The position numbers and the translations under genes were made by a program. This document shows, one piece after another, positions 1-64,000 of a DNA stretch of 64,000 nucleotides. The notes beneath the pieces were generated by a model. That model did not search any database, was not told where the DNA came from, and saw nothing but the letters and a program-made list of their open reading frames with translations. The DNA comes from Streptomyces sp. NBC_01463 (GTDB lineage Bacteria > Actinomycetota > Actinomycetes > Streptomycetales > Streptomycetaceae): the NCBI GenBank assembly GCA_036227345.1, contig CP109468.1, forward strand, positions 620,001 to 684,000. Direction: 5' to 3'. Within the stretch, counting starts at the first letter, position 1. Every line of letters starts with the position of its first letter.

Positions 1-255
1 CGGGTCGCGGATCTGGGTGGCGCCCAGGTACGAGGAGTACGTGGGCGAGTCCTTCAGTACGCGGACGGCGTCCTCGTGCCGGCTGACCGCCCAGAAGCCC
101 GGGCCCGCCGGCCAGCCCAGAACTTCCGGCTCCTTCTGCCACGCGACGGGGTGGTGGTCGCGCAGGTGGCGGTAGCGGTCGTGGGGGACGCCCAGCGCGT
201 ACTGCCTCGGATCGAAGACGTCCGGGACGGATACCGGGGAGAGGGGCCCGCTCAC
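1..255 (-). CDS. cytochrome P450, N-terminal part (runs off window)
   Basis: Only the first 85 residues are visible, and the heme-binding region lies outside the window. The start is GTG at 255, overlapping the TGA of the upstream hydrolase by four bases (GTGA), so the two are translationally coupled. The N-terminus reads VFDPRQYALGVPHDRYRHLR, then a FWAVSRHEDAVRVLKD stretch and SSYLGATQIRDP. That order (FDP, GVPHD, FW.V.RH, SS..G.TQI.D) is typical of bacterial P450s of the CYP124/CYP125/CYP142 type, which hydroxylate steroid side chains or branched lipids. The family call is from pattern memory. The substrate cannot be told from this fragment. Confidence 0.82.
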   Translation of the reverse strand, partial: MSGPLSPVSVPDVFDPRQYALGVPHDRYRHLRDHHPVAWQKEPEVLGWPAGPGFWAVSRHEDAVRVLKDSPTYSSYLGATQIRDP

Positions 256-1046
256 GCGCTCGCCTCGCCACCCTCCGGGTCCGCCCGCAGGAAGTCCTCC
301 ACCGCCCGGATGACATCGAGCGGAGCCTCGTCCATCGCGTAGTGGCCGCACGACGGCAGCTCCACGAGCTCGGCGCTCGGGAACCAGCGCATCCACGTGG
401 AACGTTGCAGATCCGCGGAGAGGGCCGGGTCCAGAGCCCCCACCACCGCCAGGGCCGGCACCGGCGAACCGTCGATCCGGTCGTGGAAGTCCTCGCCCGC
501 CCAGGAATCCAGCCACGCCCGGAACGCCTTCACGTCGCTGCACTCGACCGAGCGACGCACCATCCGGTCCAGCCAGGCGGCCGGGCGTCGGCCTCCGGTG
601 GTGATGTCCAGGATGGCCCGACGGTTGCCCGGGTTCTGCGCCGCCTCGGCGAACAGCTCCCACTGCTCAGGCGGCAGGGGCAGGCCGGACGCGGGGACGG
701 GTGACACACCGACGATCCTGCGCACCCGCTGCGGCGCGGCTGCCAGCGTCCGCTGGATGACGGAACCGCCCATCGAATGGCCGATCAGCGAGAAGCGGTC
801 CCAGCCGAGCCGATCGGCCAGCGCAAGCACGTCGGCGGCACCCTCAGCCGTGGTGTAGGCGCCGCCCACATCCCTCGCCTCGCCGTATCCCCGCAGGTCC
901 ACCACCGCGTACTGGAACGTAGCGACGTCGAGGTCCGCCAGCACCGGGTCGTACGCGGAACGGTCGGCGAGCCAGCCGTGGACCGCGATCACCTTGTGCG
1001 GACCCTCGCCGTGCAGGGTATGAGGCAGTACAGACAAAGCAGTCAC
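252..1046 (-). CDS. alpha/beta hydrolase
   Basis: A 264-residue soluble alpha/beta-hydrolase fold protein. The oxyanion-hole motif HGW is near residues 23-25, and the nucleophile elbow GHSMGG places Ser91 as nucleophile. GALD (Asp206) and CGH (His235) complete the triad, so it should be an active esterase/lipase-type enzyme. The start is GTG at 1046 with a GGGAG ribosome-binding site six bases upstream. The gene leads into the P450 with a 4-base overlap, so the two probably act on one substrate or pathway. It lies 145 bp after the AAA ATPase gene on the same strand and may be a separate unit. The exact substrate is unknown. Confidence 0.85.
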   Translation of the reverse strand: MTALSVLPHTLHGEGPHKVIAVHGWLADRSAYDPVLADLDVATFQYAVVDLRGYGEARDVGGAYTTAEGAADVLALADRLGWDRFSLIGHSMGGSVIQRTLAAAPQRVRRIVGVSPVPASGLPLPPEQWELFAEAAQNPGNRRAILDITTGGRRPAAWLDRMVRRSVECSDVKAFRAWLDSWAGEDFHDRIDGSPVPALAVVGALDPALSADLQRSTWMRWFPSAELVELPSCGHYAMDEAPLDVIRAVEDFLRADPEGGEASA

Positions 1047-1191
1047 GTCGGCTCCCGTCGCAGTACGGCGGTGGTCTGTCGGTCAACAGCACGTCCGCCC
1101 GCCCACGGTGGCGTCATCCACCGGCCCGCGCAAGGGAACACGCGGAGGGATGTGTCAGGCGGCCGAGGGGAAGCCGGCCGCTCCTCGCCCC

Positions 1192-3264
1192 TCACCCCTG
1201 CACCAACCCCAGATACGGCCCGAACTCCGAAGCCAGCGTCAGCCTCCCCAGCTTCTGGTACTCGCGCTGGATCGCGTGGATCAGCGTCGTCATCGTCACC
1301 GGGCCCCCCGTGTCCGCCGCCAGGTACGCCGCCGTCACCGCGATCGAGCGGATGTTGCCGCCCGCCAGCTCGAAGTTCTCGGCGCAGAACGGGAGATCGA
1401 GATCCGTTCCGCGCGGGAGCACCGTGCCCAGGCAGCGCTCCCAGAGCACCAGGCGTTGCTCCGGGTCCGGGACCGGGAAGTCGATGACCAGGTCCAGGCG
1501 GCGGGTGAAGGCGTCGTCGAGGTTGGCGCGGAGGTTGGTCGCGAGGATGGCCAGGCCGTCGAAGGACTCCATGCGTTGCAGGAGGTACGCGCTCTCGACG
1601 TTCGCGTAGCGGTCGTGCGCGTCCTTCACGTCCGAGCGCTTGCCGAAGATCGCGTCCGCCTCGTCGAAGAGCAGGACGCCGTTGACGCCCGCCGCTTCCG
1701 TGAAGATGCGTTCCAGGTTCTTCTCCGTCTCGCCGACGTACTTGTCGATGACCGTCGCCAGGTCGACCGTGTACAGGTCCAGGCCCAGATCGGCCGCGAT
1801 CACTTCCGCCGACATCGTCTTGCCCGTGCCGGAGTCGCCTGCGAAGAGCGCTGATACGCCCCGGCCCCTGCCCCCTCCCGGCCGCATGCCCCACTCCCCC
1901 AGGACGCGGTCGCGGTGGCGGGCGCGGGCGGTGAGTTCGCGGAGTTGGGTGTGGGCGTCCGGTGGGAGGACCAGGTCGTTCCAGGTGACCGCCGGTTCGA
2001 TGCGGCGGGCCAGGCGGTCCAGGCCTGCCGCGTTCTGGGCGCGGGCTCCCTGGCGTACGTGGTCCGGGGTGAGCGTTCCTCCGTCCAGTTGCGCCGTCTG
2101 CGCCGCGCTGCGGGCCGCGCCCGTGACCTGCTCGGGAGTGAGGAGGAAGGGGGCCAGGAGGTGGTCCGGGTCGAGGGACGGTGGGATCGGGGTCGATGTC
2201 GTGTGTGCGTACGCGTCGCTCCACAGTGCGCCGCGTGCCGACGGTTCCACCCTCGGGGCGTGCAGCAGCAGCGGCGGGACCGTCGACCAGGACGCGTCCC
2301 ACGGCGCTCTGCCCACCATGACGGTCTGGACGGGTGTGCCGGTGAGCAGTCTGAGGAGTTGCGGGTGCTCGCGGGACAGCGCGTCCAGCGGGGCGCAGAC
2401 CAGGCCCGCGTTCGTGAGTCGTGCCTCGCGGACCAGGGACCGTACCGCGTCGGGCGGGGCCGGGTCCTCCGCCAGGCGGCTCAGGTCCAGGCCCAGGACG
2501 TCCCGGCCCGCGAGCGTGAGTGCCGATGCGGCCAGGGCCGTTCCCGCCCCGCCCTGGTCCTCGCTCAGGTAGGCGAGCGGGAGTCCGTCGGCGAGGACCC
2601 GTGCCAGGGGGGCGGGGTCGCCAACGCCCGCCATCGCGTGCCAGGGCGCCAGCAGGTCCGCGAGGCGCGGGTCCCTCGTGTCGTCGCCCAGGAGGTGGGC
2701 CGTGATCCGGTCCGGTACGCGCAGGGCCCGGCTCAGGAACGGGCGGTCCAGGTCCTCGGCCAGGAGCAGGCCGGCCCGACGGAGCGGGGCGCGCGCCGCC
2801 AGCCGGCCCCGCGCCACCGCGTCGGCCGGGGACCGGCCGCACAGGCCGAGCGCCAGGCCGATCGACGGGCGGCGGCGGGTCACGTCGTCGTTGAGGTAGC
2901 CGTAGAACGCCTCGAAGCGGTCGTCCAGATCCGGGACCAGCGCGATGAGGAGGATGTCGATGTCGAGCGCGGTGAGTCCGAAGTCGGCCTGGAGTGTGGT
3001 GAGGCGGGAGTCCGTGCTCCCGGAAGGGCCGACGTCGCCCTGTGCCGGGGGTTCGGGGAATTCCCGCCCTCCGTCCCCCTCCAGCAGCCTCGCGATGTTC
3101 TCGTCCGTGAGGTACAGCCCCCGGAACCCGTCCTCCGGGTCCGGATCCGTGCGTTGCCTCACCTCGACCGCATGGCGGATGCGCCGCTCGACGTCCACCG
3201 CTCGGGCCAGCAGATGGCGCAGGTTCGGGTCGTCGGCGGGGTGGTGCCCGGGGGGTGGTGTCAT
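1192..3264 (-). CDS. AAA+ ATPase, eCIS-associated
   Basis: A 690-residue protein whose N-terminal half has no motif I recognise and whose C-terminal half is an AAA+ module. Walker A GDSGTGKT is at 476-483, Walker B LLFDEADAIFGKR is about 55 residues later, and the arginine-finger region FTRRLD follows. The N-terminal opening (HLLARAVDVERRIRHAVE) and overall layout match the ATPases encoded beside extracellular contractile injection systems (Pvc15/Afp15-like), which are thought to help assemble or remodel the particle. The ATG start overlaps the TGA of the DUF4255 gene (ATGA), giving the operon VWA-DUF4255-ATPase. The neighbours support the eCIS assignment. The role is inferred from family and context. 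Confidence 0.85.
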   Translation of the reverse strand: MTPPPGHHPADDPNLRHLLARAVDVERRIRHAVEVRQRTDPDPEDGFRGLYLTDENIARLLEGDGGREFPEPPAQGDVGPSGSTDSRLTTLQADFGLTALDIDILLIALVPDLDDRFEAFYGYLNDDVTRRRPSIGLALGLCGRSPADAVARGRLAARAPLRRAGLLLAEDLDRPFLSRALRVPDRITAHLLGDDTRDPRLADLLAPWHAMAGVGDPAPLARVLADGLPLAYLSEDQGGAGTALAASALTLAGRDVLGLDLSRLAEDPAPPDAVRSLVREARLTNAGLVCAPLDALSREHPQLLRLLTGTPVQTVMVGRAPWDASWSTVPPLLLHAPRVEPSARGALWSDAYAHTTSTPIPPSLDPDHLLAPFLLTPEQVTGAARSAAQTAQLDGGTLTPDHVRQGARAQNAAGLDRLARRIEPAVTWNDLVLPPDAHTQLRELTARARHRDRVLGEWGMRPGGGRGRGVSALFAGDSGTGKTMSAEVIAADLGLDLYTVDLATVIDKYVGETEKNLERIFTEAAGVNGVLLFDEADAIFGKRSDVKDAHDRYANVESAYLLQRMESFDGLAILATNLRANLDDAFTRRLDLVIDFPVPDPEQRLVLWERCLGTVLPRGTDLDLPFCAENFELAGGNIRSIAVTAAYLAADTGGPVTMTTLIHAIQREYQKLGRLTLASEFGPYLGLVQG

Positions 3265-4040
3265 GCGGAGTTGCCCTCCGTACGGCCGTCCTCCGTACGG
3301 CCGTCCTCCGCGCGGCGGGTCTCGGTGATCCGGAGGGCCAGGCCGCGACGGGGCTCCGTGGAGGCGGGTGCCGACTCCGGTGCCGGCCGCCCGGGGCGAC
3401 TGCCGTACACGGGGAGGCCGTCGCGTCCCGGCATCGGATCGCGGCGCTGGGGTTCCACGGGCGGCGGTACGTCCCCGACGTGCGCCTGGAGCCCCTCCTC
3501 CCCCACCGGCGGGCCCGCCGTGTAGGTCGGCGAGGCAGTGACCGGGACGCTCACCACCAGGTCCAGCGAGGGCTTCAGCTCACCGCCCAACGCGCTCCAC
3601 ACGTCCGCGAACGAGCGGTCCTCCGGCGGCGGCAGCGCGATCGACATCGGGACGGCGGCCCCGATCCGGGCGAGGGAGCCGGCCAGCCTCTCCGGGGGCA
3701 GGGCCTCGTACGCCAGCAGGCAGGAGAGCAGGGAGGACAGCAGGCGGTGCTCGTCCTCCGGGCGCTTCGTCCACGCCGTGATCAGGTACGACAGCTTGAA
3801 GTAGCGGGGCGGACGGCGGCGTGCCACGACGGCGCCCCGTTCGTCGTACTCGTTGTGGAGTCCACGCTCGCGCCGCCGCATGTCCTCGCGGATGTCGTAG
3901 AGGTAGAGGTTGACCATCGGGGCGTTCACCTTGGCCGCCCATTCACGCGTCGGGGCGTCGAAGACCACCGCGATCTGGCCGCCCTCCAGCACCTCGGCCC
4001 GGATCAGGGAGCGCAGTACGTCGTCCACCTCGTGGATCAT
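3261..4040 (-). CDS. DUF4255 (Pvc16-like) eCIS protein
   Basis: A 259-residue protein with the DUF4255 signature at the N-terminus: an MIHEVDDVLRSLIRAE opening, VNLYLYDIRED, then R.PPRYFKLSYLITAWT and EDEHRLLSSLL. DUF4255 proteins (Pvc16/Afp16 type) act at the end of the tube and sheath of contractile injection systems. The last 80 residues are Pro/Gly/Arg-rich and end in tandem EDGRT repeats coded by a 15-bp DNA repeat near 3277-3310. The gene sits 16 bp after the VWA gene and overlaps the ATPase start. No sheath or tube gene follows, although DUF4255 genes usually adjoin those. Confidence 0.85.
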   Translation of the reverse strand: MIHEVDDVLRSLIRAEVLEGGQIAVVFDAPTREWAAKVNAPMVNLYLYDIREDMRRRERGLHNEYDERGAVVARRRPPRYFKLSYLITAWTKRPEDEHRLLSSLLSCLLAYEALPPERLAGSLARIGAAVPMSIALPPPEDRSFADVWSALGGELKPSLDLVVSVPVTASPTYTAGPPVGEEGLQAHVGDVPPPVEPQRRDPMPGRDGLPVYGSRPGRPAPESAPASTEPRRGLALRITETRRAEDGRTEDGRTEGNSA

Positions 4041-4056
4041 CCGGAGACGGCCTCTC

Positions 4057-6132
4057 TCATGTCCGGCCCTTGAAGTCCGGTGGCTGCAGGTTGCGTTGGA
4101 CCACCAGGACCGGCCTCTGGAGCCGGGGAAGGCTGCGGATGCCCGCGCGCAGGACGCGTGGGCCGAGCGTGTCCTTGCGCAGCACGAGCATCTGCACCTC
4201 GAACGTGCCGTCGCGGGCCACTCTCACGCCAGAGCGGTCGGCCGTGATGCCGATGTCCCACGTAAGGTTCACGGTCTCGCCGGGCGGATAGTCCCTCCCC
4301 CGGGCCAGCACGGGCTGTCCCGGTCTGGCGACCTGCGGGGTGACGGTGAGGGCCGGTTTCAGGACACGCAACCGGTCCGTGTCCCGGTTGTTCGCGGTGC
4401 GGTGGTCCGGGACCGTGCCGCGCACCGTGGCCCGTACGTCACCGGTGATCGCCGCACGGTAGGTCGCCGGCTGCGTCACCTCGATCCGGCCGCCCGCCGG
4501 GATCGTGCACGGCTCGGCGGCCGTGCAGCGGGTGAGTGCGGGCAGGCTCCGGTCCTTCGCCGCGGTCGGGACCGGCCAGGTCGCGCCGATGACGACTCCC
4601 CTGGCCGTGTCCGGGCCGGCGTTGGTGACGGTGAAGCGGGCGCGGGCCGGGCGGGTGACGTAGGTGCGGTCCGGGCTGACGTCCACCTTGACCGCGATCT
4701 CGGACGCGGGCGGCAGCGGCCCCGGCGGGGTCGGGGGCTTCCCCGGTGGCGGCGGCTTCAGCACTTCGAACCGTGCCGTGTCCGTTCCGGTGTTGCCCGC
4801 CGCGTCCGTGGCCGAGCAGGTGACCGTGGTCGTTCCGACGGGGAAGAACGATCCGGAGGCGGGGGTGCAGACCACGGGCAGGGTCCCGTCGTTGGCGTCC
4901 GTCGCCGTCGCCGTGTAGCGGATGCGTGCCCCGTCGTCGTTCTCGGGCCGGGCGATGCGGTCGTCGACGGTGACGACCGGGGCGTCGATGTCGTTCACGT
5001 CGATGCTGATCTGCTGCTGGAAGTCGGGATCGGCGGCTGCGGCGGGCCCGATGGTGTCCGTTCCCGGCACCTGGGTGCCGAGCAGGAACTGCACGGTGCA
5101 GGTGAGGGTCGTGCCCTGCGGCGCGTCGGCCGAGACGTCGATGTTCTCCGCGAAGTGCGCGGTCTCGCCACTGGTCAGCTGAACGGTGGGCGGGTCGAGG
5201 GCGACGGTCAGGTGGGGGTCACAGTTGTCGAGGCGGTAACCCACCGCGGTGGGAAGGTTGTTGAGGCCCTCGATGATCGCATCGGACACCCCGTCGCCGG
5301 GGATTCCGTTCAGCATCCGCCCGTTGGTGGCCGCGGCCATCCGTCTGGCCTGGTCGGGCTGGTGATACGGGTCCTGGTAGGTGTCGCTCGAGTAGCCGTT
5401 CCCGTTGAGGCCGTCGCCGTCCGCGGTCGTCACGTCGACGGCGATGACCCGTACGCCCTTGTCCTGGAGGGCGAACACCGCGTCCTCGTAGCGGATCCCG
5501 TTGCTCGGGTTGTGGCTCGACGCGTCTCCGACGAGGACGACGACCGGGCTGGCCCCCGCCCTGAACGCCGTCCCGCCGTCCGCTCCGTTGGCCACCTTCC
5601 ACAGGGCGTAGATCCAGTCCTCCGACGGCCCTTTGCTCTTGAACCCGCGGCCGGTGCCGAGTTCGTCGACGCCCTTGTGCTGGACGTCGCTCAGGTTGTC
5701 GGTGAGGCCCTGGAGGACCGCGAACTCCGCCGTCGGGTCGTCCTTCTCGTCACCGTAGGTGGCCACGGCGAACCAGGAGTCCGGCTGCTCGGCGCGTACC
5801 GCGTCGGTGATGGACTTCAGGCCGGACTTCACGTTGTCGATCGGGACACCCATGCTTCCGGTCCCGTCCACCAGCAGCACCACATCCGGCTTCGGCGGGA
5901 TGGCCGGTGTGCGCACCTGCTTGTCCACCCCCGTCGAGCCGCCCGGATCGAGGGCTTCGTGGACGCTCGCCGGAGTGACCCACGGATCGGGTGGCACCGG
6001 GACCGCCCGGGCCATGCCTGACCCGGTCGACGCGGGGGCGACTCCGGCAGCAAGGAGGAGCAGGACCAGCGCCGCCGAACGGCGCGCGCCCACGAGTCCG
6101 CGTGACCGTTTCACCGGCTGGAACCACCGCAC
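4057..6132 (-). CDS. secreted von Willebrand factor A protein with HYR and CARDB-like domains
   Basis: I chose the GTG at 6132 because GGGGGAGG lies six bases upstream; an in-frame start at 6324 would add 64 unlikely residues. This gives 691 residues. A signal or anchor segment is around 20-34 (SAALVLLLLAAGVAPAS). The VWA domain begins near 82 with MIDAS-like DGTGS (Asp89). An HYR-type Ig domain (CTPASGSF.PVGTTTVTCSATDAAGN) and a Pro-rich linker (KPPPPGKPPTPPGPLPP) follow. The end is a CARDB-like segment (TNAGPDTARGVV) plus a last beta domain. VWA domains mediate metal-dependent protein binding. It heads the operon with DUF4255 and the ATPase, so it is probably an exported partner of that system. 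Confidence 0.83.
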   Translation of the reverse strand: MRWFQPVKRSRGLVGARRSAALVLLLLAAGVAPASTGSGMARAVPVPPDPWVTPASVHEALDPGGSTGVDKQVRTPAIPPKPDVVLLVDGTGSMGVPIDNVKSGLKSITDAVRAEQPDSWFAVATYGDEKDDPTAEFAVLQGLTDNLSDVQHKGVDELGTGRGFKSKGPSEDWIYALWKVANGADGGTAFRAGASPVVVLVGDASSHNPSNGIRYEDAVFALQDKGVRVIAVDVTTADGDGLNGNGYSSDTYQDPYHQPDQARRMAAATNGRMLNGIPGDGVSDAIIEGLNNLPTAVGYRLDNCDPHLTVALDPPTVQLTSGETAHFAENIDVSADAPQGTTLTCTVQFLLGTQVPGTDTIGPAAAADPDFQQQISIDVNDIDAPVVTVDDRIARPENDDGARIRYTATATDANDGTLPVVCTPASGSFFPVGTTTVTCSATDAAGNTGTDTARFEVLKPPPPGKPPTPPGPLPPASEIAVKVDVSPDRTYVTRPARARFTVTNAGPDTARGVVIGATWPVPTAAKDRSLPALTRCTAAEPCTIPAGGRIEVTQPATYRAAITGDVRATVRGTVPDHRTANNRDTDRLRVLKPALTVTPQVARPGQPVLARGRDYPPGETVNLTWDIGITADRSGVRVARDGTFEVQMLVLRKDTLGPRVLRAGIRSLPRLQRPVLVVQRNLQPPDFKGRT

Positions 6133-6239
6133 CGCATTCCTCCCCCGCACCCGGACCCTCTCAGCCAAGAGCCGCGCCCACACGATCCCGCGGGGACCTG
6201 CCGCCCACAGCGGAAGGCGAGCCACTTCCCCGGGTAGCC

Positions 6240-6263
6240 GGAATTGCCCTTTGGGGCAATTCC
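6240..6263. promoter_or_regulatory. 10-bp perfect inverted repeat upstream of the VWA operon
   Basis: GGAATTGCCC (6240-6249) and GGGCAATTCC (6254-6263) form perfect 10-bp arms around TTTG. It lies 108 bp upstream of the VWA start codon, in the leader or promoter region. It could be an operator or an RNA hairpin. The AT-containing arms are unlike the GC-only terminators elsewhere in the window. Confidence 0.5.
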
Positions 6264-6296
6264 GCGAAAGCGCACGCCCGGCCGGCCCAGGAAATG

Positions 6297-6403
6297 GATC
6301 CAATGGATCATTCCGAGGGATCACCGCTAAGGATCACTCCGAAAGATCACTTCCGGGAGGCGGGTCCGGGAGATCACGTGAAAGGGATCAACTCGGCGGA
6401 TTC
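6297..6403. repeat. phased GATCA repeat array, about 13-bp period
   Basis: GATCA begins at 6306, 6319, 6332 and 6345, exactly 13 bp apart. It recurs at 6372 and 6386, with a degenerate GATTC at 6399 and GATCC at 6297. Several units continue with a YTCCG-like half (GATCATTCCGAGG, GATCACTCCGAAA, GATCACTTCCGGG). The array lies in the 308-bp gap between the response-regulator stop and the VWA start. Nothing else in the gap looks coding. It resembles a multi-site regulator-binding array (inference). Confidence 0.55.
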
Positions 6404-6440
6404 CGGAAGTGGAACAGCCGGGTGCGGGGTGCCGGAGAAG

Positions 6441-7076
6441 TCAGATCAGACCCTGGCGCATCGCGTACGCCACCGCGTGGGAACGGTTCCGCAATTGGAG
6501 CCGGGTCATCACCGAATGCAGCACGTTCTTGATCGTGCGTTCGGAGTAGGCCAGTTTCGTGGCGATGTCCGCGGTGTCGTATCCCTCGGCCACCAGACGC
6601 AGCACGTCCACCTCGCGCGCCGCCAGACCGGTGAAGTGGAGACCGCGCGGTCCCAGCACCTGTCCCTGGAGCCTGCCCACCTCCGCGAGGAGCCTTCCCA
6701 GCAGGTCGGAGGGCAGATGGCCCTCGCCACGGGAGACCGTCGCGATGACGTGGACCAGGTGTTCCGGCGTGGATTCCGACCGCCTGATCACGCCGGCGAC
6801 CCCGCACTCCGCCGCGCTCACGAGCTTCTGCTCATCGATGTCCGTGGTGACCAGCACGGTGCGGGAGTCGCTGGTGCGCTGAATACTGCGCAGCGTCCGC
6901 AACACGTCCTCGTCGACCGAGTCCACGACCATGACGACGACCTGGGGCGCGTTCTCGCCCTCGCCCCATTCCATGACATTGACCTCGGGGCGGGCCCTCA
7001 ACTGGCTGGCCACACCTGCTTGCGAGATCGGATCCTGGGCCCGTAACGCGACCGTCGTGCGTTCCTTGTGTTCCAT
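6441..7076 (-). CDS. NarL/LuxR-family response regulator-like protein
   Basis: The start is ATG at 7076, with GGGAG seven bases upstream; 211 residues. The N-terminal half is receiver-like (VVVMVVDSVDEDVLRTLR, then VLVTTDIDEQKLVSAAECGVAGVIRR) but lacks the usual acidic pocket near its start, so it may be an atypical, phosphorylation-independent receiver. The C-terminal LuxR helix-turn-helix is clear: LAAREVDVLRLVAEGYDTAD, then ERTIKNVLHSVMTRLQLRNR. It lies between the VWA operon and the divergent membrane-protein gene. The adjacent GATCA array is a candidate target. No cognate kinase gene is nearby. It is probably the local regulator of the eCIS accessory genes. Confidence 0.85.
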   Translation of the reverse strand: MEHKERTTVALRAQDPISQAGVASQLRARPEVNVMEWGEGENAPQVVVMVVDSVDEDVLRTLRSIQRTSDSRTVLVTTDIDEQKLVSAAECGVAGVIRRSESTPEHLVHVIATVSRGEGHLPSDLLGRLLAEVGRLQGQVLGPRGLHFTGLAAREVDVLRLVAEGYDTADIATKLAYSERTIKNVLHSVMTRLQLRNRSHAVAYAMRQGLI

Positions 7077-7273
7077 GCCGATGCTCCCCCTCGGGCGACA
7101 GCTGGAAGCCACAACACGCACACGCCTCACAGCCGTTCGCGTACGCCTCATTGGTCATGAGGCGGTCAGAAGATGCCCTTGGCTTCGAAAAGGGAAACTA
7201 AAAGAGTGTCAGGGGCATGGGATCTGCCCGAAAGTGTTCCTTCGAGGCCGATGTTCGATGGCTCCGCCGACTC

Positions 7274-7279
7274 TACGGT
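7274..7279 (+). promoter_or_regulatory. candidate -10 element for leaderless transcription of 7287
   Basis: TACGGT lies seven bases before the ATG at 7287, a spacing typical of leaderless streptomycete transcripts. No clear -35 was seen. It is in the 210-bp gap between divergent genes. Confidence 0.35.
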
Positions 7280-7286
7280 CCGCGGT

Positions 7287-8627
7287 ATGAGTCTCACGGC
7301 AAGTCTCGACGCCTCGTCCGTCAACGCCGCACCGGGCGAGGAGACGACTGTCCCCCTTCAGGTCCGCAACTCCGGCCCGACCGTCGAGGAGTACCGCTTC
7401 GAGGTGGTCGGTGCGTGCGCCGCCTGGTCGGCGGTCGAGCCGGCGGTCCTGTCCCTGTACCCCGGCGACTCCGGGACCGTGTCACTGGTGCTGCGGCCGC
7501 CTCGCGATGCGACCGTTCCCGCCGGTGAGACCCCGTTCGGAGTACGGGTGGTACCCACCGGCGAGCAGAGCGGGACGGTGGTGCCGGAGGGCCGGGTGAC
7601 CGTGCTGCCGTTCACCGCGACGACGGCCGAACTGGTCCCGCGCAGCTCGCACGGTTCACGGCGCGGACGGCACCAGCTCGCCGTCGACAACCTGGGCAAC
7701 ACACCGGTGACGGTGCGGCTGGGGGCACAGCCGGGGACCGAGCTCGCCCGGGTCGCGTTCGTCGCGCCCGAGCTGCTGATCGCACCCGGGCAGGCGGAGT
7801 TCGGCCGGCTGCGGGTCCGGCCCGCCAAGCGGATCTGGCGCGGAACGCCGGTGACGCACCCCTTCCAGGTGTTCGCCGCCACGCAGGTGGCCGAGGGCCA
7901 GGAGCCCGTCGAACCGGTCCTCGTCGACGGCTCCTACCAGCAGGAGCCCATCCTGCCGCGCTGGCTGCCGCGGGCCCTCATCACGGCGGCCGTTCTGCTG
8001 ATCGCCCTGGTCGGGCTCTGGTACGCGCTGCTGCGGCCGGCCGTGAAGTCCGCGGCGCGGGAGGCGGTCACCCCCGAGGCGGTACGTTCCGCCGCCGCGG
8101 CCGACAAGAGCAAGGCGCCGCAGCAGGGCGACGCGGCGGGGGCCGGCGCCGATGCCGGGACCGGTGACTCCGCCGGGGCGGGGTCGGGCGGCGGCGCTTC
8201 GAAGCCCACGCCGAGCCCCTCCGCCGAGGCCGGTTCGGAAGCGGGTGCCGGGGCGGCCACTCCGACGAGTGCGCAGGTCCGGGTCAGGGACTCGGTGGGC
8301 GGTGGCACCAACTCCGCGGCCGCCCTCCAGGTGCCGGACGGCCACACGTTCCAGCTGACCGACATCGTCGTCCAGAACCCGCAGGGAGATGCCGGAACGG
8401 TCGTCGTCTCCGCCGGGTCGAACACGAGTGTGCTGAGCCTCGGGCTGGAGAACTTCCGTGACTCGGACTACCACTTCGTGACGCCGATCCTGGTCCCGGC
8501 GGGGGGCAAGGTCACCATGACGATCGACTGCCGGAAGGTCGGCAAGCCGGTCGCCGCACGCACACCCTCGCGGTGCTCGGAGTCGCTCTTCCTCGGCGGC
8601 ACGATGCGCGCCGACTCCGCGGGCTGA
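7287..8627 (+). CDS. single-pass membrane protein of the eCIS accessory set
   Basis: A 446-residue protein. Residues 1-220 hold two beta-sandwich (NEW3/COG1470-like) segments with PGEETTVPLQVRNSGPTVEEY and RHQLAVDNLGNTPVTV. One transmembrane helix follows at roughly 226-247 (LITAAVLLIALVGLWYALL), then an Ala/Gly/Ser/Pro-rich linker and a C-terminal beta domain starting VRVRDSVGGGTNSAAALQ. Homologues in Streptomyces are often labelled 'hydrolytic protein', but no catalytic motif is visible. It is divergent from the response regulator and convergent with the DUF4157 gene. A role in displaying or anchoring the system at the membrane is inference. Confidence 0.8.
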   Translation: MSLTASLDASSVNAAPGEETTVPLQVRNSGPTVEEYRFEVVGACAAWSAVEPAVLSLYPGDSGTVSLVLRPPRDATVPAGETPFGVRVVPTGEQSGTVVPEGRVTVLPFTATTAELVPRSSHGSRRGRHQLAVDNLGNTPVTVRLGAQPGTELARVAFVAPELLIAPGQAEFGRLRVRPAKRIWRGTPVTHPFQVFAATQVAEGQEPVEPVLVDGSYQQEPILPRWLPRALITAAVLLIALVGLWYALLRPAVKSAAREAVTPEAVRSAAAADKSKAPQQGDAAGAGADAGTGDSAGAGSGGGASKPTPSPSAEAGSEAGAGAATPTSAQVRVRDSVGGGTNSAAALQVPDGHTFQLTDIVVQNPQGDAGTVVVSAGSNTSVLSLGLENFRDSDYHFVTPILVPAGGKVTMTIDCRKVGKPVAARTPSRCSESLFLGGTMRADSAG

Positions 8628-8651
8628 CCGGGGCAGATGCCGGCGCGGCGC

Positions 8652-9527
8652 TCAGGCCGGCGGGGTCTCCTCCTCTTCCTCCGCGGCGCTGTCCTGCGCC
8701 CGCTGTACGAACGAGCCCTGCACGTCGGCCGGTTGCTCGTCCTCGTCCTCGGTGGCGGCCCGCTGCACGGCGGGGGCGGATGCGACGGTCGGCGCGGCGG
8801 CCGGGGCGGCCGCCGGCGCCGGATCGGCCAGCACGCGGTCCGCGTTCGCCACGGCCTCGCGCTCGAACCGGTCCGATGGGTCGCTGACCCGGATGCCTCC
8901 GGGCGCCTCCGTACCCTCGACGGGTCCGCTGCGCTGCTGGATCACATGGGTCAGCTCGTGCGCCAGCGTCGTGCGTCCCTGCGGTGACGCGGGGTCGTAG
9001 GCGTCACGCTGGAAGACCACGTTGTTCCCCACGGTGTACGCGTGCGCGCCAACGCCCTTGGCCGACTCGTGCGCGGAGGAGTCGTTGTGGATGCGTACGT
9101 CGGAGAAGTCCGCGCCCATCCGGTTCTCCAGATCCGTGCGGGTGTCCGTGTCCAGTGGGGTGCCGCCCGATGAGGAGATGACGTCGTGGACCGGCGACCG
9201 CGGTTCGTCCTCGGCCCGTTCGGGTGTTCCCGCCGCCCTGGAGCGCTGGATCATCGGGCCGAGCGCGGCGTTTCCGACCGTCCGCTGGAGGATTCCCATG
9301 CCGGCTGTTCCGACGACATCGGCCCGGCCGGTGGCCGCCGCCCGGAGGAGGTGGTGCGTGTCCGCACCCCTCTCCCGGGTGTCCGCCGCACGCTGCGCCA
9401 CGGCGGCCGCACCGTGCAGGTGCTCCCCGTGCCCGCGCCCCGGGTCGTACTCGCCCTCCCGCGGCGGAGCGTGGTGCTCCCGCCCGGCGTCCTGTTCGTG
9501 CGGATGGCCGTGGTCCTGTGCGCTCAT
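8652..9527 (-). CDS. DUF4157 domain protein with HExxH motif, eCIS-associated
   Basis: I start at ATG 9527 (MSAQDHGHPHEQ), with GGGAG six bases upstream, rather than the upstream in-frame start at 9566; 291 residues. After a His/Glu-rich N-terminus comes MGILQRTVGNAALGPMIQRS, a segment typical of eCIS DUF4157 proteins, then the DUF4157 core with FSDVRIH, AYTVGNNVVFQ and the zinc-protease motif HELTH followed by VIQQRSG. The C-terminus has two VQRA repeats and ends in an acidic tail. DUF4157 proteins are common eCIS cargo or cargo-processing factors. No toxin domain follows here, so it may be a processing or adaptor form. Confidence 0.85.
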   Translation of the reverse strand: MSAQDHGHPHEQDAGREHHAPPREGEYDPGRGHGEHLHGAAAVAQRAADTRERGADTHHLLRAAATGRADVVGTAGMGILQRTVGNAALGPMIQRSRAAGTPERAEDEPRSPVHDVISSSGGTPLDTDTRTDLENRMGADFSDVRIHNDSSAHESAKGVGAHAYTVGNNVVFQRDAYDPASPQGRTTLAHELTHVIQQRSGPVEGTEAPGGIRVSDPSDRFEREAVANADRVLADPAPAAAPAAAPTVASAPAVQRAATEDEDEQPADVQGSFVQRAQDSAAEEEEETPPA

Positions 9528-9739
9528 CACCGTCTCCCTGGCCGCACCGTCGCGGGCGTGCACCACGCAGGACCGCAGTGGCCCGCTCCTCCTGCCGGTT
9601 CTCCACCATCACGGCAGATTCCCTGCCCCGTCCAGCCCGCCTCCGACGGGGCCGGGGCATCCGGCACTGCCTCTTCGGGCAGCCCGCCGGGACGAACGGC
9701 CGCTCCGCGCACGGCCGGTGAGCCGGGAGACGCCCCGCT

Positions 9740-9757
9740 CATTCCCTGCGGGGAATG
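9740..9757. promoter_or_regulatory. palindromic operator upstream of XRE regulator
   Basis: CATTCCC-TGCG-GGGAATG is a perfect 7-bp palindrome with a 4-bp spacer, 34 bp before the GTG start of the XRE gene. Its core ATTCCC-TGCS-GGGAAT recurs only at 11044-11059 as far as I could read, upstream of the NTF2-like gene. It is a likely autoregulatory site. Confidence 0.65.
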
Positions 9758-9791
9758 GACCTGAATCCTCCCGCACCGGTACAACGGGCCC

Positions 9792-10577
9792 GTGGACTTC
9801 CCCCGCGCGTTACGCGACCGCCGCACCCGTCTCCGGCTCAGCCAGCTCGACCTGGCACTCCGGGCGGGAACCACTCAGCGCCACCTCAGCTTCATCGAGT
9901 CCGGAAGGTCTGCCCCGGGCCGGCTCATGGTCGTACGGCTGGCCGAGTCGCTGGAGCTGCCGCTGCGCGAGCGCAACGACCTGCTCCTGGCGGCCGGGTA
10001 CGCGCCCGCGTACCCGGAGGGTTCGATCGACGGACCGGAACTGGCCCCGGTACGGGCGGCGATCGACCGCATTCTGTACGGCCATCTGCCCTACCCGGCC
10101 CTGGTCGTGGACCGGGCCGGCGACCTGGTCGCCTCGAACTCCGCCTTCGGTCTCCTCACCGAGGGTGCGGCCCCCGAGCTGGTCGGCCCGGGCAGGAACG
10201 TCTACCGCCTCGCCCTTCACCCCGACGGACTGGCTCCCCGCATCCGCAACCTCTCCGAATGGGGACGCCACATCCTCGCCGGCCTCGGTCATCTGAAGGA
10301 ACTCCGCGACGAACTCGCCGGATACGTCCCCGGCCCGGATCATTCCTCCGGTCAGCTCGGATTCGCCGTTCCCCTCCAACTCCGCTCATCGCTGGGCGAT
10401 TTGCGCTTGATGACGACGGTGACGACCTTCGCCACCGCCGTCGACGTGACGCTCGCCGAACTGAGACTGGAGGCGTTCCTGCCGGCCGACCAGGAGACCG
10501 CCGACGCCCTCGCGTCAGCGGCCCGGCAGACGATCCCGGCGGGACCGGCTCCCGGTCAGGCCCCCGGGAACATGTAG
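9792..10577 (+). CDS. XRE-family regulator with MmyB-like ligand-binding domain
   Basis: A 261-residue regulator starting at GTG 9792. Residues 1-60 form a helix-turn-helix (LRLSQLDLALRAGTTQRHLS, FIESGRSAPG). The rest is the MmyB-type PAS-like domain, with YPALVVDRAGDLVASNSAF, NVYRLALHPDGLAPRI and TTFATAVDVTLAELRLEAFLPAD. Proteins of this family bind small lipophilic ligands and commonly repress a neighbouring oxidoreductase or NTF2-like gene. A palindrome lies just upstream. The 3' end overlaps the 3' end of the convergent NTF2-like gene by 22 bp. The shared operator identifies that gene as the probable target. Confidence 0.88.
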   Translation: MDFPRALRDRRTRLRLSQLDLALRAGTTQRHLSFIESGRSAPGRLMVVRLAESLELPLRERNDLLLAAGYAPAYPEGSIDGPELAPVRAAIDRILYGHLPYPALVVDRAGDLVASNSAFGLLTEGAAPELVGPGRNVYRLALHPDGLAPRIRNLSEWGRHILAGLGHLKELRDELAGYVPGPDHSSGQLGFAVPLQLRSSLGDLRLMTTVTTFATAVDVTLAELRLEAFLPADQETADALASAARQTIPAGPAPGQAPGNM

Positions 10578-10978
10578 TCGGCCGTGATCCGGTCGTGGTC
10601 GTCGAGCACCAGGATCTCCAGACCGCCGCCCACCACGTCGCCGGTGCCGGTGGACACCGTCTCCCAGGAGAACTTGACGATGCCGTGCAGGCGTACGGCG
10701 TCACCGCGCGAGCGGAAGGTGAGTCCCGCCTCCTTGACGAACTGCTCGTGGCTGCGCGCCACGCGGGTCTCGAAGGCATCGACGCCCTGGGCCGTCAAAG
10801 CCGTTCGGTCGAAGCCGAGTCCTGCCGCGGTCTCCCGCATCTCCACGGGAGGCTGAAGGAAGTGGGTGCCGCCCTCGGCCCACAACTGCTTGATGGCCGC
10901 ACGGCGTTCGCCGGCATCCGGTACCACCCACAGGGCGATGTAGCGGTCGGCCAGGTCCTGCGGGTCACTCTCGGTCAC
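10556..10978 (-). CDS. NTF2/SnoaL-like protein, probable XRE target
   Basis: The start is GTG at 10978, with AAGGAG seven bases upstream; an upstream in-frame start at 11044 would run into the operator. The product is 140 residues and opens DPQDLADRYIALWVVPDAGE, then AIKQLWAEGGTHFLQP, SRGDAVRLHGIVKFSWE and GGLEILVLDDHDRI, the layout of the NTF2-like/SnoaL cone fold. Members bind small hydrophobic molecules or catalyse isomerisation or cyclisation; catalytic residues cannot be assigned by eye. The palindrome at 11044-11059 is 66 bp upstream. Convergent 3' overlap with the regulator may also allow antisense coupling. Confidence 0.8.
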   Translation of the reverse strand: MTESDPQDLADRYIALWVVPDAGERRAAIKQLWAEGGTHFLQPPVEMRETAAGLGFDRTALTAQGVDAFETRVARSHEQFVKEAGLTFRSRGDAVRLHGIVKFSWETVSTGTGDVVGGGLEILVLDDHDRITADYMFPGA

Positions 10979-11043
10979 GTGTGCACTCCTTGCCCGGTGG
11001 ATCGCTTCGGACACGATCCTGCGCCGGGCCCGCGACAGCGGCA

Positions 11044-11059
11044 ATTCCCTGCCGGGAAT
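11044..11059. promoter_or_regulatory. palindromic operator upstream of NTF2-like gene
   Basis: ATTCCC-TGCC-GGGAAT has 6-bp arms and a 4-bp spacer, matching the site upstream of the XRE regulator. It sits 66 bp upstream of the NTF2-like start, where a promoter is expected. No gene is evident in the 251 bp between 10979 and 11229. Confidence 0.65.
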
Positions 11060-11229
11060 GGGCGGAAGCGGCGCCCGTGCCGGCCAGACCTTGCTGACCG
11101 GCCGGGACTCGGCTCCTCACTGAGCTGCTTCGTCCTCCTCGACCTCCGCCGACCGCGCGACAGCCGTGGGCCGGACCTCCCGCCGCACCCCGCAACCTCG
11201 TTGACCCGTCGTCCTCGCCGTATCCGCGC

Positions 11230-11673
11230 TCACGCAGCGCTTGCGTGGGCCATGCCGAGCTGTCGCAGCTGGGTGAGGACGTCGACCACCCCCCAGATCT
11301 CCACGATGCGGCCCCCCTCGAAGCGGAGGATGAAGATCTCGCCGTACCTGACGGACCTGCCGGTGGGCGGCATACCGCGGTACTCGCCCCGGTGGGTTCC
11401 GGTCACGGTCTGCCTGCTGACGATCCGGTCCCCGTGCGCGATCACGTCCTCGGCCGCGACCTGGATGTCGGGGAAGGCGCGGAGCAGCACCGTCCACACC
11501 TCCTTGATCGCCTGCACACCCGTCCGGTCGCCCGGCAGCGGTGCGTGGAACAGCACGTCCGGGGCGACGACCTCGTCGACCGTCCTCGCGATGTTGTCCG
11601 GGTCCCCGCTGTTCGTCGCGTCGTGGAAGCGGTCGAATGCCGCTCTGTTGCGGGTTTCCTGCTCTGTCGACAT
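11230..11673 (-). CDS. SnoaL-like ester cyclase family protein
   Basis: The ATG at 11673 gives 147 residues; longer readings to 12180 cross the YceI gene and are rejected. RNRAAFDRFHDATNSGD, APDVLFHAPL, FPDIQVAAEDVIAHGDRIVS, GTHRGEYRGMPPTGRSV and GRIVEIWGVVD form the SnoaL/ester-cyclase pattern. The FPD..V..ED and GT(H).G......P(T/S)G motifs are typical of the family, which includes aldol-type cyclases but is mostly uncharacterised. The start region is preceded by a tandem 18-bp duplication carrying the ribosome-binding site. It lies between the NTF2-like gene and the YceI gene on the same strand and could be transcribed with YceI. Confidence 0.83.
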   Translation of the reverse strand: MSTEQETRNRAAFDRFHDATNSGDPDNIARTVDEVVAPDVLFHAPLPGDRTGVQAIKEVWTVLLRAFPDIQVAAEDVIAHGDRIVSRQTVTGTHRGEYRGMPPTGRSVRYGEIFILRFEGGRIVEIWGVVDVLTQLRQLGMAHASAA

Positions 11674-11707
11674 GTTGCCTCTCCTGAGGATGTTGCCTCT
11701 CCTGAGG
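11672..11707. repeat. tandem 18-bp duplication containing ribosome-binding site
   Basis: Read on the minus strand, cctcaggagaggcaacat occurs twice in succession (11707-11690 and 11689-11672). Each copy carries AGGAGAGG. Only the downstream copy is followed by G to complete the ATG start; the upstream copy reads ATC there. The SnoaL-like mRNA therefore has two Shine-Dalgarno sequences 18 nt apart. Confidence 0.8.
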
Positions 11708-11756
11708 TCGTGTACGGAGTGACGGCCCGCGTCACTCGGGAGCCCGGCCCGGGTCG

Positions 11757-12314
11757 CTACCTGACGAGGGCGGCCCGGACCAGCAGGCGGATCGACACCT
11801 TGTTGCCGACCAGGACGCCTCCCCCGTCGGTCCGGGCGGTGATCCCGAAGTCGCGCCGGTCGATGCGCGCGGTCGCGGTGAAACCGGCCTGCTGCCCGCC
11901 TGACGGGCCCGGGCCGAAGCCGTCCGGCTCGACGGCCAGGGGTACCTGGCGGGTGACCCCGTGCAGCGTCAGCTCGCCGTCGACCGTCCAGCCGTCGGCG
12001 CTCCTGCGGATTCCGGTGGACCGGTAGCTCATCGTCGGATGGTTCTCGGCATCGAGGTAGTCGGCGGAGCGCAGGTGCTTGTCGCGCTTCTCGTTGCCCG
12101 TGTCGATCGACGCGACGTCGACCGTCGCGGTGACCGCCGAGGCCCGGGGCTCCTCGCGCGTGACGATCGTGGCGTCGCACCCGGTGAACCGGCCGCGTGC
12201 CGTGCCGAACGTGAGGTACCGCAGGGAGAAGGCGACCTCGCAGCGGTCCGGGTCGGCCCGCCAGGTGCCGGCCAGGTATCCCGGAATCGCCGCGGTGGCT
12301 GGGGCGGTGCTCAT
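11757..12314 (-). CDS. YceI family protein
   Basis: The start is ATG at 12314 (MSTAPATAAIPGYLAGTW), with GGAGG five bases upstream; 185 residues, a normal YceI length. Family marks are G.W..DP..CEV.F..RYL.FGTARGRF, VDVASIDTGNEKRDKHLRSAD and LTLHGVTRQVPLAVE, ending in a D.GI....GGVLVGNKVSIRL strand. YceI proteins form a lipocalin-like beta barrel that binds isoprenoid or other amphiphilic lipids. No signal peptide is seen, so it is likely cytoplasmic. Together with the adjacent SnoaL-like gene this suggests handling of a small lipophilic compound (inference). Confidence 0.88.
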   Translation of the reverse strand: MSTAPATAAIPGYLAGTWRADPDRCEVAFSLRYLTFGTARGRFTGCDATIVTREEPRASAVTATVDVASIDTGNEKRDKHLRSADYLDAENHPTMSYRSTGIRRSADGWTVDGELTLHGVTRQVPLAVEPDGFGPGPSGGQQAGFTATARIDRRDFGITARTDGGGVLVGNKVSIRLLVRAALVR

Positions 12315-12390
12315 GACGTCCTCCATGGATCAGTGGGTTCTCCCTCTCACCCGGACGACGAACGGGCCGGCCCCGGGGGGACGGCCCGGG

Positions 12391-13545
12391 TCAGGATTCT
12401 TCGATCCGCCGGTTCAGGAACCGGCGCTCGGGCGTCGTGGTGGCCAGTTCGGCAGCCCGGCGGTAGGCGTCCCGGGCCTCCGCCGGCCGGCCGAGCCGCC
12501 GCAGCAGTTCGCCCCGGGTCGAGTGGTAGTAGAGGTATCCGTCCAGGTCCAGCCGGTCGACGGCGCGCAGCGCCCCGGCGGGGTCGCCGGCCTGGGCGAG
12601 TGCCGCGGCGTGGTTGAGCTCGACGACCGGGGAGCCGGTGAGCTCGACCAGGCGGCGGTACAGCGCGGCGATCTGCGGCCAGTCGACCGGCTGCCGTGTC
12701 TGCATCGACGCGATCAGGGCCTGTACGACATAGGCGCCGCGCCCGCCGAGCACGAAGGCGCGGTCGAGCACCGCCCGTCCCGCCGCGATCCGGTCCATGT
12801 CCCACAGCGAGCGGTCCTGGTCGTCGAGCAGTACGAGATCCTCGCCGGCGAACCGGGCGTGCCGCCGGGCGTGGTGGATCATCATGAGTGCCAGCAGCCC
12901 GTGCGTCTCCGGCTCGTCCGGCATGAGATCGGCGAGCACCCGCCCCAGGCGGATGGCTTCGGCCCCGAGGTCGACCCGGCCCCGGTAGCCCTCGTTGTAG
13001 ATCAGGTAGAGGACGGCCAGGACCGCGTCGAGACGGTCCGGGAGCAGGTGGGCGCCGGGGACGGCGAACGGGATTCCGGTCGCCCTGATCTTCGCCTTGG
13101 CCCGCGTCAGCCGCCGCTTCATGGTCTCCTCGGAGACCATGAAGGCCCGGGCGATCTCGGCGGTCTCCAGGCCGCCCAGGGCCCGCAGCGTGAGCGCCAC
13201 CTGCCCCTCCGGCGGCAGTGCGGGGTGGCAGCAGGTGAAGATCAGCTCCAGGCGTTCGTCCTTGATCACGGTGTCGTCGAACGCGTCCATGACGGCCTCC
13301 GGTGCCGCCAGCAGGCGGATCTTCTCGGCCAGGGTGCGGTCCCGGCGGATCCGGTCGATCGCCCGGTTGCGGGCGGTCGTCACCAGCCAGGCCCCCGGCC
13401 GGTCGGGCACGCCCGATCCGGGCCAGCGTTCGGCCGCGATCGCGAACGCCTCCTGCGTGGCGTCCTCGGCCCGGTCGAAGTCGCCGAGATACCCGACGAG
13501 TGCGGCCAGCACCCGGCCCCACTCGTCCCGGAAGACCTCCTCCAA
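12391..13545 (-). CDS. ECF RNA polymerase sigma factor, ECF42 type
   Basis: 384 residues. The sigma region 2 segment (LGDFDRAEDATQEAFAIAAERW, DRPGAWLVTTARNRAIDRIRRD) and region 4 (LTLRALGGLETAEIARAFMV, EETMKRRLTRAKAKIR) are clear. A long C-terminal TPR-like extension follows (LIYNEGYRG..., WPQIAALYRRLVELTGSPVV, YLYYHSTRGELLRRLGR). That extension and the adjacent DGPF gene define ECF42 factors, which have no anti-sigma factor and are thought to be controlled through the extension and the DGPF partner. The best start is TTG 13545, five bases after the partner's stop, so it depends on coupling. An earlier non-standard start cannot be excluded. Confidence 0.9.
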   Translation of the reverse strand: MEEVFRDEWGRVLAALVGYLGDFDRAEDATQEAFAIAAERWPGSGVPDRPGAWLVTTARNRAIDRIRRDRTLAEKIRLLAAPEAVMDAFDDTVIKDERLELIFTCCHPALPPEGQVALTLRALGGLETAEIARAFMVSEETMKRRLTRAKAKIRATGIPFAVPGAHLLPDRLDAVLAVLYLIYNEGYRGRVDLGAEAIRLGRVLADLMPDEPETHGLLALMMIHHARRHARFAGEDLVLLDDQDRSLWDMDRIAAGRAVLDRAFVLGGRGAYVVQALIASMQTRQPVDWPQIAALYRRLVELTGSPVVELNHAAALAQAGDPAGALRAVDRLDLDGYLYYHSTRGELLRRLGRPAEARDAYRRAAELATTTPERRFLNRRIEES

Positions 13546-13550
13546 CGCGG

Positions 13551-13889
13551 TCAGCGCCGCACCACCGGCCGGATCTCCACCATGCCGCCGTAGCGTGCGG
13601 CGGGAACGCGCGACGCCGTCTCGATCGCCTCGTCCAGATCCGCCGCCTCGATCAGGCAGATCCCGCCGAGCGCCTCCTTGGTGTCGGCGAACGGGCCGTC
13701 CGTGATCAGGGTGCGGCCACCGGCCACCCGTACACCGGTCGTCATCTCGACCGGTTGCAACTGTGCGGCCGCAACGCTCCGCGGGTCCTCGGCCAGCGTC
13801 AGGTACTCGGCGTACGCCGCCTCGCGTTCGGCGTCCGACAGCGCATCCTCCTGGTCGGGCGCCGCATAGATCAGCAGGGCGTACTGCAT
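13551..13889 (-). CDS. YCII-related DGPF domain protein, ECF42 partner
   Basis: The start is ATG at 13889, with GGAGG five bases upstream; 112 residues. MQYALLIYAAPDQEDALSD and TLITDGPFADTKEALGGI show the YCII-related DGPF fold, a dimeric ferredoxin-like barrel. The gene immediately precedes the ECF42 sigma factor in one transcription unit, the usual arrangement. DGPF proteins are thought to modulate or be controlled by the sigma factor. The 219-bp gap upstream to the divergent GH109-like gene would hold both promoters. Confidence 0.9.
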   Translation of the reverse strand: MQYALLIYAAPDQEDALSDAEREAAYAEYLTLAEDPRSVAAAQLQPVEMTTGVRVAGGRTLITDGPFADTKEALGGICLIEAADLDEAIETASRVPAARYGGMVEIRPVVRR

Positions 13890-14032
13890 CGCATCCTCCG
13901 GAGTGAGTGGGTTCTCACCCACACGACGAACGAGCAGCAGCGTAGGGGACGGTCCGTCGTCATGACTTCCGGACAGACCCGGGTCGATCGAATGCTCACT
14001 AATGCTCGAAACTCGGCGATGGTGAGCAACTC

Positions 14033-14062
14033 TTGACATGTCACCGACGTTCCGGCGAGAGT
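14033..14062 (+). promoter_or_regulatory. possible promoter for the GH109-like gene
   Basis: TTGACA at 14033-14038 is a good -35. A weak GAGAGT at 14057-14062 is 18 bp downstream. TGACATGTCA (14034-14043) is also a short perfect palindrome. It lies 47 bp before the ATG at 14109. Confidence 0.3.
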
Positions 14063-14108
14063 CGACCCCGCCAGTGATGCCCGGTCGCGTAACGAGGAGC
14101 GTTGTCGC

Positions 14109-15557
14109 ATGCCTGAAATCCCTGCAGTCTCACGCCGTTTGGTCCTGGGAGGAACGCTGGCCACGGGGGCGCTCGCCGTCGGAATCGGATCGGCGGCCGG
14201 CGCTTCCGCGGCTCCCGCCACCGCCCCCGCGTCCGTACTCGGCCAAGCCGCGACCCCTCGTCGGCGCGCGGGCCAGAAGTCGATGATCAACGTGCCCTTC
14301 GAACCGCACGCGACGGTCCGCGTCGGCGTCATCGGGCTCGGCAACCGCGGCTCCGGAATGACCACGGGCTGGTCCGTCATCCCCGGCTGCGTCGTGGCGG
14401 CGGTCTGCGACATCCGCGCCGACCGTGCCAAGCGCACCGCCGACCAACTGGTCGCGGCGGGCAACCCGCGACCGGCGGAGTTCGGCGGCTCGGACGGTTC
14501 GTACGCCGAGATGCTCAAGCGCGACGACATCGACCTCGTCTACATCGCGACGCCCTGGGAGTTCCACTACGAGCAGGGCCGGGCCGCGCTCCTGTCCGGC
14601 AAGCACGTGGTCGTCGAGCTCCCCATCGCGACTGAGCTCGACCAGCTGTGGGACCTCGTGGACACCTCGGAGCGCACCCGCAAGAACCTGATGCTGTCGG
14701 AGAACTGCAGCTACGGACGCAACGAGCTGGCCATGCTGAAGATGGCGCACGAGGGTCTGTTCGGTGATGTCACCAACGGGCACGGAGGCTACCTCCACGA
14801 CCTGCGGTCCCTGCTCTTCTCCGACACCTACTACACGGACTCCTGGCGCCGGCTCTGGCACACCCGCTCCACCGCCTCCTTCTACCCCATGCACGGACTG
14901 GCCCCCATCGCCGCGGCCATGGACATCAACCGCGGCGACCGGCTGACCACCCTCGCGGCCACCGCGACGGAACCGAAGGGGCTCGCCGACTACCGGGAGC
15001 GGTTCCTGCCCAAGTCCCACCCGTCGTGGAAGGAGACGTACATCAACGGCGATCTGGTCACCTGCCAGATCGAGACCGCGAAGGGCCGCACGATCCGCGC
15101 CGAGCACGCGGTGAGCTCGCCCCGCCCGTACAGCCGGATCAACTCGCTCGTCGGCAGCCGGGGCATCTTCGAGGACTACGCGGGCACCTCGCCCACGGGC
15201 GCGCGCATCTACGTCGAGCCGGACCACGGCGGCGACACCTGGCGCGACTTCGACGCGTACCGCAAGGAGTTCGACCACTGGCTGTGGAAGGAGCTCGGCG
15301 ACGAGGCCGAGAACGGCGGTCACGGCGGCATGGACTACGTCCTGCAGTGGCGCACGGTCCAGCTGATGCGTGCCGGGCTGGTTCCGGACATCGATGTGTA
15401 CGACTCGGCGGCGTGGTGCGCCCCCGTCCCGTTGAGCGTCAAGTCCCTTGCCGCCAAGGGCCGTCCGGTCGACATCCCGGACTTCACCCGCGGCTCGTGG
15501 GTGAATCTGCGCACCGGTCTGGACTCGCGCACCACCGAGATGCCCCCCGTCGCCTGA
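14109..15557 (+). CDS. Tat-exported Gfo/Idh/MocA protein, GH109-like
   Basis: 482 residues. The N-terminus carries a twin-arginine signal (SRRLVLGGTLATGALAVGIG) and an Ala-rich cleavage region. A Rossmann NAD-binding motif (VGVIGLGNRGSGM) starts near residue 73, followed by YIATPWEFHYEQG and KHVVVELPIA. Later motifs (LSENCSYGRNELAML, GHGGYLHDLRSLLF, YPMHGLAPIA) match NAD-dependent glycoside hydrolases of family GH109 (alpha-N-acetylgalactosaminidase type) rather than ordinary dehydrogenases. It likely folds with its cofactor inside and is exported by Tat to cleave glycans outside. The secreted NEW3-like gene follows 44 bp downstream. GH109 specificity is inferred. Confidence 0.83.
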   Translation: MPEIPAVSRRLVLGGTLATGALAVGIGSAAGASAAPATAPASVLGQAATPRRRAGQKSMINVPFEPHATVRVGVIGLGNRGSGMTTGWSVIPGCVVAAVCDIRADRAKRTADQLVAAGNPRPAEFGGSDGSYAEMLKRDDIDLVYIATPWEFHYEQGRAALLSGKHVVVELPIATELDQLWDLVDTSERTRKNLMLSENCSYGRNELAMLKMAHEGLFGDVTNGHGGYLHDLRSLLFSDTYYTDSWRRLWHTRSTASFYPMHGLAPIAAAMDINRGDRLTTLAATATEPKGLADYRERFLPKSHPSWKETYINGDLVTCQIETAKGRTIRAEHAVSSPRPYSRINSLVGSRGIFEDYAGTSPTGARIYVEPDHGGDTWRDFDAYRKEFDHWLWKELGDEAENGGHGGMDYVLQWRTVQLMRAGLVPDIDVYDSAAWCAPVPLSVKSLAAKGRPVDIPDFTRGSWVNLRTGLDSRTTEMPPVA

Positions 15558-15601
15558 TGACCTCCCCGCCAGACCTCCGCCTCCGCCTCCGAGGAGCAGC
15601 C

Positions 15602-16603
15602 ATGAGACCGGCCCGACTGATGACCCCGCTGAGAGCCGCCACCGCGGCGGCAGCTCTCCTGCTCGTTCCCGCCCAGGCCGCCTCGGCCGCGCCCGCGCCG
15701 CCCGCGGCGGCCTCCGAGGCGCGGACGGAGGTGACCGTCTCCGCCGTGGATCTCGACGGACCGGCCATCTCGACGGTGCAGGTGACCGTCAAGAACTCCG
15801 CGCCGCAGCGCCTGCGTTCACTCAAGGTGGCCTTCGCCGGGCCCGTCGGATGGGCGGTGCAGCCCTCCGTGCAGAGCGTGTCCGGGTCCCTGGCGACAGG
15901 AGCATCGGCCTCGGCGACGTTCCGGATCCAGGTGCCGGAGAAGCGGTCCGGGTTCGTGATCCGTACGTTCACGGCGACGGCCACGTACCAGGGCGGCGAC
16001 GGCCTCGGCACCGCCACCGGTACCCGGACCGAGCGCTCCGGTTCCCCGCAGGCGAATCTGGCGGCGGCGTACAACGGTGTCGCGATCACCGACGAGTCCG
16101 CGCCGACGGCGGGGAACTACGACGGTGAGGGCAACACCTTCTCGGCGCAGAAGCTCGCCTCGGCCGGTCTGACGCCCGGCGCGAAGGTCGACGCGCTGGG
16201 TGCCACCCTGACGTGGCCCGATGTGCCGGCCGGCACGAAGGACAACGTGTCGAGCTCCGGACAGGCCGTCAGCTTGGCCGGGAAGGGCTCCGGTCTGGTG
16301 TTCCTGGGCTCCGGCGTCGGCAGCGGGGCCACCGGCACCGCCACCGTCTTCTACACCGACGGCACGTCCGCCTCGGGGTCGTTCGGCTTCCCGAACTGGT
16401 CCTTCGACCCGGCCGACGCCCACGGCGCGACGCTGGTCAGGTCGACGGACGGCCGCAACCGGCCCGACGGATACGGCAACGCCACGGTGAAGTACCGCGT
16501 CTTCGCGAACTCGGTTCCGCTGGACCCGTCCAGGACCGTCGACTTCGTGGTCCTCCCGGCCAACGCGAACGTCCACGTCTTCGACATGGCGATCGCCCCC
16601 TGA
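15602..16603 (+). CDS. secreted protein with NEW3-like and C-terminal beta-sandwich domains
   Basis: 333 residues from ATG 15602, with GGAG about six bases upstream. A Sec signal peptide ends around residue 30 (AALLLVPAQAASAAPAP). Next is a NEW3/CARDB-like domain (STVQVTVKNSAPQRLRSLKV). From about residue 150 there is a C-terminal beta-sandwich (AAYNGVAITDESAPTAGNYD, FYTDGTSASGSFGFPNW, DFVVLPANANVHVFDMAIAP), a module often attached to Streptomyces glycoside hydrolases. No catalytic domain is visible, so it may be a carbohydrate-binding accessory to the GH109-like protein in the same operon. A terminator-like hairpin follows. Confidence 0.8.
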   Translation: MRPARLMTPLRAATAAAALLLVPAQAASAAPAPPAAASEARTEVTVSAVDLDGPAISTVQVTVKNSAPQRLRSLKVAFAGPVGWAVQPSVQSVSGSLATGASASATFRIQVPEKRSGFVIRTFTATATYQGGDGLGTATGTRTERSGSPQANLAAAYNGVAITDESAPTAGNYDGEGNTFSAQKLASAGLTPGAKVDALGATLTWPDVPAGTKDNVSSSGQAVSLAGKGSGLVFLGSGVGSGATGTATVFYTDGTSASGSFGFPNWSFDPADAHGATLVRSTDGRNRPDGYGNATVKYRVFANSVPLDPSRTVDFVVLPANANVHVFDMAIAP

Positions 16604-16628
16604 CGCCTGCCGCAGTTGCGAAGAACCC

Positions 16629-16659
16629 GCGGGCCCGTCGCCATGTGCGGCGGGCCCGC
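16629..16659 (+). terminator. hairpin terminator after the GH109 operon
   Basis: GCGGGCCCG (16629-16637) pairs perfectly with CGGGCCCGC (16651-16659). The stem can extend three more pairs inward with one G-U, and CCCCTTTTCC follows. Confidence 0.65.
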
Positions 16660-16686
16660 TCCCCTTTTCCGCCCGCCGTGTTGGTC

Positions 16687-16692
16687 TAGGCT
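16687..16692 (+). promoter_or_regulatory. candidate -10 element upstream of P450
   Basis: TAGGCT matches the streptomycete -10 consensus. The transcript would start near 16698, leaving about 100 nt before the P450 TTG. That leader carries AGGGGAG and a GTG (16724) that opens a 67-codon frame overlapping the P450. Confidence 0.4.
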
Positions 16693-16796
16693 CTTCATGC
16701 GCCCTGTTACGAAGGGGAGTTCGGTGCACCCCCCGGACGAAGGGGGCTTCCCCTCGTGGCTCCGCGATCATCCGACCGAGCAGCTGGAGAGCCCTG

Positions 16797-18041
16797 TTGA
16801 ACACGTCACCGGTGAACGCCGCGGCGCTCCCGCCGCACCGTCTCGACCCCGCGGGCGGCTGCCCGCACGCGGCCAATGCCCGGCTGCTCGCACAGGGAGC
16901 CGTCACACCGGTGGTCCTGCCCGGTGAGGTGGAGGGCATGGCGGTCCTGGGACACGACGCGCTCAAGGAGTTCCTCGCGCACCCGGACGTCGCGAAGAAC
17001 GCGCGGCACTTCGCGACGCTCCAGGACGGGCTGATCGCCGACGGCTGGCCGCTGAAGACGTTCGCCACGGTGCAGGGGATGACCACGGCGGACGGGGCCG
17101 ACCACCGGCGGCTGCGGTCCCTCATGAGCAAGGCGTTCACCGCGCGGCGCGTGGAGGAACTGCAGCCGCGCATCGAGGCGTTGACGGCATCGCTCCTCGA
17201 CGGTCTCGAAGGCGCGGCCGTGGACGGTGTCGTCGATCTGCGGGCGCGCTTCGCGCTGCCGCTGCCGATGGGCGTCATCTGCGAACTGCTGGGCGTGGAC
17301 GCCGGCCACCACGACCGGCTGCACCGGCTGTCCAACCTCATCGTCTCCACCGACATCGGCCCCGCCGAGGCGATGGCCGCCAACCGGGAGATGGTGGAGG
17401 TGCTGAGCGCGGTCGCCGCCGACCGGGCGGAGAGTCCCGGGGACGATCTCACCAGCGCGCTGATCGCCGCCCGCGAGGAGGACGGCGACCGGCTCGGCCC
17501 GCACGAGCTGATCGGCACGCTGATGCTCACGATCATCGCCGGGCACGAGACGACGCTCAACCTGATCAGTAACGCCGTCCGCGCCCTGTGCACGCACCGG
17601 GACCAGCTCGCCCTGGTCCGGTCGGGCCGGGCGAGCTGGGCGGACGTGGTCGAGGAGACGCTGCGCTGGGACAGCCCGGTCAGCTACTTCCCGTTCCGCT
17701 ATCCCACCCGTGACCTGACGCTGGCCGGCACGTTGATCCCCAAGGGGACGCCGGTGCTCGCGGGCTACTCCGCGGCGGGACGCGACACGAAGGCCCACGG
17801 GGCGGGCGCCGATCGCTTCGATGTCACCCGCGAGGGCGGGACCCGGCACCTCTCCCTGGGGCACGGCGCCCACTACTGCATGGGTGCGCCGCTGGCCCGG
17901 ATGGAGGCGACCATCGCGCTCGACCAGTTGTTCGCGCGCTTCCCCGGCCTCGATCTCGCCGTGCCCGAGGACGAACTGCCGCGCCATGCCTCGTTCGTGG
18001 GCAACGGCGTGGCGAGGCTGCCGGTGCGGCTGCGGGGCTGA
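16797..18041 (+). CDS. cytochrome P450
   Basis: A complete class I bacterial P450 of 414 residues. The I-helix motif AGHETT begins at 248, and ExxR is E287-TLR290. The heme-binding loop is LGHGAHYCMGAPLARME with Cys361 as the iron ligand. The start is TTG 16797, preceded by GGAGAG about seven bases away. No ferredoxin or reductase gene is adjacent, so redox partners must come from elsewhere. AGHETTLNLI, SYFPFRYPTRDLTLAG and HLSLGHGAHYCMG fit CYP105/107-like soluble enzymes. The substrate is not predictable from sequence. It is convergent with gap, separated by a hairpin. Confidence 0.92.
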   Translation: MNTSPVNAAALPPHRLDPAGGCPHAANARLLAQGAVTPVVLPGEVEGMAVLGHDALKEFLAHPDVAKNARHFATLQDGLIADGWPLKTFATVQGMTTADGADHRRLRSLMSKAFTARRVEELQPRIEALTASLLDGLEGAAVDGVVDLRARFALPLPMGVICELLGVDAGHHDRLHRLSNLIVSTDIGPAEAMAANREMVEVLSAVAADRAESPGDDLTSALIAAREEDGDRLGPHELIGTLMLTIIAGHETTLNLISNAVRALCTHRDQLALVRSGRASWADVVEETLRWDSPVSYFPFRYPTRDLTLAGTLIPKGTPVLAGYSAAGRDTKAHGAGADRFDVTREGGTRHLSLGHGAHYCMGAPLARMEATIALDQLFARFPGLDLAVPEDELPRHASFVGNGVARLPVRLRG

Positions 18042-18048
18042 GACCGCG

Positions 18049-18077
18049 GTTCCGGGACGGCGCCGCCGCCCCGGAAC
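18049..18077. terminator. bidirectional terminator between P450 and gap
   Basis: GTTCCGGG (18049-18056) and CCCGGAAC (18070-18077) form an 8-bp perfect stem with a 13-nt loop, between convergent genes. Confidence 0.55.
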
Positions 18078-18137
18078 GAGGCCCCGCTTCCGTGTGCGGG
18101 ACCTCGGGGACGGCAGGACGCGGGGCCTGGGGAGCGG

Positions 18138-19136
18138 TCAGCCGCGGGCGAGGAGTTCGAGCGTGTCGATGACACGGTTCGAGAAGCCCCACTCGTTGTC
18201 GTACCAGGCGACGACCTTGATGTGGCGGCCGTCGACACGGGTGAGGGCCGAGTCGAAGATCGACGAGGCCGGGTTGCCCGTGATGTCGGACGAGACGAGC
18301 GCGTCCTCGGAGTACTCCAGGACGCCGGCGAGCGGTCCGTCCGCGGCGGCGCGGTAGGCGGCCAGCACCTCGTCGCGCGTCACGTCGCGGGCGACCGTCG
18401 TGTTGAGCTCGACGATCGATCCCACCGGCACGGGTACGCGGATCGAGTCGCCCGACAGCTTGCCTTCGAGGTTCGGCAGGACCAGGCCGATCGCCTTGGC
18501 GGCGCCGGTCGTGGTCGGCACGATGTTGACGGCGGCGGCGCGGGCGCGGCGGGGGTCGCGGTGCGGGCCGTCCTGCAGGTTCTGCTCCTGCGTGTAGGCG
18601 TGCACCGTCGTCATGAAGCCGTGCTCGATGCCGGCGAGGCGGTCGAGCACCGAGGCCAGCGGCGCGAGCGCGTTGGTCGTGCACGAGGCGTTCGAGACGA
18701 TCGTGTGCAGGGCCGGGTCGTAGGCGTCGGTGTTCACGCCGTAGGCGAGGGTGACGTCGGCGCCGTCGGACGGCGCGCTGACCAGTACCTTCTTCGCGCC
18801 GGCGTCGAGGTGGGCGCGGGCGGCCTTGGCCGAGGTGAAGCGGCCGGTCGCCTCGAGCACGATGTCCACGTCGAGAGCGGCCCACGGCAGCTGTGCCGGC
18901 TCGCGCTCGGCGACGACCTTGATGCGGTGGCCGTCGACGACGAGCACGTCCCCGTCGAGCGTCACCGGGCGGCCCAGCCGGCCCGACGTCGAGTCGTAGG
19001 CCAGCAGCCGCGCCAGGGTGGCGGGCTCGGTGAGGTCGTTGACGGCGACGATCTGCAGGTCGCTGTCACGCTCCAGCAGGGCGCGCAGCACGTTGCGTCC
19101 GATGCGGCCGAATCCATTGATGGCGATGCGAGTCAT
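18138..19136 (-). CDS. gap: type I glyceraldehyde-3-phosphate dehydrogenase
   Basis: 332 residues, a full-length GAPDH that converts glyceraldehyde 3-phosphate to 1,3-bisphosphoglycerate with NAD(P). The NAD-binding INGFGRIGRNVLRALL starts at residue 6. Catalytic Cys152 is in SNASCTTN and His179 in TTVHAYT; the C-terminus has WYDNEWGFSNR. The ATG at 19136 lacks a strong Shine-Dalgarno. It follows the GlxA-type regulator by 121 bp on the same strand. Other glycolytic genes (pgk, tpi) are absent, so this may be a second, regulated gap copy rather than the housekeeping one (inference). Confidence 0.93.
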   Translation of the reverse strand: MTRIAINGFGRIGRNVLRALLERDSDLQIVAVNDLTEPATLARLLAYDSTSGRLGRPVTLDGDVLVVDGHRIKVVAEREPAQLPWAALDVDIVLEATGRFTSAKAARAHLDAGAKKVLVSAPSDGADVTLAYGVNTDAYDPALHTIVSNASCTTNALAPLASVLDRLAGIEHGFMTTVHAYTQEQNLQDGPHRDPRRARAAAVNIVPTTTGAAKAIGLVLPNLEGKLSGDSIRVPVPVGSIVELNTTVARDVTRDEVLAAYRAAADGPLAGVLEYSEDALVSSDITGNPASSIFDSALTRVDGRHIKVVAWYDNEWGFSNRVIDTLELLARG

Positions 19137-19257
19137 GAGTGAGTGTCCCTTCGTCTCGTCACCCAGGTTCGCTCGTCGTACCGCTCCCCGGCAGCGGCGA
19201 GAGCGCCACGGTTCGAAAGGATCGCGCCACCGTGCGCGCCACTGGTCGCGCCGCCCG

Positions 19258-20214
19258 CTACTCGCCGCTGGCGAACGTGCGCCGGTACTCGCTCGGGGTG
19301 GTGCCGAGGATGCGCTGGAAGTGGAGCCGCAGATTCGTCCCGGTGCCCAGTCCGGTCTCGGCGGCGATCTGCTCGATGCTGTGTTCCGACCGTTCGAGCA
19401 GCTCACGGGCCATGTCGACACGGGCCCGCATGACCCACTGCATCGGGGTGTAGCCGGTGTCCTCGACGAAGCGCCGGGAGAGCGTGCGCGGTGAGACCGC
19501 CGCATGCCGGGCGAGGGCCTCCAGGGTGAGGGGGGCGCCGAGCCGGTGCAGCGCCCATTCGCGGGTGGCGGCGAAGCGCTCGCCGAGCGGCTCGGGCACG
19601 CTGCGCGGGACGTACTGCGCCTGTCCGCCGCTGCGGTACGGCGCTGCCACCAGCCGCCGGGCCGCGTGGTTGGAGGCGGCCACGCCGAGGTCCTTGCGCA
19701 GGATGTGGAGGCACAGGTCGATCCCGGAGGCGGCGCCGGCCGACGTCAGGACGCTGCCCTCGTCGACGAACAGCACGTTCTCGTCGACCCTGACGAGTGG
19801 GTGCTTGGCGGCCAGCGCCCCCGTGTAGTGCCAGTGCGTCGTGGCCCGTCTGCCGTCGAGCAGACCGGTGGCGGCCAGGGCGAAGGCGCCCGTCGAGATG
19901 GCGGCGAGCCGCGCGCCCCGGTCGTGGGCGGCGACGAGCGCCTCGACGACGGGCCGCGGCGGGTCGTCACGGTCCGGGAACCGGTAGCCGGGGATGAACA
20001 CGATATCGGCCCACTCCAGCGCGTCCAGCCCGTCGGCGACGTGGTACGAGAGGCCGTCGCCACCGGTCACCAGGCCGGGCGCCGCTCCGCACACCCGCAC
20101 CTCGTACGGCATGCTCGCGCGCGTCGTGAACACCTGGGCGGGAATCCCGACATCGAGCGGTTTCGCGCCTTCGAGGACGAGGACGGCGGTGCGGTGGAGG
20201 CGGGAGGCGGGCAC
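19258..20214 (-). CDS. GlxA-family AraC-type transcriptional regulator (DJ-1/PfpI + HTH)
   Basis: 318 residues. Residues 1-180 are DJ-1/PfpI-like (LHRTAVLVLEGAKPLDVGIP, DIVFIPGYRFPD, AISTGAFALAATGLLDGRR, TTHWHYTGALAAKHP) with Ser/Thr in place of the catalytic Cys, as usual for regulators. The C-terminal AraC domain has two helix-turn-helices (LEALARHAAVSPRTLSRRF; IEQIAAETGLGTGTNLRLHF). The GTG start at 20214 has no Shine-Dalgarno, but TACCCT lies seven bases upstream, consistent with a leaderless transcript. The ligand is unknown. It may control the downstream gap gene. Confidence 0.88.
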   Translation of the reverse strand: MPASRLHRTAVLVLEGAKPLDVGIPAQVFTTRASMPYEVRVCGAAPGLVTGGDGLSYHVADGLDALEWADIVFIPGYRFPDRDDPPRPVVEALVAAHDRGARLAAISTGAFALAATGLLDGRRATTHWHYTGALAAKHPLVRVDENVLFVDEGSVLTSAGAASGIDLCLHILRKDLGVAASNHAARRLVAAPYRSGGQAQYVPRSVPEPLGERFAATREWALHRLGAPLTLEALARHAAVSPRTLSRRFVEDTGYTPMQWVMRARVDMARELLERSEHSIEQIAAETGLGTGTNLRLHFQRILGTTPSEYRRTFASGE

Positions 20215-20238
20215 GGTGATCAGGGTACGAGGAGTGCC

Positions 20239-20272
20239 GCCGCCCCGGCGAACGAGCCGGGCCCGGGGCGGC
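20239..20272 (-). terminator. hairpin downstream of pepP
   Basis: GCCGCCCCGG (20239-20248) and CCGGGGCGGC (20263-20272) form a perfect 10-bp stem with a 14-nt loop, just after the aminopeptidase stop and before the GlxA-type start. Confidence 0.55.
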
Positions 20273-20291
20273 CGCGTGTGCTCCCCCGTCC

Positions 20292-21704
20292 TCAGCCCGC
20301 GACGCGGGCCATCCACGCCTCGACGTCGTCCGCCGAGCGGGGCAGGCCGGCCGACAGGTTCTCGTGGCCCCCGGCGGTCACGAGCAGGTCGTCCTCGATC
20401 CGGACGCCGATGCCGCGCCACTCCTCGGGCACGGTGAGGTCGTCGGGCTGGAAGTAGAGACCGGGTTCGACGGTGAGCACCATGCCGGGCTCCAGCACGC
20501 CGCCGACGTACTCCTCGTGCCGGGCCTGCGCGCAGTCGTGGACGTCCAGGCCGAGCATGTGACCGGTGCCCGCCATGGTGAAGCGGCGCTGGAGCCCGAG
20601 CTCGTAGGCGCGCTCTGCCGGGCCCTCGATGAAGCCCCATTCGACCAGCCGGACGGCCAGGTGGCGCTGGGCCGCCTCGTGGAAGTCGCGGTACGCGGCG
20701 CCCGGCTTGACGGCCGCCATGCCGGCTTCCTGCGCCTCGTACACGGCGTCGTAGACCTTGCGCTGCAGCGGCGTGAAGGTGCCGCTGATCGGCAGGGTGC
20801 GGGTGACGTCGGCGGTGTAGAGGGTGTGCGTCTCCACACCCGCGTCGAACAGGAGGAGCTCGCCCGGGCGCACCGGGCCGTCGTTGTCCGTCCAGTGCAT
20901 GATCGTGGCGTGGTCACCGGCGGCGCAGATGGTTCCGTAGCCGACGGAGTTGCCCTCCAGGCGTGCGCGGCGCAGGAACGTGCCCTCGATCCACCGCTCG
21001 GACGAGGCGACCGCGCCGGACAGCTCGCCGACCGCATCGGTGAATCCGCGCACGGTGGAGTCCACCGCCTTGCGGAGCTCGCCGATCTCCCACTCGTCCT
21101 TGATCAGGCGCAGGTCGCCGAGCGCCTCTTCGAGGTCCGCGTCGCGCCCCTCGTCGGTGCTGAGTGCGTCCTCCAGGGACGGGTCGATACCGCGCACGAT
21201 CCGGGTCGGTGCGCCGGAGGCGGCCGCCAGGTCGCGCGCCGCCGTGCGGACGTCGCGGCAGGGCAGGCCGAGGACGCGCTCGGACTCGGCGAGGGAGCGG
21301 CGCCGGCCCATCCACAGCTCCGCCGTGGGACCGGTCCAGAACTCGTCGTTGTCCCGGCTGTCCCGCGGCAGCTGGTAGCAGTAGGCGTCGTGGCCGCCCT
21401 CCGCGCGCGGTTCGAGGACGAGGGCACCGTCCCGGGCCTGGTCGCCCGTCATGTGGACGTAGCCCGAGTACGGGCGGAACGGGTAGGTGTCGTCGTTCGA
21501 CCGGACCTTGAGACCGCCGGAGGGGATCACGAGGCGTTCGCCGGGGAAGCGCGCGGAGAGGGCGGCGCGGCGGCCGGCCGCGTACGGGGCCTGCTCGCCG
21601 GGCGGCAGGTCGTGCTGCTCGGTGTCAGCCCAGCCGGTCCGCATGAGGGCGGAGAGTTCCTCGGAGATCCCTGAGTAGAGACCGTTCTTTCGGCCCTTCG
21701 CCAC
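20292..21704 (-). CDS. pepP: Xaa-Pro aminopeptidase (M24B family)
   Basis: 470 residues from GTG 21704, with AAGGAG six bases upstream; the longer reading to 21926 is rejected. The N-terminal aminopeptidase P domain (ALSARFPGERLVIPSGGLKV) precedes a pita-bread metallopeptidase domain. LLLFDAGVETHTLYTADVTR supplies two metal-ligand aspartates, TMAGTGHMLGLDVHD the histidine, and LTVEPGLYF plus GIGVRIEDD the glutamates. It removes N-terminal residues preceding proline, in the cytoplasm, with two Mn ions. Streptomycetes often have two copies. Its promoter region is shared with the divergent TrmB/LuxR-type gene. Confidence 0.93.
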   Translation of the reverse strand: MAKGRKNGLYSGISEELSALMRTGWADTEQHDLPPGEQAPYAAGRRAALSARFPGERLVIPSGGLKVRSNDDTYPFRPYSGYVHMTGDQARDGALVLEPRAEGGHDAYCYQLPRDSRDNDEFWTGPTAELWMGRRRSLAESERVLGLPCRDVRTAARDLAAASGAPTRIVRGIDPSLEDALSTDEGRDADLEEALGDLRLIKDEWEIGELRKAVDSTVRGFTDAVGELSGAVASSERWIEGTFLRRARLEGNSVGYGTICAAGDHATIMHWTDNDGPVRPGELLLFDAGVETHTLYTADVTRTLPISGTFTPLQRKVYDAVYEAQEAGMAAVKPGAAYRDFHEAAQRHLAVRLVEWGFIEGPAERAYELGLQRRFTMAGTGHMLGLDVHDCAQARHEEYVGGVLEPGMVLTVEPGLYFQPDDLTVPEEWRGIGVRIEDDLLVTAGGHENLSAGLPRSADDVEAWMARVAG

Positions 21705-21882
21705 GTCGTGCTCCTTCTTCGGGATGGGTTCATGGGGGCGAGGGCAACCGGGGAAGGCCCCGTCCGGCCCTCGCTGCCGGCGGTTCACGGAAGGTATCCC
21801 GGCGCACACGCGCGTGGCGCCCGGAACCGCCACTGGCACAGATCGGCCACGAGCCGGGCGGAAACCGTCGATAATGCCGGGT

Positions 21883-22866
21883 ATGACGAACGCGAGACTC
21901 GATGAGGCGCTGCGGCTGCTGGGCATCGGTCCGGAGGCGCGCCGGGTCTATCTGGCACTGCTGGAGCTGGCCCCCGCCCCGCTTGCCGCGATCGGCTCCG
22001 CGTCCGGTCTGGGGCGTGCGGAACTCGCGACGGCGTACGCGTCGCTGGTCGACGCGGGTCTGGCCAGTGCCGCCGGGGAGGGCGAGGACGTGGTGGCCCC
22101 GGTTCCGCCCGCCGCGGGCCTGGAGATCCTGGCCCGGCACCGGGCGGCCGAGGTCGAGGAGTCGCGCCTGGCGGTCGGGGGCGCGTTCGAGTCGTTCCGG
22201 CGGCAGCGGCTGGCCGCGTACAACGACCATCTCGTCGAGGTCGTCACGGGGGACGCCGTCGGCCCCAGGACCCGTCAGGCGTGGGCGAGTGCCCGGGCGC
22301 AGATCCGGCAGTTCGAGTCGCCTCCGTACATCCCGCTGCCCGGGGCGACGGACGACGCGCTGGCCACGCTCGCCCGCGGAGTGACCCAGCGGGTCGTGTA
22401 CTCGCGGGAGTCGCTGGAGCATCCGGGCCATCTCAAGGACGTCATCGAACCGTGCATCAAGGCCGGCGAGCAGGCGAGGGTCCTGCCATCGGTGCCGGTC
22501 AAGCTCCTGATCATCGACGACGCCTACGCCCTCGTGTCGTTGTCGATCAGGGAGGCCGACGTGCACAACACGACGCTGGTCGTGCAGCCGTGCGGGCTGC
22601 TCTCCGCCCTGGTGGCCCTGTTCGAGCAGTCCTGGCAGAACGCCCTGCCGTTCCACGGCCACGCGACCCGGCCGGGCGGTCTGCCACCCGCGGACCGCCG
22701 GCTGCTGTGGCTCCTGGCGGGCGGCGCGAGCGACGACGTGATCGCCCGCGAGATGGGGATCAGCCGCCGCACTCTGTTCCGCCGGCTGGCGGTCCTGATG
22801 GCCCGGCTCGGTGCCGCGAACCGCTTCCAGATGGCGCTGCAGGCACAGCGCGCCGGGTGGCTGTGA
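21883..22866 (+). CDS. TrmB-like/LuxR-type transcriptional regulator
   Basis: 327 residues (328 codons), no signal peptide. The N-terminal 60 residues resemble a TrmB winged helix (RRVYLALLELAPAPLAAIGS, ASLVDAGLA). The middle is an uncharacterised sensor region, and the C-terminus is a LuxR-type helix-turn-helix (DRRLLWLLAGGASDDVIARE, ISRRTLFRRLAVLMARL). Such proteins are frequent in Streptomyces and largely unassigned. The ATG at 21883 has no Shine-Dalgarno; GATAAT lies seven bases upstream, so it may be leaderless. An ATG at 21874 is an alternative. It is divergent from pepP and convergent with the ABC exporter. Confidence 0.8.
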   Translation: MTNARLDEALRLLGIGPEARRVYLALLELAPAPLAAIGSASGLGRAELATAYASLVDAGLASAAGEGEDVVAPVPPAAGLEILARHRAAEVEESRLAVGGAFESFRRQRLAAYNDHLVEVVTGDAVGPRTRQAWASARAQIRQFESPPYIPLPGATDDALATLARGVTQRVVYSRESLEHPGHLKDVIEPCIKAGEQARVLPSVPVKLLIIDDAYALVSLSIREADVHNTTLVVQPCGLLSALVALFEQSWQNALPFHGHATRPGGLPPADRRLLWLLAGGASDDVIAREMGISRRTLFRRLAVLMARLGAANRFQMALQAQRAGWL

Positions 22867-22880
22867 CCCGCGGCGGCCGG

Positions 22881-22908
22881 GGCCGGACTCCCCCTCCCGG
22901 GTCCGGCC
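22881..22908. terminator. bidirectional terminator between regulator and ABC exporter
   Basis: GGCCGGAC (22881-22888) pairs with GTCCGGCC (22901-22908) around a 12-nt loop, between two convergent stops. Confidence 0.6.
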
Positions 22909-22922
22909 GCGTCCGCGCGGTC

Positions 22923-24743
22923 TCAGCGCAGGTCGGCCCGCTGCGGCTGCGGGGTGGGGGCGTCGAGGAAGCCGCCCGACTGGTGCTGCCACAGCTTCGC
23001 GTAGGCGCCGTGAGACGCGAGCAGTTCGTGGTGCGTGCCCTGCTCGATGATCCGGCCGCGGTCCAGGACCACGAGCCGGTCCATGGTGGCGACCGTGCTC
23101 AGCCGGTGCGCCACCACGAGCGCCGTCCGCCCCTCCATGAGCCGCCACAGCGCCTCCTGGACGAGGATCTCGCTCTCCGAGTCCAGGGCGCTCGTCGCCT
23201 CGTCGAGGAGCAGGATCGGCGCGTCGCGCAGGATCGCCCGGGCGAGGGCGACCCGCTGGCGCTGTCCGCCGGACAGCTTCACCCCGCGCTCCCCCACCAT
23301 CGTGTCGAAGCCCTCGGGCAGCGCGTCGGCGAACTCCGTGACGTGCGCGGCCTTGGCCGCGCGGCGGATGTCGGCGTCGGTGGCGTCGGGCCGGGCGAAG
23401 GCGATGTTGTCCCGCAGGGTGCGGTGGAACATCGCCGGGTCCTGCGGCACGTACGCGATCATGCCGCGCACGTCGGCCTGGCGCAGTCTGCTGATGTCCT
23501 GGCCCCCGATGAGGATGCGGCCACCGTCGATGTCCGTCATCCGCAGCAGCAGCCGGCTGAGTGTCGTCTTGCCGCCGCCGGACCGGCCGACCAGGCCGAT
23601 CTTCGTACCGCTGGGCACGGAGAGGTCGAGGGACTCGAAGAGGGGCTGCGCACCGGCGTGGGCGAACGTCACCTGCTCGAAGCGGACGTCGGCGGCCCGG
23701 GTCAGCAGGGGTTCCGGCGACTCGGGGTCGCGCAGGGCCGGCGGTGTCCGCAGCAGTTCGGTGAACTGGGCGGCCTCCGTCATGGAGCTCTCCAGCCGGC
23801 GGTAGATCTGGTTGAACTCGAACATGATCCGGGTCGCGTTCGAGTAGTACATGAAGGCGACGACCACCGCCTCCACACCGTTGCCGCCGCCGCCCAGGGC
23901 GACGGCGAGCAGCAGGCCCAAGGCGTTGGTCAGTACGGACATCGGCGCGACCAGCGTGTCGATGCGGAGGTTGCCGTAGTCCCAGGAACGCAGGGTGAGA
24001 CGCCGCGACTCCGCCACGCGGGACCGGTGTTCGGCGGCCTCGCGCTTCTCGGCGGCGAACGCCCGGACCGTGTCCATGTTCATCAGGCTGTCGGCCACGT
24101 GGCCGGACACCCGGGCGATGGCCGCCTCACGCCGGCCCACGAGGACCTGACGGCGGCGGATGAGGGGGGCGACGCCCAGCCCCGTCACCGCGATCATCGC
24201 CAGCAGTCCGACGACGAGGAGCGGTTCGTAGCGCCAGAGCACCACCGATCCGAACGCCAGTGGCACGAAGCTGCCCACGACGGAGAACGTCAGCGTGTCG
24301 ACGAAGTCCTCGAAGCGGGAGGCGAAGCTCAGGACCCGCTTGGTGAGCGATCCGGCGAAGTTGTCGTGGAAGAACGAGGAGTCCTTGGCGTACAGCTCGT
24401 CCATGCCCGTCACGTACAGGTGCTCGATGGAGTGGGCGGCGAGGCGGTTCAGGAAGTGCAGGCCGACGCGCCAGAACGCCTCGGCGAGGAGGAGCACGCC
24501 CGCGAAGCCGAGGACGTAGGGGAGCATCGATGCGATCGAGGTGTCGTGGTCGCCGGCGATGTGCCCGACGAGTTTCGCGACGACGAGCGGCGCGGCGTAG
24601 TTGATGCCGATGTTGCCCAGTGCGGGCAGCAGCATCGCGGGGAGCGTCACCCGTTTTCGGCGGGCCAGCTCCCGTCCGTAGTACCGGAGGGCGAGGAGCA
24701 CGGAGCCCCTGCCCGGAGCTTCGTGCGATTGAGGCGATCCCAT
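22923..24743 (-). CDS. ABC exporter, fused permease and ATP-binding protein
   Basis: 606 residues from ATG 24743. The N-terminal half holds the six-helix ABC type 1 transmembrane domain (AMLLPALGNIGINYAAPLVV, MLPYVLGFAGVLLLAEAF, VVGSFVPLAFGSVVLW). The C-terminal half is an ATPase with Walker A GRSGGGKTT, Q-loop YVPQDPAMFHRT, signature LSGGQRQR, Walker B ILLLDEATSALD and H-loop VVAHRLST. It works as a homodimer unless it pairs with another half-transporter; none is adjacent. The substrate could be a drug, lipid or peptide. No regulator is obviously linked except the convergent TrmB/LuxR-type gene. Confidence 0.9.
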   Translation of the reverse strand: MGSPQSHEAPGRGSVLLALRYYGRELARRKRVTLPAMLLPALGNIGINYAAPLVVAKLVGHIAGDHDTSIASMLPYVLGFAGVLLLAEAFWRVGLHFLNRLAAHSIEHLYVTGMDELYAKDSSFFHDNFAGSLTKRVLSFASRFEDFVDTLTFSVVGSFVPLAFGSVVLWRYEPLLVVGLLAMIAVTGLGVAPLIRRRQVLVGRREAAIARVSGHVADSLMNMDTVRAFAAEKREAAEHRSRVAESRRLTLRSWDYGNLRIDTLVAPMSVLTNALGLLLAVALGGGGNGVEAVVVAFMYYSNATRIMFEFNQIYRRLESSMTEAAQFTELLRTPPALRDPESPEPLLTRAADVRFEQVTFAHAGAQPLFESLDLSVPSGTKIGLVGRSGGGKTTLSRLLLRMTDIDGGRILIGGQDISRLRQADVRGMIAYVPQDPAMFHRTLRDNIAFARPDATDADIRRAAKAAHVTEFADALPEGFDTMVGERGVKLSGGQRQRVALARAILRDAPILLLDEATSALDSESEILVQEALWRLMEGRTALVVAHRLSTVATMDRLVVLDRGRIIEQGTHHELLASHGAYAKLWQHQSGGFLDAPTPQPQRADLR

Positions 24744-25032
24744 ATCAACCCTGTGTGGTTGTGCGGCTGCGGGGTGAGCTGCCGGACTCACCGGGCGCGC
24801 GGAGGTTCGGTTCGGTCGACTGCCTCGCCCGGCGGTCCCGCGGCACACGGCGCGCGCGATGTGAGAGCCCCGGCGCGGCTCGCGGCGGTGCGTCGGTGGG
24901 GGTATGAGGAGGGTCGGGCGAGGTGCCAGTCTCCCGCCCGGCCGCGCGCCGGGTCCACGCGTTTTTCTCGGCCTGACGGCATGTGACTTTTCGGCCAGGG
25001 ACCGGGCTCCGGGCTGCGCCCCCGGCCTGCGG
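24744..25032. other. intergenic region, no gene seen
   Basis: 289 bp between same-strand genes with no convincing frame. CCCGGC/GCCGGG (24937-24942, 24948-24953) forms a small hairpin with TTTTT close by on the plus strand. GGCCTG/CAGGCC (25024-25029, 25034-25039) forms a hairpin across the end of the next gene. The promoter of the ABC exporter must lie at its left end. Confidence 0.4.
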
Positions 25033-25893
25033 TCAGGCCCGCCCTACCGTGCCGGCCTGCTCCGATGCCTCGCGCCGCCGCCGCTGTTCGGCGACGTCCG
25101 CCACCGGTGAGGCGAGCAGCAGGGTGCGGGTGTAGGGGTGGTCGGGCTCGGAGGTGATCTTCGCCGCGTCGCCGGTCTCGACGATCTCGCCCCGGTGGAT
25201 CACCGCCACCCGGTGGCTCATGAAGCGGACCACGGACAGGTCATGGGAGACGAACAGATAGGCGACGCCGGTCTCCTGCTGGATCTCCAGGAGGAGGTCG
25301 AGCACCGTGCGCTGGGTGGTGAGGTCGAGTGCGGACACGGGTTCGTCGCAGATGACCAGGCGGGGGCGCAGGGCCAGCGCGCGGGCGATGGCGACGCGTT
25401 GGCGCTGGCCGCCGGAGAACTCCCTGGGCAGGCGGCCCGCCGCGTCGGAGGGGAGGTGGACCCGGTCCAGCAGGTCACCGATCCTCGTCCGGGCCTCGCG
25501 GGTGCCGGCGCCCTGGCCGATGAGGGGTTCGGCGAGGGTGTCGCCGATGGTGCGGGCGGGGTTCAGTGAGGTGTAGGGGTCCTGGAAGATGACCTGGAGG
25601 TCGCGGCTGAGGGCGCGGCGGCGGCGTGCGCCGGCCCGTTCGATGCGTTCGCCGTCGAAGGTGACCGAGCCCGAACGTACGGGGGCGAGGCCGAGGACGG
25701 CCCGGCCGATGGTGGACTTGCCGGAGCCGGACTCGCCGACCAGGCCGAGGGTCTCGCCCGGCCGGATGGTGAGGCCGACGCCCTTGAGCACGTCGGTGTC
25801 CGGGGTGCGCCATCCCTTGCCGGGGAAGGAGACCCGCAGGTCCCGCACGTCGAGCAGGGCGTCCGGCCGGCCCGCGGTCTCGTGGCTGCTCAT
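25033..25893 (-). CDS. peptide/nickel-type ABC transporter ATP-binding protein (DppF/OppF-like)
   Basis: 286 residues. Walker [11 protein letters not shown]-loop [16 protein letters not shown], signature [15 protein letters not shown], Walker [13 protein letters not shown] and switch VSHDLSVV are all intact. The ending [14 protein letters not shown] is typical of Dpp/Opp ATPases, so it is the F-type subunit of a dipeptide/oligopeptide/nickel importer. The ATG overlaps the TGA of an upstream partner (ATGA), but that partner is only a C-terminal stub and no permease or binding-protein gene is present. The transporter is therefore broken here and this ATPase is probably an orphan. Confidence 0.9.
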
Positions 25894-26100
25894 GCGGTGA
25901 CGGTCCTCGCTGCTCGGTGTTGCCAGGGGTCACGGGTGGGGGCGTCGTCGAGTACGGCGTCGAGCAGGGTCCGGGTGTACGGGTCCTGCGGATTGCCGAG
26001 GATCTGTTCGGCGGGGCCGGACTCCACGATGCGGCCGGCGCTCATCACGGCCACCCGGTCGCAGATGTCGGCGAAGGCCGGGCCGAACTCGCACCGGAGC
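25890..26100 (-). pseudogene. truncated DppD/OppD-type ATPase, C-terminal stub
   Basis: Only the last ~70 residues of a peptide-ABC ATPase remain: [32 protein letters not shown] and PTRDPWQHR. In intact members the first of these follows the ITHDL switch region. The homology stops near 26090-26100. Walker A, signature and Walker B are all missing. The same frame stays open to 26309 by chance over the start of the GH20 gene, so an automatic call might report a false 139-aa protein. The stop overlaps the start of the DppF-like gene. The cause is probably a deletion joining this stub to the GH20 region. Confidence 0.8.
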
Positions 26101-26117
26101 GGGCCGCGCAGAGCCCC

Positions 26118-26161
26118 AGGGGGCCGGACCGCCGAACCTGACCACGCCGCTCCGGCCCCCT
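26118..26161. repeat. 11-bp perfect inverted repeat at the GH20/ABC junction
   Basis: AGGGGGCCGGA (26118-26128) and TCCGGCCCCCT (26151-26161) are exact reverse complements 22 bp apart. The pair lies between the stub breakpoint and the GH20 start. It could be a terminator or leader hairpin carried with the GH20 gene. Confidence 0.5.
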
Positions 26162-26190
26162 GGATCCACCCGCACAGAGGGAGAAGTCCC

Positions 26191-27825
26191 ATGAACGCCG
26201 TCATCCCCCACGCCGATCCCGCGCCGCCGGCCGCCGGCGGAGCACTCGTGGCCTCGGGCCGCTGGCAGGTGGTGGCGGGTGACCCGGCCCTGGAACAGGT
26301 CGCCGACACCCTGCGCGCACTGCTCGCCCCGCACCTGTCCGACCGCCTGCTGCCGGCCGGGACGCGTCACACCGGGGTTCCCACGCTGACGCTCGCCCTC
26401 GACGACCTGCCCCGGGCGGCCCCCCGGACGACGCTGGGGGTGGACCCGGCGGGCGGCGCGCACCCGGCCGACGAGGCGTACCGGCTCCGGGTCACCGCCG
26501 ACGGCATCACCTGCCTGGCCCGCACCGCGGAAGGGGCCTTCCGGGCCGGTACCACCGCCGCGCAGCTGATCGCCACGGCCCACGGGACGGGCGAACTCCC
26601 CTTCCAGGAAGTGGCGGACGCCCCGCGGTACGCCTGGCGCGGCCTCATGGTGGACCCGGCCCGCACCTTCCTCACCCCGGACGAACTGCGCCGGATCATC
26701 GACCTCGCCGCGCTCTACAAGCTCAACGTGCTGCACCTGCACCTCACCGACAACGAGGGCTGGCGCATCGAACTCCCGGGCACGCCCCGGCTGACGGAGA
26801 CCGGAGCGGACGGTCGGGCGCGGGACTTCTACACCGTGGCCGACTACCGGTCCCTCCAGGAGTACGCGGCCCGGCGCTTCGTCACCCTCGTCCCCGAGAT
26901 CGACCTGCCGGGCCACTGCCGCACCCTCCGCGAGGCCGTACCGGGGCTGCGCGAGGCACCGGCCCCGGCCGGCCTCAAGGAGCGCTTCCCGTTCGTCCCG
27001 CCGCTGGACCTGACCGACGAGGCCACCCACGCGGCGGTTACCCGGATCCTCGCCGATGTCTGCGAACTGACCACCGGCCCCCACGTCCACATCGGCGCCG
27101 ACGAGGCGTTCGGCGCGACGCCCGAGAGCTTCGCCGCGTCCGTACGCGAACTGCGCGCGATCGTCCGCGCGTTCGGCAAGCGTCCGGTCGGCTGGCAGGA
27201 GTCGTCCCGCGCCGGGATCGAGCCGCGGGACATCGCCCAGCACTGGGTGGACGTGCCGATGATGGACCTGCCCGACACCTCCGAGGAGCTCGCCGGCCGT
27301 CCCGAGCTCGCGACCGCGGGCATGACCCCGGAGATCGTCGGGGCGCTCAAGTCGTTCTTCGCCCCCACGGACCAGGACGTCGAGCGGGTCGTCGAAGCGG
27401 GCGGGCGGATTCTGCTGTCGCCCCAGTCCCATCTGTACCTGGACCGGCCGTACGCCGCCGAGTCCGTACCGCCCGAGCAGGCCGGGACGGCCGGCCGGAT
27501 CGGCTTCACCGCCTACCGCCCCCGGAGCATCCGCCCTGGGAGGGTGACGACCGGCAGGACCGCGGCTGATCCGGCACCGGGAGGGCGGCATCGGGTCCCG
27601 GACGTCCGCGATCCAGGCCGTTGGCGGTCCCGAACACCGGGGTCTGGAACACCCGTTCCCCAACTCCTCCCGCACGGGCCGTTACCGGCACTTCCCGGGG
27701 CCGTTCTCAGGGCGTCGGCAGCCCCTGCCCGGACCCTCCCGGAGGACGACGTGGTGTCTTGTGCCCCTGTGCCCGTACGGGCTCCGGCACGTCCGCGTTC
27801 CCTCCCGACGATCGGAGCGCCTTGA
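26191..27825 (+). CDS. GH20 beta-N-acetylhexosaminidase with replaced C-terminus
   Basis: 544 residues from ATG 26191 (GGGAG seven bases upstream); no signal peptide. Residues to about 450 are a normal GH20 enzyme: [44 protein letters not shown] and HIGADEAFG with catalytic pair Asp304-Glu305, then VGWQES and [18 protein letters not shown]. After AYRPRSI (about 27525) the expected Trp-rich end of the active site is missing. About 95 low-complexity Pro/Arg residues follow and end at the TGATG start of the NUDIX gene. Active-site closure is therefore lost and activity is doubtful. It is probably a decayed gene. Confidence 0.7.
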
Positions 27826-28406
27826 TGACTCCCCCGGTTCACTCGCAGTCCCGCACGCTCCCGCGCGGGAACCGGCCACCGGCAGGACGCGAGGACCGGC
27901 CGGCGAGCCCGGAATGGCTGCCGCCGGAGGAGTACGCCGAGACCGTGCTGAAGGCGACCGCGTTCGCCTGCCTGTACTTCACCGACGAGCACGACCGTCC
28001 GCTGCAGTTGAAGGCGGTGTACTCCCGTACCCATGTGTGGCAGTTGGTCGGGGGAACGATGGACCCGGGCGAGCGGCCGTGGGAGACGGCCCTGCGGGAG
28101 TGCCGGGAGGAGACCGGGATGGACTTCGAGGGCCCCGCCCGGCTCCTGGCGACGGTCTTCGGCCAGCCGGGCGCGGAGTGGCCCTACGCGACCATCGGCT
28201 TCGTCTTCGACGGCGGCCGGCTCACCGCCGGGCAGATCAGCGCCCTGACCCTGGACCCGGCCGAGCACGACGACGCACGCGTGCTGCCGCTGCCCGAGTG
28301 GCGGGCGCTCATGTCACCGAGGGACTTCGCCCGGCTGGAGGCGGTCGCGGAGGCCCGCCGGACCGGCACGGCCGCGTACGTCGGCGCGTGGGACTGGGAC
28401 GACTGA
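27825..28406 (+). CDS. NUDIX hydrolase
   Basis: 193 residues. The NUDIX box is complete: GGTMDPGERPWETALRECRE followed by ETGM, matching GX5EX7REUXEEXGU. The flanking VWQLVGG and WPYATIGFVFDGG are typical, as is the C-terminal AEHDDARVLPLPEW. It hydrolyses a nucleoside-diphosphate-linked substrate with Mg, but which one cannot be told. The ATG at 27825 has GGAG seven bases upstream and overlaps the stop of the read-through GH20 frame by one base (TGATG). That overlap is probably a by-product of the rearrangement rather than true coupling. Confidence 0.88.
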   Translation: MTPPVHSQSRTLPRGNRPPAGREDRPASPEWLPPEEYAETVLKATAFACLYFTDEHDRPLQLKAVYSRTHVWQLVGGTMDPGERPWETALRECREETGMDFEGPARLLATVFGQPGAEWPYATIGFVFDGGRLTAGQISALTLDPAEHDDARVLPLPEWRALMSPRDFARLEAVAEARRTGTAAYVGAWDWDD

Positions 28407-28483
28407 CACCGGGAGGCCGCGGCCGGCGGCGGCCCGGGTACGCTGCCCGGGGTCCGGCCCTTCTCGCTGAGCGGAACGATCCC

Positions 28484-28771
28484 ATGCAGGTTGTCTTCAC
28501 CGGCCGCGTCGTGGAATGGCGCGGTCCCTCGCCGTTCTACTTCGCCGCCGTGCCCGAGGAACAGGCCGCCGACATCCGTGAGGTGGCCGCGCTGGCCACG
28601 TACGGCTGGGGAGCGGTCCCCGTCGACGCCGAGATCGGCGGGACGGCCTTCACCACCTCGCTCTTCCCCAGGGACGGCGGCTATCTGCTGCCGCTCAAGA
28701 ACGCGGTGCGCAAGCCGCAGAACCTCGCCGCCGGCGACGACGTGGCCGTGCGGCTGACCGTCCGCCTCTGA
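28484..28771 (+). CDS. DUF1905 domain protein
   Basis: 95 residues from ATG 28484. FTGRVVEWRGPSPFYFAAVP, YGWGAVPVDAEIGGTAFTTS, LFPRDGGYLLPLKNAVRKPQ and DDVAVRLTVRL match the DUF1905 beta-barrel family, which is widespread in actinobacteria and has no defined function. It is a stand-alone domain here; some relatives are fused to a bacteriocin-protection YdeI-type domain. It has about 77 bp on the upstream side and 47 bp on the downstream side, all on the same strand. Confidence 0.85.
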   Translation: MQVVFTGRVVEWRGPSPFYFAAVPEEQAADIREVAALATYGWGAVPVDAEIGGTAFTTSLFPRDGGYLLPLKNAVRKPQNLAAGDDVAVRLTVRL

Positions 28772-28805
28772 GCACACCGCCCCGGGGCCGCACCCGCGGC
28801 GCCGG

Positions 28806-28811
28806 TAGCGT
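28806..28811 (+). promoter_or_regulatory. candidate -10 for leaderless phosphotransferase gene
   Basis: TAGCGT lies seven bases before ATG 28819, with no Shine-Dalgarno between. This is the usual form of a leaderless streptomycete promoter. Confidence 0.4.
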
Positions 28812-28818
28812 GACGGGC

Positions 28819-29634
28819 ATGACGAGCGAGGGTGATACGCCACCAGGCGAAGAGCTGACCGGCGGCATGATGAACGCGGGTGCGGTCTTCCGCCGCGGTG
28901 ACCTGGTGGAACGTCCGGCGCCGCGCACCGCGCGCGCCCTCCACGCCCACCTCATCGCACTGCGTGAACGGGGCTTCGACGCGGCCCCGGTTCCGGTCCG
29001 GCTCACCGAGGACGGCCGCGAGCAACTGACGTACCTCCCCGGCGACGTGGCGCTGCCGCCGTTTCCGGAGTGGGTGATGACGGAGGCCGCACTGCGGTCG
29101 GTGGGCAGGCTGCTGCGGCGTCTGCACGACGTGTCGGCGGCCGTCCCGGTCGACACCCTCGCCGACTGGCCGCGGGCCCTGTCCGACCCGGCGGGAGGCA
29201 CGGTCCTCTGCCACAACGACGTGTGCCCGGAGAACGTCGTCTTCCGTGACGGCCGGGCGACGGCCCTGATCGACTTCGACCTGGCGGCTCCCGGCCGCCC
29301 CGTGTGGGACGTCGCCATGACGGCGCTGTACTGGGTTCCGGTGCGGGATCCCGAGTCCACGGCGGCGCAGTATCCCGCGGGGCTCGACACGGCGGGGCGG
29401 CTGCGGATCCTCGCCGACAGTTACGGCCTCTCCCGGCGGGAGCGCGCCGAACTGCCCGGCGTCATCGAGGAGGCCACCGCGTCCTGCCGGGCGTTCGTCG
29501 TCGGCCGGGTCGCCGACGGTGACCCGGTCTACGTCCGGGCGCTGGCCGAGCGGGGTGGCATGCGCCGCTGGGACCGCAGGCAGGAGTGGCTGGCCGCGCA
29601 ACGCGAGGTGTTCACCGCCGCCTTGCTGGACTGA
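28819..29634 (+). CDS. aminoglycoside/choline-type phosphotransferase
   Basis: 271 residues. HNDVCPENVVF is the catalytic loop (Brenner motif HxDxxxxN; here Asp with Asn for metal), and ALIDFDLAAPGRPVWDVA is the metal-binding DFD segment. These place it in the APH protein-kinase-like family, whose members phosphorylate aminoglycosides, choline, homoserine or other small alcohols. The N-terminal nucleotide-binding lobe is short and lacks an obvious P-loop lysine, so the substrate remains open. The start at ATG 28819 fits a leaderless promoter; an ATG at 28810 is possible. It is convergent with the siderophore permease. Confidence 0.83.
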   Translation: MTSEGDTPPGEELTGGMMNAGAVFRRGDLVERPAPRTARALHAHLIALRERGFDAAPVPVRLTEDGREQLTYLPGDVALPPFPEWVMTEAALRSVGRLLRRLHDVSAAVPVDTLADWPRALSDPAGGTVLCHNDVCPENVVFRDGRATALIDFDLAAPGRPVWDVAMTALYWVPVRDPESTAAQYPAGLDTAGRLRILADSYGLSRRERAELPGVIEEATASCRAFVVGRVADGDPVYVRALAERGGMRRWDRRQEWLAAQREVFTAALLD

Positions 29635-29636
29635 GG

Positions 29637-29694
29637 GCGTCCGGCACCGGTACCGGACGCGCCTCGGCCGGACGCCGGGAGCGGCCGGCCGAGG
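29637..29694. terminator. double hairpin between convergent genes
   Basis: GCGTCCGG/CCGGACGC (29637-29644, 29653-29660) is followed by CCTCGGCC/GGCCGAGG (29662-29669, 29687-29694). They lie between the phosphotransferase and permease stops and should terminate both directions. Confidence 0.6.
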
Positions 29695-29712
29695 GGGTCG
29701 GGTGGCCCCGTC

Positions 29713-31851
29713 CTACCTCTCCGCCTTGGACCGCCAGAGCAGCCAGGCGAAGTACGGGGCCCCGACCACGGCAGTCCCCACGCCCACCGGAATCTGTGCG
29801 GGTGCGATGACCGTACGGCCGATGGTGTCCGCGACGACGACCAGCAGGGACCCCAGCAGAGCGGCCACCGGCAGGACCCGCCCGTGGCGCTGGCCCACCA
29901 GGGCGCGTGCGGCGTGCGGCGCCACGAGTCCGACGAAGCCGATGACACCGACCGCCGACACCGCGGTGGCGGTGAGCACGACGGCGATGGCGAGCAGGCC
30001 GAGCCGGTTCGTGCCGAGCCGGATTCCGAGCAGGCGCGGGGTGTCGGCGTCCAGCCCGATGAGGTCGAGTTCGCGGCGCCGGGCCGCGAGCACCGGCAGG
30101 GCGACGACCAGTGCGGCGAGTACGGGAAGGGTCTCCGGGAAGGTGCGCCCGTACGTCGATCCGGCGAGCCAGGCCAGTGCCTTCGTGCCGTTGAACGGGT
30201 CGGTCAGCACGATGAGGAGGCTGACGAACGCCGCGGCGCCCGCCGACACGCCGATGCCGATCAGCACCAGCCGGTTCTGCTCCAGTCCGCGCCGGGCTGC
30301 GAGGCCGAAGACGAGCGCGGCGGCGCCCGCCGCTCCGGCCAGGGCGGAACCGCTGACCGCCCAGTAGCTCGCGAGCGGTACGGCCGTCAGCGTGATGACG
30401 GCGCCCGCTCCCGCTCCCCCGACGACCCCGAGAATGCCGGGTTCGGCAAGGGGGTTGCGCGAGACCGCCTGCACCACGGTTCCCGCGACCGCGAGCGCGG
30501 CCCCGGCCAGCAGCGCGGCCGCGATCCGCGGCATCCGGCTGTCCAGGACGTAGGTGACGAACCGTCCGGAGCGTCCGGTGAGCCAGTTGACCACGTCCCC
30601 GAGCAGCAGCGGCGCGTCGCCCAGGAGTGCCGAGGCGACGACGGTCGCGGCGAGAGCGGCGCCGAGCACCACGAGGGTGACGACGAAGGCCCGGCGGCTG
30701 CGGAGGCGGACGAAGGCCGCCGCGGGGCCGCTGTCCCCCACGTCGTGGGAGCGGTAGGCGAGGGCGACGAGGACGACCGCGCCGAAGAAGCTGGTGACGA
30801 TGCCGGTCGGTACGGCGGCGCCCGCCTGGCCGCCGAAGAGCGCGCGCAGCAGCACATCGGCACCGAGCACGACGAACACGCCGGCCACCGAAGAGGCGGG
30901 CACGAACACGCGGTGGCGCAGCAGCGCGGGCACCCGGGCGCCGAGCAGGCGCACGATGGCCGGTGCGCACAGTCCGACGAAGCCGATGGGACCGGCGACG
31001 GTGACGGAGACGGCCGCGAGGACGACGGCGAGGACGACCGTGACCGCCCGGGTGACGCGGGGGCTGACGCCGACCACGGCGGCGTTGTCGTCGCCGAGGG
31101 CGAGGATGTCCAGCCGTCGGCCGAGCACGATCAGCCCGGCGAGTGCCACCAGGGCGACCGGGGCGAGGGGGTTGATCGTCTGCATGCCGATCTGTGCCAG
31201 TGAGCCGTTGCCCCAGGCGTAGAGACCGGTCGTCTGCTGGGCGCGCAGGAGGAGGAGCATCTGGCTCAGGCCGCTGAGTCCGAGGGTGAGCGCGGAGCCG
31301 GCGAGGACGAGCCGGGTCGGGCCCGCTCCGGCCCGGGCGAGTCCCAGGACGACGGCGGCGGCGAGGAGTCCGCCGATCAGGGCCGTGCTGCCCGCCATGA
31401 GGGGCGGCAGGGTGATGCCGAACGCGGCGACGGCGACGACCGCGAGGTAGGCGCCGGCGTCGACGGCGAGCGTGTCGGGCGACGCCAGCACGTTGCGGGA
31501 AACGGACTGCAGTGCGGCGCCCGCGGCGCCGAGGGTGCAGCCGACGACCAGTCCCGCGGCGAGGCGCGGCAGCCGGGACGCGACGAGGACGGCGTCGGCC
31601 TGGGCCGGTCCGTCGTCGCCGCCCGGCAGTTGTGCGGCGAAGGCCCGCCAGAGGGAGTGCGGTCCGACGGTCGCCGTGCCCTGGCTGATGTGCACGGCCG
31701 TCAGGACGAGCAGGGCCAGGAGAGCGCCGAGTGCCATGAGGGGCAGACTGCCGCGCCGGGCCGGCCGGGCGGCCGCGGCGGAGTGCGAGGACTCCGCCGG
31801 GCCGGCCGGTGACACGGGTGCGGCCTTCGCCGTACGGGTGCTCACGTTCAC
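29713..31851 (-). CDS. iron-siderophore ABC permease, fused two-domain FecCD type (FhuB-like)
   Basis: 712 residues. Two FecCD permease units lie in tandem. The first has RLPRLAAGLVVGCTLGAAGA, NVLASPDTLAVDAGAYLA and GPIGFVGLCAPAIVRLL. The second repeats the pattern with RMPRIAAALLAGAALAVAGT, NPLAEPGILGVVGGAGAGAV and GVIGFVGLVAPHAARALVG. Together they make about 20 membrane helices, so one polypeptide supplies both halves of the channel, as in FhuB. The start is GTG 31851, overlapping the binding-protein TGA (GTGA); a longer frame to 32802 lies antisense to nothing real and is rejected. It pairs with the adjacent binding protein and ATPase for ferric-siderophore import. Confidence 0.92.
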   Translation of the reverse strand: MNVSTRTAKAAPVSPAGPAESSHSAAAARPARRGSLPLMALGALLALLVLTAVHISQGTATVGPHSLWRAFAAQLPGGDDGPAQADAVLVASRLPRLAAGLVVGCTLGAAGAALQSVSRNVLASPDTLAVDAGAYLAVVAVAAFGITLPPLMAGSTALIGGLLAAAVVLGLARAGAGPTRLVLAGSALTLGLSGLSQMLLLLRAQQTTGLYAWGNGSLAQIGMQTINPLAPVALVALAGLIVLGRRLDILALGDDNAAVVGVSPRVTRAVTVVLAVVLAAVSVTVAGPIGFVGLCAPAIVRLLGARVPALLRHRVFVPASSVAGVFVVLGADVLLRALFGGQAGAAVPTGIVTSFFGAVVLVALAYRSHDVGDSGPAAAFVRLRSRRAFVVTLVVLGAALAATVVASALLGDAPLLLGDVVNWLTGRSGRFVTYVLDSRMPRIAAALLAGAALAVAGTVVQAVSRNPLAEPGILGVVGGAGAGAVITLTAVPLASYWAVSGSALAGAAGAAALVFGLAARRGLEQNRLVLIGIGVSAGAAAFVSLLIVLTDPFNGTKALAWLAGSTYGRTFPETLPVLAALVVALPVLAARRRELDLIGLDADTPRLLGIRLGTNRLGLLAIAVVLTATAVSAVGVIGFVGLVAPHAARALVGQRHGRVLPVAALLGSLLVVVADTIGRTVIAPAQIPVGVGTAVVGAPYFAWLLWRSKAER

Positions 31852-32822
31852 TTGGTCAGTGCGTCCACGACCGCGTCGACGTACTGCCTCATCGAGGCCG
31901 TGCCGCCGAACATCCAGACGCCGTCGGGGAGCCGGTGGACGTCGCCCTTCTTCACGAAGGGGAGCGACTTCCAGACCGCGTTGTCCTTCAGTCCGTCGGC
32001 GAACGGGTCGCCGCCGTCGGAGTCGTTGGCGATGTAGACGAACGAGGAGTCGCCGATCCTGGTGAGGCCCTCGACGTCGGTGGCCGCCAGCCCGTAGGCC
32101 TTGTCCCCCTTCATCGTCCACGGGCTGACCAGGCCGAGTTCGGTGTTGACGTCGGTGAGCAGCGATCCCTTGACGAACGGGCGCACCGAGACCTGGCTGC
32201 CCTCCTTCCAGCCGTCGGCGAAGGCGACCTTCTCGCCGGCGAGTCCGGCGGCGGCGATCTCCTTCCTGCCGTCGGCGAGCTTCTTCCGGAAGGAGGCGAT
32301 CTCGGTCCTGGCCTTGTCCTGGGTGCCGGTGGCCTCGGCGATGAGGTTCACGTTGTCGGTCATCCGGTCGATCTGACGGCTCGCGTCGGCCGCCTTCACC
32401 ACGATGAGGGGGGCCACCTTGGAGAGTTGCTTGATGGCGGAGCCGCTCAGGTCGTCCGTGGCGACGATCAGGTCGGGCTTGAGGCCGGCGACCGTGTCGA
32501 CGCTGGGTTCGCCGCGGGTGCCTATGTCCGTGACGCCCTTGGGCAGCGGGGCCGCGGTGTCGTAGGCGTTGTAGCCCTTCACGTCGGCGACGCCGACCGG
32601 GTCGACGCCCAGGGTGATGAGCGATTCGACGACGTTCCATTCGGTGCCGACGACGCGCTTGGCGGGCCCGTCGAGCTTCACCTTCTGGCCGCGCGAGTCG
32701 GTGACGGTCAGCGTGGAGTCCGCGACCGTCTCCTTCTCGGGTGCCTCGGAGGTGCCGCAGCCGACGAGGGTGACCGCCGTGGCCGCCGCGATCGCGGGCC
32801 ATGCCCAGTGCTTGGTCGTCAT
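31848..32822 (-). CDS. iron-siderophore ABC transporter substrate-binding lipoprotein
   Basis: 324 residues. The lipoprotein signal ends at TLVGC (Cys22), so it is anchored outside the membrane. The periplasmic-binding fold of the FecB/FhuD class is shown by RVVGTEWNVVESLITLGVDP, VGVADVKGYN, PSVDTVAGLKPDLIVATDDL and LSKVAPLIVV. It captures ferric siderophore and delivers it to the fused permease. It is the second gene of the iron-box operon, seven bases after the ATPase gene. Which siderophore it binds cannot be read from sequence. Confidence 0.9.
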   Translation of the reverse strand: MTTKHWAWPAIAAATAVTLVGCGTSEAPEKETVADSTLTVTDSRGQKVKLDGPAKRVVGTEWNVVESLITLGVDPVGVADVKGYNAYDTAAPLPKGVTDIGTRGEPSVDTVAGLKPDLIVATDDLSGSAIKQLSKVAPLIVVKAADASRQIDRMTDNVNLIAEATGTQDKARTEIASFRKKLADGRKEIAAAGLAGEKVAFADGWKEGSQVSVRPFVKGSLLTDVNTELGLVSPWTMKGDKAYGLAATDVEGLTRIGDSSFVYIANDSDGGDPFADGLKDNAVWKSLPFVKKGDVHRLPDGVWMFGGTASMRQYVDAVVDALTK

Positions 32823-32828
32823 GGTTGT

Positions 32829-33737
32829 TCAGGGCCTTTCGAGCCGGAGGTGGTGACGTCCCACCGCACGGGTGCGGGGGGTGCCGGTGGCGAGGTCGGT
32901 CTCGACCTCGATGCGGATGCCGTAGGTGTCGGTGAGCAGTTCGGGGTCGTACACCTGGGCGGGGGTGCCCGCGGCGGCGACGCGGCCCGCGGAGAGCAGG
33001 ACGATCCGGTCCGCCACCGCGGCCGCCTGGTCCAGGTCGTGCAGAACGACCCCGATGGTCACGCCATGGGTGTCGGCGAGGTCCCGGACGAGGTCCAGGA
33101 CCTCCACCTGGTAGCGCAGGTCGAGATAGGTCGTGGGCTCGTCGAGCAGCAGCACCTCGGTGTCCTGGGCCAGGCAGCAGGCGAACCAGACGCGCTGCAA
33201 CTGGCCGCCGGAGAGGCTTTCGACGCCGCGGTCGGCGAGCTCGGTGACGTTCGTGACGGCGAGGGCGTGCTCGACGAGCCGCGCCCCGTCCGGGTCGCTG
33301 CCGCGCAGCCGGCTGCGGTAGGGGTGGCGTCCGAAGGCCACCACCTCGCGGACGCTGAGACCGGCAGGGGTCGCGCGGCTCTGTGCGAGGAGTGTGATGC
33401 GCCGGGCGAAGTCGGTACGTGAGAGGGCGAGGGCGTCGACGGGACCGCCGTCGCCCTCCTCCAGGGTGATGCTGCCGGTACGGGCCCGGTGCAGGCGGGC
33501 GACGGCACGCAACAGGGTCGACTTCCCGCTGCCGTTCGGGCCGATCAGTGCGGTGACCTGGCCGCGCGGCAGCCGCAGGTCGGCCTGGTGCACGACGTCG
33601 GTGCCGTCGTAGGCGACCGTGAGGTCCGTCGCGGCGAGCCCGGACCGGGCGGCGGAGTCCCCGGCGGGCACGCCGGGTTCGGCCACGGCGCGGCCACGCG
33701 GTGGGGTGTCTTCTCGGTCGAGTGGAGTCACGATCAC
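32829..33737 (-). CDS. iron-siderophore ABC transporter ATP-binding protein (FecE/FepC-like)
   Basis: 302 residues. Walker A GPNGSGKST, Q-loop LLAQSRATPAG, signature LSGGQLQR, Walker B VLLLDEPTTYLDLRYQ and switch VLHDLDQA are intact. The sequence after Walker A (LLRAVARLHRARTGSI) and the GRHPYRSR segment are typical of siderophore ATPases. It is the first gene of the operon ATPase-binding protein-permease. The GTG at 33737 lies only five bases after the iron box and has no Shine-Dalgarno, so the mRNA is probably nearly leaderless. A GTG two codons later is an alternative. Transcription should be shut off by iron-loaded DmdR/IdeR. Confidence 0.92.
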   Translation of the reverse strand: MIVTPLDREDTPPRGRAVAEPGVPAGDSAARSGLAATDLTVAYDGTDVVHQADLRLPRGQVTALIGPNGSGKSTLLRAVARLHRARTGSITLEEGDGGPVDALALSRTDFARRITLLAQSRATPAGLSVREVVAFGRHPYRSRLRGSDPDGARLVEHALAVTNVTELADRGVESLSGGQLQRVWFACCLAQDTEVLLLDEPTTYLDLRYQVEVLDLVRDLADTHGVTIGVVLHDLDQAAAVADRIVLLSAGRVAAAGTPAQVYDPELLTDTYGIRIEVETDLATGTPRTRAVGRHHLRLERP

Positions 33738-33741
33738 GGGG

Positions 33742-33760
33742 CGAGGTTAGCCTAACCTAA
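33742..33760 (-). promoter_or_regulatory. iron box (DmdR/IdeR/DtxR operator)
   Basis: On the minus strand the 19 bases read TTAGGTTAGGCTAACCTCG, matching the classic TTAGGTTAGGCTAACCTAA box at all but the last two positions. TAGGCT inside it can serve as the -10. It lies directly before the siderophore-uptake ATPase start and indicates iron repression of the operon. Confidence 0.9.
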
Positions 33761-33882
33761 CCATGAATGAAAACCGGCCACCCCTCGCAGGTCGATGGCC
33801 GGTTCACTGCGGGTCGCGCGCTGCCCCGAGGCGGCGGTCGGCCGGACTCGGGGTCAGCGCGCGGGTCGGCGCGGACCGGCTG

Positions 33883-36240
33883 CTACTCGGTGCGCAGGGC
33901 CGTGGCGGTGCGGGCCCTCGCCGCCCAGCCGGCGGGCAGGAGCGCGCCCAGGGTGGCGATGAGCAGGCCGCCGAGTGCGAGCGGGAGCAGCAGGGCCGCG
34001 TGGTAGACGGCGATGACGGAGGCGGGGAGGCGGAGCCCGGCGCCCTCGCCCATCGCGGGCATGACCCACCCGTGCAGGGCCACCCCGAGCGGCACACCCA
34101 GCGCACCCGCGACGAGCCCTGTCAGGGCGACCGAGGTCAGGACCATCGCGACGGTCTGGCGGGGCGTCATGCCGAGCGCCTTGTGCACACCGATCTCCCG
34201 GACGCGCTCGCGGGTGTCGAGCAGCACACCGTTGAGGACACCGAGCGCCGCCACGGCGACGAGCATCAGGGTGAGGACCCCGGCGAGCGCGTTGAGCGTG
34301 ACGACCATGTCGCTGCCCCTGTCTGGCCCGCCCGCCCGCGCACTGACCCCCAGCGGCGCCAGGTCCTTGTTCAGCGCGTCGACGTAACCGGTGATGTCGG
34401 TGCCCGGCACGACCGCGATGTGATGGCTCGTCTCCGCCGTACGCGGAAGTGCGGTGGGGAGGCTCGCGGCGTCGGTGAACACCCGCATGCCGTCGTTGCG
34501 GGGGTCGAGGAGTTCGCCGACGATCCGGACCGTGGCCGGTCCGGCCGGTTCGCCGAGGCCGGTGAGAGCGACGGTGTCGCCGATACGGGTGCCGGTCGCG
34601 GCCAGGAAGGGAGTCGGGACCACGGCCTCGCCGGGCCCGTCGATCCAGCGTCCCGAGACCATCATGTAGCCGCCCCAGGAGGCGTCGCCGGTGAAGGCGG
34701 TCACGTCGATGGTGCCGGTCAGCCCGGACACGGCCGCCCGTACCGTCGAGGCGCTGTAGTGCCTGCGCGTGCCGGCGGCGGCCCCGATCGCCGCGTCGAC
34801 CTCGGCGGGATCGGCCCGGGGCCCCTTCGCGGGAACCGGTCCCCCGGGGCCGGACTCCGGCAGGGGCGCCGCCACGGTGACATCGGCGGCGTCGTGGGCC
34901 TTGGCCTTCATCACCTCGCCGAGCGAGGCGCTCATGCCCACGGTGAACGTGACGGCGACGGCGCCGAACAGCACCGCCGCACCCATCGCCAGGGCGCGGG
35001 CGGGCCTCTCGAAGGGCCGGGCCAGGCCCAGGGCGACCGGCTGCGGCAACGGCAGCCGGCCGGCCATGCGGGCCGCCCGGCGACCGCGCCCCGCCGACGC
35101 GGAACGTCCGACGGCGAGCGCGTCGACCGTACGCAGCCGGCCGGCCCGCCAGGCGCTCGCCCACGCGGTCACCGCCACCAGGCCGAGCACCCCCGCGATC
35201 ACCGTCAGGTCGACCCACGGGACGACCGTCAGGGACGACGTGCCGTACAGCTCCCCGGTCTCGGCCAGCACGGGGACGGCGAGCAGATGGCCGGCCGGTA
35301 CACCGAGTGCCGTACCGGCCGTGGCCGGGATCAGCGCCTGACCGACGTACGCCCGCACGACCTGGGCCGGAGTGAACCCGACGGCCTTGAGGATGCCGAT
35401 CCGGCGCGTTCCCGTACCGACGGCCGACGCGACGATGTTGCCGACGACGAGCACCGACATGACCAGGCCCAGCGCACCGAACGCGACGAGGAACGGGACG
35501 TAGAGGGAAGTGTCGCGCTCGGCCGTCTTCCTGACGGTCAGCCAGGACTGTTCGCCGGTCGCTGCTCCGGGGGGCAGGGACTCCGTCACGGCCTTGCGCC
35601 CGGCGGCGATCCCCGCGGCGGAGCCCGCGTCGGTGAACCGGTAGAGCATCTGGAATCCGCCGCCGCCCGGCGCGGTGAGCGCCGGCATCTGGGAAGGGAC
35701 CACCCAGGCATCGGCGGTCCGCGTGACCGAACGGGCCACCCCGACCACCGTCAGCGCCGGGTCGCCCGGCAGCGCGGGGAAGACGACCTGACGGCCCGGG
35801 GTGGGGATGAGCGAGGAGTCGGCGGACAGCACGATCTCGCCGGGGCGCGCGGCCCACCGCCCGTCGAGCAGGGTCACCTCGTCCAGGTCCCGCCCGGGGC
35901 CGCTCCGGCCGGCCACGGTCATCGGCCACCCGGGACCCGCCGCGTCCGCCTTCGGGACGACCGTCGCCGTACGGAACGGCCCGGCCGCGCCGCTCACCCC
36001 CTCGGCGTCCCGGGACTCCGCCAGCTGACCCGCACTCACCCGGCCCGCGTCGAACTGCACGGACAGGTGCGCGCCGTGCCGCCGGGCGAAGGCGTCGTCG
36101 AAGGGCGCAGCGGAGACCACCAGCAGCGATCCGCCGAGGACGGAGGCGGCCACCGCCATCATCGTGGCGAGCCCGATCACCAGCGTCTGCACCCGGCGAC
36201 GCCCCACCCCCGAGCGCACCACCCCACCGAGCCCGCTCAT
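33883..36240 (-). CDS. FtsX-family ABC transporter permease
   Basis: 785 residues with the two-FtsX-unit topology. An N-terminal helix (VIGLATMMAVAASVLGGSLL) and a large extracellular region (about 45-250) come first. Three helices follow (LVAFGALGLVMSVLVVGNIV, ending before RRIGILKAVGFTPAQVV), then a second anchor and extracellular loop, and a last three-helix unit containing VREIGVHKALGMTPRQTV. This is the macrolide/peptide/lipoprotein transporter class that works mechanically from ATP hydrolysis. The ATG overlaps the stop of the ATPase gene (ATGA). It is divergent from a two-component system that probably controls it. Confidence 0.88.
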   Translation of the reverse strand: MSGLGGVVRSGVGRRRVQTLVIGLATMMAVAASVLGGSLLVVSAAPFDDAFARRHGAHLSVQFDAGRVSAGQLAESRDAEGVSGAAGPFRTATVVPKADAAGPGWPMTVAGRSGPGRDLDEVTLLDGRWAARPGEIVLSADSSLIPTPGRQVVFPALPGDPALTVVGVARSVTRTADAWVVPSQMPALTAPGGGGFQMLYRFTDAGSAAGIAAGRKAVTESLPPGAATGEQSWLTVRKTAERDTSLYVPFLVAFGALGLVMSVLVVGNIVASAVGTGTRRIGILKAVGFTPAQVVRAYVGQALIPATAGTALGVPAGHLLAVPVLAETGELYGTSSLTVVPWVDLTVIAGVLGLVAVTAWASAWRAGRLRTVDALAVGRSASAGRGRRAARMAGRLPLPQPVALGLARPFERPARALAMGAAVLFGAVAVTFTVGMSASLGEVMKAKAHDAADVTVAAPLPESGPGGPVPAKGPRADPAEVDAAIGAAAGTRRHYSASTVRAAVSGLTGTIDVTAFTGDASWGGYMMVSGRWIDGPGEAVVPTPFLAATGTRIGDTVALTGLGEPAGPATVRIVGELLDPRNDGMRVFTDAASLPTALPRTAETSHHIAVVPGTDITGYVDALNKDLAPLGVSARAGGPDRGSDMVVTLNALAGVLTLMLVAVAALGVLNGVLLDTRERVREIGVHKALGMTPRQTVAMVLTSVALTGLVAGALGVPLGVALHGWVMPAMGEGAGLRLPASVIAVYHAALLLPLALGGLLIATLGALLPAGWAARARTATALRTE

Positions 36241-36944
36241 CGGACGGCCTCAGGGGTGACGGCGCAGGACCGGACGTCCTCGGTGATCCGGCCGTCGGCG
36301 ATGCGGACCGTGCGGTCGGTGCACGACCGGGCCAGTGCCAGGTCGTGGGTGACCACGACGATGGTCTGCCCCTCGGCGTTGAGGTCCCTGAGCAGCCTGC
36401 TGACGTCCTGTCCCGCGGCCGTGTCCAGGGCCCCGGTCGGCTCGTCGGCCAGGAGCAGCGGCGGCTTGTTCATCAACGCCCTTGCCACGGCGACGCGTTG
36501 CCGCTCGCCGCCGGACAGCCGGCCCAGGTGGGCGCGGGCGTGCCGGCCGATGCCGAGGGTGTCCAGGAGTTCCTCCGCCCGGCGGACCGCCGGACCGCGT
36601 GCGGTTCCCGCGAGCCGTGCGGGCAGGACGACGTTGTCGATGACGGTCAGATCGTCGAGCAGGTTGAAGAACTGGAAGACCATGCCGATCTTCGAGCGCC
36701 GGTAGAGCGCCGATCCGCCCTCGCCCAGCCGGTCCACCCGCACCCCGTCCACGGTGACGGTCCCCGTATCGGGCCGGTCGAGACCCGCGATCAGGTTGAG
36801 CAGTGTGGACTTGCCGCTGCCGGAAGGGCCGAGGATCGCGACCGCCTCACCCGGCCGCACGGTCAGGGACGCCTCGTGGAGGGCGGGCGGGCCGTCGTCG
36901 TAACGGCGGCTCACCTCGCACAGTTCGATCACCGGCGTGGTCAT
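36237..36944 (-). CDS. ABC transporter ATP-binding protein (LolD/MacB type)
   Basis: 235 residues. Walker A GPSGSGKST, Q-loop MVFQFFNLLDDLTVIDNVVL, signature LSGGERQR, Walker B LLLADEPTGALD and switch VVTHDLALARSC are present. The FQFFNLL...T..DNV.LP pattern is typical of MacB/LolD/BceA-like ATPases that partner FtsX-type permeases. It is the first gene of the two-gene operon, with its start 212 bp from the divergent histidine kinase. Confidence 0.92.
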   Translation of the reverse strand: MTTPVIELCEVSRRYDDGPPALHEASLTVRPGEAVAILGPSGSGKSTLLNLIAGLDRPDTGTVTVDGVRVDRLGEGGSALYRRSKIGMVFQFFNLLDDLTVIDNVVLPARLAGTARGPAVRRAEELLDTLGIGRHARAHLGRLSGGERQRVAVARALMNKPPLLLADEPTGALDTAAGQDVSRLLRDLNAEGQTIVVVTHDLALARSCTDRTVRIADGRITEDVRSCAVTPEAVR

Positions 36945-37070
36945 GAGCGGTCTCCTTCAGTGCGGGCATCGGACCCGCCGAACGCTAGGAGCGCGCCCGG
37001 TCTTCGCGCGTCGGCCGCCCGGACCCTTCGCCGTACCGCAGCGGAACGACCCGGCGAAACGTCATCCCTG

Positions 37071-37096
37071 CGATGTAGGCGCCCGATGTACGGGCG
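37071..37096. promoter_or_regulatory. direct repeat CGATGTA with 13-bp period
   Basis: CGATGTAGGCGCC (37071-37083) is followed immediately by CGATGTACGGGCG (37084-37096). It lies in the 212-bp divergent region between the ABC operon and the two-component system and is a candidate response-regulator site. Confidence 0.35.
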
Positions 37097-37156
37097 GCGG
37101 CGGGAACGACCGCTGAGACGGACTCCCCCGGACCGGGCGGCGGCGAGAATGATCCG

Positions 37157-38464
37157 GTGATGAACGTGATGACGGCGCTGGAGCGGCTCCGGGTGCCCGC
37201 CCGTGAGGCGCTGCGCGACGCCGGGCTCCCCACCGGTCCACCACTGCGGCCCGGCCGCCGCACCGTGCGGTTCGACGCGCTGGTGGCGCTGGTGCTCGGG
37301 GTCACGACCGTCTACTACGGCATCGACAACGCGGACAACGTCGTGGTGCGGGAGATCGCGCCCGGCGTGGAGTACGTGGTGGCGCGCCCGGCCGGAACCG
37401 GGGGCCTGGCCCTCATGGTCACGCTCGCGGCCATCGCCTCGGGGGCGCTCGCGCTGCGCCGCCGCTTCCCGCTCGCCGTGCTGTGCGTCGTGACCGCCGC
37501 GGTGCTGATGACACCGCACAGCGTGATGCGGCTGACCTTCTACGCCTTCGTGATCGCCGTCTACAGCGCTGCCGTCCACAGCCCCTACCGGGCGGCGACC
37601 CTGGCGGCGCTGCCCGTGTCGGTGCTGCTCGTCGGCACCTCGGGGAACTCGGTGACACCGATCGTCCCCAACGAGTACATCGCCCTGCTGATCCTGGTCC
37701 CGATGGCGGGGGCCTCCCTGGGGCTGCGCACCTGGAAGCTCCGGACCGACGAGGGCCGGGCCCGGCTCTCCGATCTGGAGCGCGAACAGGCCGAGGCCCT
37801 GCGCCGGGCGGTCGAGCGCGAGCGTGCGCGGATCGCGCGCGAACTGCACGACGTCGTCACGCACAACGTCAGCGTGATGGTCATTCAGGCGGGGGCCGCC
37901 CGCAAGGTCATGCGGACCGCCCCGGAGCAGGCCGGCGAGGCGCTGCTCGCCGTCGAGGCGGGCGGCCGGGCGGCCATGACCGAACTGCGGCACGTGATGG
38001 GGCTGCTGACGATGGCCGGCGAGGGCGCGCCGGACGACGGGAGCGGGCAGCCGGCGGGCGTGGAGCTGGCCCCGCAGCCCGGGCTGGACCAGTTGGACGC
38101 GCTCGTCGGGCGGGTCAGGGACGCCGGGCTGCCGGTCGGTCTGACCGTGACCGGCCCGTCCCGCGAGATCCCGCCCGGTATCGGGCTCGCCGCCTACCGC
38201 GTGGTGCAGGAAGCCCTGACCAACACGGTGAAACACGCCTCGGGCTCCACTGCCGCCGTGACCGTCGAGTACGGCCCGGAGCGGCTCCGGGTGGAGGTCA
38301 CCGACACCGGTGGACGGCCGGGGCGGGACGCGGGATCCGGCAACGGCCGGGGCCTGATCGGACTGCGGGAGCGTCTCGCCGTCTACGACGGGACCCTGCA
38401 CACCGCCCGGCGGCTGACCGGCGGCTACCGTGTGGAAGCGCTGATCCCCCTGGAGGCACCGTGA
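37157..38464 (+). CDS. sensor histidine kinase (HisKA_3/NarX type)
   Basis: 435 residues with GTG start (ATG at 37160 also possible). Residues 1-190 contain about five or six membrane helices (LVALVLGVTTVYYG, LALMVTLAAIASGALAL, LTFYAFVIAVYSAAVHSPYR, YIALLILVPMAGASL) with little extracellular loop, so it is probably an intramembrane sensor. The HisKA_3 box is RARIARELHDVVTHNVSVMV with the phospho-acceptor His in ELHD. The ATPase domain shows VVQEALTNTVKHA (N box) and GRGLIGLRERL (G box). It overlaps the response regulator by four bases (GTGA). The divergent ABC transporter is the likely target and possibly the sensory partner. Confidence 0.9.
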   Translation: MMNVMTALERLRVPAREALRDAGLPTGPPLRPGRRTVRFDALVALVLGVTTVYYGIDNADNVVVREIAPGVEYVVARPAGTGGLALMVTLAAIASGALALRRRFPLAVLCVVTAAVLMTPHSVMRLTFYAFVIAVYSAAVHSPYRAATLAALPVSVLLVGTSGNSVTPIVPNEYIALLILVPMAGASLGLRTWKLRTDEGRARLSDLEREQAEALRRAVERERARIARELHDVVTHNVSVMVIQAGAARKVMRTAPEQAGEALLAVEAGGRAAMTELRHVMGLLTMAGEGAPDDGSGQPAGVELAPQPGLDQLDALVGRVRDAGLPVGLTVTGPSREIPPGIGLAAYRVVQEALTNTVKHASGSTAAVTVEYGPERLRVEVTDTGGRPGRDAGSGNGRGLIGLRERLAVYDGTLHTARRLTGGYRVEALIPLEAP

Positions 38465-39159
38465 CCGAGCCCCTGCGGGTGCTCCTCGCCGACGACCAGA
38501 CCCTGGTCCGCACCGGATTCCGGATGATCCTCGGTGCCGACGGCATCGACGTCGTCGCCGAGGCGGTCAACGGGGCCGAAGCGGTCGAGGCGGCCCGGCG
38601 CACCCGGCCCGACGTGATCCTGATGGATGTCCGGATGCCCGAGATGGACGGCCTGGAGGCCACCCGCCGCATCCTGACCGGCGCCCCGGGCGAACCCCGC
38701 GTCATCATCCTGACCACCTTCGACCTCGACCGGTACGTGTACGCGGCGCTGTCCGCCGGGGCCAGCGGCTTCCTCCTCAAGGACGTCACGCCCGAGCACC
38801 TGGCCTCGGCCGTCCGCACGGTCCGGACCGGTGACGCCCTGCTCGCGCCCGCCATCACCCGCCGGCTCGTGCAGCGGTTCGCCCGGCGCGGCGGCGACGC
38901 GGCCGCCCTCCACCGCGACCTGGCCGCGCTCACCCCGCGCGAACTGGAGGTCCTCGGCCTGCTGGCCCAGGGGCTGAGCAACGCCGAACTCGCCGCCCGC
39001 CTCCACCTGGCCGAGACGACCGTCAAGACGCACGTCGCCCGCATCCTCGCCAAGCTCGGTCTCCGTGACCGGGTCCAGGCGGTCATCGTGGCCTACGAGA
39101 CGGGGCTGGTGAGCGCCGGTGCGCACGAGGACGCAGGGCGGTCAGCCGAGCAGGCGTAG
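38461..39159 (+). CDS. NarL/FixJ-family response regulator
   Basis: 232 residues. The receiver has acidic DD at 11-12, phospho-acceptor Asp56 in ILMDVRMPEMDG, Thr in ILTTFD and Lys in FLLKDV. The C-terminal LuxR helix-turn-helix is LTPRELEVLGLLAQGLSNAE with HLAETTVKTHVARILAKLGL. It is translationally coupled to the kinase by a GTGA overlap. It should bind near the divergent promoter at 36945-37156, where a 13-bp direct repeat lies. Confidence 0.93.
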   Translation: MTEPLRVLLADDQTLVRTGFRMILGADGIDVVAEAVNGAEAVEAARRTRPDVILMDVRMPEMDGLEATRRILTGAPGEPRVIILTTFDLDRYVYAALSAGASGFLLKDVTPEHLASAVRTVRTGDALLAPAITRRLVQRFARRGGDAAALHRDLAALTPRELEVLGLLAQGLSNAELAARLHLAETTVKTHVARILAKLGLRDRVQAVIVAYETGLVSAGAHEDAGRSAEQA

Positions 39160-39224
39160 CAACGGCTGTCCGGGCCGGGGAAAACCACTGGCGGACCGGG
39201 TTCCGCGCGGACGACGATGGGCGG

Positions 39225-39785
39225 ATGAGTGATCAACCCGAACGATGGACCAGGTCCACCGTCTACCCGGACATGTGGGCGGACCCGGACGACGACCCCC
39301 GCAACAGCGAGGGTGGGAATGCGGAGGGCGAGCTCGCGACCCTGCAGGACTTCCTCTCGGACTACCGACTGACCCTGCGCATGAAGTGCGAGGGCCTGGA
39401 TCCGGAACAGCTGGCCCGGCGTTCGGTTCCGCCGTCGACCATGTCGCTCCTGGGCCTCGTGCGTCATCTCGCCGAGGTCGAGCGGGACTGGCGCAACTGG
39501 ATCAGCGACGGTGATCCGCTGCCGAAGCTGTACGGCACACACGACGCGGACTTCGACGGCGCGGTCGCCGATCAGGCCGTGGTCGACGGCGCCTACGCCG
39601 ATCTGGCGCGGGAGCAGGCCGCGCTCGACACCGCGCTGGCCGGGCACCCCGATCTGGGTGAGCGGCTGGGGAAGGACGGGATCGCGGTCCGGGAGCTGAT
39701 GGTGCACAGGATCGACGAGTACGCCCGTCACTGCGGGCACGCCGACCTGCTGCGCGAGTGCGTCGACGGACGGGTGGGCCAGTAG
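39225..39785 (+). CDS. DinB/DUF664 family protein
   Basis: 186 residues. LATLQDFLSDYRLTLRMKCE, LARRSVPPSTMSLLGLVRHL, AEVERDWRNWI and VRELMVHRIDEYARHCGHAD form the four-helix DinB-like fold of DUF664. The metal-site histidines are expected in RHLAEVE and H-RIDEYARHCGHAD. Actinobacterial members include mycothiol-dependent enzymes, but the substrate here is unknown. It lies 65 bp after the response regulator and may be read through from it. It is convergent with the methyltransferase. Confidence 0.85.
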   Translation: MSDQPERWTRSTVYPDMWADPDDDPRNSEGGNAEGELATLQDFLSDYRLTLRMKCEGLDPEQLARRSVPPSTMSLLGLVRHLAEVERDWRNWISDGDPLPKLYGTHDADFDGAVADQAVVDGAYADLAREQAALDTALAGHPDLGERLGKDGIAVRELMVHRIDEYARHCGHADLLRECVDGRVGQ

Positions 39786-39804
39786 CCCCCGCCCCGGGGA
39801 CGGA

Positions 39805-40632
39805 TCAGCTGGTGCCGGTGCGTACGGCGGTCGCCGCCAGGGTGGTGAAGTGCATCGTGAAGCGGCCGCCGAGGGAGTCGATGGCCCGTCCGACCGCGTC
39901 GAGTATCCCCGCGAGCCGGTCGGGAGCCAGCTGTGTGAGACCCCCGGTCGTCGGCAGCAGGTCCAGCCACTGGTCACGCGTGTAGGTGCGCTCCCAGTCG
40001 AACCGCCACTGCTCGGGTACGTCGAAACGCCCTGCCTCACGCATCGTTGCGCCGACCTTCGCGTAGACCGCCTGGTAGAGCTCCACCGGACGGTGGGCCG
40101 GCTGGTCCTTGAACGGCGAGTCGGGCACCGCTTTCCGGAAGGCGGCGGCGAACGGCTCGGCCACCTCGGGCGGCGGCTCGTAGGCGTGCCCGAAAATGGC
40201 GAGCCGTCCTCCCGGGCGCAGCACGTCCGCCGCCTTCGCGGCGCCCGCGGCCGGATCCACCCAGTGCCACGACTGCGCGGCGACGACCATGTCGAAGGTC
40301 CGCCCGGCCGGTGACCAGGCCTCGAAGGTCCCCGCCTCGACCGGCAGACCACGGGTCCGGGCGAGGGCGGCCATGCGTTCGTCGGGCTCGACCCCGAGCA
40401 CCTCGCAGCCCGCGGCCCGGAACTGGCGGGCCGCGATGCCCGTGCCGCAGCCGACGTCGAGGACATCGGTGCCGGGACTCGCGGCGACGATCCGCGCCAC
40501 CAACGCGTCGGGATACGGGGGCCGGGCCCGGTCGTAGCGCTGCGCGTCGACGCCGAACGACTCGGCCATCCCTCGCGCCCGGTGCGCTTCCGCCCGCGGC
40601 TGTTCCGGCTGCTCTCGCGGTAGTATGGGCAT
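39805..40632 (-). CDS. class I SAM-dependent methyltransferase
   Basis: 275 residues. Motif I is VLDVGCGTGIAARQFRAAGC at about 55-74, then VEPDERM (acidic end of strand 2), VVAAQSWHWVDP (motif III-like) and VLRPGGRLAIFGH. RYDRARPPYPDALV upstream is common in ubiquinone/menaquinone-like and Tam-type methyltransferases. The target is unknown. The ATG at 40632 falls inside the 34-bp palindrome, and TAGAGT is six bases upstream on the minus strand. The transcript is thus likely leaderless and directly blocked by the divergent TetR protein. Confidence 0.87.
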   Translation of the reverse strand: MPILPREQPEQPRAEAHRARGMAESFGVDAQRYDRARPPYPDALVARIVAASPGTDVLDVGCGTGIAARQFRAAGCEVLGVEPDERMAALARTRGLPVEAGTFEAWSPAGRTFDMVVAAQSWHWVDPAAGAAKAADVLRPGGRLAIFGHAYEPPPEVAEPFAAAFRKAVPDSPFKDQPAHRPVELYQAVYAKVGATMREAGRFDVPEQWRFDWERTYTRDQWLDLLPTTGGLTQLAPDRLAGILDAVGRAIDSLGGRFTMHFTTLAATAVRTGTS

Positions 40633-40659
40633 GCGCCCACTCTAGTGGGCACATGCCCA
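40626..40659. promoter_or_regulatory. 34-bp near-perfect palindrome, TetR operator over both divergent promoters
   Basis: Left arm TGGGCATGCGCCCACT (40626-40641) and right arm AGTGGGCACATGCCCA (40644-40659) are reverse complements except at one position, with CT between. It covers a minus-strand -10 (TAGAGT) and the methyltransferase ATG, and abuts a plus-strand -10 (TAGTAT, 40621-40626) for the TetR gene. Confidence 0.8.
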
Positions 40660-40704
40660 CTGGGCAACGGACGCCAGGGCCCGAACGTACGGAGGGATCG
40701 GTCA

Positions 40705-41307
40705 GTGCCGACCGGAGTACATCTGCGCGACGCGCGGCAGCAGCTGTTCGACGCCGCGGAACAGGTGCTCCTGCGCGACGGGCCGAGCGGGCTGACCAGC
40801 CGGGCCGTCACCGACGAGGCGGGCTGTGCCAAGGGCGTCCTGCACCGGCACTTCGACGGTTTCGACGGCTTCCTGGCCGCGCTGGTGCTCGACCGGGCCG
40901 CGCAACTCGAGGCGCGGGCCGCCGTGTTGCGCGAGGCCGCCGGCACCGGAACGGTCACGGGCAACCTCACCGCCGCGCTCACCGGCCTGTTCGGACCGGT
41001 TCCGCTGGCGATCATCCCGCTCATCACGTTCAGGGACGAGCTGCGCACCCGGCTGCGGCAGGCCCGGCCCGGCGGCGGCATCGCGATCCTCGCCGAGGTG
41101 ACGACCGCGGTCTCCGATTATCTGGCCGACGAGCGGGACCGGGGCCGTATCGCGGCCGACGCCGACATCGGCTCGCTCACCCTCTCCCTGGTCGGCGGGG
41201 GCCATCTCCTGTTCGCGGACCGCGATCCAGGCCCGCCGGATGCGGCGGCCGTCGACAGGTTCGTGACAGCGGCGACGGCCGACGCCGTGCGCCGGCGGCC
41301 GGTCTGA
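40705..41307 (+). CDS. TetR-family transcriptional regulator
   Basis: 200 residues from GTG 40705, with GGAGGG eight bases upstream; longer starts run into the operator. The N-terminal helix-turn-helix is clear: ARQQLFDAAEQVLLRDGPSG, LTSRAVTDEAGCAKGVLHRH, FDGFDGFLAALV. The C-terminal ligand domain is family-typical but not assignable. The divergent methyltransferase shares a 34-bp palindrome covering both promoters, so autorepression plus methyltransferase repression is the expected circuit. Confidence 0.9.
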   Translation: MPTGVHLRDARQQLFDAAEQVLLRDGPSGLTSRAVTDEAGCAKGVLHRHFDGFDGFLAALVLDRAAQLEARAAVLREAAGTGTVTGNLTAALTGLFGPVPLAIIPLITFRDELRTRLRQARPGGGIAILAEVTTAVSDYLADERDRGRIAADADIGSLTLSLVGGGHLLFADRDPGPPDAAAVDRFVTAATADAVRRRPV

Positions 41308-41337
41308 CGTACCGGCCCAACGCCGCCCCGGCCCCGG

Positions 41338-41889
41338 TCAGGAGGACCGGCCGCCGAACTGCCAGCGGTGCACCTCGACGGCGGCGTACCGGCCCGCCGC
41401 CAGCACGGCGCGGGCGGTGCCCGGGTCCGGCGCCCGGACCAGCGCCGCCGCCCCCAGCCGGACGGAACCGTCGTCGGAGAGCAGCGGACCGAAGGCGATC
41501 AGGTCCTCCCGGTCCGGCGGCACGTCGAGATCGGCGTCCTGCTCCATGCCGAGTCCGAGCACCAGATAGCGGTCACCCTCACTGTCCCCGCCGGCGAATT
41601 CCCACATGGTGCGCCCCAGGCCGTTGTGCCACCGGCGCAGCATCACATCCTGGTACACGCCTGCCTGGTAGCCCGGCTCATCGAAGGCGAACGCGCGGGC
41701 GGCCGCAGGATCCGGCAGGTCGAGGATGTGCACGCTGCCGGTGGGTTCGGAGCCGTCGCCGGTGAGCGTCGGCCCCCTGGCGATCATCTCCTTCGCATAG
41801 CCGTCCATGTACGCCCAATGGTCTTCCAGCAGTTCGTGGCGCAAGGGCAGGGATCCGGGCCGGTCTCGGTGGTAGCAGAAGAACTCCAT
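41338..41889 (-). CDS. YCII-related domain protein
   Basis: 183 residues from ATG 41889. It looks like two ferredoxin-like halves. The first has MEFFCYHRDRPGSLPLRHEL, LEDHWAYMDGYAKEMIARGP and DLPDPAAARAFAFDEPGYQA. The second has EDLIAFGPLLSDDGSVRLGA, APDPGTARAVLAAGRYAAVE and VHRWQFGG. This is a tandem YciI-type protein; single-domain members form dimers with this same pairing. Function is unknown. There is no clear ribosome-binding site. It is convergent with the TetR gene and 109 bp from the RraA-like gene. Confidence 0.78.
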   Translation of the reverse strand: MEFFCYHRDRPGSLPLRHELLEDHWAYMDGYAKEMIARGPTLTGDGSEPTGSVHILDLPDPAAARAFAFDEPGYQAGVYQDVMLRRWHNGLGRTMWEFAGGDSEGDRYLVLGLGMEQDADLDVPPDREDLIAFGPLLSDDGSVRLGAAALVRAPDPGTARAVLAAGRYAAVEVHRWQFGGRSS

Positions 41890-41998
41890 CCCCACAGGGT
41901 GCCGTCGGGGCGGTGTCCCGTCGAGCGAATTCGCCGTGGGCGTGGCGGGGGCGCCCGCCGGGTCGGCGCGGACCCGGTGGGTCAGGTGGCCGCCCCGC

Positions 41999-42832
41999 TC
42001 AGGTGGCCGCCCGGCTCGCGAGGTACTCGGTGAGGCCCCGGTCGGTGAGCGGGTAGTAGTCGGAGAGCAGCCCGCCCTCGTCGAGGCGTTGGCGCGCGAA
42101 CGCCTCCCGGTCCTGGTGCAGCAGGGAGTCCTCGGCGAGCGGGATCGCGTTCTGCTGCGGCACGACGACGGCGCCGTCCTCATCGGCGACGATCAGGTCG
42201 CCGGGCGTGACGAGGGAGCCGCCGACACCGACCGGTACGTTGAAGGCCGACGGGAACAGCTCGGTCTGCGAGGCGTAGTGCGGGGTGACACCGGTGCACC
42301 AGATGGGGACACCGAGCGCACGCACCCGGGCCGCGTCCCGTACCCGGCCGTCCACCACGATCCCGGCCCCGCCGCGCAGCTTGAAGTAGCGCACGAGCAT
42401 GTCGCCGAGGCAGCCGGTGAAGTGACTGCCGTGAGCTGCCACGACCAGGATGTCACCCGGCTGGATCGACTCCAGAACGCCCCAGAGCGGGGTCTTGCTC
42501 TCGATGTCCTCCTGCTCGGCGCCGTTGAAGACGTCCTCCCGCTGCGGGAGGAACTGCAGGGTCACGGCGCCGCCGGTGATCTTGACGTCCGGTTCGCGGT
42601 GCAGCGGGACGGGGCCGTCGATGAACGTCCGGGTGATGCCCATCTGATGCAGCTTCGCGCAGGCGGTCGCCGCGCTCACGTCCTTCAGGGCGTCCACCAT
42701 CTGCGCCGTGGGCCGCACGTAGGACGAGGTGTGGACCGGTGATCGCATCGACGCGTAGGCACCGGTCCCCTCCGTCCCGTTCGTGCGGGTCTCCCCCGTC
42801 GGCGCCGCCGTCTGTTCCTCCATCGGGTGCAT
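41999..42832 (-). CDS. RraA-like protein / 4-hydroxy-4-methyl-2-oxoglutarate aldolase family
   Basis: I start at ATG 42832 (MHPMEEQTAA), preceded by GAGAGG; 277 residues. The RraA/HMG-aldolase fold shows DVSAATACAKLHQMGITRTF, IQPGDILVVAAHGSHFTGCL, GDMLVRYFKLRGGAGIVVDG, RVRDAARVRALGVPIWCTGV, and VTPGDLIVADEDGAVVVPQQ. GD...AK/R..G..G...DG.VRD is the substrate and metal site of the aldolases. In this sugar-acid cluster it may split a 2-keto-3-deoxy acid (inference). It diverges from the fucosidase with CTATCGAT operators in between. Confidence 0.82.
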   Translation of the reverse strand: MHPMEEQTAAPTGETRTNGTEGTGAYASMRSPVHTSSYVRPTAQMVDALKDVSAATACAKLHQMGITRTFIDGPVPLHREPDVKITGGAVTLQFLPQREDVFNGAEQEDIESKTPLWGVLESIQPGDILVVAAHGSHFTGCLGDMLVRYFKLRGGAGIVVDGRVRDAARVRALGVPIWCTGVTPHYASQTELFPSAFNVPVGVGGSLVTPGDLIVADEDGAVVVPQQNAIPLAEDSLLHQDREAFARQRLDEGGLLSDYYPLTDRGLTEYLASRAAT

Positions 42833-42878
42833 GCACGTGCCTCTCCGCGCGCTCGTCGCACGCAACGCCAGTGACATC

Positions 42879-42913
42879 ATCGCCTATCGATGGTAGATAA
42901 CAGCCAATCGATT
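42879..42913. promoter_or_regulatory. operator pair, site 1 (ATCGCCTATCGAT and AATCGATT)
   Basis: ATCGCCTATCGAT is at 42879-42891 and the palindrome AATCGATT at 42906-42913. They lie in the 109-bp divergent region between the RraA-like and GH29 genes. It is one of five CTATCGAT sites in the cluster. Confidence 0.7.
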
Positions 42914-42941
42914 AGTGCTGTCAATGCGTCAGGAGCCCTCC

Positions 42942-44228
42942 GTGACCGGTGTCCCCACAGATTCCGCCGATTGTGCCGAATCCCCTGATTCCACCGCCTG
43001 GTTCGAGGCCGCCCGCTTCGGACTCTTCGTCCATTTCGGCCTGTACAGCATGGCGGCGCGGCACGAGTGGGTACGCAGCCGGGAGGCCATGTCGCAGGAG
43101 GCGTACGACCGTTACCTCGACCGCTTCGACCCCGACCTGTTCGATGCCCGTCAACTCGCGCGCGCCGCGAAGGAGTCGGGGATGCGGTACGCGGTGCTGA
43201 CGGCCAAGCACCACGACGGCTTCTGCCTGTTCGGCTCGGCGCTCACCGACTACACCTCGGTGCGGGCGACGGGCCGCGATCTGGTGCGTGAGTTCGTCGA
43301 CGCGATGCGCGCCGAGGGCCTGCGGGTGGGCCTGTACTACTCACTGCTCGACTGGCACCACCCCGACTTCACCATCGACGAGCACCACCCCCTGCGCGGC
43401 ACCGCGGCGGCGGAGGAACCCCGCGACATGGCGCGCTACCGCGCGTACATGGAGGGCCAGATCCGCGAACTCCTCACCGGTTACGGGAAGATCGACACCC
43501 TCTTCTTCGACTTCACGTACCCGGAGAAGGGCCCGGAGGAGTGGGGTGCGGAACACCTTCTGTCCACGGTACGGGCGTTGCAGCCGGACATCCTCGTCAA
43601 CGACCGCCTCGGCGTGCCCGGGGACTACGTCACTCCCGAGCAGTACCAGCCCGACCGGCCGCTGGAGCGGGCCGGCGAGCGGGTGACCTGGGAGGCCTGC
43701 CACACACTCAACGGCTCGTGGGGCTACGACCGTGACAACCACGACTACAAGGACCCCGCGCTGCTGGTCCGGATGCTGGTGCAGTCCGTCGCCTGCGGCG
43801 GCAACCTCATCCTGAACGTCGGGCCCACCGGCCGCGGCGCCCTGGACCCGCAGGCCCGCGCCACGCTCCGGGCCATCGGCGACTGGTCGGCGCTGCACGA
43901 GCGGTCCGTGCGGGGTGCGGGGCCGAGCGCCCACGAACCGCCCGCGGCCGGCCTCTACACGCAGGCCGGAAACCGCCTCTATCTGCATCTGCCGGTCTGG
44001 CCGCTGAAGCACCTGCACCTGCCGGGGCTGGCCGGGCGCGTGCGCTACGCCCAACTCCTGCACGACGGTTCGGAGATCCTGTTCAGCGAGCTGGACGGCA
44101 CGCGGCACGAGCACAACAACCTCGCGCCGCCGAGCCAGCCGACGGGGACCCTCACCCTGACCCTGCCGATCGCCCGGCCCGACGTGCTGCTCCCCGTCAT
44201 CGAGCTGGAACTGGACGGCGCGGAGTGA
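42942..44228 (+). CDS. alpha-L-fucosidase, GH29
   Basis: 428 residues from GTG 42942, with AGGAG six bases upstream; starts at 42915 and 42924 overlap the operator. GH29 marks: WFEAARFGLFVHFGLYSMAA, GMRYAVLTAKHHDGFCLFGS, VRATGRDLVREFVDAMRAEG, LYYSLLDWHHPDF and LFFDFTYPEKGPEEW with Asp190 as the likely nucleophile. NGSWGYDRDNHDYK and GGNLILNVGPTGRGAL are also diagnostic. No signal peptide, so it acts in the cytoplasm on imported fucosyl-oligosaccharides, supplied by the downstream ABC importer. Transcription is probably controlled at the TATCGAT sites. Confidence 0.92.
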   Translation: MTGVPTDSADCAESPDSTAWFEAARFGLFVHFGLYSMAARHEWVRSREAMSQEAYDRYLDRFDPDLFDARQLARAAKESGMRYAVLTAKHHDGFCLFGSALTDYTSVRATGRDLVREFVDAMRAEGLRVGLYYSLLDWHHPDFTIDEHHPLRGTAAAEEPRDMARYRAYMEGQIRELLTGYGKIDTLFFDFTYPEKGPEEWGAEHLLSTVRALQPDILVNDRLGVPGDYVTPEQYQPDRPLERAGERVTWEACHTLNGSWGYDRDNHDYKDPALLVRMLVQSVACGGNLILNVGPTGRGALDPQARATLRAIGDWSALHERSVRGAGPSAHEPPAAGLYTQAGNRLYLHLPVWPLKHLHLPGLAGRVRYAQLLHDGSEILFSELDGTRHEHNNLAPPSQPTGTLTLTLPIARPDVLLPVIELELDGAE

Positions 44229-44325
44229 ACCCCGGGGCGGGGCCTTCACGTTGAGCGGCGTCATCGGATCCCAGAGGTTGCGGCAGCACTCTTGAGAAAG
44301 AGAGAACCCAGCCCTAGCATCAACA

Positions 44326-44338
44326 ATCGATAGACGAT
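44326..44338 (-). promoter_or_regulatory. operator, site 2 (ATCGTCTATCGAT)
   Basis: Read on the minus strand the 13-mer is ATCGTCTATCGAT. It lies in the 270-bp gap before the binding-protein gene, 129 bp upstream of site 3. Confidence 0.65.
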
Positions 44339-44454
44339 TGGCTTGAAGGTGAGGGCCCTGCCCCGCCTCCCCCCGCACCGCACGACCCGCCGGGCAATCC
44401 GCACTTGCGCCCGCACCCCCCTGCCGCTGCTCCACCGGGAGTACGCGGCTGCAG

Positions 44455-44467
44455 AACAGCTATCGAT
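44455..44467 (+). promoter_or_regulatory. operator, site 3 (AACAGCTATCGAT)
   Basis: It retains the CTATCGAT core but not the ATCG flank. It lies 32 bp before the binding-protein ATG. Sites 2 and 3 flank the likely promoter of the importer operon. Confidence 0.55.
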
Positions 44468-44498
44468 TATTCACGACTACGCAACGGAGCGTGTCCCG

Positions 44499-45743
44499 AT
44501 GAAAACTAAGTGGCGCCGTACTTGCGGGCTCGCCGTGGCCCCCCTGCTGATGGCATCGGCCGTCGCCTGCGGCGGCGGGTCCGGCCAGGCCTCGGACGGC
44601 ACGACTCTCCGCGTGATCGTGAACATCACGCCGAACCTGACGGAGAAGTACTGGAACGACCTCTTCGCCTCCTACGAGAAGGCGCACCCCGGGGTCGACA
44701 TCAAGCTCGAACTGACCGGCACGATCTCGGCGGACGCGAAGCTGCGCCAGGACCTGGCGGCGGGCGATCCGCCGGATGTCGCCCAGCAGATCGTCCCGAC
44801 CGCCGACACCGCCTCGCTCTTCGCCGACCTGTCCGACCAGCCCTGGACCGCCAAGACTCCGCTGGCCGACCAGTACGCCGTCGGCGGCAAGCGCTACGTC
44901 GTCGGCGTGGGTGAGCAGATCCAGTCGCTCGTCTTCTACAACAAGGCCGCCTTCGAGAAGGCGGGGCTCGATGCCTCGAAGATCCGGACCATGGATCAGT
45001 TCACCGCGGCGATGGGCGACTTGAAGGGCGCGGGGTACAAGCCGCTGCAGGCCGCCGGCCAGTGGGTCACCGGATCGCAGTTCTCGATGATGGCCGACGC
45101 GGGGGTGCTCACCGCCGACCCCCGGTGGACGGTCAAGCGCAACGACGGCAAGGCCTCCTTCGCGAAGAGCGGCTACCTGCCCTACCTGGAGCGGTACAAG
45201 GGCTGGATAGACAAGGGCTACCTGGAGAAGAGCGCGCTCGGCCTCACCTACGCGGACGGGCAGACGGCCTTCCTGAACGGCAAGTCCGCGATGTACATCA
45301 TGGGTTCGTTCTTCGTGCCCGCCGCGGACGCCGCCAAGAAGAGCGACGACATCGGCGTGTTCACCATGCCGACCGACGGGGCTTACCCGTCGGGCCAGTT
45401 CGGCAACATCTCGAACCCGTACGTCGTGGTCGGCAAGTCGCGGCACAAGGCCGAGGCGGTCAAGTTCGTGAAGTGGGCGACCACCGACCCGGCGGCCATC
45501 AGGAGCCAGCTCGCCTCCGACGCGAACCTGCGGGAGGGCTTCACGTACAAGATGTCCAGCCTCGGCACCGCCGTGCAGCAGATCCTGGACAAGGCGCCCT
45601 CGGTGATCGTGAAGTCCGGTGAGAGCCAGCCGATCGCGGGCTTCAGCGACGAGCTCAACAAGCAGGTCCAGTCCCTGTACACGGGCTCGTCCGCCTCGGG
45701 TGCGGCCGACGGATTGGACAAGTGGTGGAACTCGCAGAGCTGA
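44499..45743 (+). CDS. sugar ABC transporter substrate-binding lipoprotein (CUT1)
   Basis: 414 residues. Lipobox ASAVAC ends at Cys24, so it is a surface-anchored binding protein. The fold is the family-1 extracellular solute-binding type, with RVIVNITPNLTEKYWNDLFA, FASYEKAHPGVDIKLELTGT, KLRQDLAAGDPPDVAQQIVP, FYNKAAFEKAGLD and TAFLNGKSAMYIMGSFF. It feeds the two permeases that follow without gaps. No ATPase gene is in the cluster; in Streptomyces the shared ATPase MsiK usually energises CUT1 importers. Substrate is inferred from neighbours to be a fucose-containing oligosaccharide. Confidence 0.92.
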   Translation: MKTKWRRTCGLAVAPLLMASAVACGGGSGQASDGTTLRVIVNITPNLTEKYWNDLFASYEKAHPGVDIKLELTGTISADAKLRQDLAAGDPPDVAQQIVPTADTASLFADLSDQPWTAKTPLADQYAVGGKRYVVGVGEQIQSLVFYNKAAFEKAGLDASKIRTMDQFTAAMGDLKGAGYKPLQAAGQWVTGSQFSMMADAGVLTADPRWTVKRNDGKASFAKSGYLPYLERYKGWIDKGYLEKSALGLTYADGQTAFLNGKSAMYIMGSFFVPAADAAKKSDDIGVFTMPTDGAYPSGQFGNISNPYVVVGKSRHKAEAVKFVKWATTDPAAIRSQLASDANLREGFTYKMSSLGTAVQQILDKAPSVIVKSGESQPIAGFSDELNKQVQSLYTGSSASGAADGLDKWWNSQS

Positions 45744-46651
45744 CCGCGGGACCGGATCTCCGGGCACGGCGCCGGGCGCGGCTGCGCGAGTCGGCCGTCT
45801 CCTTCGGGATGATGGGCCCGGCGGTGCTGCTCTACACGGTGATGACCGTCGTCCCGGTGGGAGTCGCGGTCTACCTCAGTTTCACCGACTGGGACGGCTT
45901 CTCCACCGCCGCCTTCACCGGACTCGACAACTACAAGCACCTCTTCGACGACCCGAGTTCGTCGGACGCCTGGTACGTGACGGCGCTGATCGCCGCGGTC
46001 GGCACGGTCCTGATGGTGGGCCTGGGGCTCGTGTACGCGCTCGCGCTCAAGGGCCGTTCGCGTGCGAACTCGTTCTTCCGGGCCGTCGCGTACTTCCCGC
46101 ATGTGATCAGCGCGCTGATCCTGGGCTATCTGTGGGCGGCGATCCTCGGCACCAACGGCGCCATCAACAACACGCTCGCCAAGTTCGGGATCGAGCCGGT
46201 CGGCTTCCTCTTCGACGAGCAGTTCGCGCTGATCTCGCTGATCGCCGTGATCGTCTGGGCCGGATTCGGTTTCAACGTCGTGCTGTTCGTCGCCGCCCTG
46301 CAGACGGTGCCGGCCGAGCTGCTGGAGGCGGCGGCGATCGACGGCGCCTCCAAGCGGCAGATCAACCTGCGGATCGTGATCCCCATGATCGCGCCCGTGG
46401 TGACCGTGGCGACGGTGCTGAACCTGGTGGGGCTGATCCGGGCGTACGACATCGTGGTCAGCCTCACCGGAGGCGGTCCGGCCGGGTCCACGCAGACGTT
46501 CACCTATCTCATTCTCGCCCGGTCCTTCGAGGGCACCAAGGTCGGCTACGCGACCGCGCAGGCGGTGTTCCTGATGGTGGTGTCCGCGGTGTTCGCCCTC
46601 GTGGTGACGGCGCTGCGCAACCGTCAGGACCAGGCCGCGACAGGAAGTTAG
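45722..46651 (+). CDS. sugar ABC transporter permease (MalF type)
   Basis: 309 residues from GTG 45722, overlapping the end of the binding-protein gene by 22 bases; GTG 45725 is equally possible. Six membrane helices are visible (VLLYTVMTVVPVGVAVYLSF, LIAAVGTVLMVGLGLVYALA, AVAYFPHVISALILGYLW, LISLIAVIVWAGFGFNVVLF and others). The EAA loop that contacts the ATPase is LEAAAIDGASKRQINLRIVI. The GGGPAGSTQTF segment is typical of CUT1 permeases. It pairs with the following gene. Confidence 0.92.
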   Translation: MVELAELTAGPDLRARRRARLRESAVSFGMMGPAVLLYTVMTVVPVGVAVYLSFTDWDGFSTAAFTGLDNYKHLFDDPSSSDAWYVTALIAAVGTVLMVGLGLVYALALKGRSRANSFFRAVAYFPHVISALILGYLWAAILGTNGAINNTLAKFGIEPVGFLFDEQFALISLIAVIVWAGFGFNVVLFVAALQTVPAELLEAAAIDGASKRQINLRIVIPMIAPVVTVATVLNLVGLIRAYDIVVSLTGGGPAGSTQTFTYLILARSFEGTKVGYATAQAVFLMVVSAVFALVVTALRNRQDQAATGS

Positions 46652-46660
46652 GAGCCGTTG

Positions 46661-47572
46661 GTGGTTGTACTGGAAGCAGAGGTCCGCGACAGGCCGAAGG
46701 TCGCGCCGGCCAAGGCGGACGACGCGCCGCGGGCGGACCGGGAGGAGTCCCGCTCGCCCGTGCGGTGGGCCCTTCTCGGGGTGCTCTTCGTCGTCATGAT
46801 CGTGCCGGTGTACCTGCTCGTGGTGAACGCCTTCAAGTCGCAGCAGGACATCCTCGACAACCCGTTCTCGATCCCGCTCGGCGGGCTGACCTTCGAGCAC
46901 ATGTCGGCGGCGGTCAACAGCCCGCAGTTCAACGTCATCCACGGCTACGGCTTCACGCTGTTCCTCGTCGTTCTCGTGGACGTGCTGTGCATCCTGCTCG
47001 CGGGCCCCGCCGCGTACGCGATCGCGCGCAGCCTCAAACGGCGCACCCAGCTGGTCCTGCTGTACTTCCTGGCCGGCACGTTCATCCCGGGTGCCGCGGT
47101 GATCATCCCGGTGATCTACGTGCTGCGCGAGATCGGCCTGGCCAACACGGTGACCGGCCTGGTCGCGCACGATGTGGCGTCCACCCTGCCGGTGAGCATC
47201 TTCCTGTTCGTCGGCTTCATCCGCACCATCCCGGTGGACATCGACCACGCGGCGACGATCGACGGCGCGGGCCGCAACCGGACGTTCTGGTCGATCATCT
47301 TCCCCCTGATGCGCCCGGCGGTCGTCACCGTGCTCATCCTCAACTCGATCGGGATCTGGAACGACTTCATCTCCCCGCAGATCCTGCTCAGCCCCTCGTC
47401 GGGGCACTACACGGTCACCACGGCGGTCTACGCCGGCATCAGCCAGTACTCGACCGACCTGACGAAGGTGTTCCCCAACCTCCTGCTCGCCATCGCACCC
47501 GTCGTCATCTTCTTCATCTACATGCAGCGCCACATCATCAGCGGTCTCACCGTCGGCGCCGTGAAGGGCTGA
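46661..47572 (+). CDS. sugar ABC transporter permease (MalG type)
   Basis: 303 residues from GTG 46661, where AGGAG is six bases upstream; a TTG at 46658 is too close to the Shine-Dalgarno. Six helices are visible (ALLGVLFVVMIVPVYLLVVN, LFLVVLVDVLCILLAGPAAY, FLAGTFIPGAAVIIPVIYVL, VRTI-type loop). The EAA-like loop is DHAATIDGAGRNRTFWSIIF. NAFKSQQDILDNPFSIPLGG and IGIWNDFISPQILL are family-typical. It lies nine bases after the MalF-type gene. Confidence 0.92.
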   Translation: MVVLEAEVRDRPKVAPAKADDAPRADREESRSPVRWALLGVLFVVMIVPVYLLVVNAFKSQQDILDNPFSIPLGGLTFEHMSAAVNSPQFNVIHGYGFTLFLVVLVDVLCILLAGPAAYAIARSLKRRTQLVLLYFLAGTFIPGAAVIIPVIYVLREIGLANTVTGLVAHDVASTLPVSIFLFVGFIRTIPVDIDHAATIDGAGRNRTFWSIIFPLMRPAVVTVLILNSIGIWNDFISPQILLSPSSGHYTVTTAVYAGISQYSTDLTKVFPNLLLAIAPVVIFFIYMQRHIISGLTVGAVKG

Positions 47573-47646
47573 ACCCGGACGCCGCCCGGGTGCGACACCC
47601 CCGTCCGAGAACGAGCCGATCCCAGAGAAAGGACTCCGGAGTGCCG

Positions 47647-49632
47647 ATGAGAAGGAGGCCGCCGTCCCGCACGGGACTGTGGTCCGCAGCCGCCCTGCTC
47701 GCATCCCTGACCATGGTGGCGGCCGGCCACCCCGCCGCCGCCCATCCGGTCCGCCCCCTGGCGGGACAGACCTACTACGTCTCGCCGGCCGGCCAGGACA
47801 CCGCCGACGGCAAGACCACCGGCACGCCGTTCCGGCACATCCAGAAGTGTGCCGACGTGCTGGTGCCCGGTGACACGTGTCTGATCCTGTCCGGCACGTA
47901 CGAGGAGACCGTCGTGCCGGCGCGCTCCGGCACCGCCGCGCTCCCCATCACCTACCGTGCCGCGCCGGGGGCGGACGTCACGGTGAGCGGCGCCTCCAGG
48001 ATCGGCGGCTTCGAGCCGGTCACCGCCGCCGATGTCACCGCGATCGCCCAGGCCGATCCGTTCGCCGCGAACTCGCAGTTCAGCGACGCGGTGGCGGCCG
48101 GACACATCTACAGCACGGACGTCGACCTCGGCGCGGACGTGAGCACCGTCCAGGTGTTCACCGACAAGACGATGGACATCGAGGCGCAGTGGCCCTATCC
48201 CGGGCTCGACCTCCTCGACCCCGCGCTCCAGTACGCCGGCGCGGGCAGCGCGGACGCCACCGTCGCCGACGCGGACCTGACCCGCCCGGCGGGGTACTGG
48301 GACGGCGCGCGTGCCCTCACCGGCTACTGGTACATCTCGGCCACCACCACGGTGAAGAGCTCGGCCGTCGGCTCGGTGACGCTGGACGCCGCGCCGCCGT
48401 GCGTCCACAAGGTCGTGCCCGCCGAGACGCGCTACGCGCTCTCCGGGAAGATCGGCGAACTCGCCCACCCCGGCGAGTGGTTCTACGACGCGACCGCCAA
48501 GCGGCTGTACCTGTACGGCACCGACGACCCGGACAGCCACGTCGTCGAGGCCAAGCGCCGCACCCTCGGCTTCGACCTGACGAACACCGGCCACACCACG
48601 ATCGACGGGATCGGCCTGTTCGCCACCACGGTCAAGACCGGTCCGACCAGCACCGGCGTCACCCTGGACGGCATCAAGGGCAGGTACCTGTCGCACTACA
48701 CCGACATCACCCGGGGCGCGACCGACTGCGGCAGCACGGTGACGCGGGGCGTCGGTGACACCGGGATCATCCTCGACGGCACCCACAACAGCGTCGTGAA
48801 CAGCGATCTGTCGCTGAGCGCCGGGAACGGCATCGCGCTGCGCGGACAGAACAACACCGCGACGGACAACGTGATCCACGACGTCGACTACATGGGCACC
48901 TACGCGGCGGGCATCGCCGTGCAGGGCAACAGCCAGACGGTCACGCACAACACGATCTCCCGCGTCGGCCGCAGCGGCATCAACCTCCAGTGGAACGAGG
49001 TGGCGGGCCTCACCCCGGGCAAGGACGTGATCGCCTACAACGACATCTCCGGGTACGCCCGGATGAGCCTGGACGTCGCCGCGATCTACACCTGCTGCAG
49101 CGCGTGGATGATGGGCACCGCCATCGACCACAACGTGCTGCACGACCCGGCGCCGGCCACGACGTCGACCACGTTCGGGATCTCGGGGATCTACGCCGAC
49201 AACGGCCAGAGCGACCTCGTGATCGCGAACAACGTGGGCTGGGGCAACCGGGAGGGCACCGTGATGCTCAACGGTCTGGGCACCGGATCGCACGACAACG
49301 GCGTCTACAACAACACCGGCGGCATGACGCTGTTCTACGTGAAGGAGCCGGGGCAGTCGACCGGAACGAAGATCTACAACAACCTGGGGACGATCCGGGG
49401 TCTCGCCGGCGCGACGGACGGCGGGCTCGTCCTCTCCGACAACCTCGACCCGGCCGTCGATCCGCTGTTCGTCGACGCGGCGAACCATGACTTCCGGCTC
49501 ACCGCCGGATCACCGGCACGCAATCAGGCGATCGCGCTGCCGGGCATCAACGACGGTTCCGTGGATCCGGCGCCGAGTCTCGGGGCCTACCAGTACGGAG
49601 CACCCAAGTGGACGGCGGGCGCCCGCCGTTAG
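47647..49632 (+). CDS. secreted right-handed parallel beta-helix protein
   Basis: 661 residues from ATG 47647 (GGAG five bases upstream). A Sec signal ends near 33 (LLASLTMVAAGHPAAAHPVR). TYYVSPAGQDTADGKTTGTP, FRHIQKCADVLVPGDTCLIL and SGTYEETVVPARSGTAALPI start a beta-helix. Many NNTAT/IHDV/NTGG coil repeats follow, including TGIILDGTHNSVVNSDLSLS and AGIAVQGNSQTVTHNTISRV. It ends LFVDAANHDFRLTAGSPARN. The type occurs among pectin-type lyases and in GH141, a family with fucosidase members. Position after the importer suggests it degrades the polysaccharide outside the cell. The enzymatic class is not proven. Confidence 0.85.
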   Translation: MRRRPPSRTGLWSAAALLASLTMVAAGHPAAAHPVRPLAGQTYYVSPAGQDTADGKTTGTPFRHIQKCADVLVPGDTCLILSGTYEETVVPARSGTAALPITYRAAPGADVTVSGASRIGGFEPVTAADVTAIAQADPFAANSQFSDAVAAGHIYSTDVDLGADVSTVQVFTDKTMDIEAQWPYPGLDLLDPALQYAGAGSADATVADADLTRPAGYWDGARALTGYWYISATTTVKSSAVGSVTLDAAPPCVHKVVPAETRYALSGKIGELAHPGEWFYDATAKRLYLYGTDDPDSHVVEAKRRTLGFDLTNTGHTTIDGIGLFATTVKTGPTSTGVTLDGIKGRYLSHYTDITRGATDCGSTVTRGVGDTGIILDGTHNSVVNSDLSLSAGNGIALRGQNNTATDNVIHDVDYMGTYAAGIAVQGNSQTVTHNTISRVGRSGINLQWNEVAGLTPGKDVIAYNDISGYARMSLDVAAIYTCCSAWMMGTAIDHNVLHDPAPATTSTTFGISGIYADNGQSDLVIANNVGWGNREGTVMLNGLGTGSHDNGVYNNTGGMTLFYVKEPGQSTGTKIYNNLGTIRGLAGATDGGLVLSDNLDPAVDPLFVDAANHDFRLTAGSPARNQAIALPGINDGSVDPAPSLGAYQYGAPKWTAGARR

Positions 49633-49643
49633 TCCGCACGCGG

Positions 49644-49691
49644 ACGGCCGTGTGCCCGGCCCGGAAGACTCCGGGCCGGGCACACGGCCGT
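49644..49691. terminator. 22-bp perfect-stem bidirectional terminator
   Basis: Arms 49644-49665 and 49670-49691 are exact reverse complements (left arm begins ACGGCCGTGTGCC) around the 4-nt loop AGAC. It sits between the convergent beta-helix and GntR stops. Confidence 0.85.
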
Positions 49692-49696
49692 TCCGG

Positions 49697-50464
49697 TCAA
49701 CTCGACTTCGGCGACGCCTTCGCGGCCGCCGTCCGCTTCGTCGCGGCGGCCTTCCTGCGCGGCTTCCCCGGCTCCCGCACATCCGGCACGGGCCCGCGGC
49801 CCGCGGCGTGGTCGGCGAACGCCTGGGCCGCCTTGTCGGGCTCGCCGGTCCTCAGCAGGCTCACGAGCCGCCCGTGCTCCTCGGCCATCGCCTGCCAGTC
49901 ACCGCCGAACAGCGGGTCGGAGATGGCCCGCAGGGTGCGCAGACTCGGCTCGATGACCTCCCACATGCGGGCCAGGAAGGGATTGCCTGCGAACTGGCTG
50001 ACCAGGGAGTGGAACTCCACGTCGGCGTCGCGGAAGCTGCTGACGTCGTTCGCGGCCACCGCCCGGTGCATCCGCTCGACCTGCGCGTCGAGCTCGGCGA
50101 GCTGCTCCGGGGTGATGTGCTCGGCGGCAAGGCGCGCGGCGAGGCCCTCCAGCGGTTCACGCACCTGACGGGCGTAGTCGGCGTCCTGCGAGGAGATCTC
50201 GACGACGAAGTGCCCGCGCCGCGGCACGTGTGTGAAAAGGCCCTCACGGGCCAGCCGCTTGACGGCCTCGCGGACCGGGGCCTGGCTCACGCCGAGCCGC
50301 CGCGCGATCTCGGACTCGACCACACGGTCGTTCGGTGCGAGATCGCCCTCGACGACGGCCTGGCGGAGCAGTTCGTACACCTGGTCCGAGATCAGGGTCT
50401 TGCGGAACCGGTCCTTGTTGGTGGCCAGCGTGGAGACGAACCCACCGGACGCTTGTGATGCCAT
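49697..50464 (-). CDS. GntR-family (FCD) transcriptional regulator
   Basis: 255 residues from ATG 50464 (MASQASGG). The winged helix is LISDQVYELLRQAVVEGDLA, then SEIARRLGVSQAPVREAVKR and LAREGLFTHVPRRGHFVVEI. The FCD domain spans about 85-220, with RDADVEFHSLVSQFAGNPFL giving the D-x-x-F-H metal site and a later EEHGRLVSLLRTGEPDKAA. The last 30 residues (KPRRKAAATKRTAAAKASPK) form a lysine/alanine tail unlike most FadR relatives and like histone H1-type tails. It probably represses the cluster through the CTATCGAT sites until a sugar-acid inducer binds. Confidence 0.9.
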   Translation of the reverse strand: MASQASGGFVSTLATNKDRFRKTLISDQVYELLRQAVVEGDLAPNDRVVESEIARRLGVSQAPVREAVKRLAREGLFTHVPRRGHFVVEISSQDADYARQVREPLEGLAARLAAEHITPEQLAELDAQVERMHRAVAANDVSSFRDADVEFHSLVSQFAGNPFLARMWEVIEPSLRTLRAISDPLFGGDWQAMAEEHGRLVSLLRTGEPDKAAQAFADHAAGRGPVPDVREPGKPRRKAAATKRTAAAKASPKSS

Positions 50465-50502
50465 GAATTCCCAATCCTGCACTGGGGCACGTCAGTTGCG
50501 AC

Positions 50503-50508
50503 ATAATA
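50503..50508 (-). promoter_or_regulatory. candidate -10 for the GntR gene
   Basis: TATTAT on the minus strand, 38 bp before the ATG. No strong -35 was seen. Operator site 4 lies about 120 bp farther upstream. Confidence 0.35.
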
Positions 50509-50628
50509 CGCGCCCGACTTCGCTCGATGGAGTAGCACCGAGGTTTCCTGCTGTGCGGCCGGCCGGTGGAGCTCCGGCGTGTTCACCCTCCGGGCCGGCC
50601 CGGGGTGAGGAGGAGTCGGTTACTGATC

Positions 50629-50641
50629 ATCGCCTATCGAT
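50629..50641 (+). promoter_or_regulatory. operator, site 4 (ATCGCCTATCGAT)
   Basis: The same 13-mer as site 1, between the amidohydrolase stop and the GntR promoter. It suits autoregulation of the GntR gene or an upstream looping site. Confidence 0.65.
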
Positions 50642-50693
50642 CATCGAGGGAATCGAATCAGGGGCGTTCGAGCACTGTCAACCACGCGGGTGG

Positions 50694-51518
50694 TCAGCCG
50701 TCGAGTGCGTACACCCGGACCGCTGTCGTCCGCAGCACCTGATCGCGCTGATGGTCGGTCAGATGTGCCAGTCCGAGGCGGGACGTCGCGAGGGAGTCCG
50801 CCCGCGAGCCGCGGGGCAGACAGATCGGCCAGTCGGAGCCGATGAGGCAGCGGCCGGGGCCGAGCGTGTCCACGACGTGCCGCACCATGTGGGCGACTCG
50901 CTGCGGCGGGACCCCGTGCTGCTGGGTGAGCAGCCCGGAGATCTTCACCACCACGTCCGGGCTCGCGGCGGCGTGCTCGATGTCGCGGTACCACTCCCCC
51001 GCCGCGGGGGTCCGCAGGTCCGGCGGATTGCCCAGGTGGTCGACGACGACGGTCAGCCCGGGGTGCCGCGCGGCGGTGTCGACCGCGGCCGGCAGGGCGC
51101 TCCGGTGCAGGTTGAGCTCCAGGGCCACGCCTGCTCCGGCCAGTACGGGGACGAGCGCCCGGGCCGGTTCGGGGGTGTCGTCCCACGTGGCGCCGCCGAG
51201 CCGCATGCCGGCCGGGCGGGAGCCGCCCATCCCGTGCAGGAGGGCACGGAAGGCGTCCGGGCCGTCCTCGCCGTGGACGTGCAGGTTGGCGACGTATCCG
51301 GCGACCAGATCCGGGCGGCGCAGGCGCAGTTCACGCAGGGCGTGCGTCTCCCCCGCGTCGCCGCGCGACGCCTCCACCAGCACCGCCCCGGTCAGGCCGA
51401 GGCCGGCGCCCGACCGCTCCAGCTCGTCCTCGCCGTAGACCTGATGATGCTCGCCGCCGGGCTTGATCCACGGGAATCCCCTTGCCGGATCCCACAGGTG
51501 GACATGGCAGTCGATCAC
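50694..51518 (-). CDS. amidohydrolase-2 family, L-fuconolactonase-like
   Basis: 274 residues from GTG 51518, with GGAGGAGG upstream; the frame extends to 51596, but the VIDCHVHLWDP opening is the normal N-terminus. HVHLWDP carries the metal histidines. WIKPGGEHHQVYGEDELERS, VLVEASRGDAGETHALRELR, VVVDHLGNPPDLRTPAAGEW, VVKISGLLT and CLIGSDWPICLPRGS are the amidohydrolase-2 marks. Family members hydrolyse L-fucono-lactone and related lactones. It is read away from the 648-aa gene, whose start is 110 bp upstream, so operator site 5 can serve both. Confidence 0.88.
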   Translation of the reverse strand: MIDCHVHLWDPARGFPWIKPGGEHHQVYGEDELERSGAGLGLTGAVLVEASRGDAGETHALRELRLRRPDLVAGYVANLHVHGEDGPDAFRALLHGMGGSRPAGMRLGGATWDDTPEPARALVPVLAGAGVALELNLHRSALPAAVDTAARHPGLTVVVDHLGNPPDLRTPAAGEWYRDIEHAAASPDVVVKISGLLTQQHGVPPQRVAHMVRHVVDTLGPGRCLIGSDWPICLPRGSRADSLATSRLGLAHLTDHQRDQVLRTTAVRVYALDG

Positions 51519-51560
51519 GGTGCGCCTCCTCCTCGGAGCATGCGGGGCGGCTCCTGAGTA

Positions 51561-51590
51561 TTGACACGTCGGCTCCCCGCCGGTGAGTCT
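51561..51590 (+). promoter_or_regulatory. candidate promoter for the 648-aa gene
   Basis: TTGACA (51561-51566) with GAGTCT (51585-51590) 18 bp downstream. Operator site 5 begins five bases after it, where repressor binding would block transcription. Confidence 0.4.
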
Positions 51591-51594
51591 AACC

Positions 51595-51607
51595 ATCGGC
51601 TATCGAT
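51595..51607 (+). promoter_or_regulatory. operator, site 5 (ATCGGCTATCGAT)
   Basis: A full ATCGNCTATCGAT match between the divergent amidohydrolase and 648-aa genes, 21 bp before the latter's GTG. Confidence 0.68.
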
Positions 51608-51628
51608 GGGCGATTATTCAATGCTTAC

Positions 51629-53575
51629 GTGACGAGGGAGCAGGTGTTCTCGATGCTCAGCCCTGAGCGGACCGGCGGCACACACACGGGGGAAGGTGAA
51701 CACGGGCCACTGCTGACGGCGACGCGGAGCCTCACGGGAGTCCCCCGATGGGCGGAACTGGAACGGCAGTTGTTCGTCGTGCAGAACAAGGCATGGCGGC
51801 TCTTCGCCGACCGCTACACCGAGGGGGACGGCCGTCTCGTCTTCCGCGGCACGCTCGGCGAGGGCCTGGACGGCCGGGACGGCGTGGACGACTTCTACGA
51901 GCCGTTCTTCAACTGGCCGACGCTGTATCTGCTGGGCGGCAGCGAGGAGTTGCTGTCCGCCGCGCACCGGCACTGGCGCGGGGTCAGTGCCCAGCTCGCC
52001 GAGATGGGCATGCTCAGCGACGGCCTGGAGCGCGGCTACGACTGGTTCCACCAGGGCGAGGGCCTGCTGCTGTTCTACGGCCTGTGCCTGGCCGACCCGG
52101 ACGACGCGGAACTGCGCGAACTCGCCTGCCGTTTCGCCGACTTCTACCTTCCCGGCGGCCCCAACTACGACTCCGCGAACCGGGTCCTGCGCGCCCCGCA
52201 CAACGGTTCGGCGGGACCGCGCTTCGGCTTCAGCGACGAGGAGGCGTACTTCCCGTGGAGCGAGGCCCTGCGCCCGTACGGCCTGCCGCTGGACGGGGTC
52301 GACGACGTGCGGTCCTTCGACGACCTGTCCGGCTCACCCGAGCGCGCCCGGGCGTACGGCCGCGCGATGTGGGACCGGATGGGCCGCGGTGACACGATCG
52401 TGAACCTGGCCGCCACCGGCCTCGCGACCCATGCCTTCCTGCTCAGCGGCGAACGCCGGTACGCGGACTGGGTGGCGGAGTACGTCGGCGTGTGGCAGGA
52501 GCGGCTCGCCGGCCGGGACGTGGTGCCGGACAACGCCGGTCTGAACGGTGTCGTGGGTGAGTACCTGGACGGCCGCTGGTACGGCGGCCACTACGGGTGG
52601 TCCTGGCCGCACGGCCTGTCCCCCGTCGGAAGCGCCACCGTCATCGGCGCGGCCAACGCGACCCTGCTCACCGGGGACCGGGGCTTCCTGGACCTCGCCC
52701 GCAACCCCCTCGACGTGGTGCTATCGCGCGCCGAGGAGCGCGGGCCCGACGGGCGGGGCACGCTCGGCGAGCGCTGGGACCCCCACCTGCGCACGATGAC
52801 GGCCGAGCGCACCCTCATGGTCCCCCAGCGGCACAACGACTCCGGCTGGTTCGACTTCACCGTCATGCCCGGGCAACTGCCCCTTTCCCTGTGGCACTTC
52901 AGCCGGGAGGAGGCCGACCGGGAGCGGATCGAGCGCCTGCGTGCCGGTTCCCGCTGGGACTGGACCGCCGTGCACACCCAGCGCATCAAGGACGAGGCGG
53001 GACACGAGGAGCCCTGGTACGAGTTCCTGCACGGGCGGAACCCGCGGTATCCCGAGCTGATGCTGCACAGCGCGCTGGCGAGCTGCGCCGAGCGGGTGGA
53101 GGCCATCGAGAGCGACACCGTCGACCCGGCCGTCGGACCCGACGCCCTGGACATCCATCACTGGCAGCACCTCAACCCGGTGGTGACCGAGGCCCTGTTG
53201 CAGCTGACCACCGGGTCGCCGCAGGTGCTCTACAACGGCGGCGTCCTCCACCTGCACGTGCGCTACCACGACGCGGACACCCGGCGCCCCGGCCTGCCGC
53301 CGGACGTCGCCGCGCTCGTGTCCGACATCCGCCCGGACCACACGGTGGTCGAGCTGGTCAACCTCGGCGCGTCGGCGCGCTCCCTGCTGGTGCAGACGGG
53401 TTCGTTCGCCGAGCACCACATCGCCGCCGTCCGCGTGGACGACGGTCCCGAGCAGCCGGTCGGCGGGCCGTACTGCCGTGTCGGCCTGCCCGCGCACTCG
53501 GCGATCCGGCTGACCCTGACCATGACGCTCCGCGCGGGCCGTGCGGCCTGCGCCTCCCCGTGGGAGAAGGCATGA
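51629..53575 (+). CDS. uncharacterised 648-aa protein of the fucose-type cluster
   Basis: I do not recognise the family. The chain is soluble with no signal peptide or membrane helix. The first ~450 residues are helix-rich with aromatic-rich turns (FYEPFFNWPTLYLLGG, GYDWFHQGEGLLLFYGL, GGHYGWSWPHGLSPVGSA), as in alpha/alpha-toroid glycosidases or lyases. The last ~100 residues (VLYNGGVLHLHVRYHDADTR, HTVVELVNLGASARSLLVQT) look like a beta-sandwich. It overlaps the reductase gene by four bases (ATGA) and shares operator site 5. It probably acts on an imported oligosaccharide or sugar acid. The GTG at 51629 is uncertain; GTG 51644 and ATG 51653 are alternatives. Confidence 0.75.
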   Translation: MTREQVFSMLSPERTGGTHTGEGEHGPLLTATRSLTGVPRWAELERQLFVVQNKAWRLFADRYTEGDGRLVFRGTLGEGLDGRDGVDDFYEPFFNWPTLYLLGGSEELLSAAHRHWRGVSAQLAEMGMLSDGLERGYDWFHQGEGLLLFYGLCLADPDDAELRELACRFADFYLPGGPNYDSANRVLRAPHNGSAGPRFGFSDEEAYFPWSEALRPYGLPLDGVDDVRSFDDLSGSPERARAYGRAMWDRMGRGDTIVNLAATGLATHAFLLSGERRYADWVAEYVGVWQERLAGRDVVPDNAGLNGVVGEYLDGRWYGGHYGWSWPHGLSPVGSATVIGAANATLLTGDRGFLDLARNPLDVVLSRAEERGPDGRGTLGERWDPHLRTMTAERTLMVPQRHNDSGWFDFTVMPGQLPLSLWHFSREEADRERIERLRAGSRWDWTAVHTQRIKDEAGHEEPWYEFLHGRNPRYPELMLHSALASCAERVEAIESDTVDPAVGPDALDIHHWQHLNPVVTEALLQLTTGSPQVLYNGGVLHLHVRYHDADTRRPGLPPDVAALVSDIRPDHTVVELVNLGASARSLLVQTGSFAEHHIAAVRVDDGPEQPVGGPYCRVGLPAHSAIRLTLTMTLRAGRAACASPWEKA

Positions 53576-54528
53576 CCGACCGGCCGGCAGCCAAGCGGCT
53601 GCCCTTCACCCTGCCCCGCATCGGCCTGGGCACCGCCCCGCTCGGCGGGCTCTTCGAGGACGTCGCCGACGAGGAGGCCGCCGCCACGCTCAAGGCGGCG
53701 GCCGCGGCCGGGATCACGTATTTCGACACGGCGCCCCGCTACGGACACGGGCTCGCCGAACAGCGTCTGGGCCGGCTGCTCGACCCGTCCGCCGACCCGG
53801 CCCCGCTGATCTCCACCAAGACCGGCTGGCTGCTGCGTCCCCGCCCGGACGGCTCCCCGGGCGAGGTGATCACCGACTGGACGGAGCGCGGCATCCGCGA
53901 GTCCCTGGAGTCGAGCCTGACGCGCCTGGGCCGCTCCAGCGTCGACATCCTGTATCTGCACGACCCGGACAACTACCCGGAGGAGATCCGCCGCACTGCC
54001 TATCCGGCGGTGCGCAGGCTGCGCGACGAGGGACTGGTGCGGGCCATCGGGTTCGGCATGAACCACAGCGGCCCGCTGGCCTCGTACGTGGCGGAGTTCG
54101 AGGTCGACGTCGTGCTCATCGCGGGCCGGCTCTCGCTCCTGGACCACGAGGCACTCACCACTCTGCTGCCGCTCTGCGGGGAAACGGGCACCTCGGTGGT
54201 CGTCGGCGGTGTGTTCAACACCGGTCTGCTGGCCGACCCGAACCCCGGCGCCATGTTCAACTACCGTCCCGTACCGGCGCAGACGCTGGAGCGGGCGCGG
54301 GAGTGCCGGGCCCTGTGCGACGCGTACGGCGTACCCCTGGCCGCGGCCGCGATCCAGTTCCCGCTGTTGCACGCCGCCGTCGACTCGGTCGTCCTCGGCT
54401 GCCGTTCGGCGGCGGAGGTCACGGCGAACGCGGCGAACGCGCGCTTCCCGGTCCCGGACGAGCTCTGGAAGGAGCTCGCGCGGGCCGGATTCGTGCCCGA
54501 GCAGCTGCTGGAGGAGCGCGCCGGATAG
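53572..54528 (+). CDS. aldo/keto reductase, L-fucose dehydrogenase-like
   Basis: 318 residues from ATG 53572, overlapping the previous stop (ATGA). LPRIGLGTAPLGGLFEDVAD, TYFDTAPRYGHGLAEQRLGR (catalytic Asp, Tyr), STKTGWLL (Lys), and VDILYLHDPDN (His) show the AKR active site. The LGGLFE and D-threo-aldose 1-dehydrogenase-like pattern suits oxidation of L-fucose to L-fucono-lactone with NAD(P), the step before the amidohydrolase. Together with GH29 and fuconolactonase this outlines the non-phosphorylated L-fucose route. A fuconate dehydratase is not in view. Confidence 0.87.
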   Translation: MTDRPAAKRLPFTLPRIGLGTAPLGGLFEDVADEEAAATLKAAAAAGITYFDTAPRYGHGLAEQRLGRLLDPSADPAPLISTKTGWLLRPRPDGSPGEVITDWTERGIRESLESSLTRLGRSSVDILYLHDPDNYPEEIRRTAYPAVRRLRDEGLVRAIGFGMNHSGPLASYVAEFEVDVVLIAGRLSLLDHEALTTLLPLCGETGTSVVVGGVFNTGLLADPNPGAMFNYRPVPAQTLERARECRALCDAYGVPLAAAAIQFPLLHAAVDSVVLGCRSAAEVTANAANARFPVPDELWKELARAGFVPEQLLEERAG

Positions 54529-54533
54529 CCGGA

Positions 54534-54565
54534 AAGGCCGCGGTCGGCATGCCGGCCGCGGCCTT
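54534..54565. terminator. strong bidirectional hairpin terminator
   Basis: AAGGCCGCGG (54534-54543) pairs with CCGCGGCCTT (54556-54565), and the 12-nt loop is itself nearly self-complementary. The stem can grow to about 14 pairs with one G-U. It lies between convergent stops. Confidence 0.75.
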
Positions 54566-54598
54566 CGCCGGGGGTGTGACCCCGGGGTCGTACGTGGA

Positions 54599-56140
54599 TC
54601 AGTGGGCCACGACGGGGATCTTCACCTCGTCCTGGGCACCCTCCGTGGCGGACGACGCGGCCGCGGGGCCGCCCTGGTGACCCGCGTTGATCATCGTCAG
54701 CGCGATGCCCGCGGCGACCACCAGGATGCCGGCGGCCCACCAGGTGGCGGAGGCGTAACCGTCGACCATGGCCTGCGCCTGGACCAGCTTCTGTGCGGCC
54801 GGAGTGGTCGCACCCGCGGCGTGCGCGGCGAGGTAGGCGGTGGTGGCCGAGGCGGCGATGGTGTTCAGGAGCGCGGTGCCGATGGCGCCGCCGACCTGCT
54901 GCGAGGTGTTCACCATGGCGGAGGCGACACCGGCGTCACGCGGTGCGACACCGTGGGTGGCGAGCGACATGGCGGGCATGAACGCCGTCCCCATGCCGAG
55001 GCCGAGCAGCAGGAGCCCGGGCAGCACCAGTCCGGCGTACGAGCTGCCGATGTCCATCCGGGTCAGGCACAGCATGCCGGCCGCCGCGACCAGGAAGCCC
55101 GGGCCCATGAGCAGCCGCGGGGGCACCCTGGTCATCAGGCGCGCGCCGATCTGGGTGGAGCCCGTGATCATGCCCGCGACCATGGGCAGGAAGGCCAGTC
55201 CGGTCTTGATCGGCGAGTAGCCCTGGACGATCTGGAGGTAGTAGGTGAGGAAGAGGAAGGTGCCGAACATCGCGATGACGGCGAGTCCGAGCGAGAGGTA
55301 GACACCGCCGCGGTTGCGGTCGGCCGGCACGCGCAGCGGGAGCAGCGGGGCCTTGACCCTGGACTCGGTGACCAGGAACGCGGCGAGCAGCACCGCGGAG
55401 GCGACGAACATGCCGATCGTCAGGGCGTCCGACCAGCCGGCCGACTCGGCGCGGGTGAAGCCGTACACCAGGGCGACCAGGCCGAGGCAGGAGAGGACCA
55501 CGCCGGGGATGTCGAGCGGCGAGCGGTTGCGGCCGCCGGCGGGCTCACGGATCACGAAGTACGCGCCGAGCGCGGCGACGATCGCGAAGGGGACGTTGAC
55601 GAAGAACGTCCAGCGCCAGTTCAGGTACTCGGTCAGGGTGCCGCCGAGGATGAAGCCCACGGCGCCGCCGCCACCGGCGATCGCACCGTAGATGCCGAAC
55701 GCTTTGGCGCGCTCCCTGGCCTCGGTGAACGTCACCGCGAGCAGCGAGAGGGCCGCCGGTGCGAGCAGTGCGCCGAAGACGCCCTGCAGGGCGCGGGCGC
55801 CGAGCATCATGGCCTCGCCCTGGGCCGCGCCGCCGAGTACGGAGGCCAGTGCGAAGCCGGTCAGGCCGACGAGGAAGGCGCGCTTGCGCCCCCAGAGGTC
55901 GGCGATGCGGCCGCCGAAGAGCAGCAGACCGCCGAAGGCCAGGGCGTAGGCGGTGATGACCCATTGCCGGTTGCCGTCCGATATCCCCAGGTCCTGCTGG
56001 GCGGAGGGCAGCGCGATGTTCACGATGGTCGCGTCGAGCACGACCATCAGCTGGGCCAGGGCGATGAAGATGAGCGCTTTCCAGCGCCTGGGGTCGGGGC
56101 CGGTGTCGGTTCTTCCGGCGGACAGGACTGTTTCGGACAT
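54599..56140 (-). CDS. MFS transporter, DHA2 family (14-helix drug:H+ antiporter)
   Basis: 513 residues from ATG 56140 (MSETVLSAG); a start at 56176 is in frame. RWKALIFIALAQLMVVLDAT, IVNIALPSAQQDLGIS, NRQWVITAYALAFGGLLLFG and GRIADLWGRKRAFLVGL are the DHA2 opening with the loop 2-3 motif. Motif C (GAIAGGGGAVGFILGGTLTE) marks it as an antiporter. About 14 helices are visible. It is likely a proton-driven exporter for drugs or a metabolite. It lies downstream of an aldo/keto reductase on the same strand and may be in the same TetR regulon. Confidence 0.9.
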   Translation of the reverse strand: MSETVLSAGRTDTGPDPRRWKALIFIALAQLMVVLDATIVNIALPSAQQDLGISDGNRQWVITAYALAFGGLLLFGGRIADLWGRKRAFLVGLTGFALASVLGGAAQGEAMMLGARALQGVFGALLAPAALSLLAVTFTEARERAKAFGIYGAIAGGGGAVGFILGGTLTEYLNWRWTFFVNVPFAIVAALGAYFVIREPAGGRNRSPLDIPGVVLSCLGLVALVYGFTRAESAGWSDALTIGMFVASAVLLAAFLVTESRVKAPLLPLRVPADRNRGGVYLSLGLAVIAMFGTFLFLTYYLQIVQGYSPIKTGLAFLPMVAGMITGSTQIGARLMTRVPPRLLMGPGFLVAAAGMLCLTRMDIGSSYAGLVLPGLLLLGLGMGTAFMPAMSLATHGVAPRDAGVASAMVNTSQQVGGAIGTALLNTIAASATTAYLAAHAAGATTPAAQKLVQAQAMVDGYASATWWAAGILVVAAGIALTMINAGHQGGPAAASSATEGAQDEVKIPVVAH

Positions 56141-56272
56141 GGGAGTACCCACTTCGGAACTCAATTCGGAACTCATGAGGGACGTGACGAGCCGCTGCGT
56201 CGCCCGCGCGGGAGCGGAGCGGCCGGTGGTGAGCGGAAGCCTGTGGCGGTGCGCTCGGAGTGGTGGGAGGGT

Positions 56273-57301
56273 TCAGGCCGCGTTGCGCGTGGCCGTGGGA
56301 CGGCGGCGCCGGCCGGTCTCGGTCAGGGCGGGCGGGTTGTAGGCCATGTCGAGGGTGCCGATGTCGGTACCCGGGGGGACGATGGCGTCGATGCGGTCGA
56401 GGATCTCGTCGTCGAGCGTGGTGCCCATGCCGTCGAGGAGGTCCTCGAGGTGGTCCATGGTGCGCGGCCCGATGATGGCGGAGGTGACGCCGGGGTGGGC
56501 GATAGTGAAGGCCACGGCCAGGTGGGACATCTTGATGCCCGCCTCGTCCGCGAGCGGGATGAGCTGCTCGACGACGTCCAGGCGGCGCTCGTCCCTGAGG
56601 TGCTTGAAGCCGAAGGCTGCGCGGTGGGTGTCGACGGCCTCGCCCTTGCGGTAGCGGCCGGTGAGCAGCCCCTGGGCCAGGGGGCTCCAGACCAGGGCGC
56701 CCATGCCGTACTGCTCGCACAGGGGCAGGACATCGCGTTCGATCCCGCGGTTGAGGATCGAGTACGGCGGCTGCTCGGTACGGAAGCGCTGCAGGCCGCG
56801 CCGGTCGGCGACCCACTGGGCCTCGACGATCTCGGCGGCCGGTGTGGTGGAGGAGCCGATGGCCCGGACCTTGCCCGCCCGCATCAGGTCGGTGAGCGCG
56901 GAGAGCGTCTCCTCGACGTCCGTGTCCGGGTCGGGGCGGTGCATCTGGTAGAGGTCGATGTGGTCGGTCTGCAGACGGCGCAGCGAGTCCTCCACGGCGC
57001 GGACGATCCAGCGCCGCGAGTTTCCCTGCTGGTTGGGGTCGTCCCCCATCGCGACGTGCGCCTTGGTCGCCAGGACGACGTTGTCCCGGCGGCCCTTCAG
57101 GGCTTTGGCGAGGATCTCCTCGGACTCACCGCGTGAGTACATGTCGGCGGTGTCGACGAAGTTGATCCCGGCGTCCAGCGCCCTGTGCACGATTCGGGTG
57201 CAGTCCTCGTGATCGGTGTTGCCGAAGGCGCCGAACATCATGGCGCCCAGGCAGTAGGGGCTGACCTTGATCCCGGTCCGTCCCAGCGTGCGGTACTGCA
57301 T
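56273..57301 (-). CDS. aldo/keto reductase
   Basis: 342 residues from ATG 57301, with GGAGGAA upstream. MQYRTLGRTGIKVSPYCLGA, FVDTADMYSRGESEEILAKA (Asp, Tyr), ATKAHVAMGDDPNQQGNSRR (Lys) and IDLYQMHRPDPDTDVEETLS (His) give the complete catalytic tetrad. VWSPLAQGLLTGRYRKGE and GVTSAIIGPRTMDHLEDLLD place it in the YajO/Tas-like branch. It reduces aldehydes or ketones with NADPH. It is divergent from TetR, with two palindromic operators in the 110-bp gap, so it is the primary target. The C-terminal RRRRPTAT tail is unusual but short. Confidence 0.9.
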   Translation of the reverse strand: MQYRTLGRTGIKVSPYCLGAMMFGAFGNTDHEDCTRIVHRALDAGINFVDTADMYSRGESEEILAKALKGRRDNVVLATKAHVAMGDDPNQQGNSRRWIVRAVEDSLRRLQTDHIDLYQMHRPDPDTDVEETLSALTDLMRAGKVRAIGSSTTPAAEIVEAQWVADRRGLQRFRTEQPPYSILNRGIERDVLPLCEQYGMGALVWSPLAQGLLTGRYRKGEAVDTHRAAFGFKHLRDERRLDVVEQLIPLADEAGIKMSHLAVAFTIAHPGVTSAIIGPRTMDHLEDLLDGMGTTLDDEILDRIDAIVPPGTDIGTLDMAYNPPALTETGRRRRPTATRNAA

Positions 57302-57349
57302 GGCGTTCCTCCTCTGGGCTGCCGGTCGGGGGTCCGGCTAGAATGAAAC

Positions 57350-57390
57350 CGGAACACCGTTCAGCAACCACAATACGGAACAACGTTCCG
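57350..57390. promoter_or_regulatory. two TetR operator sites (CGGAACANCGTTCNG)
   Basis: CGGAACACCGTTCAG (57350-57364) and the perfect palindrome CGGAACAACGTTCCG (57376-57390) are centred 26 bp apart. They occupy the divergent region between the reductase and the TetR gene. Confidence 0.75.
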
Positions 57391-57411
57391 CAGCGCAAAA
57401 GGGAACCCTCC

Positions 57412-58017
57412 ATGCCTGATCGCCCTGCCGGGGAACCGGCCGCCCGCCGTGTACGGCCCGACGTCCGGCGCAACCTGGACGCCCTGCTGACCGCGGCCGC
57501 CGAGGTCTTCGCGTCGGACGGCGTGGACGCCCCCGTGCGGCGGATCACCGCCAGGGCCGGGGTGGGGTCGGGCACCCTCTACCGGCACTTCCCGCAGCGC
57601 TCCGACCTGATCACCGCCGTCTTCCGGCACGAGGTCGACGCCTGCGTCGAGGCGGCTCCCGCTCTCGCCCAGCAGTACGAGCCGGTCGAGGCCCTCACCC
57701 GGTGGCTCCAGCGCTTCGCACAGTTCGTCGCCGCCAAGCGCGGCCTCAAGGGCGCCCTGCACTCCGGCGACCCCGCGTACGAGAGCCTGCCCGCCTACTT
57801 CCAGAAGAGCTTCCTCCCGGTCGTGACGGAGCTGCTGGAAGCGGCCAGCACCTCCGGTGGTATCCGGACCGACATCCCCCCGTTCGACCTGCTGCGCGCC
57901 GTCGGCGACCTCCTCGCGCAGGATGACGAGGACTACACCCGGCGCATGATCACCCTGCTGGTCAACGGCCTCCGCCACCAGGCGGACGCCCCGCTCCCCG
58001 TGCCGGCCGAGGACTGA
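57412..58017 (+). CDS. TetR-family transcriptional regulator
   Basis: 201 residues from ATG 57412, with AGGGAA about seven bases upstream. DALLTAAAEVFASDGVDAPV, RRITARAGVGSGTLYRHFPQ and RSDLITAVFRHEVDACVE are the helix-turn-helix; the C-terminal domain (VEALTRWLQRFAQFVAAKRG, LKGALHSG) is the SbtR-like type. It should bind the CGGAAC/GTTCCG palindromes immediately upstream, repressing itself and the divergent reductase, and perhaps the MFS gene whose leader carries CGGAAC half-sites. Confidence 0.9.
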   Translation: MPDRPAGEPAARRVRPDVRRNLDALLTAAAEVFASDGVDAPVRRITARAGVGSGTLYRHFPQRSDLITAVFRHEVDACVEAAPALAQQYEPVEALTRWLQRFAQFVAAKRGLKGALHSGDPAYESLPAYFQKSFLPVVTELLEAASTSGGIRTDIPPFDLLRAVGDLLAQDDEDYTRRMITLLVNGLRHQADAPLPVPAED

Positions 58018-58064
58018 ACGGCGGCAGCCGCCGGCTGACGACCGACGGCCCCCCGCTCCCCGCC

Positions 58065-59483
58065 TCAGCCGGCGGCGGCGCGCTCCGGCCGCGCGGCTTC
58101 GGACCGTGGCAGCCTCGTGGCCCCGGCCGCCGCGAACAGGCAGAACCCGAGCACCCACCAGAACGTGTCGCCGAACGCCGCCGGGACATCCGCGCCACGG
58201 GCGGACAGCCGGTCCTGAAGGATCACCGCGAGGGCAGCGGTACCCACCGAGCCGCCCACCGTGTTGAGCAGGTTGAGCGCTCCGGAGGCACGCGGAAGGT
58301 ACTCGGGCTCGATCCGGCTGTAGACGATGTTCATCACCGGCGCGCCGACCATGGCCATCCCGACGCCCCGGACCGCGAGCGCCGCCACGACTGCGGTGTC
58401 CGGGAGTTCGTGGCCGAGCTGGGTGAACGGAGCCGTGCCCAGGAGGATCAGCACGATGCCGGCGACCACCAGGGTCCGCGGCGCGACCTTGTCGATCGTG
58501 CGGTTGACCAGCACCGAACCGGCCGCCGCTCCCAGCCCCTGGGGCGCCAGCAGCAGCCCCGCCTGCCAGGCCGGCATCCCGCGTCCGGTCTGGAAGTACA
58601 GCGGCAGCAGGAACATCGTGCCGAACACCGAGGCGCCGAGGACCAGCAGCGCCACGGCCGCGGCGCCGAAGGGCGGCCGGGCGAACAGCCGGGGGTCGAC
58701 CAGCGGTGTACCGCGGGTCCGCAGCCCGTGCACGGTGAAGCCCGCCAGCATCACCAGCCCCGCGCACACGCCGGCCGTCGCCGGCAGGGTCCTGCCGTGG
58801 GCCACCTCGGTCAGCCCGTACACGAGCACGGCGAGCCCGGGCGAGAGCAGCAGGGCCCCGCGCAGGTCGAACGCGGTCCGCCGGGTGGAGGGCGGCACGA
58901 CGGGCACGTGGCGGCGGGCGAGCAGCACGGCGGCCCCGCCGATCGGCAGGTTGACCAGGAACAGCCACGGCCACGGCGCCACGGCGAGGACGGAGCCGCC
59001 GGCCAGCGGGCCGAACACCGGGGACAGGAGCGGCACGACCGCGACGACGCTGATCACCCGTCCCGTCCGGCCGGGGCCGGCGATCCGGGCCAGCAGCGCC
59101 TGACCGGTCGCGGGAAGCAGCCCGCCGCCGAGGCCCTGGACCACCCGGAACACGATCAGGCTGGTCACCGACCAGGCGCACGCGCACAGGACGGAGCCGA
59201 GCAGGAACACGCCCACGGCGACGAGCCAGGTCCGCCGCCCGCCGAACCGGTCGGCCAGCCAGCCGGACGCCGGCACGGCGGCGACCACGGCGAGCAGGTA
59301 GGCGGTGGTCACCCACTGGATCTCGGCGACGGAGGCACCGAACTCATCGGTCAGGGTGCCGATGCCGACGCTGACGATCGTGGCGTCCAGGGTCGCCATG
59401 AAGGTGCCGAGCACCAGGATGAACGCGGTTCTCAGCAGTTCCCTGTCCACTCGCCCGGCGGGCGGCGCGGTCTTCCCGCTCAT
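58065..59483 (-). CDS. MFS transporter, DHA2-type, NRPS-linked exporter
   Basis: 472 residues. FILVLGTFMATLDATIVSVG, IQWVTTAYLLAVVAAVPASG, WLADRFGGRRTWLV and VVPLLSPVFGPLAGGSVLA are the family marks, with 12-14 helices. The ATG at 59483 overlaps the NRPS stop (ATGA), so it is co-translated with the synthetase. It is likely the exporter of the peptide product. It is convergent with the TetR gene. Confidence 0.9.
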   Translation of the reverse strand: MSGKTAPPAGRVDRELLRTAFILVLGTFMATLDATIVSVGIGTLTDEFGASVAEIQWVTTAYLLAVVAAVPASGWLADRFGGRRTWLVAVGVFLLGSVLCACAWSVTSLIVFRVVQGLGGGLLPATGQALLARIAGPGRTGRVISVVAVVPLLSPVFGPLAGGSVLAVAPWPWLFLVNLPIGGAAVLLARRHVPVVPPSTRRTAFDLRGALLLSPGLAVLVYGLTEVAHGRTLPATAGVCAGLVMLAGFTVHGLRTRGTPLVDPRLFARPPFGAAAVALLVLGASVFGTMFLLPLYFQTGRGMPAWQAGLLLAPQGLGAAAGSVLVNRTIDKVAPRTLVVAGIVLILLGTAPFTQLGHELPDTAVVAALAVRGVGMAMVGAPVMNIVYSRIEPEYLPRASGALNLLNTVGGSVGTAALAVILQDRLSARGADVPAAFGDTFWWVLGFCLFAAAGATRLPRSEAARPERAAAG

Positions 59484-62400
59484 CGGCCCTCCAGCAGATC
59501 GCGCACGTCGTCGTCGAGGTGCTTGTCCATGCCGCGGAGCAGTTCGAGCAGTTCGCCGGCGAGTCCCCCGACGTCCGTGCCCGCCCGGTGGGCGAGCACA
59601 CCGGTCCAGCCGTCACCCTCCGGCATGACGGTCAGGGTCGCGGGGTGGTGCGTGGACTCGCGGAAGCGGGTGCCGACGACGGTGAGCCCCGGGGCGGGTT
59701 CACGCAGGCGGTCCGGGTCGACCGGGTAGTTCTCGAACACCACCATGCTGTCGAACAGCCTGCGTCGCCCGGTCAGCCGTTCCAGGTCGGACAGGGCGAC
59801 ATGGTGGTGCTCGACCAGCTCCCGCTGCCGGGACTGGAGTGCGCTGAGCGTGTCGGCGAGGGTGCCGGTGAGCCGTGCCCGTACCGGCACGGTGTTGGCC
59901 AGCAGCCCGATGATCTCCTCGACGCCCGCCAGCTCCGGCGGCCGGCAGGACACCATCGCGCCGAAGCAGACGTCCGTGTGCCCGGACCGCCGGGCGAGCA
60001 GCACCGCCCACGCCCCCTGCACCAGCGTGTTCCGGGTCAGCCCGCGCCGGGCCGCGAGGCGGGTCAGGCCGGCCACCAGCGATGCGTCGAACTCGATCAC
60101 CTCGGGTTCCTGCCAGGCAGGACCGGCTTCACCGCCGCCCAGGTAGTCCCCTTCGGGCAGCCCCGCCAGCTCGTCCGCCCAGGCACCGAGGTCCGGCTCG
60201 TTCCCGGCGAGCCAGTCCAGGTAGCCGGCGAACGGGACGGGGGCCGGCAGCTCCGGAGCCCCGCCGCGCGTCCGTGCCGTGTAGAGCGCGAACAGTTCGG
60301 TGAGGATGCGCGGGGCCGACCAGCCGTCGGACAGCGCGTGATGACTGGTCATCACCAGCTCGGCGCGCTCGGGTCCGCGCCGGATCACGGTGAGCCGGAA
60401 CAGCGGGCCCCGGGCGAGATCGAACGGCTCCGCGAGATCCGCGGCCAGCACCTCCTCCACGGGCTCGTCGGTGACCCGGAACTCCGGCCGTGGCAGCACC
60501 GGGATCACCGCCAGGGAGGCGGGGAACACCGCCCCCAGGTTCGGGTGCCGGGCCAGCAGGTCGTCGCCCGCTCCCCGCAGCGCGTCGGTGTCGAGCCGGC
60601 CGGCAAGCGAGAACGCCGACTGCACGGTGTACGGGTCGGGGTGCTCGGTGCGCGAGTGCCGCAGCATCACCTCCTGGAGCGGGGTGAGCGGCTGTACGCC
60701 GGCGACCGGGCGGTCCCGGTCGAGCGCGCCGATCTCCGGTGCGGCGGCGATCCGCAGGAGCGCGGTCCGCAGATGTCCGGCCAGTTCCTCGATCCCGGCG
60801 GCCGTGAACAGCGCGGCCGGCCAGGTGATCCGGATCCCGAGCGCGTCGTCCCGCACCAGGGCGTTGACCATCAGGCCGTACGGGAGCGGCATCGCGTCGG
60901 AGCCGTTCGAGCCGAGCGGTCCGGCGTCCGGGGGCGTCTGCCACGCCGTCTCCCGGTCCGGGGTGGCGGGGTACTGGCCGAGGTAGTTCCAGGCGATCTC
61001 GGGCCGCACCGGGTCCAGCAGGCCGGCCGCGGTGAGGATGCCGTACCCGAGGCCGTCGCCCTGGGCGCGCAGCCGCTCCCTGACCGCCCGCACGTCGTCG
61101 TCCGCGTCGAGCCGCACGGGGTGGACGGCGGTGAACCAGCCGACGGTCTGGGACAGGTCGACGTCCCGCGGGCGGCCGTGGCTCTCCAGCGCGACCAGCA
61201 CCTGCGGGGTGCCGCGCCACTCCCGTACCGCCTGCGCGAGCGCCGTCAGCAGGACGGCGTCCGGGGTGGTGCGGTAGGCGGCCGGCAGGGTCGTGACCAG
61301 GGCGCGGGTCGACTCGGCGTCGAGCCGGATCTCGTGGTGCCCGGCGGTGGCCACGGTGTCCCGGGCGGGGTCCAGCGGTCCGGCGAGTGCCGGAGTGGCG
61401 TCCATCCGCCGCCAGTGCGGCAGTTCGGCACGCCGGTCGGCGTCGTGCAGGGTGCGCGCCCAGCCGAGGAACGACTGGCCGTGCCGGGTCAGCGCGCCGC
61501 CGGAGTGGGCGTGCTCCAGGTCGTCCAGCAGGACGCGCCAGGAGACTCCGTCGACGGCCAGGTGGTGGGCGACGAGGGCCAGCCGGCCCGGCCTGCCGGG
61601 TCCCGCGTCCACCCACAGGGCGCGCAGCAGCGGACCGGTGCGCGGGTCCATCGACGCCTGGGCGGCGGCGATCGCGGCATCGACCGCGCCGCGGAGGTCT
61701 TCGGTGGCCGGCACCCGGGTCAGTACGTCGGCCCCGGTCACCGCGCCGACCGGCGGGATGCGCAGCACGTCGCCCGACAGCCTGGCCCGCAGCACGTCGT
61801 GACGGGCCAGGACGTCGTCGAGCACCGCCCGCCAGGTCGTCTCGTCGCCGCCCGGCGGAACGCAGATCTCCGTCCACTGGCAGAACCCGTCCGCTGCCGC
61901 TCCCGCGCGGCGCAGCAGGTCCCGCATGACCGGGGTCAGCGGCGCGTCCCCGACGGCGGGGGCCACGTCGCCGTCGAGGGTGCGGGCGCGGGCGGCGATC
62001 CCCGCGACCGTCTCGCCGTCGAACACGTCCCGCGGGGTCAGGCCGAGGCCCTGCCGCCGGACCCGGGAGACGAGTTGCAGCGACACGATGCTGTCCCCGC
62101 CGATGTCGAAGAAGTTGTCGTCCGGGCCGATGTCGTCGGTGCCGAGGACGTCGCGGAACACGGCGAGCAGGACCGCCTCCGCCTCGGTGGCGGGTTCGCG
62201 CCGGGCGACGGCGGCGGTCTCGGGGGCGGGCAGCGCGGCGGCGTCGAGCTTGCCGCTGGGGCTCAGCGGCAGCCGGTCGATGGGGACGAGTGCCGTCGGC
62301 ACCATGTGGTCGGGCAGTTCCGCGGCCAGGTGGCCGCGCACGCCCGCGGTGTCGAGGCCGGCGCCGTCGGCCGGAATGACGTATCCGACGAGCCTGCCCT

Positions 62401-64000
62401 CCCGCATGATCACGGCGCAGGCGCGCACGTCGGGGTGGCCGGTCAGCACGGACTCGATCTCGCCCAGTTCGACGCGGAAGCCGCGGACCTTGACCTGGTG
62501 GTCGGCGCGGCCGAGGAACACCAGCTGTCCGTCGGGCCGCCATCGCACCAGGTCGCCCGTGCGGTACATCCGCTCGCCCGGCGGACCGAACGGGTCGGCG
62601 ACGAACGTGCCGGAGGTCAGACCGGGGCGGCCGAGGTAGCCGCGGGCCAGGCTCGGCCCGCCGAGGTACAGCTCGCCGGTCACCCCGGTGCCGACCGGCT
62701 GGAGCCCGCCGTCGAGGACGTACGCGCGGATGTTGGGGTCGGGGCGGCCGATGGGCAGCGGTCCCTCGTCGTCCGGGTCGTAGTGCCAGGTCGTGGAGTT
62801 GATGGTGACCTCGGTCGGTCCGTACGCGTTGAACAGCGCCCGGCGGCCCCTGCCCCAGCGGCGCGCCAGTTCCGGGTCGAGGCGCTCGGCGCCGACGACG
62901 AAGAACACGTCGGGGTCGACGGTGCGGTCGTCCGGCATCGCGGCCAGGAACGACGGGAGCAGGTTCACTCCGGTCACCCGGTGCTCGACGATGTAGTCGA
63001 GCAGTTCGTCGCCGGGTACGCGCACCTCTTCGGGCGCGATGACGGACGTGCCGCCGGACAGCAGCGGCACCATGGTCTGCCAGAACGCGACGTCGAAGCT
63101 CGTCGACGCGAAGTGCAGGTACCGGTCGTGCTCGGTGACGCCGACGACCTCCTCCTGCAGCGCGACGAGGTCGGGCACGCCCCGGTGGGTCACGCCGACT
63201 CCCTTGGGGCGCCCGGTGGTTCCGGAGGTGTAGATGACGTAGGCGAGCGCGTCCTCGGTGAGCCCGGCGCGCGCCTGGGCCGGGTCGTCGTCCGGTACGG
63301 AGGCGAGGGTGGCCGGGTCGTCGAGACGCAGGACGGGGATGTCGCGGTCGACGGGCAGTTCGGCGCCGGTCGTGACGGCCGCTGCCGGGGCGATGTCGTC
63401 GAACATGTAGGCCAGCCGCTCGCGCGGATAGCTCGCGTCCATCGGTACGTACACCGCGCCTGCCTTGGCCACGGCGAACAGGGCCACGGTCATCTCGACG
63501 TCGCGGCCGATGAGCACCGCGACCGGGTCCTGCGGCCGTACCCCGGCCCCGATCAGCGCGTGGGCCAGGCGGTTGGCGCGCCGGTCGAGTTCGGCATAGC
63601 TCAGGCTGCGGTCACGGCAGACCAGGGCCTCGGCGCCGGGCTTGCGGCCCACCCACGCGGCGAACTCGTCCAGCCAGTGGCCGCGGGCCCGGGCGGCGGC
63701 GGTGTCGGTGCCGGTCCGCAGCATCGTCGCCCGCTCGTCGGCGTCGAGGACCGGCAGTCGGAGCGCGGGGCGTGCCGGGTCGTCGACGATCTCGCGCAGG
63801 AGGTGGTGCAGCCAGCGGCCGTAGTCGCGGACGGCGCCGGCATCGAAGGCGCGCGGCTGGTAGCCGAGGCCGATCGTGATCTCGTCGTCCGGGATCACGA
63901 TGACGGTGAGGGCGTAGTGCGTGGCGTCGGTGATGTCCACCCCGGCCAGGTCGAGCCCGGGGGCGAGGGGAGTGCGCTTCCGGCTGGACAACGGGAAGTT
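59480..64000 (-). CDS. nonribosomal peptide synthetase, partial (C-A-T-E-C visible)
   Basis: The visible 1506 residues (start outside) hold five parts. First is the tail of a condensation domain (THYALTVIVIPDDEITIGLG). An adenylation domain follows, with YTSGTTGRPKGV, NAYGPTEVTINSTTW and YRTGDLVRWRPDG. The carrier has DNFFDIGGDSIVSLQL, with its phosphopantetheine Ser at visible residue 637. An epimerase has HHLAVDGVSWR, ESHGRP, QTVGWFTAVHPVRLD and NYLGQY. Last is a condensation domain with HHALSDGWS. It ends with no carrier or thioesterase. Specificity residues by eye are D-V-W-N-F-V-A-I-N, which I cannot assign. The product has a D-residue from this module. Confidence 0.92.
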   Translation of the reverse strand, partial: NFPLSSRKRTPLAPGLDLAGVDITDATHYALTVIVIPDDEITIGLGYQPRAFDAGAVRDYGRWLHHLLREIVDDPARPALRLPVLDADERATMLRTGTDTAAARARGHWLDEFAAWVGRKPGAEALVCRDRSLSYAELDRRANRLAHALIGAGVRPQDPVAVLIGRDVEMTVALFAVAKAGAVYVPMDASYPRERLAYMFDDIAPAAAVTTGAELPVDRDIPVLRLDDPATLASVPDDDPAQARAGLTEDALAYVIYTSGTTGRPKGVGVTHRGVPDLVALQEEVVGVTEHDRYLHFASTSFDVAFWQTMVPLLSGGTSVIAPEEVRVPGDELLDYIVEHRVTGVNLLPSFLAAMPDDRTVDPDVFFVVGAERLDPELARRWGRGRRALFNAYGPTEVTINSTTWHYDPDDEGPLPIGRPDPNIRAYVLDGGLQPVGTGVTGELYLGGPSLARGYLGRPGLTSGTFVADPFGPPGERMYRTGDLVRWRPDGQLVFLGRADHQVKVRGFRVELGEIESVLTGHPDVRACAVIMREGRLVGYVIPADGAGLDTAGVRGHLAAELPDHMVPTALVPIDRLPLSPSGKLDAAALPAPETAAVARREPATEAEAVLLAVFRDVLGTDDIGPDDNFFDIGGDSIVSLQLVSRVRRQGLGLTPRDVFDGETVAGIAARARTLDGDVAPAVGDAPLTPVMRDLLRRAGAAADGFCQWTEICVPPGGDETTWRAVLDDVLARHDVLRARLSGDVLRIPPVGAVTGADVLTRVPATEDLRGAVDAAIAAAQASMDPRTGPLLRALWVDAGPGRPGRLALVAHHLAVDGVSWRVLLDDLEHAHSGGALTRHGQSFLGWARTLHDADRRAELPHWRRMDATPALAGPLDPARDTVATAGHHEIRLDAESTRALVTTLPAAYRTTPDAVLLTALAQAVREWRGTPQVLVALESHGRPRDVDLSQTVGWFTAVHPVRLDADDDVRAVRERLRAQGDGLGYGILTAAGLLDPVRPEIAWNYLGQYPATPDRETAWQTPPDAGPLGSNGSDAMPLPYGLMVNALVRDDALGIRITWPAALFTAAGIEELAGHLRTALLRIAAAPEIGALDRDRPVAGVQPLTPLQEVMLRHSRTEHPDPYTVQSAFSLAGRLDTDALRGAGDDLLARHPNLGAVFPASLAVIPVLPRPEFRVTDEPVEEVLAADLAEPFDLARGPLFRLTVIRRGPERAELVMTSHHALSDGWSAPRILTELFALYTARTRGGAPELPAPVPFAGYLDWLAGNEPDLGAWADELAGLPEGDYLGGGEAGPAWQEPEVIEFDASLVAGLTRLAARRGLTRNTLVQGAWAVLLARRSGHTDVCFGAMVSCRPPELAGVEEIIGLLANTVPVRARLTGTLADTLSALQSRQRELVEHHHVALSDLERLTGRRRLFDSMVVFENYPVDPDRLREPAPGLTVVGTRFRESTHHPATLTVMPEGDGWTGVLAHRAGTDVGGLAGELLELLRGMDKHLDDDVRDLLEGR

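Follow-up and report, generated by a model that had tools for sequence, protein, structure and literature searches.

In Streptomyces sp. NBC_01463, we found a cluster of sugar-use genes whose promoters carry 20-bp near-palindromic sites. Judging from sequence and conservation, these sites are very probably the operators of a single local regulon, which would be repressed by the cluster's own GntR/FCD protein. We searched the literature and found no account of this regulon.

We analyzed a 64-kb stretch of the genome, which we will call the window. An earlier reading made from the sequence alone (the sequence-only reading) had described five sites. We found that CTATCGAT occurs exactly 5 times in the window (42884+, 44326-, 44460+, 50634+, and 51600+), versus 0.30 expected. 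The maximum in 100 dinucleotide shuffles was 2. That reading's observation holds, and more strongly than it had put it. The longer motif ATCGNCTATCGAT is at the four positions that it had listed (42879+, 44326-, 50629+, and 51595+). It had also noticed no sites elsewhere in the window, which is true for exact ATCGNCTATCGAT. With up to 2 mismatches, there are 10 matches versus 1.8 expected (10 was reached in 0 of 100 shuffles), and two of these are outside the cluster, at 10388 and 18408.

The aligned sites read ATCGNCYATCGAT and are near-palindromes with the consensus ATCGNCYATCGATRGNCGAT, the core CTATCGATAG, and CG at the center. As a check, the sequence-only reading had suggested scanning the genome. 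Across its 9,071,628 bases (9.07 Mb), the exact 13-mer ATCGNCTATCGAT has four matches, all of them these sites, and the reversed pattern has none. When we searched for the 20-mer palindrome and allowed 3 mismatches, we found the four cluster sites and one unrelated match (C1:4216596), whose core is broken; the reversed 20-mer gave one match per strand. The 13-mer with one mismatch has four additional scattered half-sites, none of which matches the complete palindrome even when 3 mismatches are allowed. By these scans, the sites are at the promoters of one cluster and not elsewhere in the genome, as expected for a local regulon.

The cluster encodes an RraA-like aldolase-family protein (41999..42832, minus strand; PF03737; subfamily NF006093, 235 bits versus a cutoff of 208) and, divergently, a GH29 alpha-L-fucosidase-like protein (42942..44228, plus strand, start chosen by eye). 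The latter is a GH29 alpha-L-fucosidase by its Pfam domain (Alpha_L_fucos, PF01120; 281.2 bits versus a cutoff of 25.2, for the ORF from 42915), and no obvious signal peptide was seen when its N-terminus was inspected by eye. Next are the solute-binding protein of an ABC importer (44499..45743, plus strand; PF01547; lipobox-like N-terminus by eye), its two permeases (45722..46651 and 46658..47572, plus strand; both PF00528), and a right-handed beta-helix protein (47590..49632, plus strand; PF05048, NosD; signal-peptide-like N-terminus by eye), whose match to the xylosidase 3vst is limited to residues 61-144. The cluster does not include an ATPase gene for the importer. Beyond the GntR/FCD regulator (49697..50464, minus strand) lies a sugar-lactonase-like Amidohydrolase_2 protein (50694..51518, minus strand; PF04909). 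On the plus strand are a 648-aa protein of the PF26099 family (51629..53575), predicted to have an (alpha/alpha)-barrel plus a beta-sandwich and so a sugar-enzyme-like fold, and an aldo/keto reductase (AKR; 53572..54528) that begins within the 648-aa gene's stop codon. The nearest solved structures to the AKR are L-galactose dehydrogenases (E = 2e-26), and it reaches no NCBIfam cutoff. The sequence-only reading had called the cluster fucose-type. This is plausible, but the amidohydrolase (as the ORF from 51596) scores 75.9 bits against the L-fucono-1,5-lactonase family NF052480, below NCBI's cutoff of 400, so it is lactonase-like only. We did not see a fuconate dehydratase gene in the cluster.

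Operator O1 (42879..42898, plus strand; ATCGCCTATCGATGGTAGAT, 2 mismatches to the palindrome) lies in the gap between the RraA-like gene and the divergent GH29 gene, and it overlaps the -10 of the predicted RraA promoter. Except for the importer's, the promoters were read by eye. The RraA promoter has a -35 of TTGACA (42919..42924, minus strand) and an 18-nt spacer to TTATCT (42895-42900, minus strand); the TTGACA is at the same place in all 25 loci shown (of 27). A secondary operator, O1b (42900..42919, plus strand; core AATCGATT at 42906-42913), is in the -35/-10 spacer. Among the loci L077-L098, its core is found in 12 of the 14 titled Streptomyces versus 0 of the 8 others. The RraA-like ORF, as called mechanically, starts at 42880, within O1. 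By eye, the start with a ribosome-binding site is at 42832, so the site at 42879 is intergenic. All 23 loci (the window is one of the loci in this and the later counts out of 23) have a site ahead of RraA/GH29.

The importer promoter (TTGAGA-17-TAGCAT, 44292..44320, plus strand) is the sole promoter-like match in a scan of 42500-52000 (1 found versus 0.5 expected), and the final two bases of its -10 are inside operator O2 (44319..44338, minus strand; 2 mismatches). The corresponding rows from relatives have TTGAA plus TAGC or TAAC. The importer site is present in 21 of 23 loci and was not found in two Jiangella loci. A secondary operator, O3 (44455..44474, plus strand; AACAGCTATCGATTATTCAC), lies about 33 bp ahead of the start of the importer operon, and CTATCGATTATTCA or a close variant is found in 17 of 27 loci. 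The sequence-only reading had noted the copies at 44455 (as a core-only copy) and 42906. Both are present, including the core AACAGCTATCGAT at 44455, but because the unit is a 20-bp near-palindrome, they count as secondary sites that have been conserved, not as stray cores.

Operator O4 (50629..50648, plus strand; 3 mismatches) is 165 bp before gntR. The promoter that faces gntR (50652..50681, minus strand) has TTGACA at 50676-50681, an 18-nt spacer, and TTCGAT at 50652-50657, followed by O4; its TTGACA is found in all 13 loci shown (of 27). A site within 420 bp of gntR is present in 15 of 23 loci. In the 8 loci with no site within that distance, 6 have an AXE1 gene with its own site upstream. 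By eye, the 3' end of a lost AXE1 gene remains as a deletion scar at 50536..50552 (minus strand; judged against how the intact gene ends in L078 and L081), and L077 has a shrunken AXE1 remnant. We also noticed by eye a decayed, gntR-proximal operator (50515..50532, minus strand; CTCCATCGAGCGAAGTCG), whose place matches that of an ATCGAT site 60-95 bp ahead of gntR in 10 of 22 relatives. O4 had been taken to be the site of gntR. It is indeed upstream of gntR, but it is probably the stranded, ancestral promoter/operator site of the deleted AXE1 acetyl-esterase gene.

Operator O5 (51595..51614, plus strand), which is the best site (1 mismatch), lies between the lactonase and 648-aa genes, and all 22 loci that reach this region, the window included, have a site there. 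The promoter of the 648-aa/AKR operon (51561..51590, plus strand) has TTGACA at 51561-51566, an 18-nt spacer, and a weak -10 of GAGTCT (51585-51590). All 22 loci shown (of 27) have TTGACA near this position. By eye, the start of the amidohydrolase is very likely the GTG at 51518, which follows GAGGAGGAGG, and not 51596, so the site at 51595 is intergenic too. With the revised starts at 42832 and 51518, the statement that all sites are intergenic is borne out. The AKR of the 648-aa operon had been missed.

To summarize the architecture, the main sites are on or just after the -10 of the predicted promoters of RraA-like/GH29, the importer operon, gntR, and lactonase/648-aa plus AKR. This placement suggests repression.

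We compared the sites across 392 genomes of the genus and across 22 loci with GntR orthologs in named records. Orthologs share ancestry, and these sets are not independent because 6 or more of the 22 named loci sit on contigs that match in length those of clusters in the genus set. Two or more sites within 15 kb were found in 12 of the 392 genomes. The same 12 genomes have the highest-ranking GntR matches, at 54-100% identity; the next-best match was 49% identical. Conservation beside orthologs had been proposed as a check of the local regulon, and all 22 named loci have sites, mostly at the same promoters. Among 91 sites with up to 5 mismatches, 80 are within 420 bp of the starts of RraA/GH29, importer, gntR, or lactonase/648-aa, and the other 11 are ahead of the AXE1 gene (10 intact, 1 remnant). 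In the rows shown, TTGACA or TTGA boxes are upstream of the sites. Four loci whose GntRs are 49-55% identical also have the TATCGAT core at neighboring promoters: L044, which was picked by the motif itself, and L099, L100, and L111, for which only the GntR protein was used in the choice. (L099 is nearly a copy of L100, and the outer half of the site is different in the two.) We did not find the core in six loci with GntR relatives of 47-48.5% identity.

The regulator (255 aa) has a GntR-family winged helix (PF00392; 59.9 bits versus a cutoff of 27) and an FCD domain (PF07729; 107.5 bits versus a cutoff of 24.3). The best Foldseek matches of its structure model (mean pLDDT 85.2) are GntR-family structures. 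Metal-binding FCD proteins have an Asp/His/His/His set of metal ligands, and by sequence, D148, H152, H197, and H219 form this set and are invariant in 48 sequences. Ser51 and Gln61 are at the places of Arg35 and Arg45 of FadR, which contact G (PMC4494728, Table 1). All 48 aligned homologs have SQAPVR and have Gln61 instead of the recognition-helix arginine, which is a typical feature and not a defining one. Similarly, the operators do not contain the TKGT/ACMA boxes of the subfamily consensus (PMC4494728), which are typical but not defining, as BioR and NanR do without them. Ser51 and Gln61 are consistent with an operator that lacks the usual GT/AC boxes. The two-residue argument is incomplete: L044 and L111 both have the core but Ala at position 51, and Ser51 and Gln61 also occur in several of the 47-48.5% relatives that lack the core.

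We propose that the GntR/FCD dimer binds the near-palindromes and blocks RNA polymerase, given that the main sites are on or just downstream of the -10 of sigma-A-type promoters. A sugar acid or another product of the substrate would bind at the Asp/His/His/His metal site and release the repressor. This would switch on the GH29 fucosidase, the ABC sugar importer with the beta-helix protein, the AKR as sugar dehydrogenase, the lactonase, the RraA-like aldolase, the (alpha/alpha)-barrel enzyme, and gntR itself. The substrate is likely an oligosaccharide bearing L-fucose (or L-galactose) that would be broken down oxidatively. Binding, repression, ligand, and substrate are all what we infer for this regulon.

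LacI-type operators are often centered on CG, and the sites are CG-centered palindromes without the subfamily's GT/AC boxes. They could be genuine operators that are read by a regulator encoded elsewhere, such as a LacI-type protein, while the local GntR does something else. We consider this unlikely: in 12 of 12 genomes and 22 of 22 loci, clustered sites and the GntR gene occur together; the core is still found next to GntRs that are 49-55% identical; the GT-reading arginines are replaced in this GntR; and GntR is the only DNA-binding product among the window genes with counterparts in these loci (two nearby TetR genes have none). As the sequence-only reading had proposed, the local GntR/FCD protein is very probably the binder. 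It might act as an activator or a dual regulator instead of a simple repressor, as several sites per promoter region (O1b, O1, O2, and O3) make a dual role possible. This seems slightly less probable still, since the main sites overlap the -10/start region of promoters that were largely read by eye, and are not upstream of the -35.

There is very little chance that the similarity of the sites reflects a repeat, a chance pattern, or composition, with no regulatory role. Single copies do occur in 31 genus genomes without the cluster. The scattered matches in the genus (33 in these 31 genomes, and 2 more in G070 and G179) exceed the reversed control (4 in 392 genomes), and 9 of the 29 loci retrieved have in common a single conserved sequence that looks coding. 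But no shuffle reached the observed count, and the sites are intergenic and have been retained in different families although their flanks have changed in large part.

Repression by the local GntR would resemble the catabolic regulons of the FadR (FCD) subfamily, such as those of DgoR, UxuR, and HypR (PMC4494728) and, in Streptomyces, of SCO1678 (PMC5425828). Shared features are a wHTH-FCD regulator, palindromic operators, divergent gene pairs, and a probable sugar-acid or other carboxylic-acid ligand. The differences are in the core, which is CTATCGATAG and not TKGT..ACMA; in Ser51 and Gln61, which take the place of FadR's two G-reading arginines; and in the substrate, which is probably fucosides. 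BioR, NanR, and FarR are GntR proteins with non-standard operators: BioR reads TTATMKATAA, and NanR and FarR read direct repeats (PMC4494728). They are a precedent for FCD or HutC proteins whose motifs depart from the usual spacing or have no such boxes, but an ATCGAT-centered 20-bp palindrome is listed for none of them, and they serve other pathways.

The oxidative (non-phosphorylating) L-fucose pathway uses a sugar dehydrogenase, an amidohydrolase lactonase, and an aldolase. Candidates for these enzyme types are together here in one cluster with a fucosidase. Unlike in that pathway, the lactonase is far below the fuconolactonase cutoff, the dehydratase gene was not seen in the cluster, and there is an extra enzyme of the PF26099 family.

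Tentatively, an actinobacterial FCD clade, in which the helix starts with SQAPVR in all 48 aligned members (42-89% identity), may have traded the FadR arginines for Ser/Ala and Gln, may read a new, CTATCGATAG-centered class of operators, and may control a widespread, undescribed system for acetylated, L-fucose-bearing, uronate-containing glycans. The system would comprise PF26099 enzymes and, in relatives, an AXE1 deacetylase and a heparinase-like protein. The cluster offers a clean regulon, with a predicted operator, for sugar use in several actinobacterial genera. It would also let nature's own variation test the recognition code of GntR/FCD proteins, as the reading residues and the DNA signal changed together, and it ties the uncharacterized PF26099 family to apparent fucoside breakdown.

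Every site position quoted in the sequence-only reading was confirmed by exact pattern search. The window contains five copies of CTATCGAT (0.30 expected, and at most 2 in any of 100 shuffles) and four of ATCGNCTATCGAT. When aligned on their ATCGAT core, the sites are 20-bp near-palindromes. The regulon had been proposed to be local, and a genome-wide scan agreed: the 13-mer ATCGNCTATCGAT has four exact matches in the entire 9,071,628-base genome, each inside this cluster and none at unrelated genes. With up to 3 mismatches, the palindrome matched the four cluster sites and one unrelated position that lacks the core; the reversed pattern gave one match per strand. Among the top-ranked open-access literature matches, we found no description of this regulon or operator.

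We assigned the cluster's gene content with Pfam and NCBIfam. The RraA-like gene (- strand) diverges from the GH29 gene (+ strand), and this pair is followed by genes for a solute-binding protein, two permeases, and a beta-helix protein, and then by gntR (49697-50464, - strand). Beyond it, the amidohydrolase_2 gene (lactonase-like, - strand) diverges from the gene for a 648-amino-acid protein (51629-53575, + strand). An aldo/keto reductase gene (AKR; 53572-54528, + strand), absent from the earlier account, overlaps the 648-aa gene by ATGA and belongs to its operon. Adjoining the cluster, 54599-58017 lacks the motif and encodes an aldo/keto reductase, a divergently transcribed TetR regulator, and an MFS efflux pump of the DHA2 type whose EmrB-type score exceeds the cut-off.

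The main operators each lie at, or shortly downstream of, a -10-like element. The importer promoter (TTGAGA-17-TAGCAT), whose -10 runs into the operator at 44319-44338, was identified by a promoter scan, and the others were called by eye. In the RraA promoter (TTGACA-18-TTATCT), one operator (42879-42898) is at the -10 and a secondary one (42900-42919) is within the spacer. The promoter facing gntR (TTGACA-18-TTCGAT) is followed by the operator at 50629-50648, which we call O4, and the weak 648-aa promoter (TTGACA-18-GAGTCT) is followed by the operator at 51595-51614. The -35 is present in all displayed rows for the RraA (25/25), 648-aa (22/22), and O4-type (13/13) promoters; these rows are the string-matching subset of 27 loci, with loci whose sites did not fit left out.

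Across the genus, the 13-mer is present in 43 of 392 genomes. Twelve of the 43 have two or more matches within 15 kb, and the 12 best GntR matches come from precisely this group (six candidates were scored per genome); GntR identity is 80-100% in eleven of them and 54% in one (G246). Two genomes (G070 and G179) each have one extra match outside the cluster; in both it lies ahead of an unrelated gene, within a shared homologous stretch. The 31 genomes outside the group of twelve have 33 scattered matches, and the reversed pattern had 4 matches across all 392.

Conservation beside orthologs, which the sequence-only reading had proposed as a check, was also borne out: all 22 GntR-ortholog loci in named genome records have at least two sites. 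Fourteen of these records are titled Streptomyces, and the others are from Nonomuraea, Thermocatellispora, [Actinomadura], Jiangella, and one MAG. Because at least 6 of the 22 loci appear to be shared with clusters of the genus genomes, the two sets overlap. With the window included, a site precedes RraA/GH29 in 23/23 loci, the lactonase/648-aa pair in 22/22 loci that reach that region, and the importer in 21/23 (it was not found in the two Jiangella loci), and a site lies within 420 bp of gntR in 15/23. With up to 5 mismatches there are 91 sites, of which 80 are at these gene positions, 10 precede an AXE1 acetyl-esterase gene, and one precedes an AXE1 remnant.

These AXE1 genes bear on O4, which is 165 bp before gntR. 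AXE1 is located upstream of gntR in the relatives that have it (13/22 intact, and one fragment). An O4-type site precedes AXE1 in 10 relatives, and the AXE1 genes of L080, L084, and L093 have no such site; L077 has a shrunken remnant. An operator lies 60-95 bp before gntR in 10/22 relatives. In alignments by eye, the window's esterase gene is missing save for an apparent 3' end (50536-50552), and its gntR-proximal operator has decayed to CTCCATCGAGCGAAGTCG; 50515-50552 looks like the scar of the deleted gene and the decayed operator. Given this loss, this decay, and the relatives' arrangement, O4 most likely represents an esterase promoter left stranded and now facing gntR.

What the cluster consumes is the weakest part of our reading. 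The nearest solved relatives of the AKR are L-galactose dehydrogenases; the RraA-like protein scores above its subfamily cut-off; and the amidohydrolase_2 protein is far under the fuconolactonase cut-off. The 648-aa protein belongs to PF26099, as do all 120 of its listed homologs; some sources label members as linalool dehydratase/isomerase-domain proteins, and we found no known reaction for the family. Its members (961 homologs out of 7,992 scored candidates) are linked to RraA-like, AKR, and importer genes. The structural model (mean pLDDT 88.9) combines an (alpha/alpha)-barrel and a beta-sandwich, and its closest matches are GH76, GH47, unsaturated glucuronyl hydrolases, and sugar epimerases; we predict a sugar-active (alpha/alpha)-barrel protein. 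Relatives add the AXE1 deacetylase and, in 8/22, a heparinase II/III-like protein. We infer that the cluster may use an acetylated, fucose-bearing acidic glycan via an oxidative pathway. A related operon in L099 and L100 contains gntR together with the importer, PF26099, RraA, AKR, and lactonase genes, and more genes of sugar-acid type follow it. Downstream in the L099 cluster are enolase-type dehydratase, DHDPS-type, and SDR genes.

Among the products of genes that the window shares with the other loci, GntR is the only DNA-binding protein (genes found only in relatives were incompletely annotated). FadR Arg35 and Arg45 contact G (PMC4494728, Table 1), and by that table (Suvorova et al.) they map to Ser51 and Gln61 of GntR. 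The usual operator boxes of the subfamily, TKGT/ACMA (PMC4494728), are missing from the cluster operators. SQAPVR (60-65) is invariant in 48/48 homologs of 42-89% identity, whereas Ser51 is frequent but not invariant among them. As a contrast set, we took seven FCD proteins of the genus that are more distantly related (L069-L075): the second arginine is retained in every one, and both arginines in five (L069 and L071-L074). TGGTATACC lies upstream in L071 and L072, and ATCGAT is absent from the 300 bp upstream in all seven.

The core is retained beside SQAPVRE-bearing GntRs of 49-55% identity: TATCGAT is found at promoters of matching importer, gntR, or beta-helix genes in L044, which was chosen via the motif, and in the near-copies L099 and L100 and the plasmid locus L111, which were chosen via the protein alone. 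It is absent from relatives of 47-48.5% identity with a changed helix (L101-L105 and L112). Three of these (L101, L103, and L105; about 9200-9440) have a longer GntR, an open frame of about 400 amino acids with an extra N-terminal part, and share the upstream element ATTAACTATCGTTGCTCGAT, which may represent a further class of operator.

Two observations count against a simple code of two residues: Ala occupies position 51 in L044 and L111, which both have the core, and Ser51 with Gln61 also occurs in several relatives without it. They slightly lower our confidence in what follows. The best explanation is that a dimer of the local GntR/FCD protein very probably binds the palindromes and represses its own, putatively fucoside-using cluster. 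More tentatively, and with the odds somewhat against it, the SQAPVR clade of FCD regulators may read a new, ATCGAT-type class of operator and control a system for acetylated, fucose-bearing glycans.
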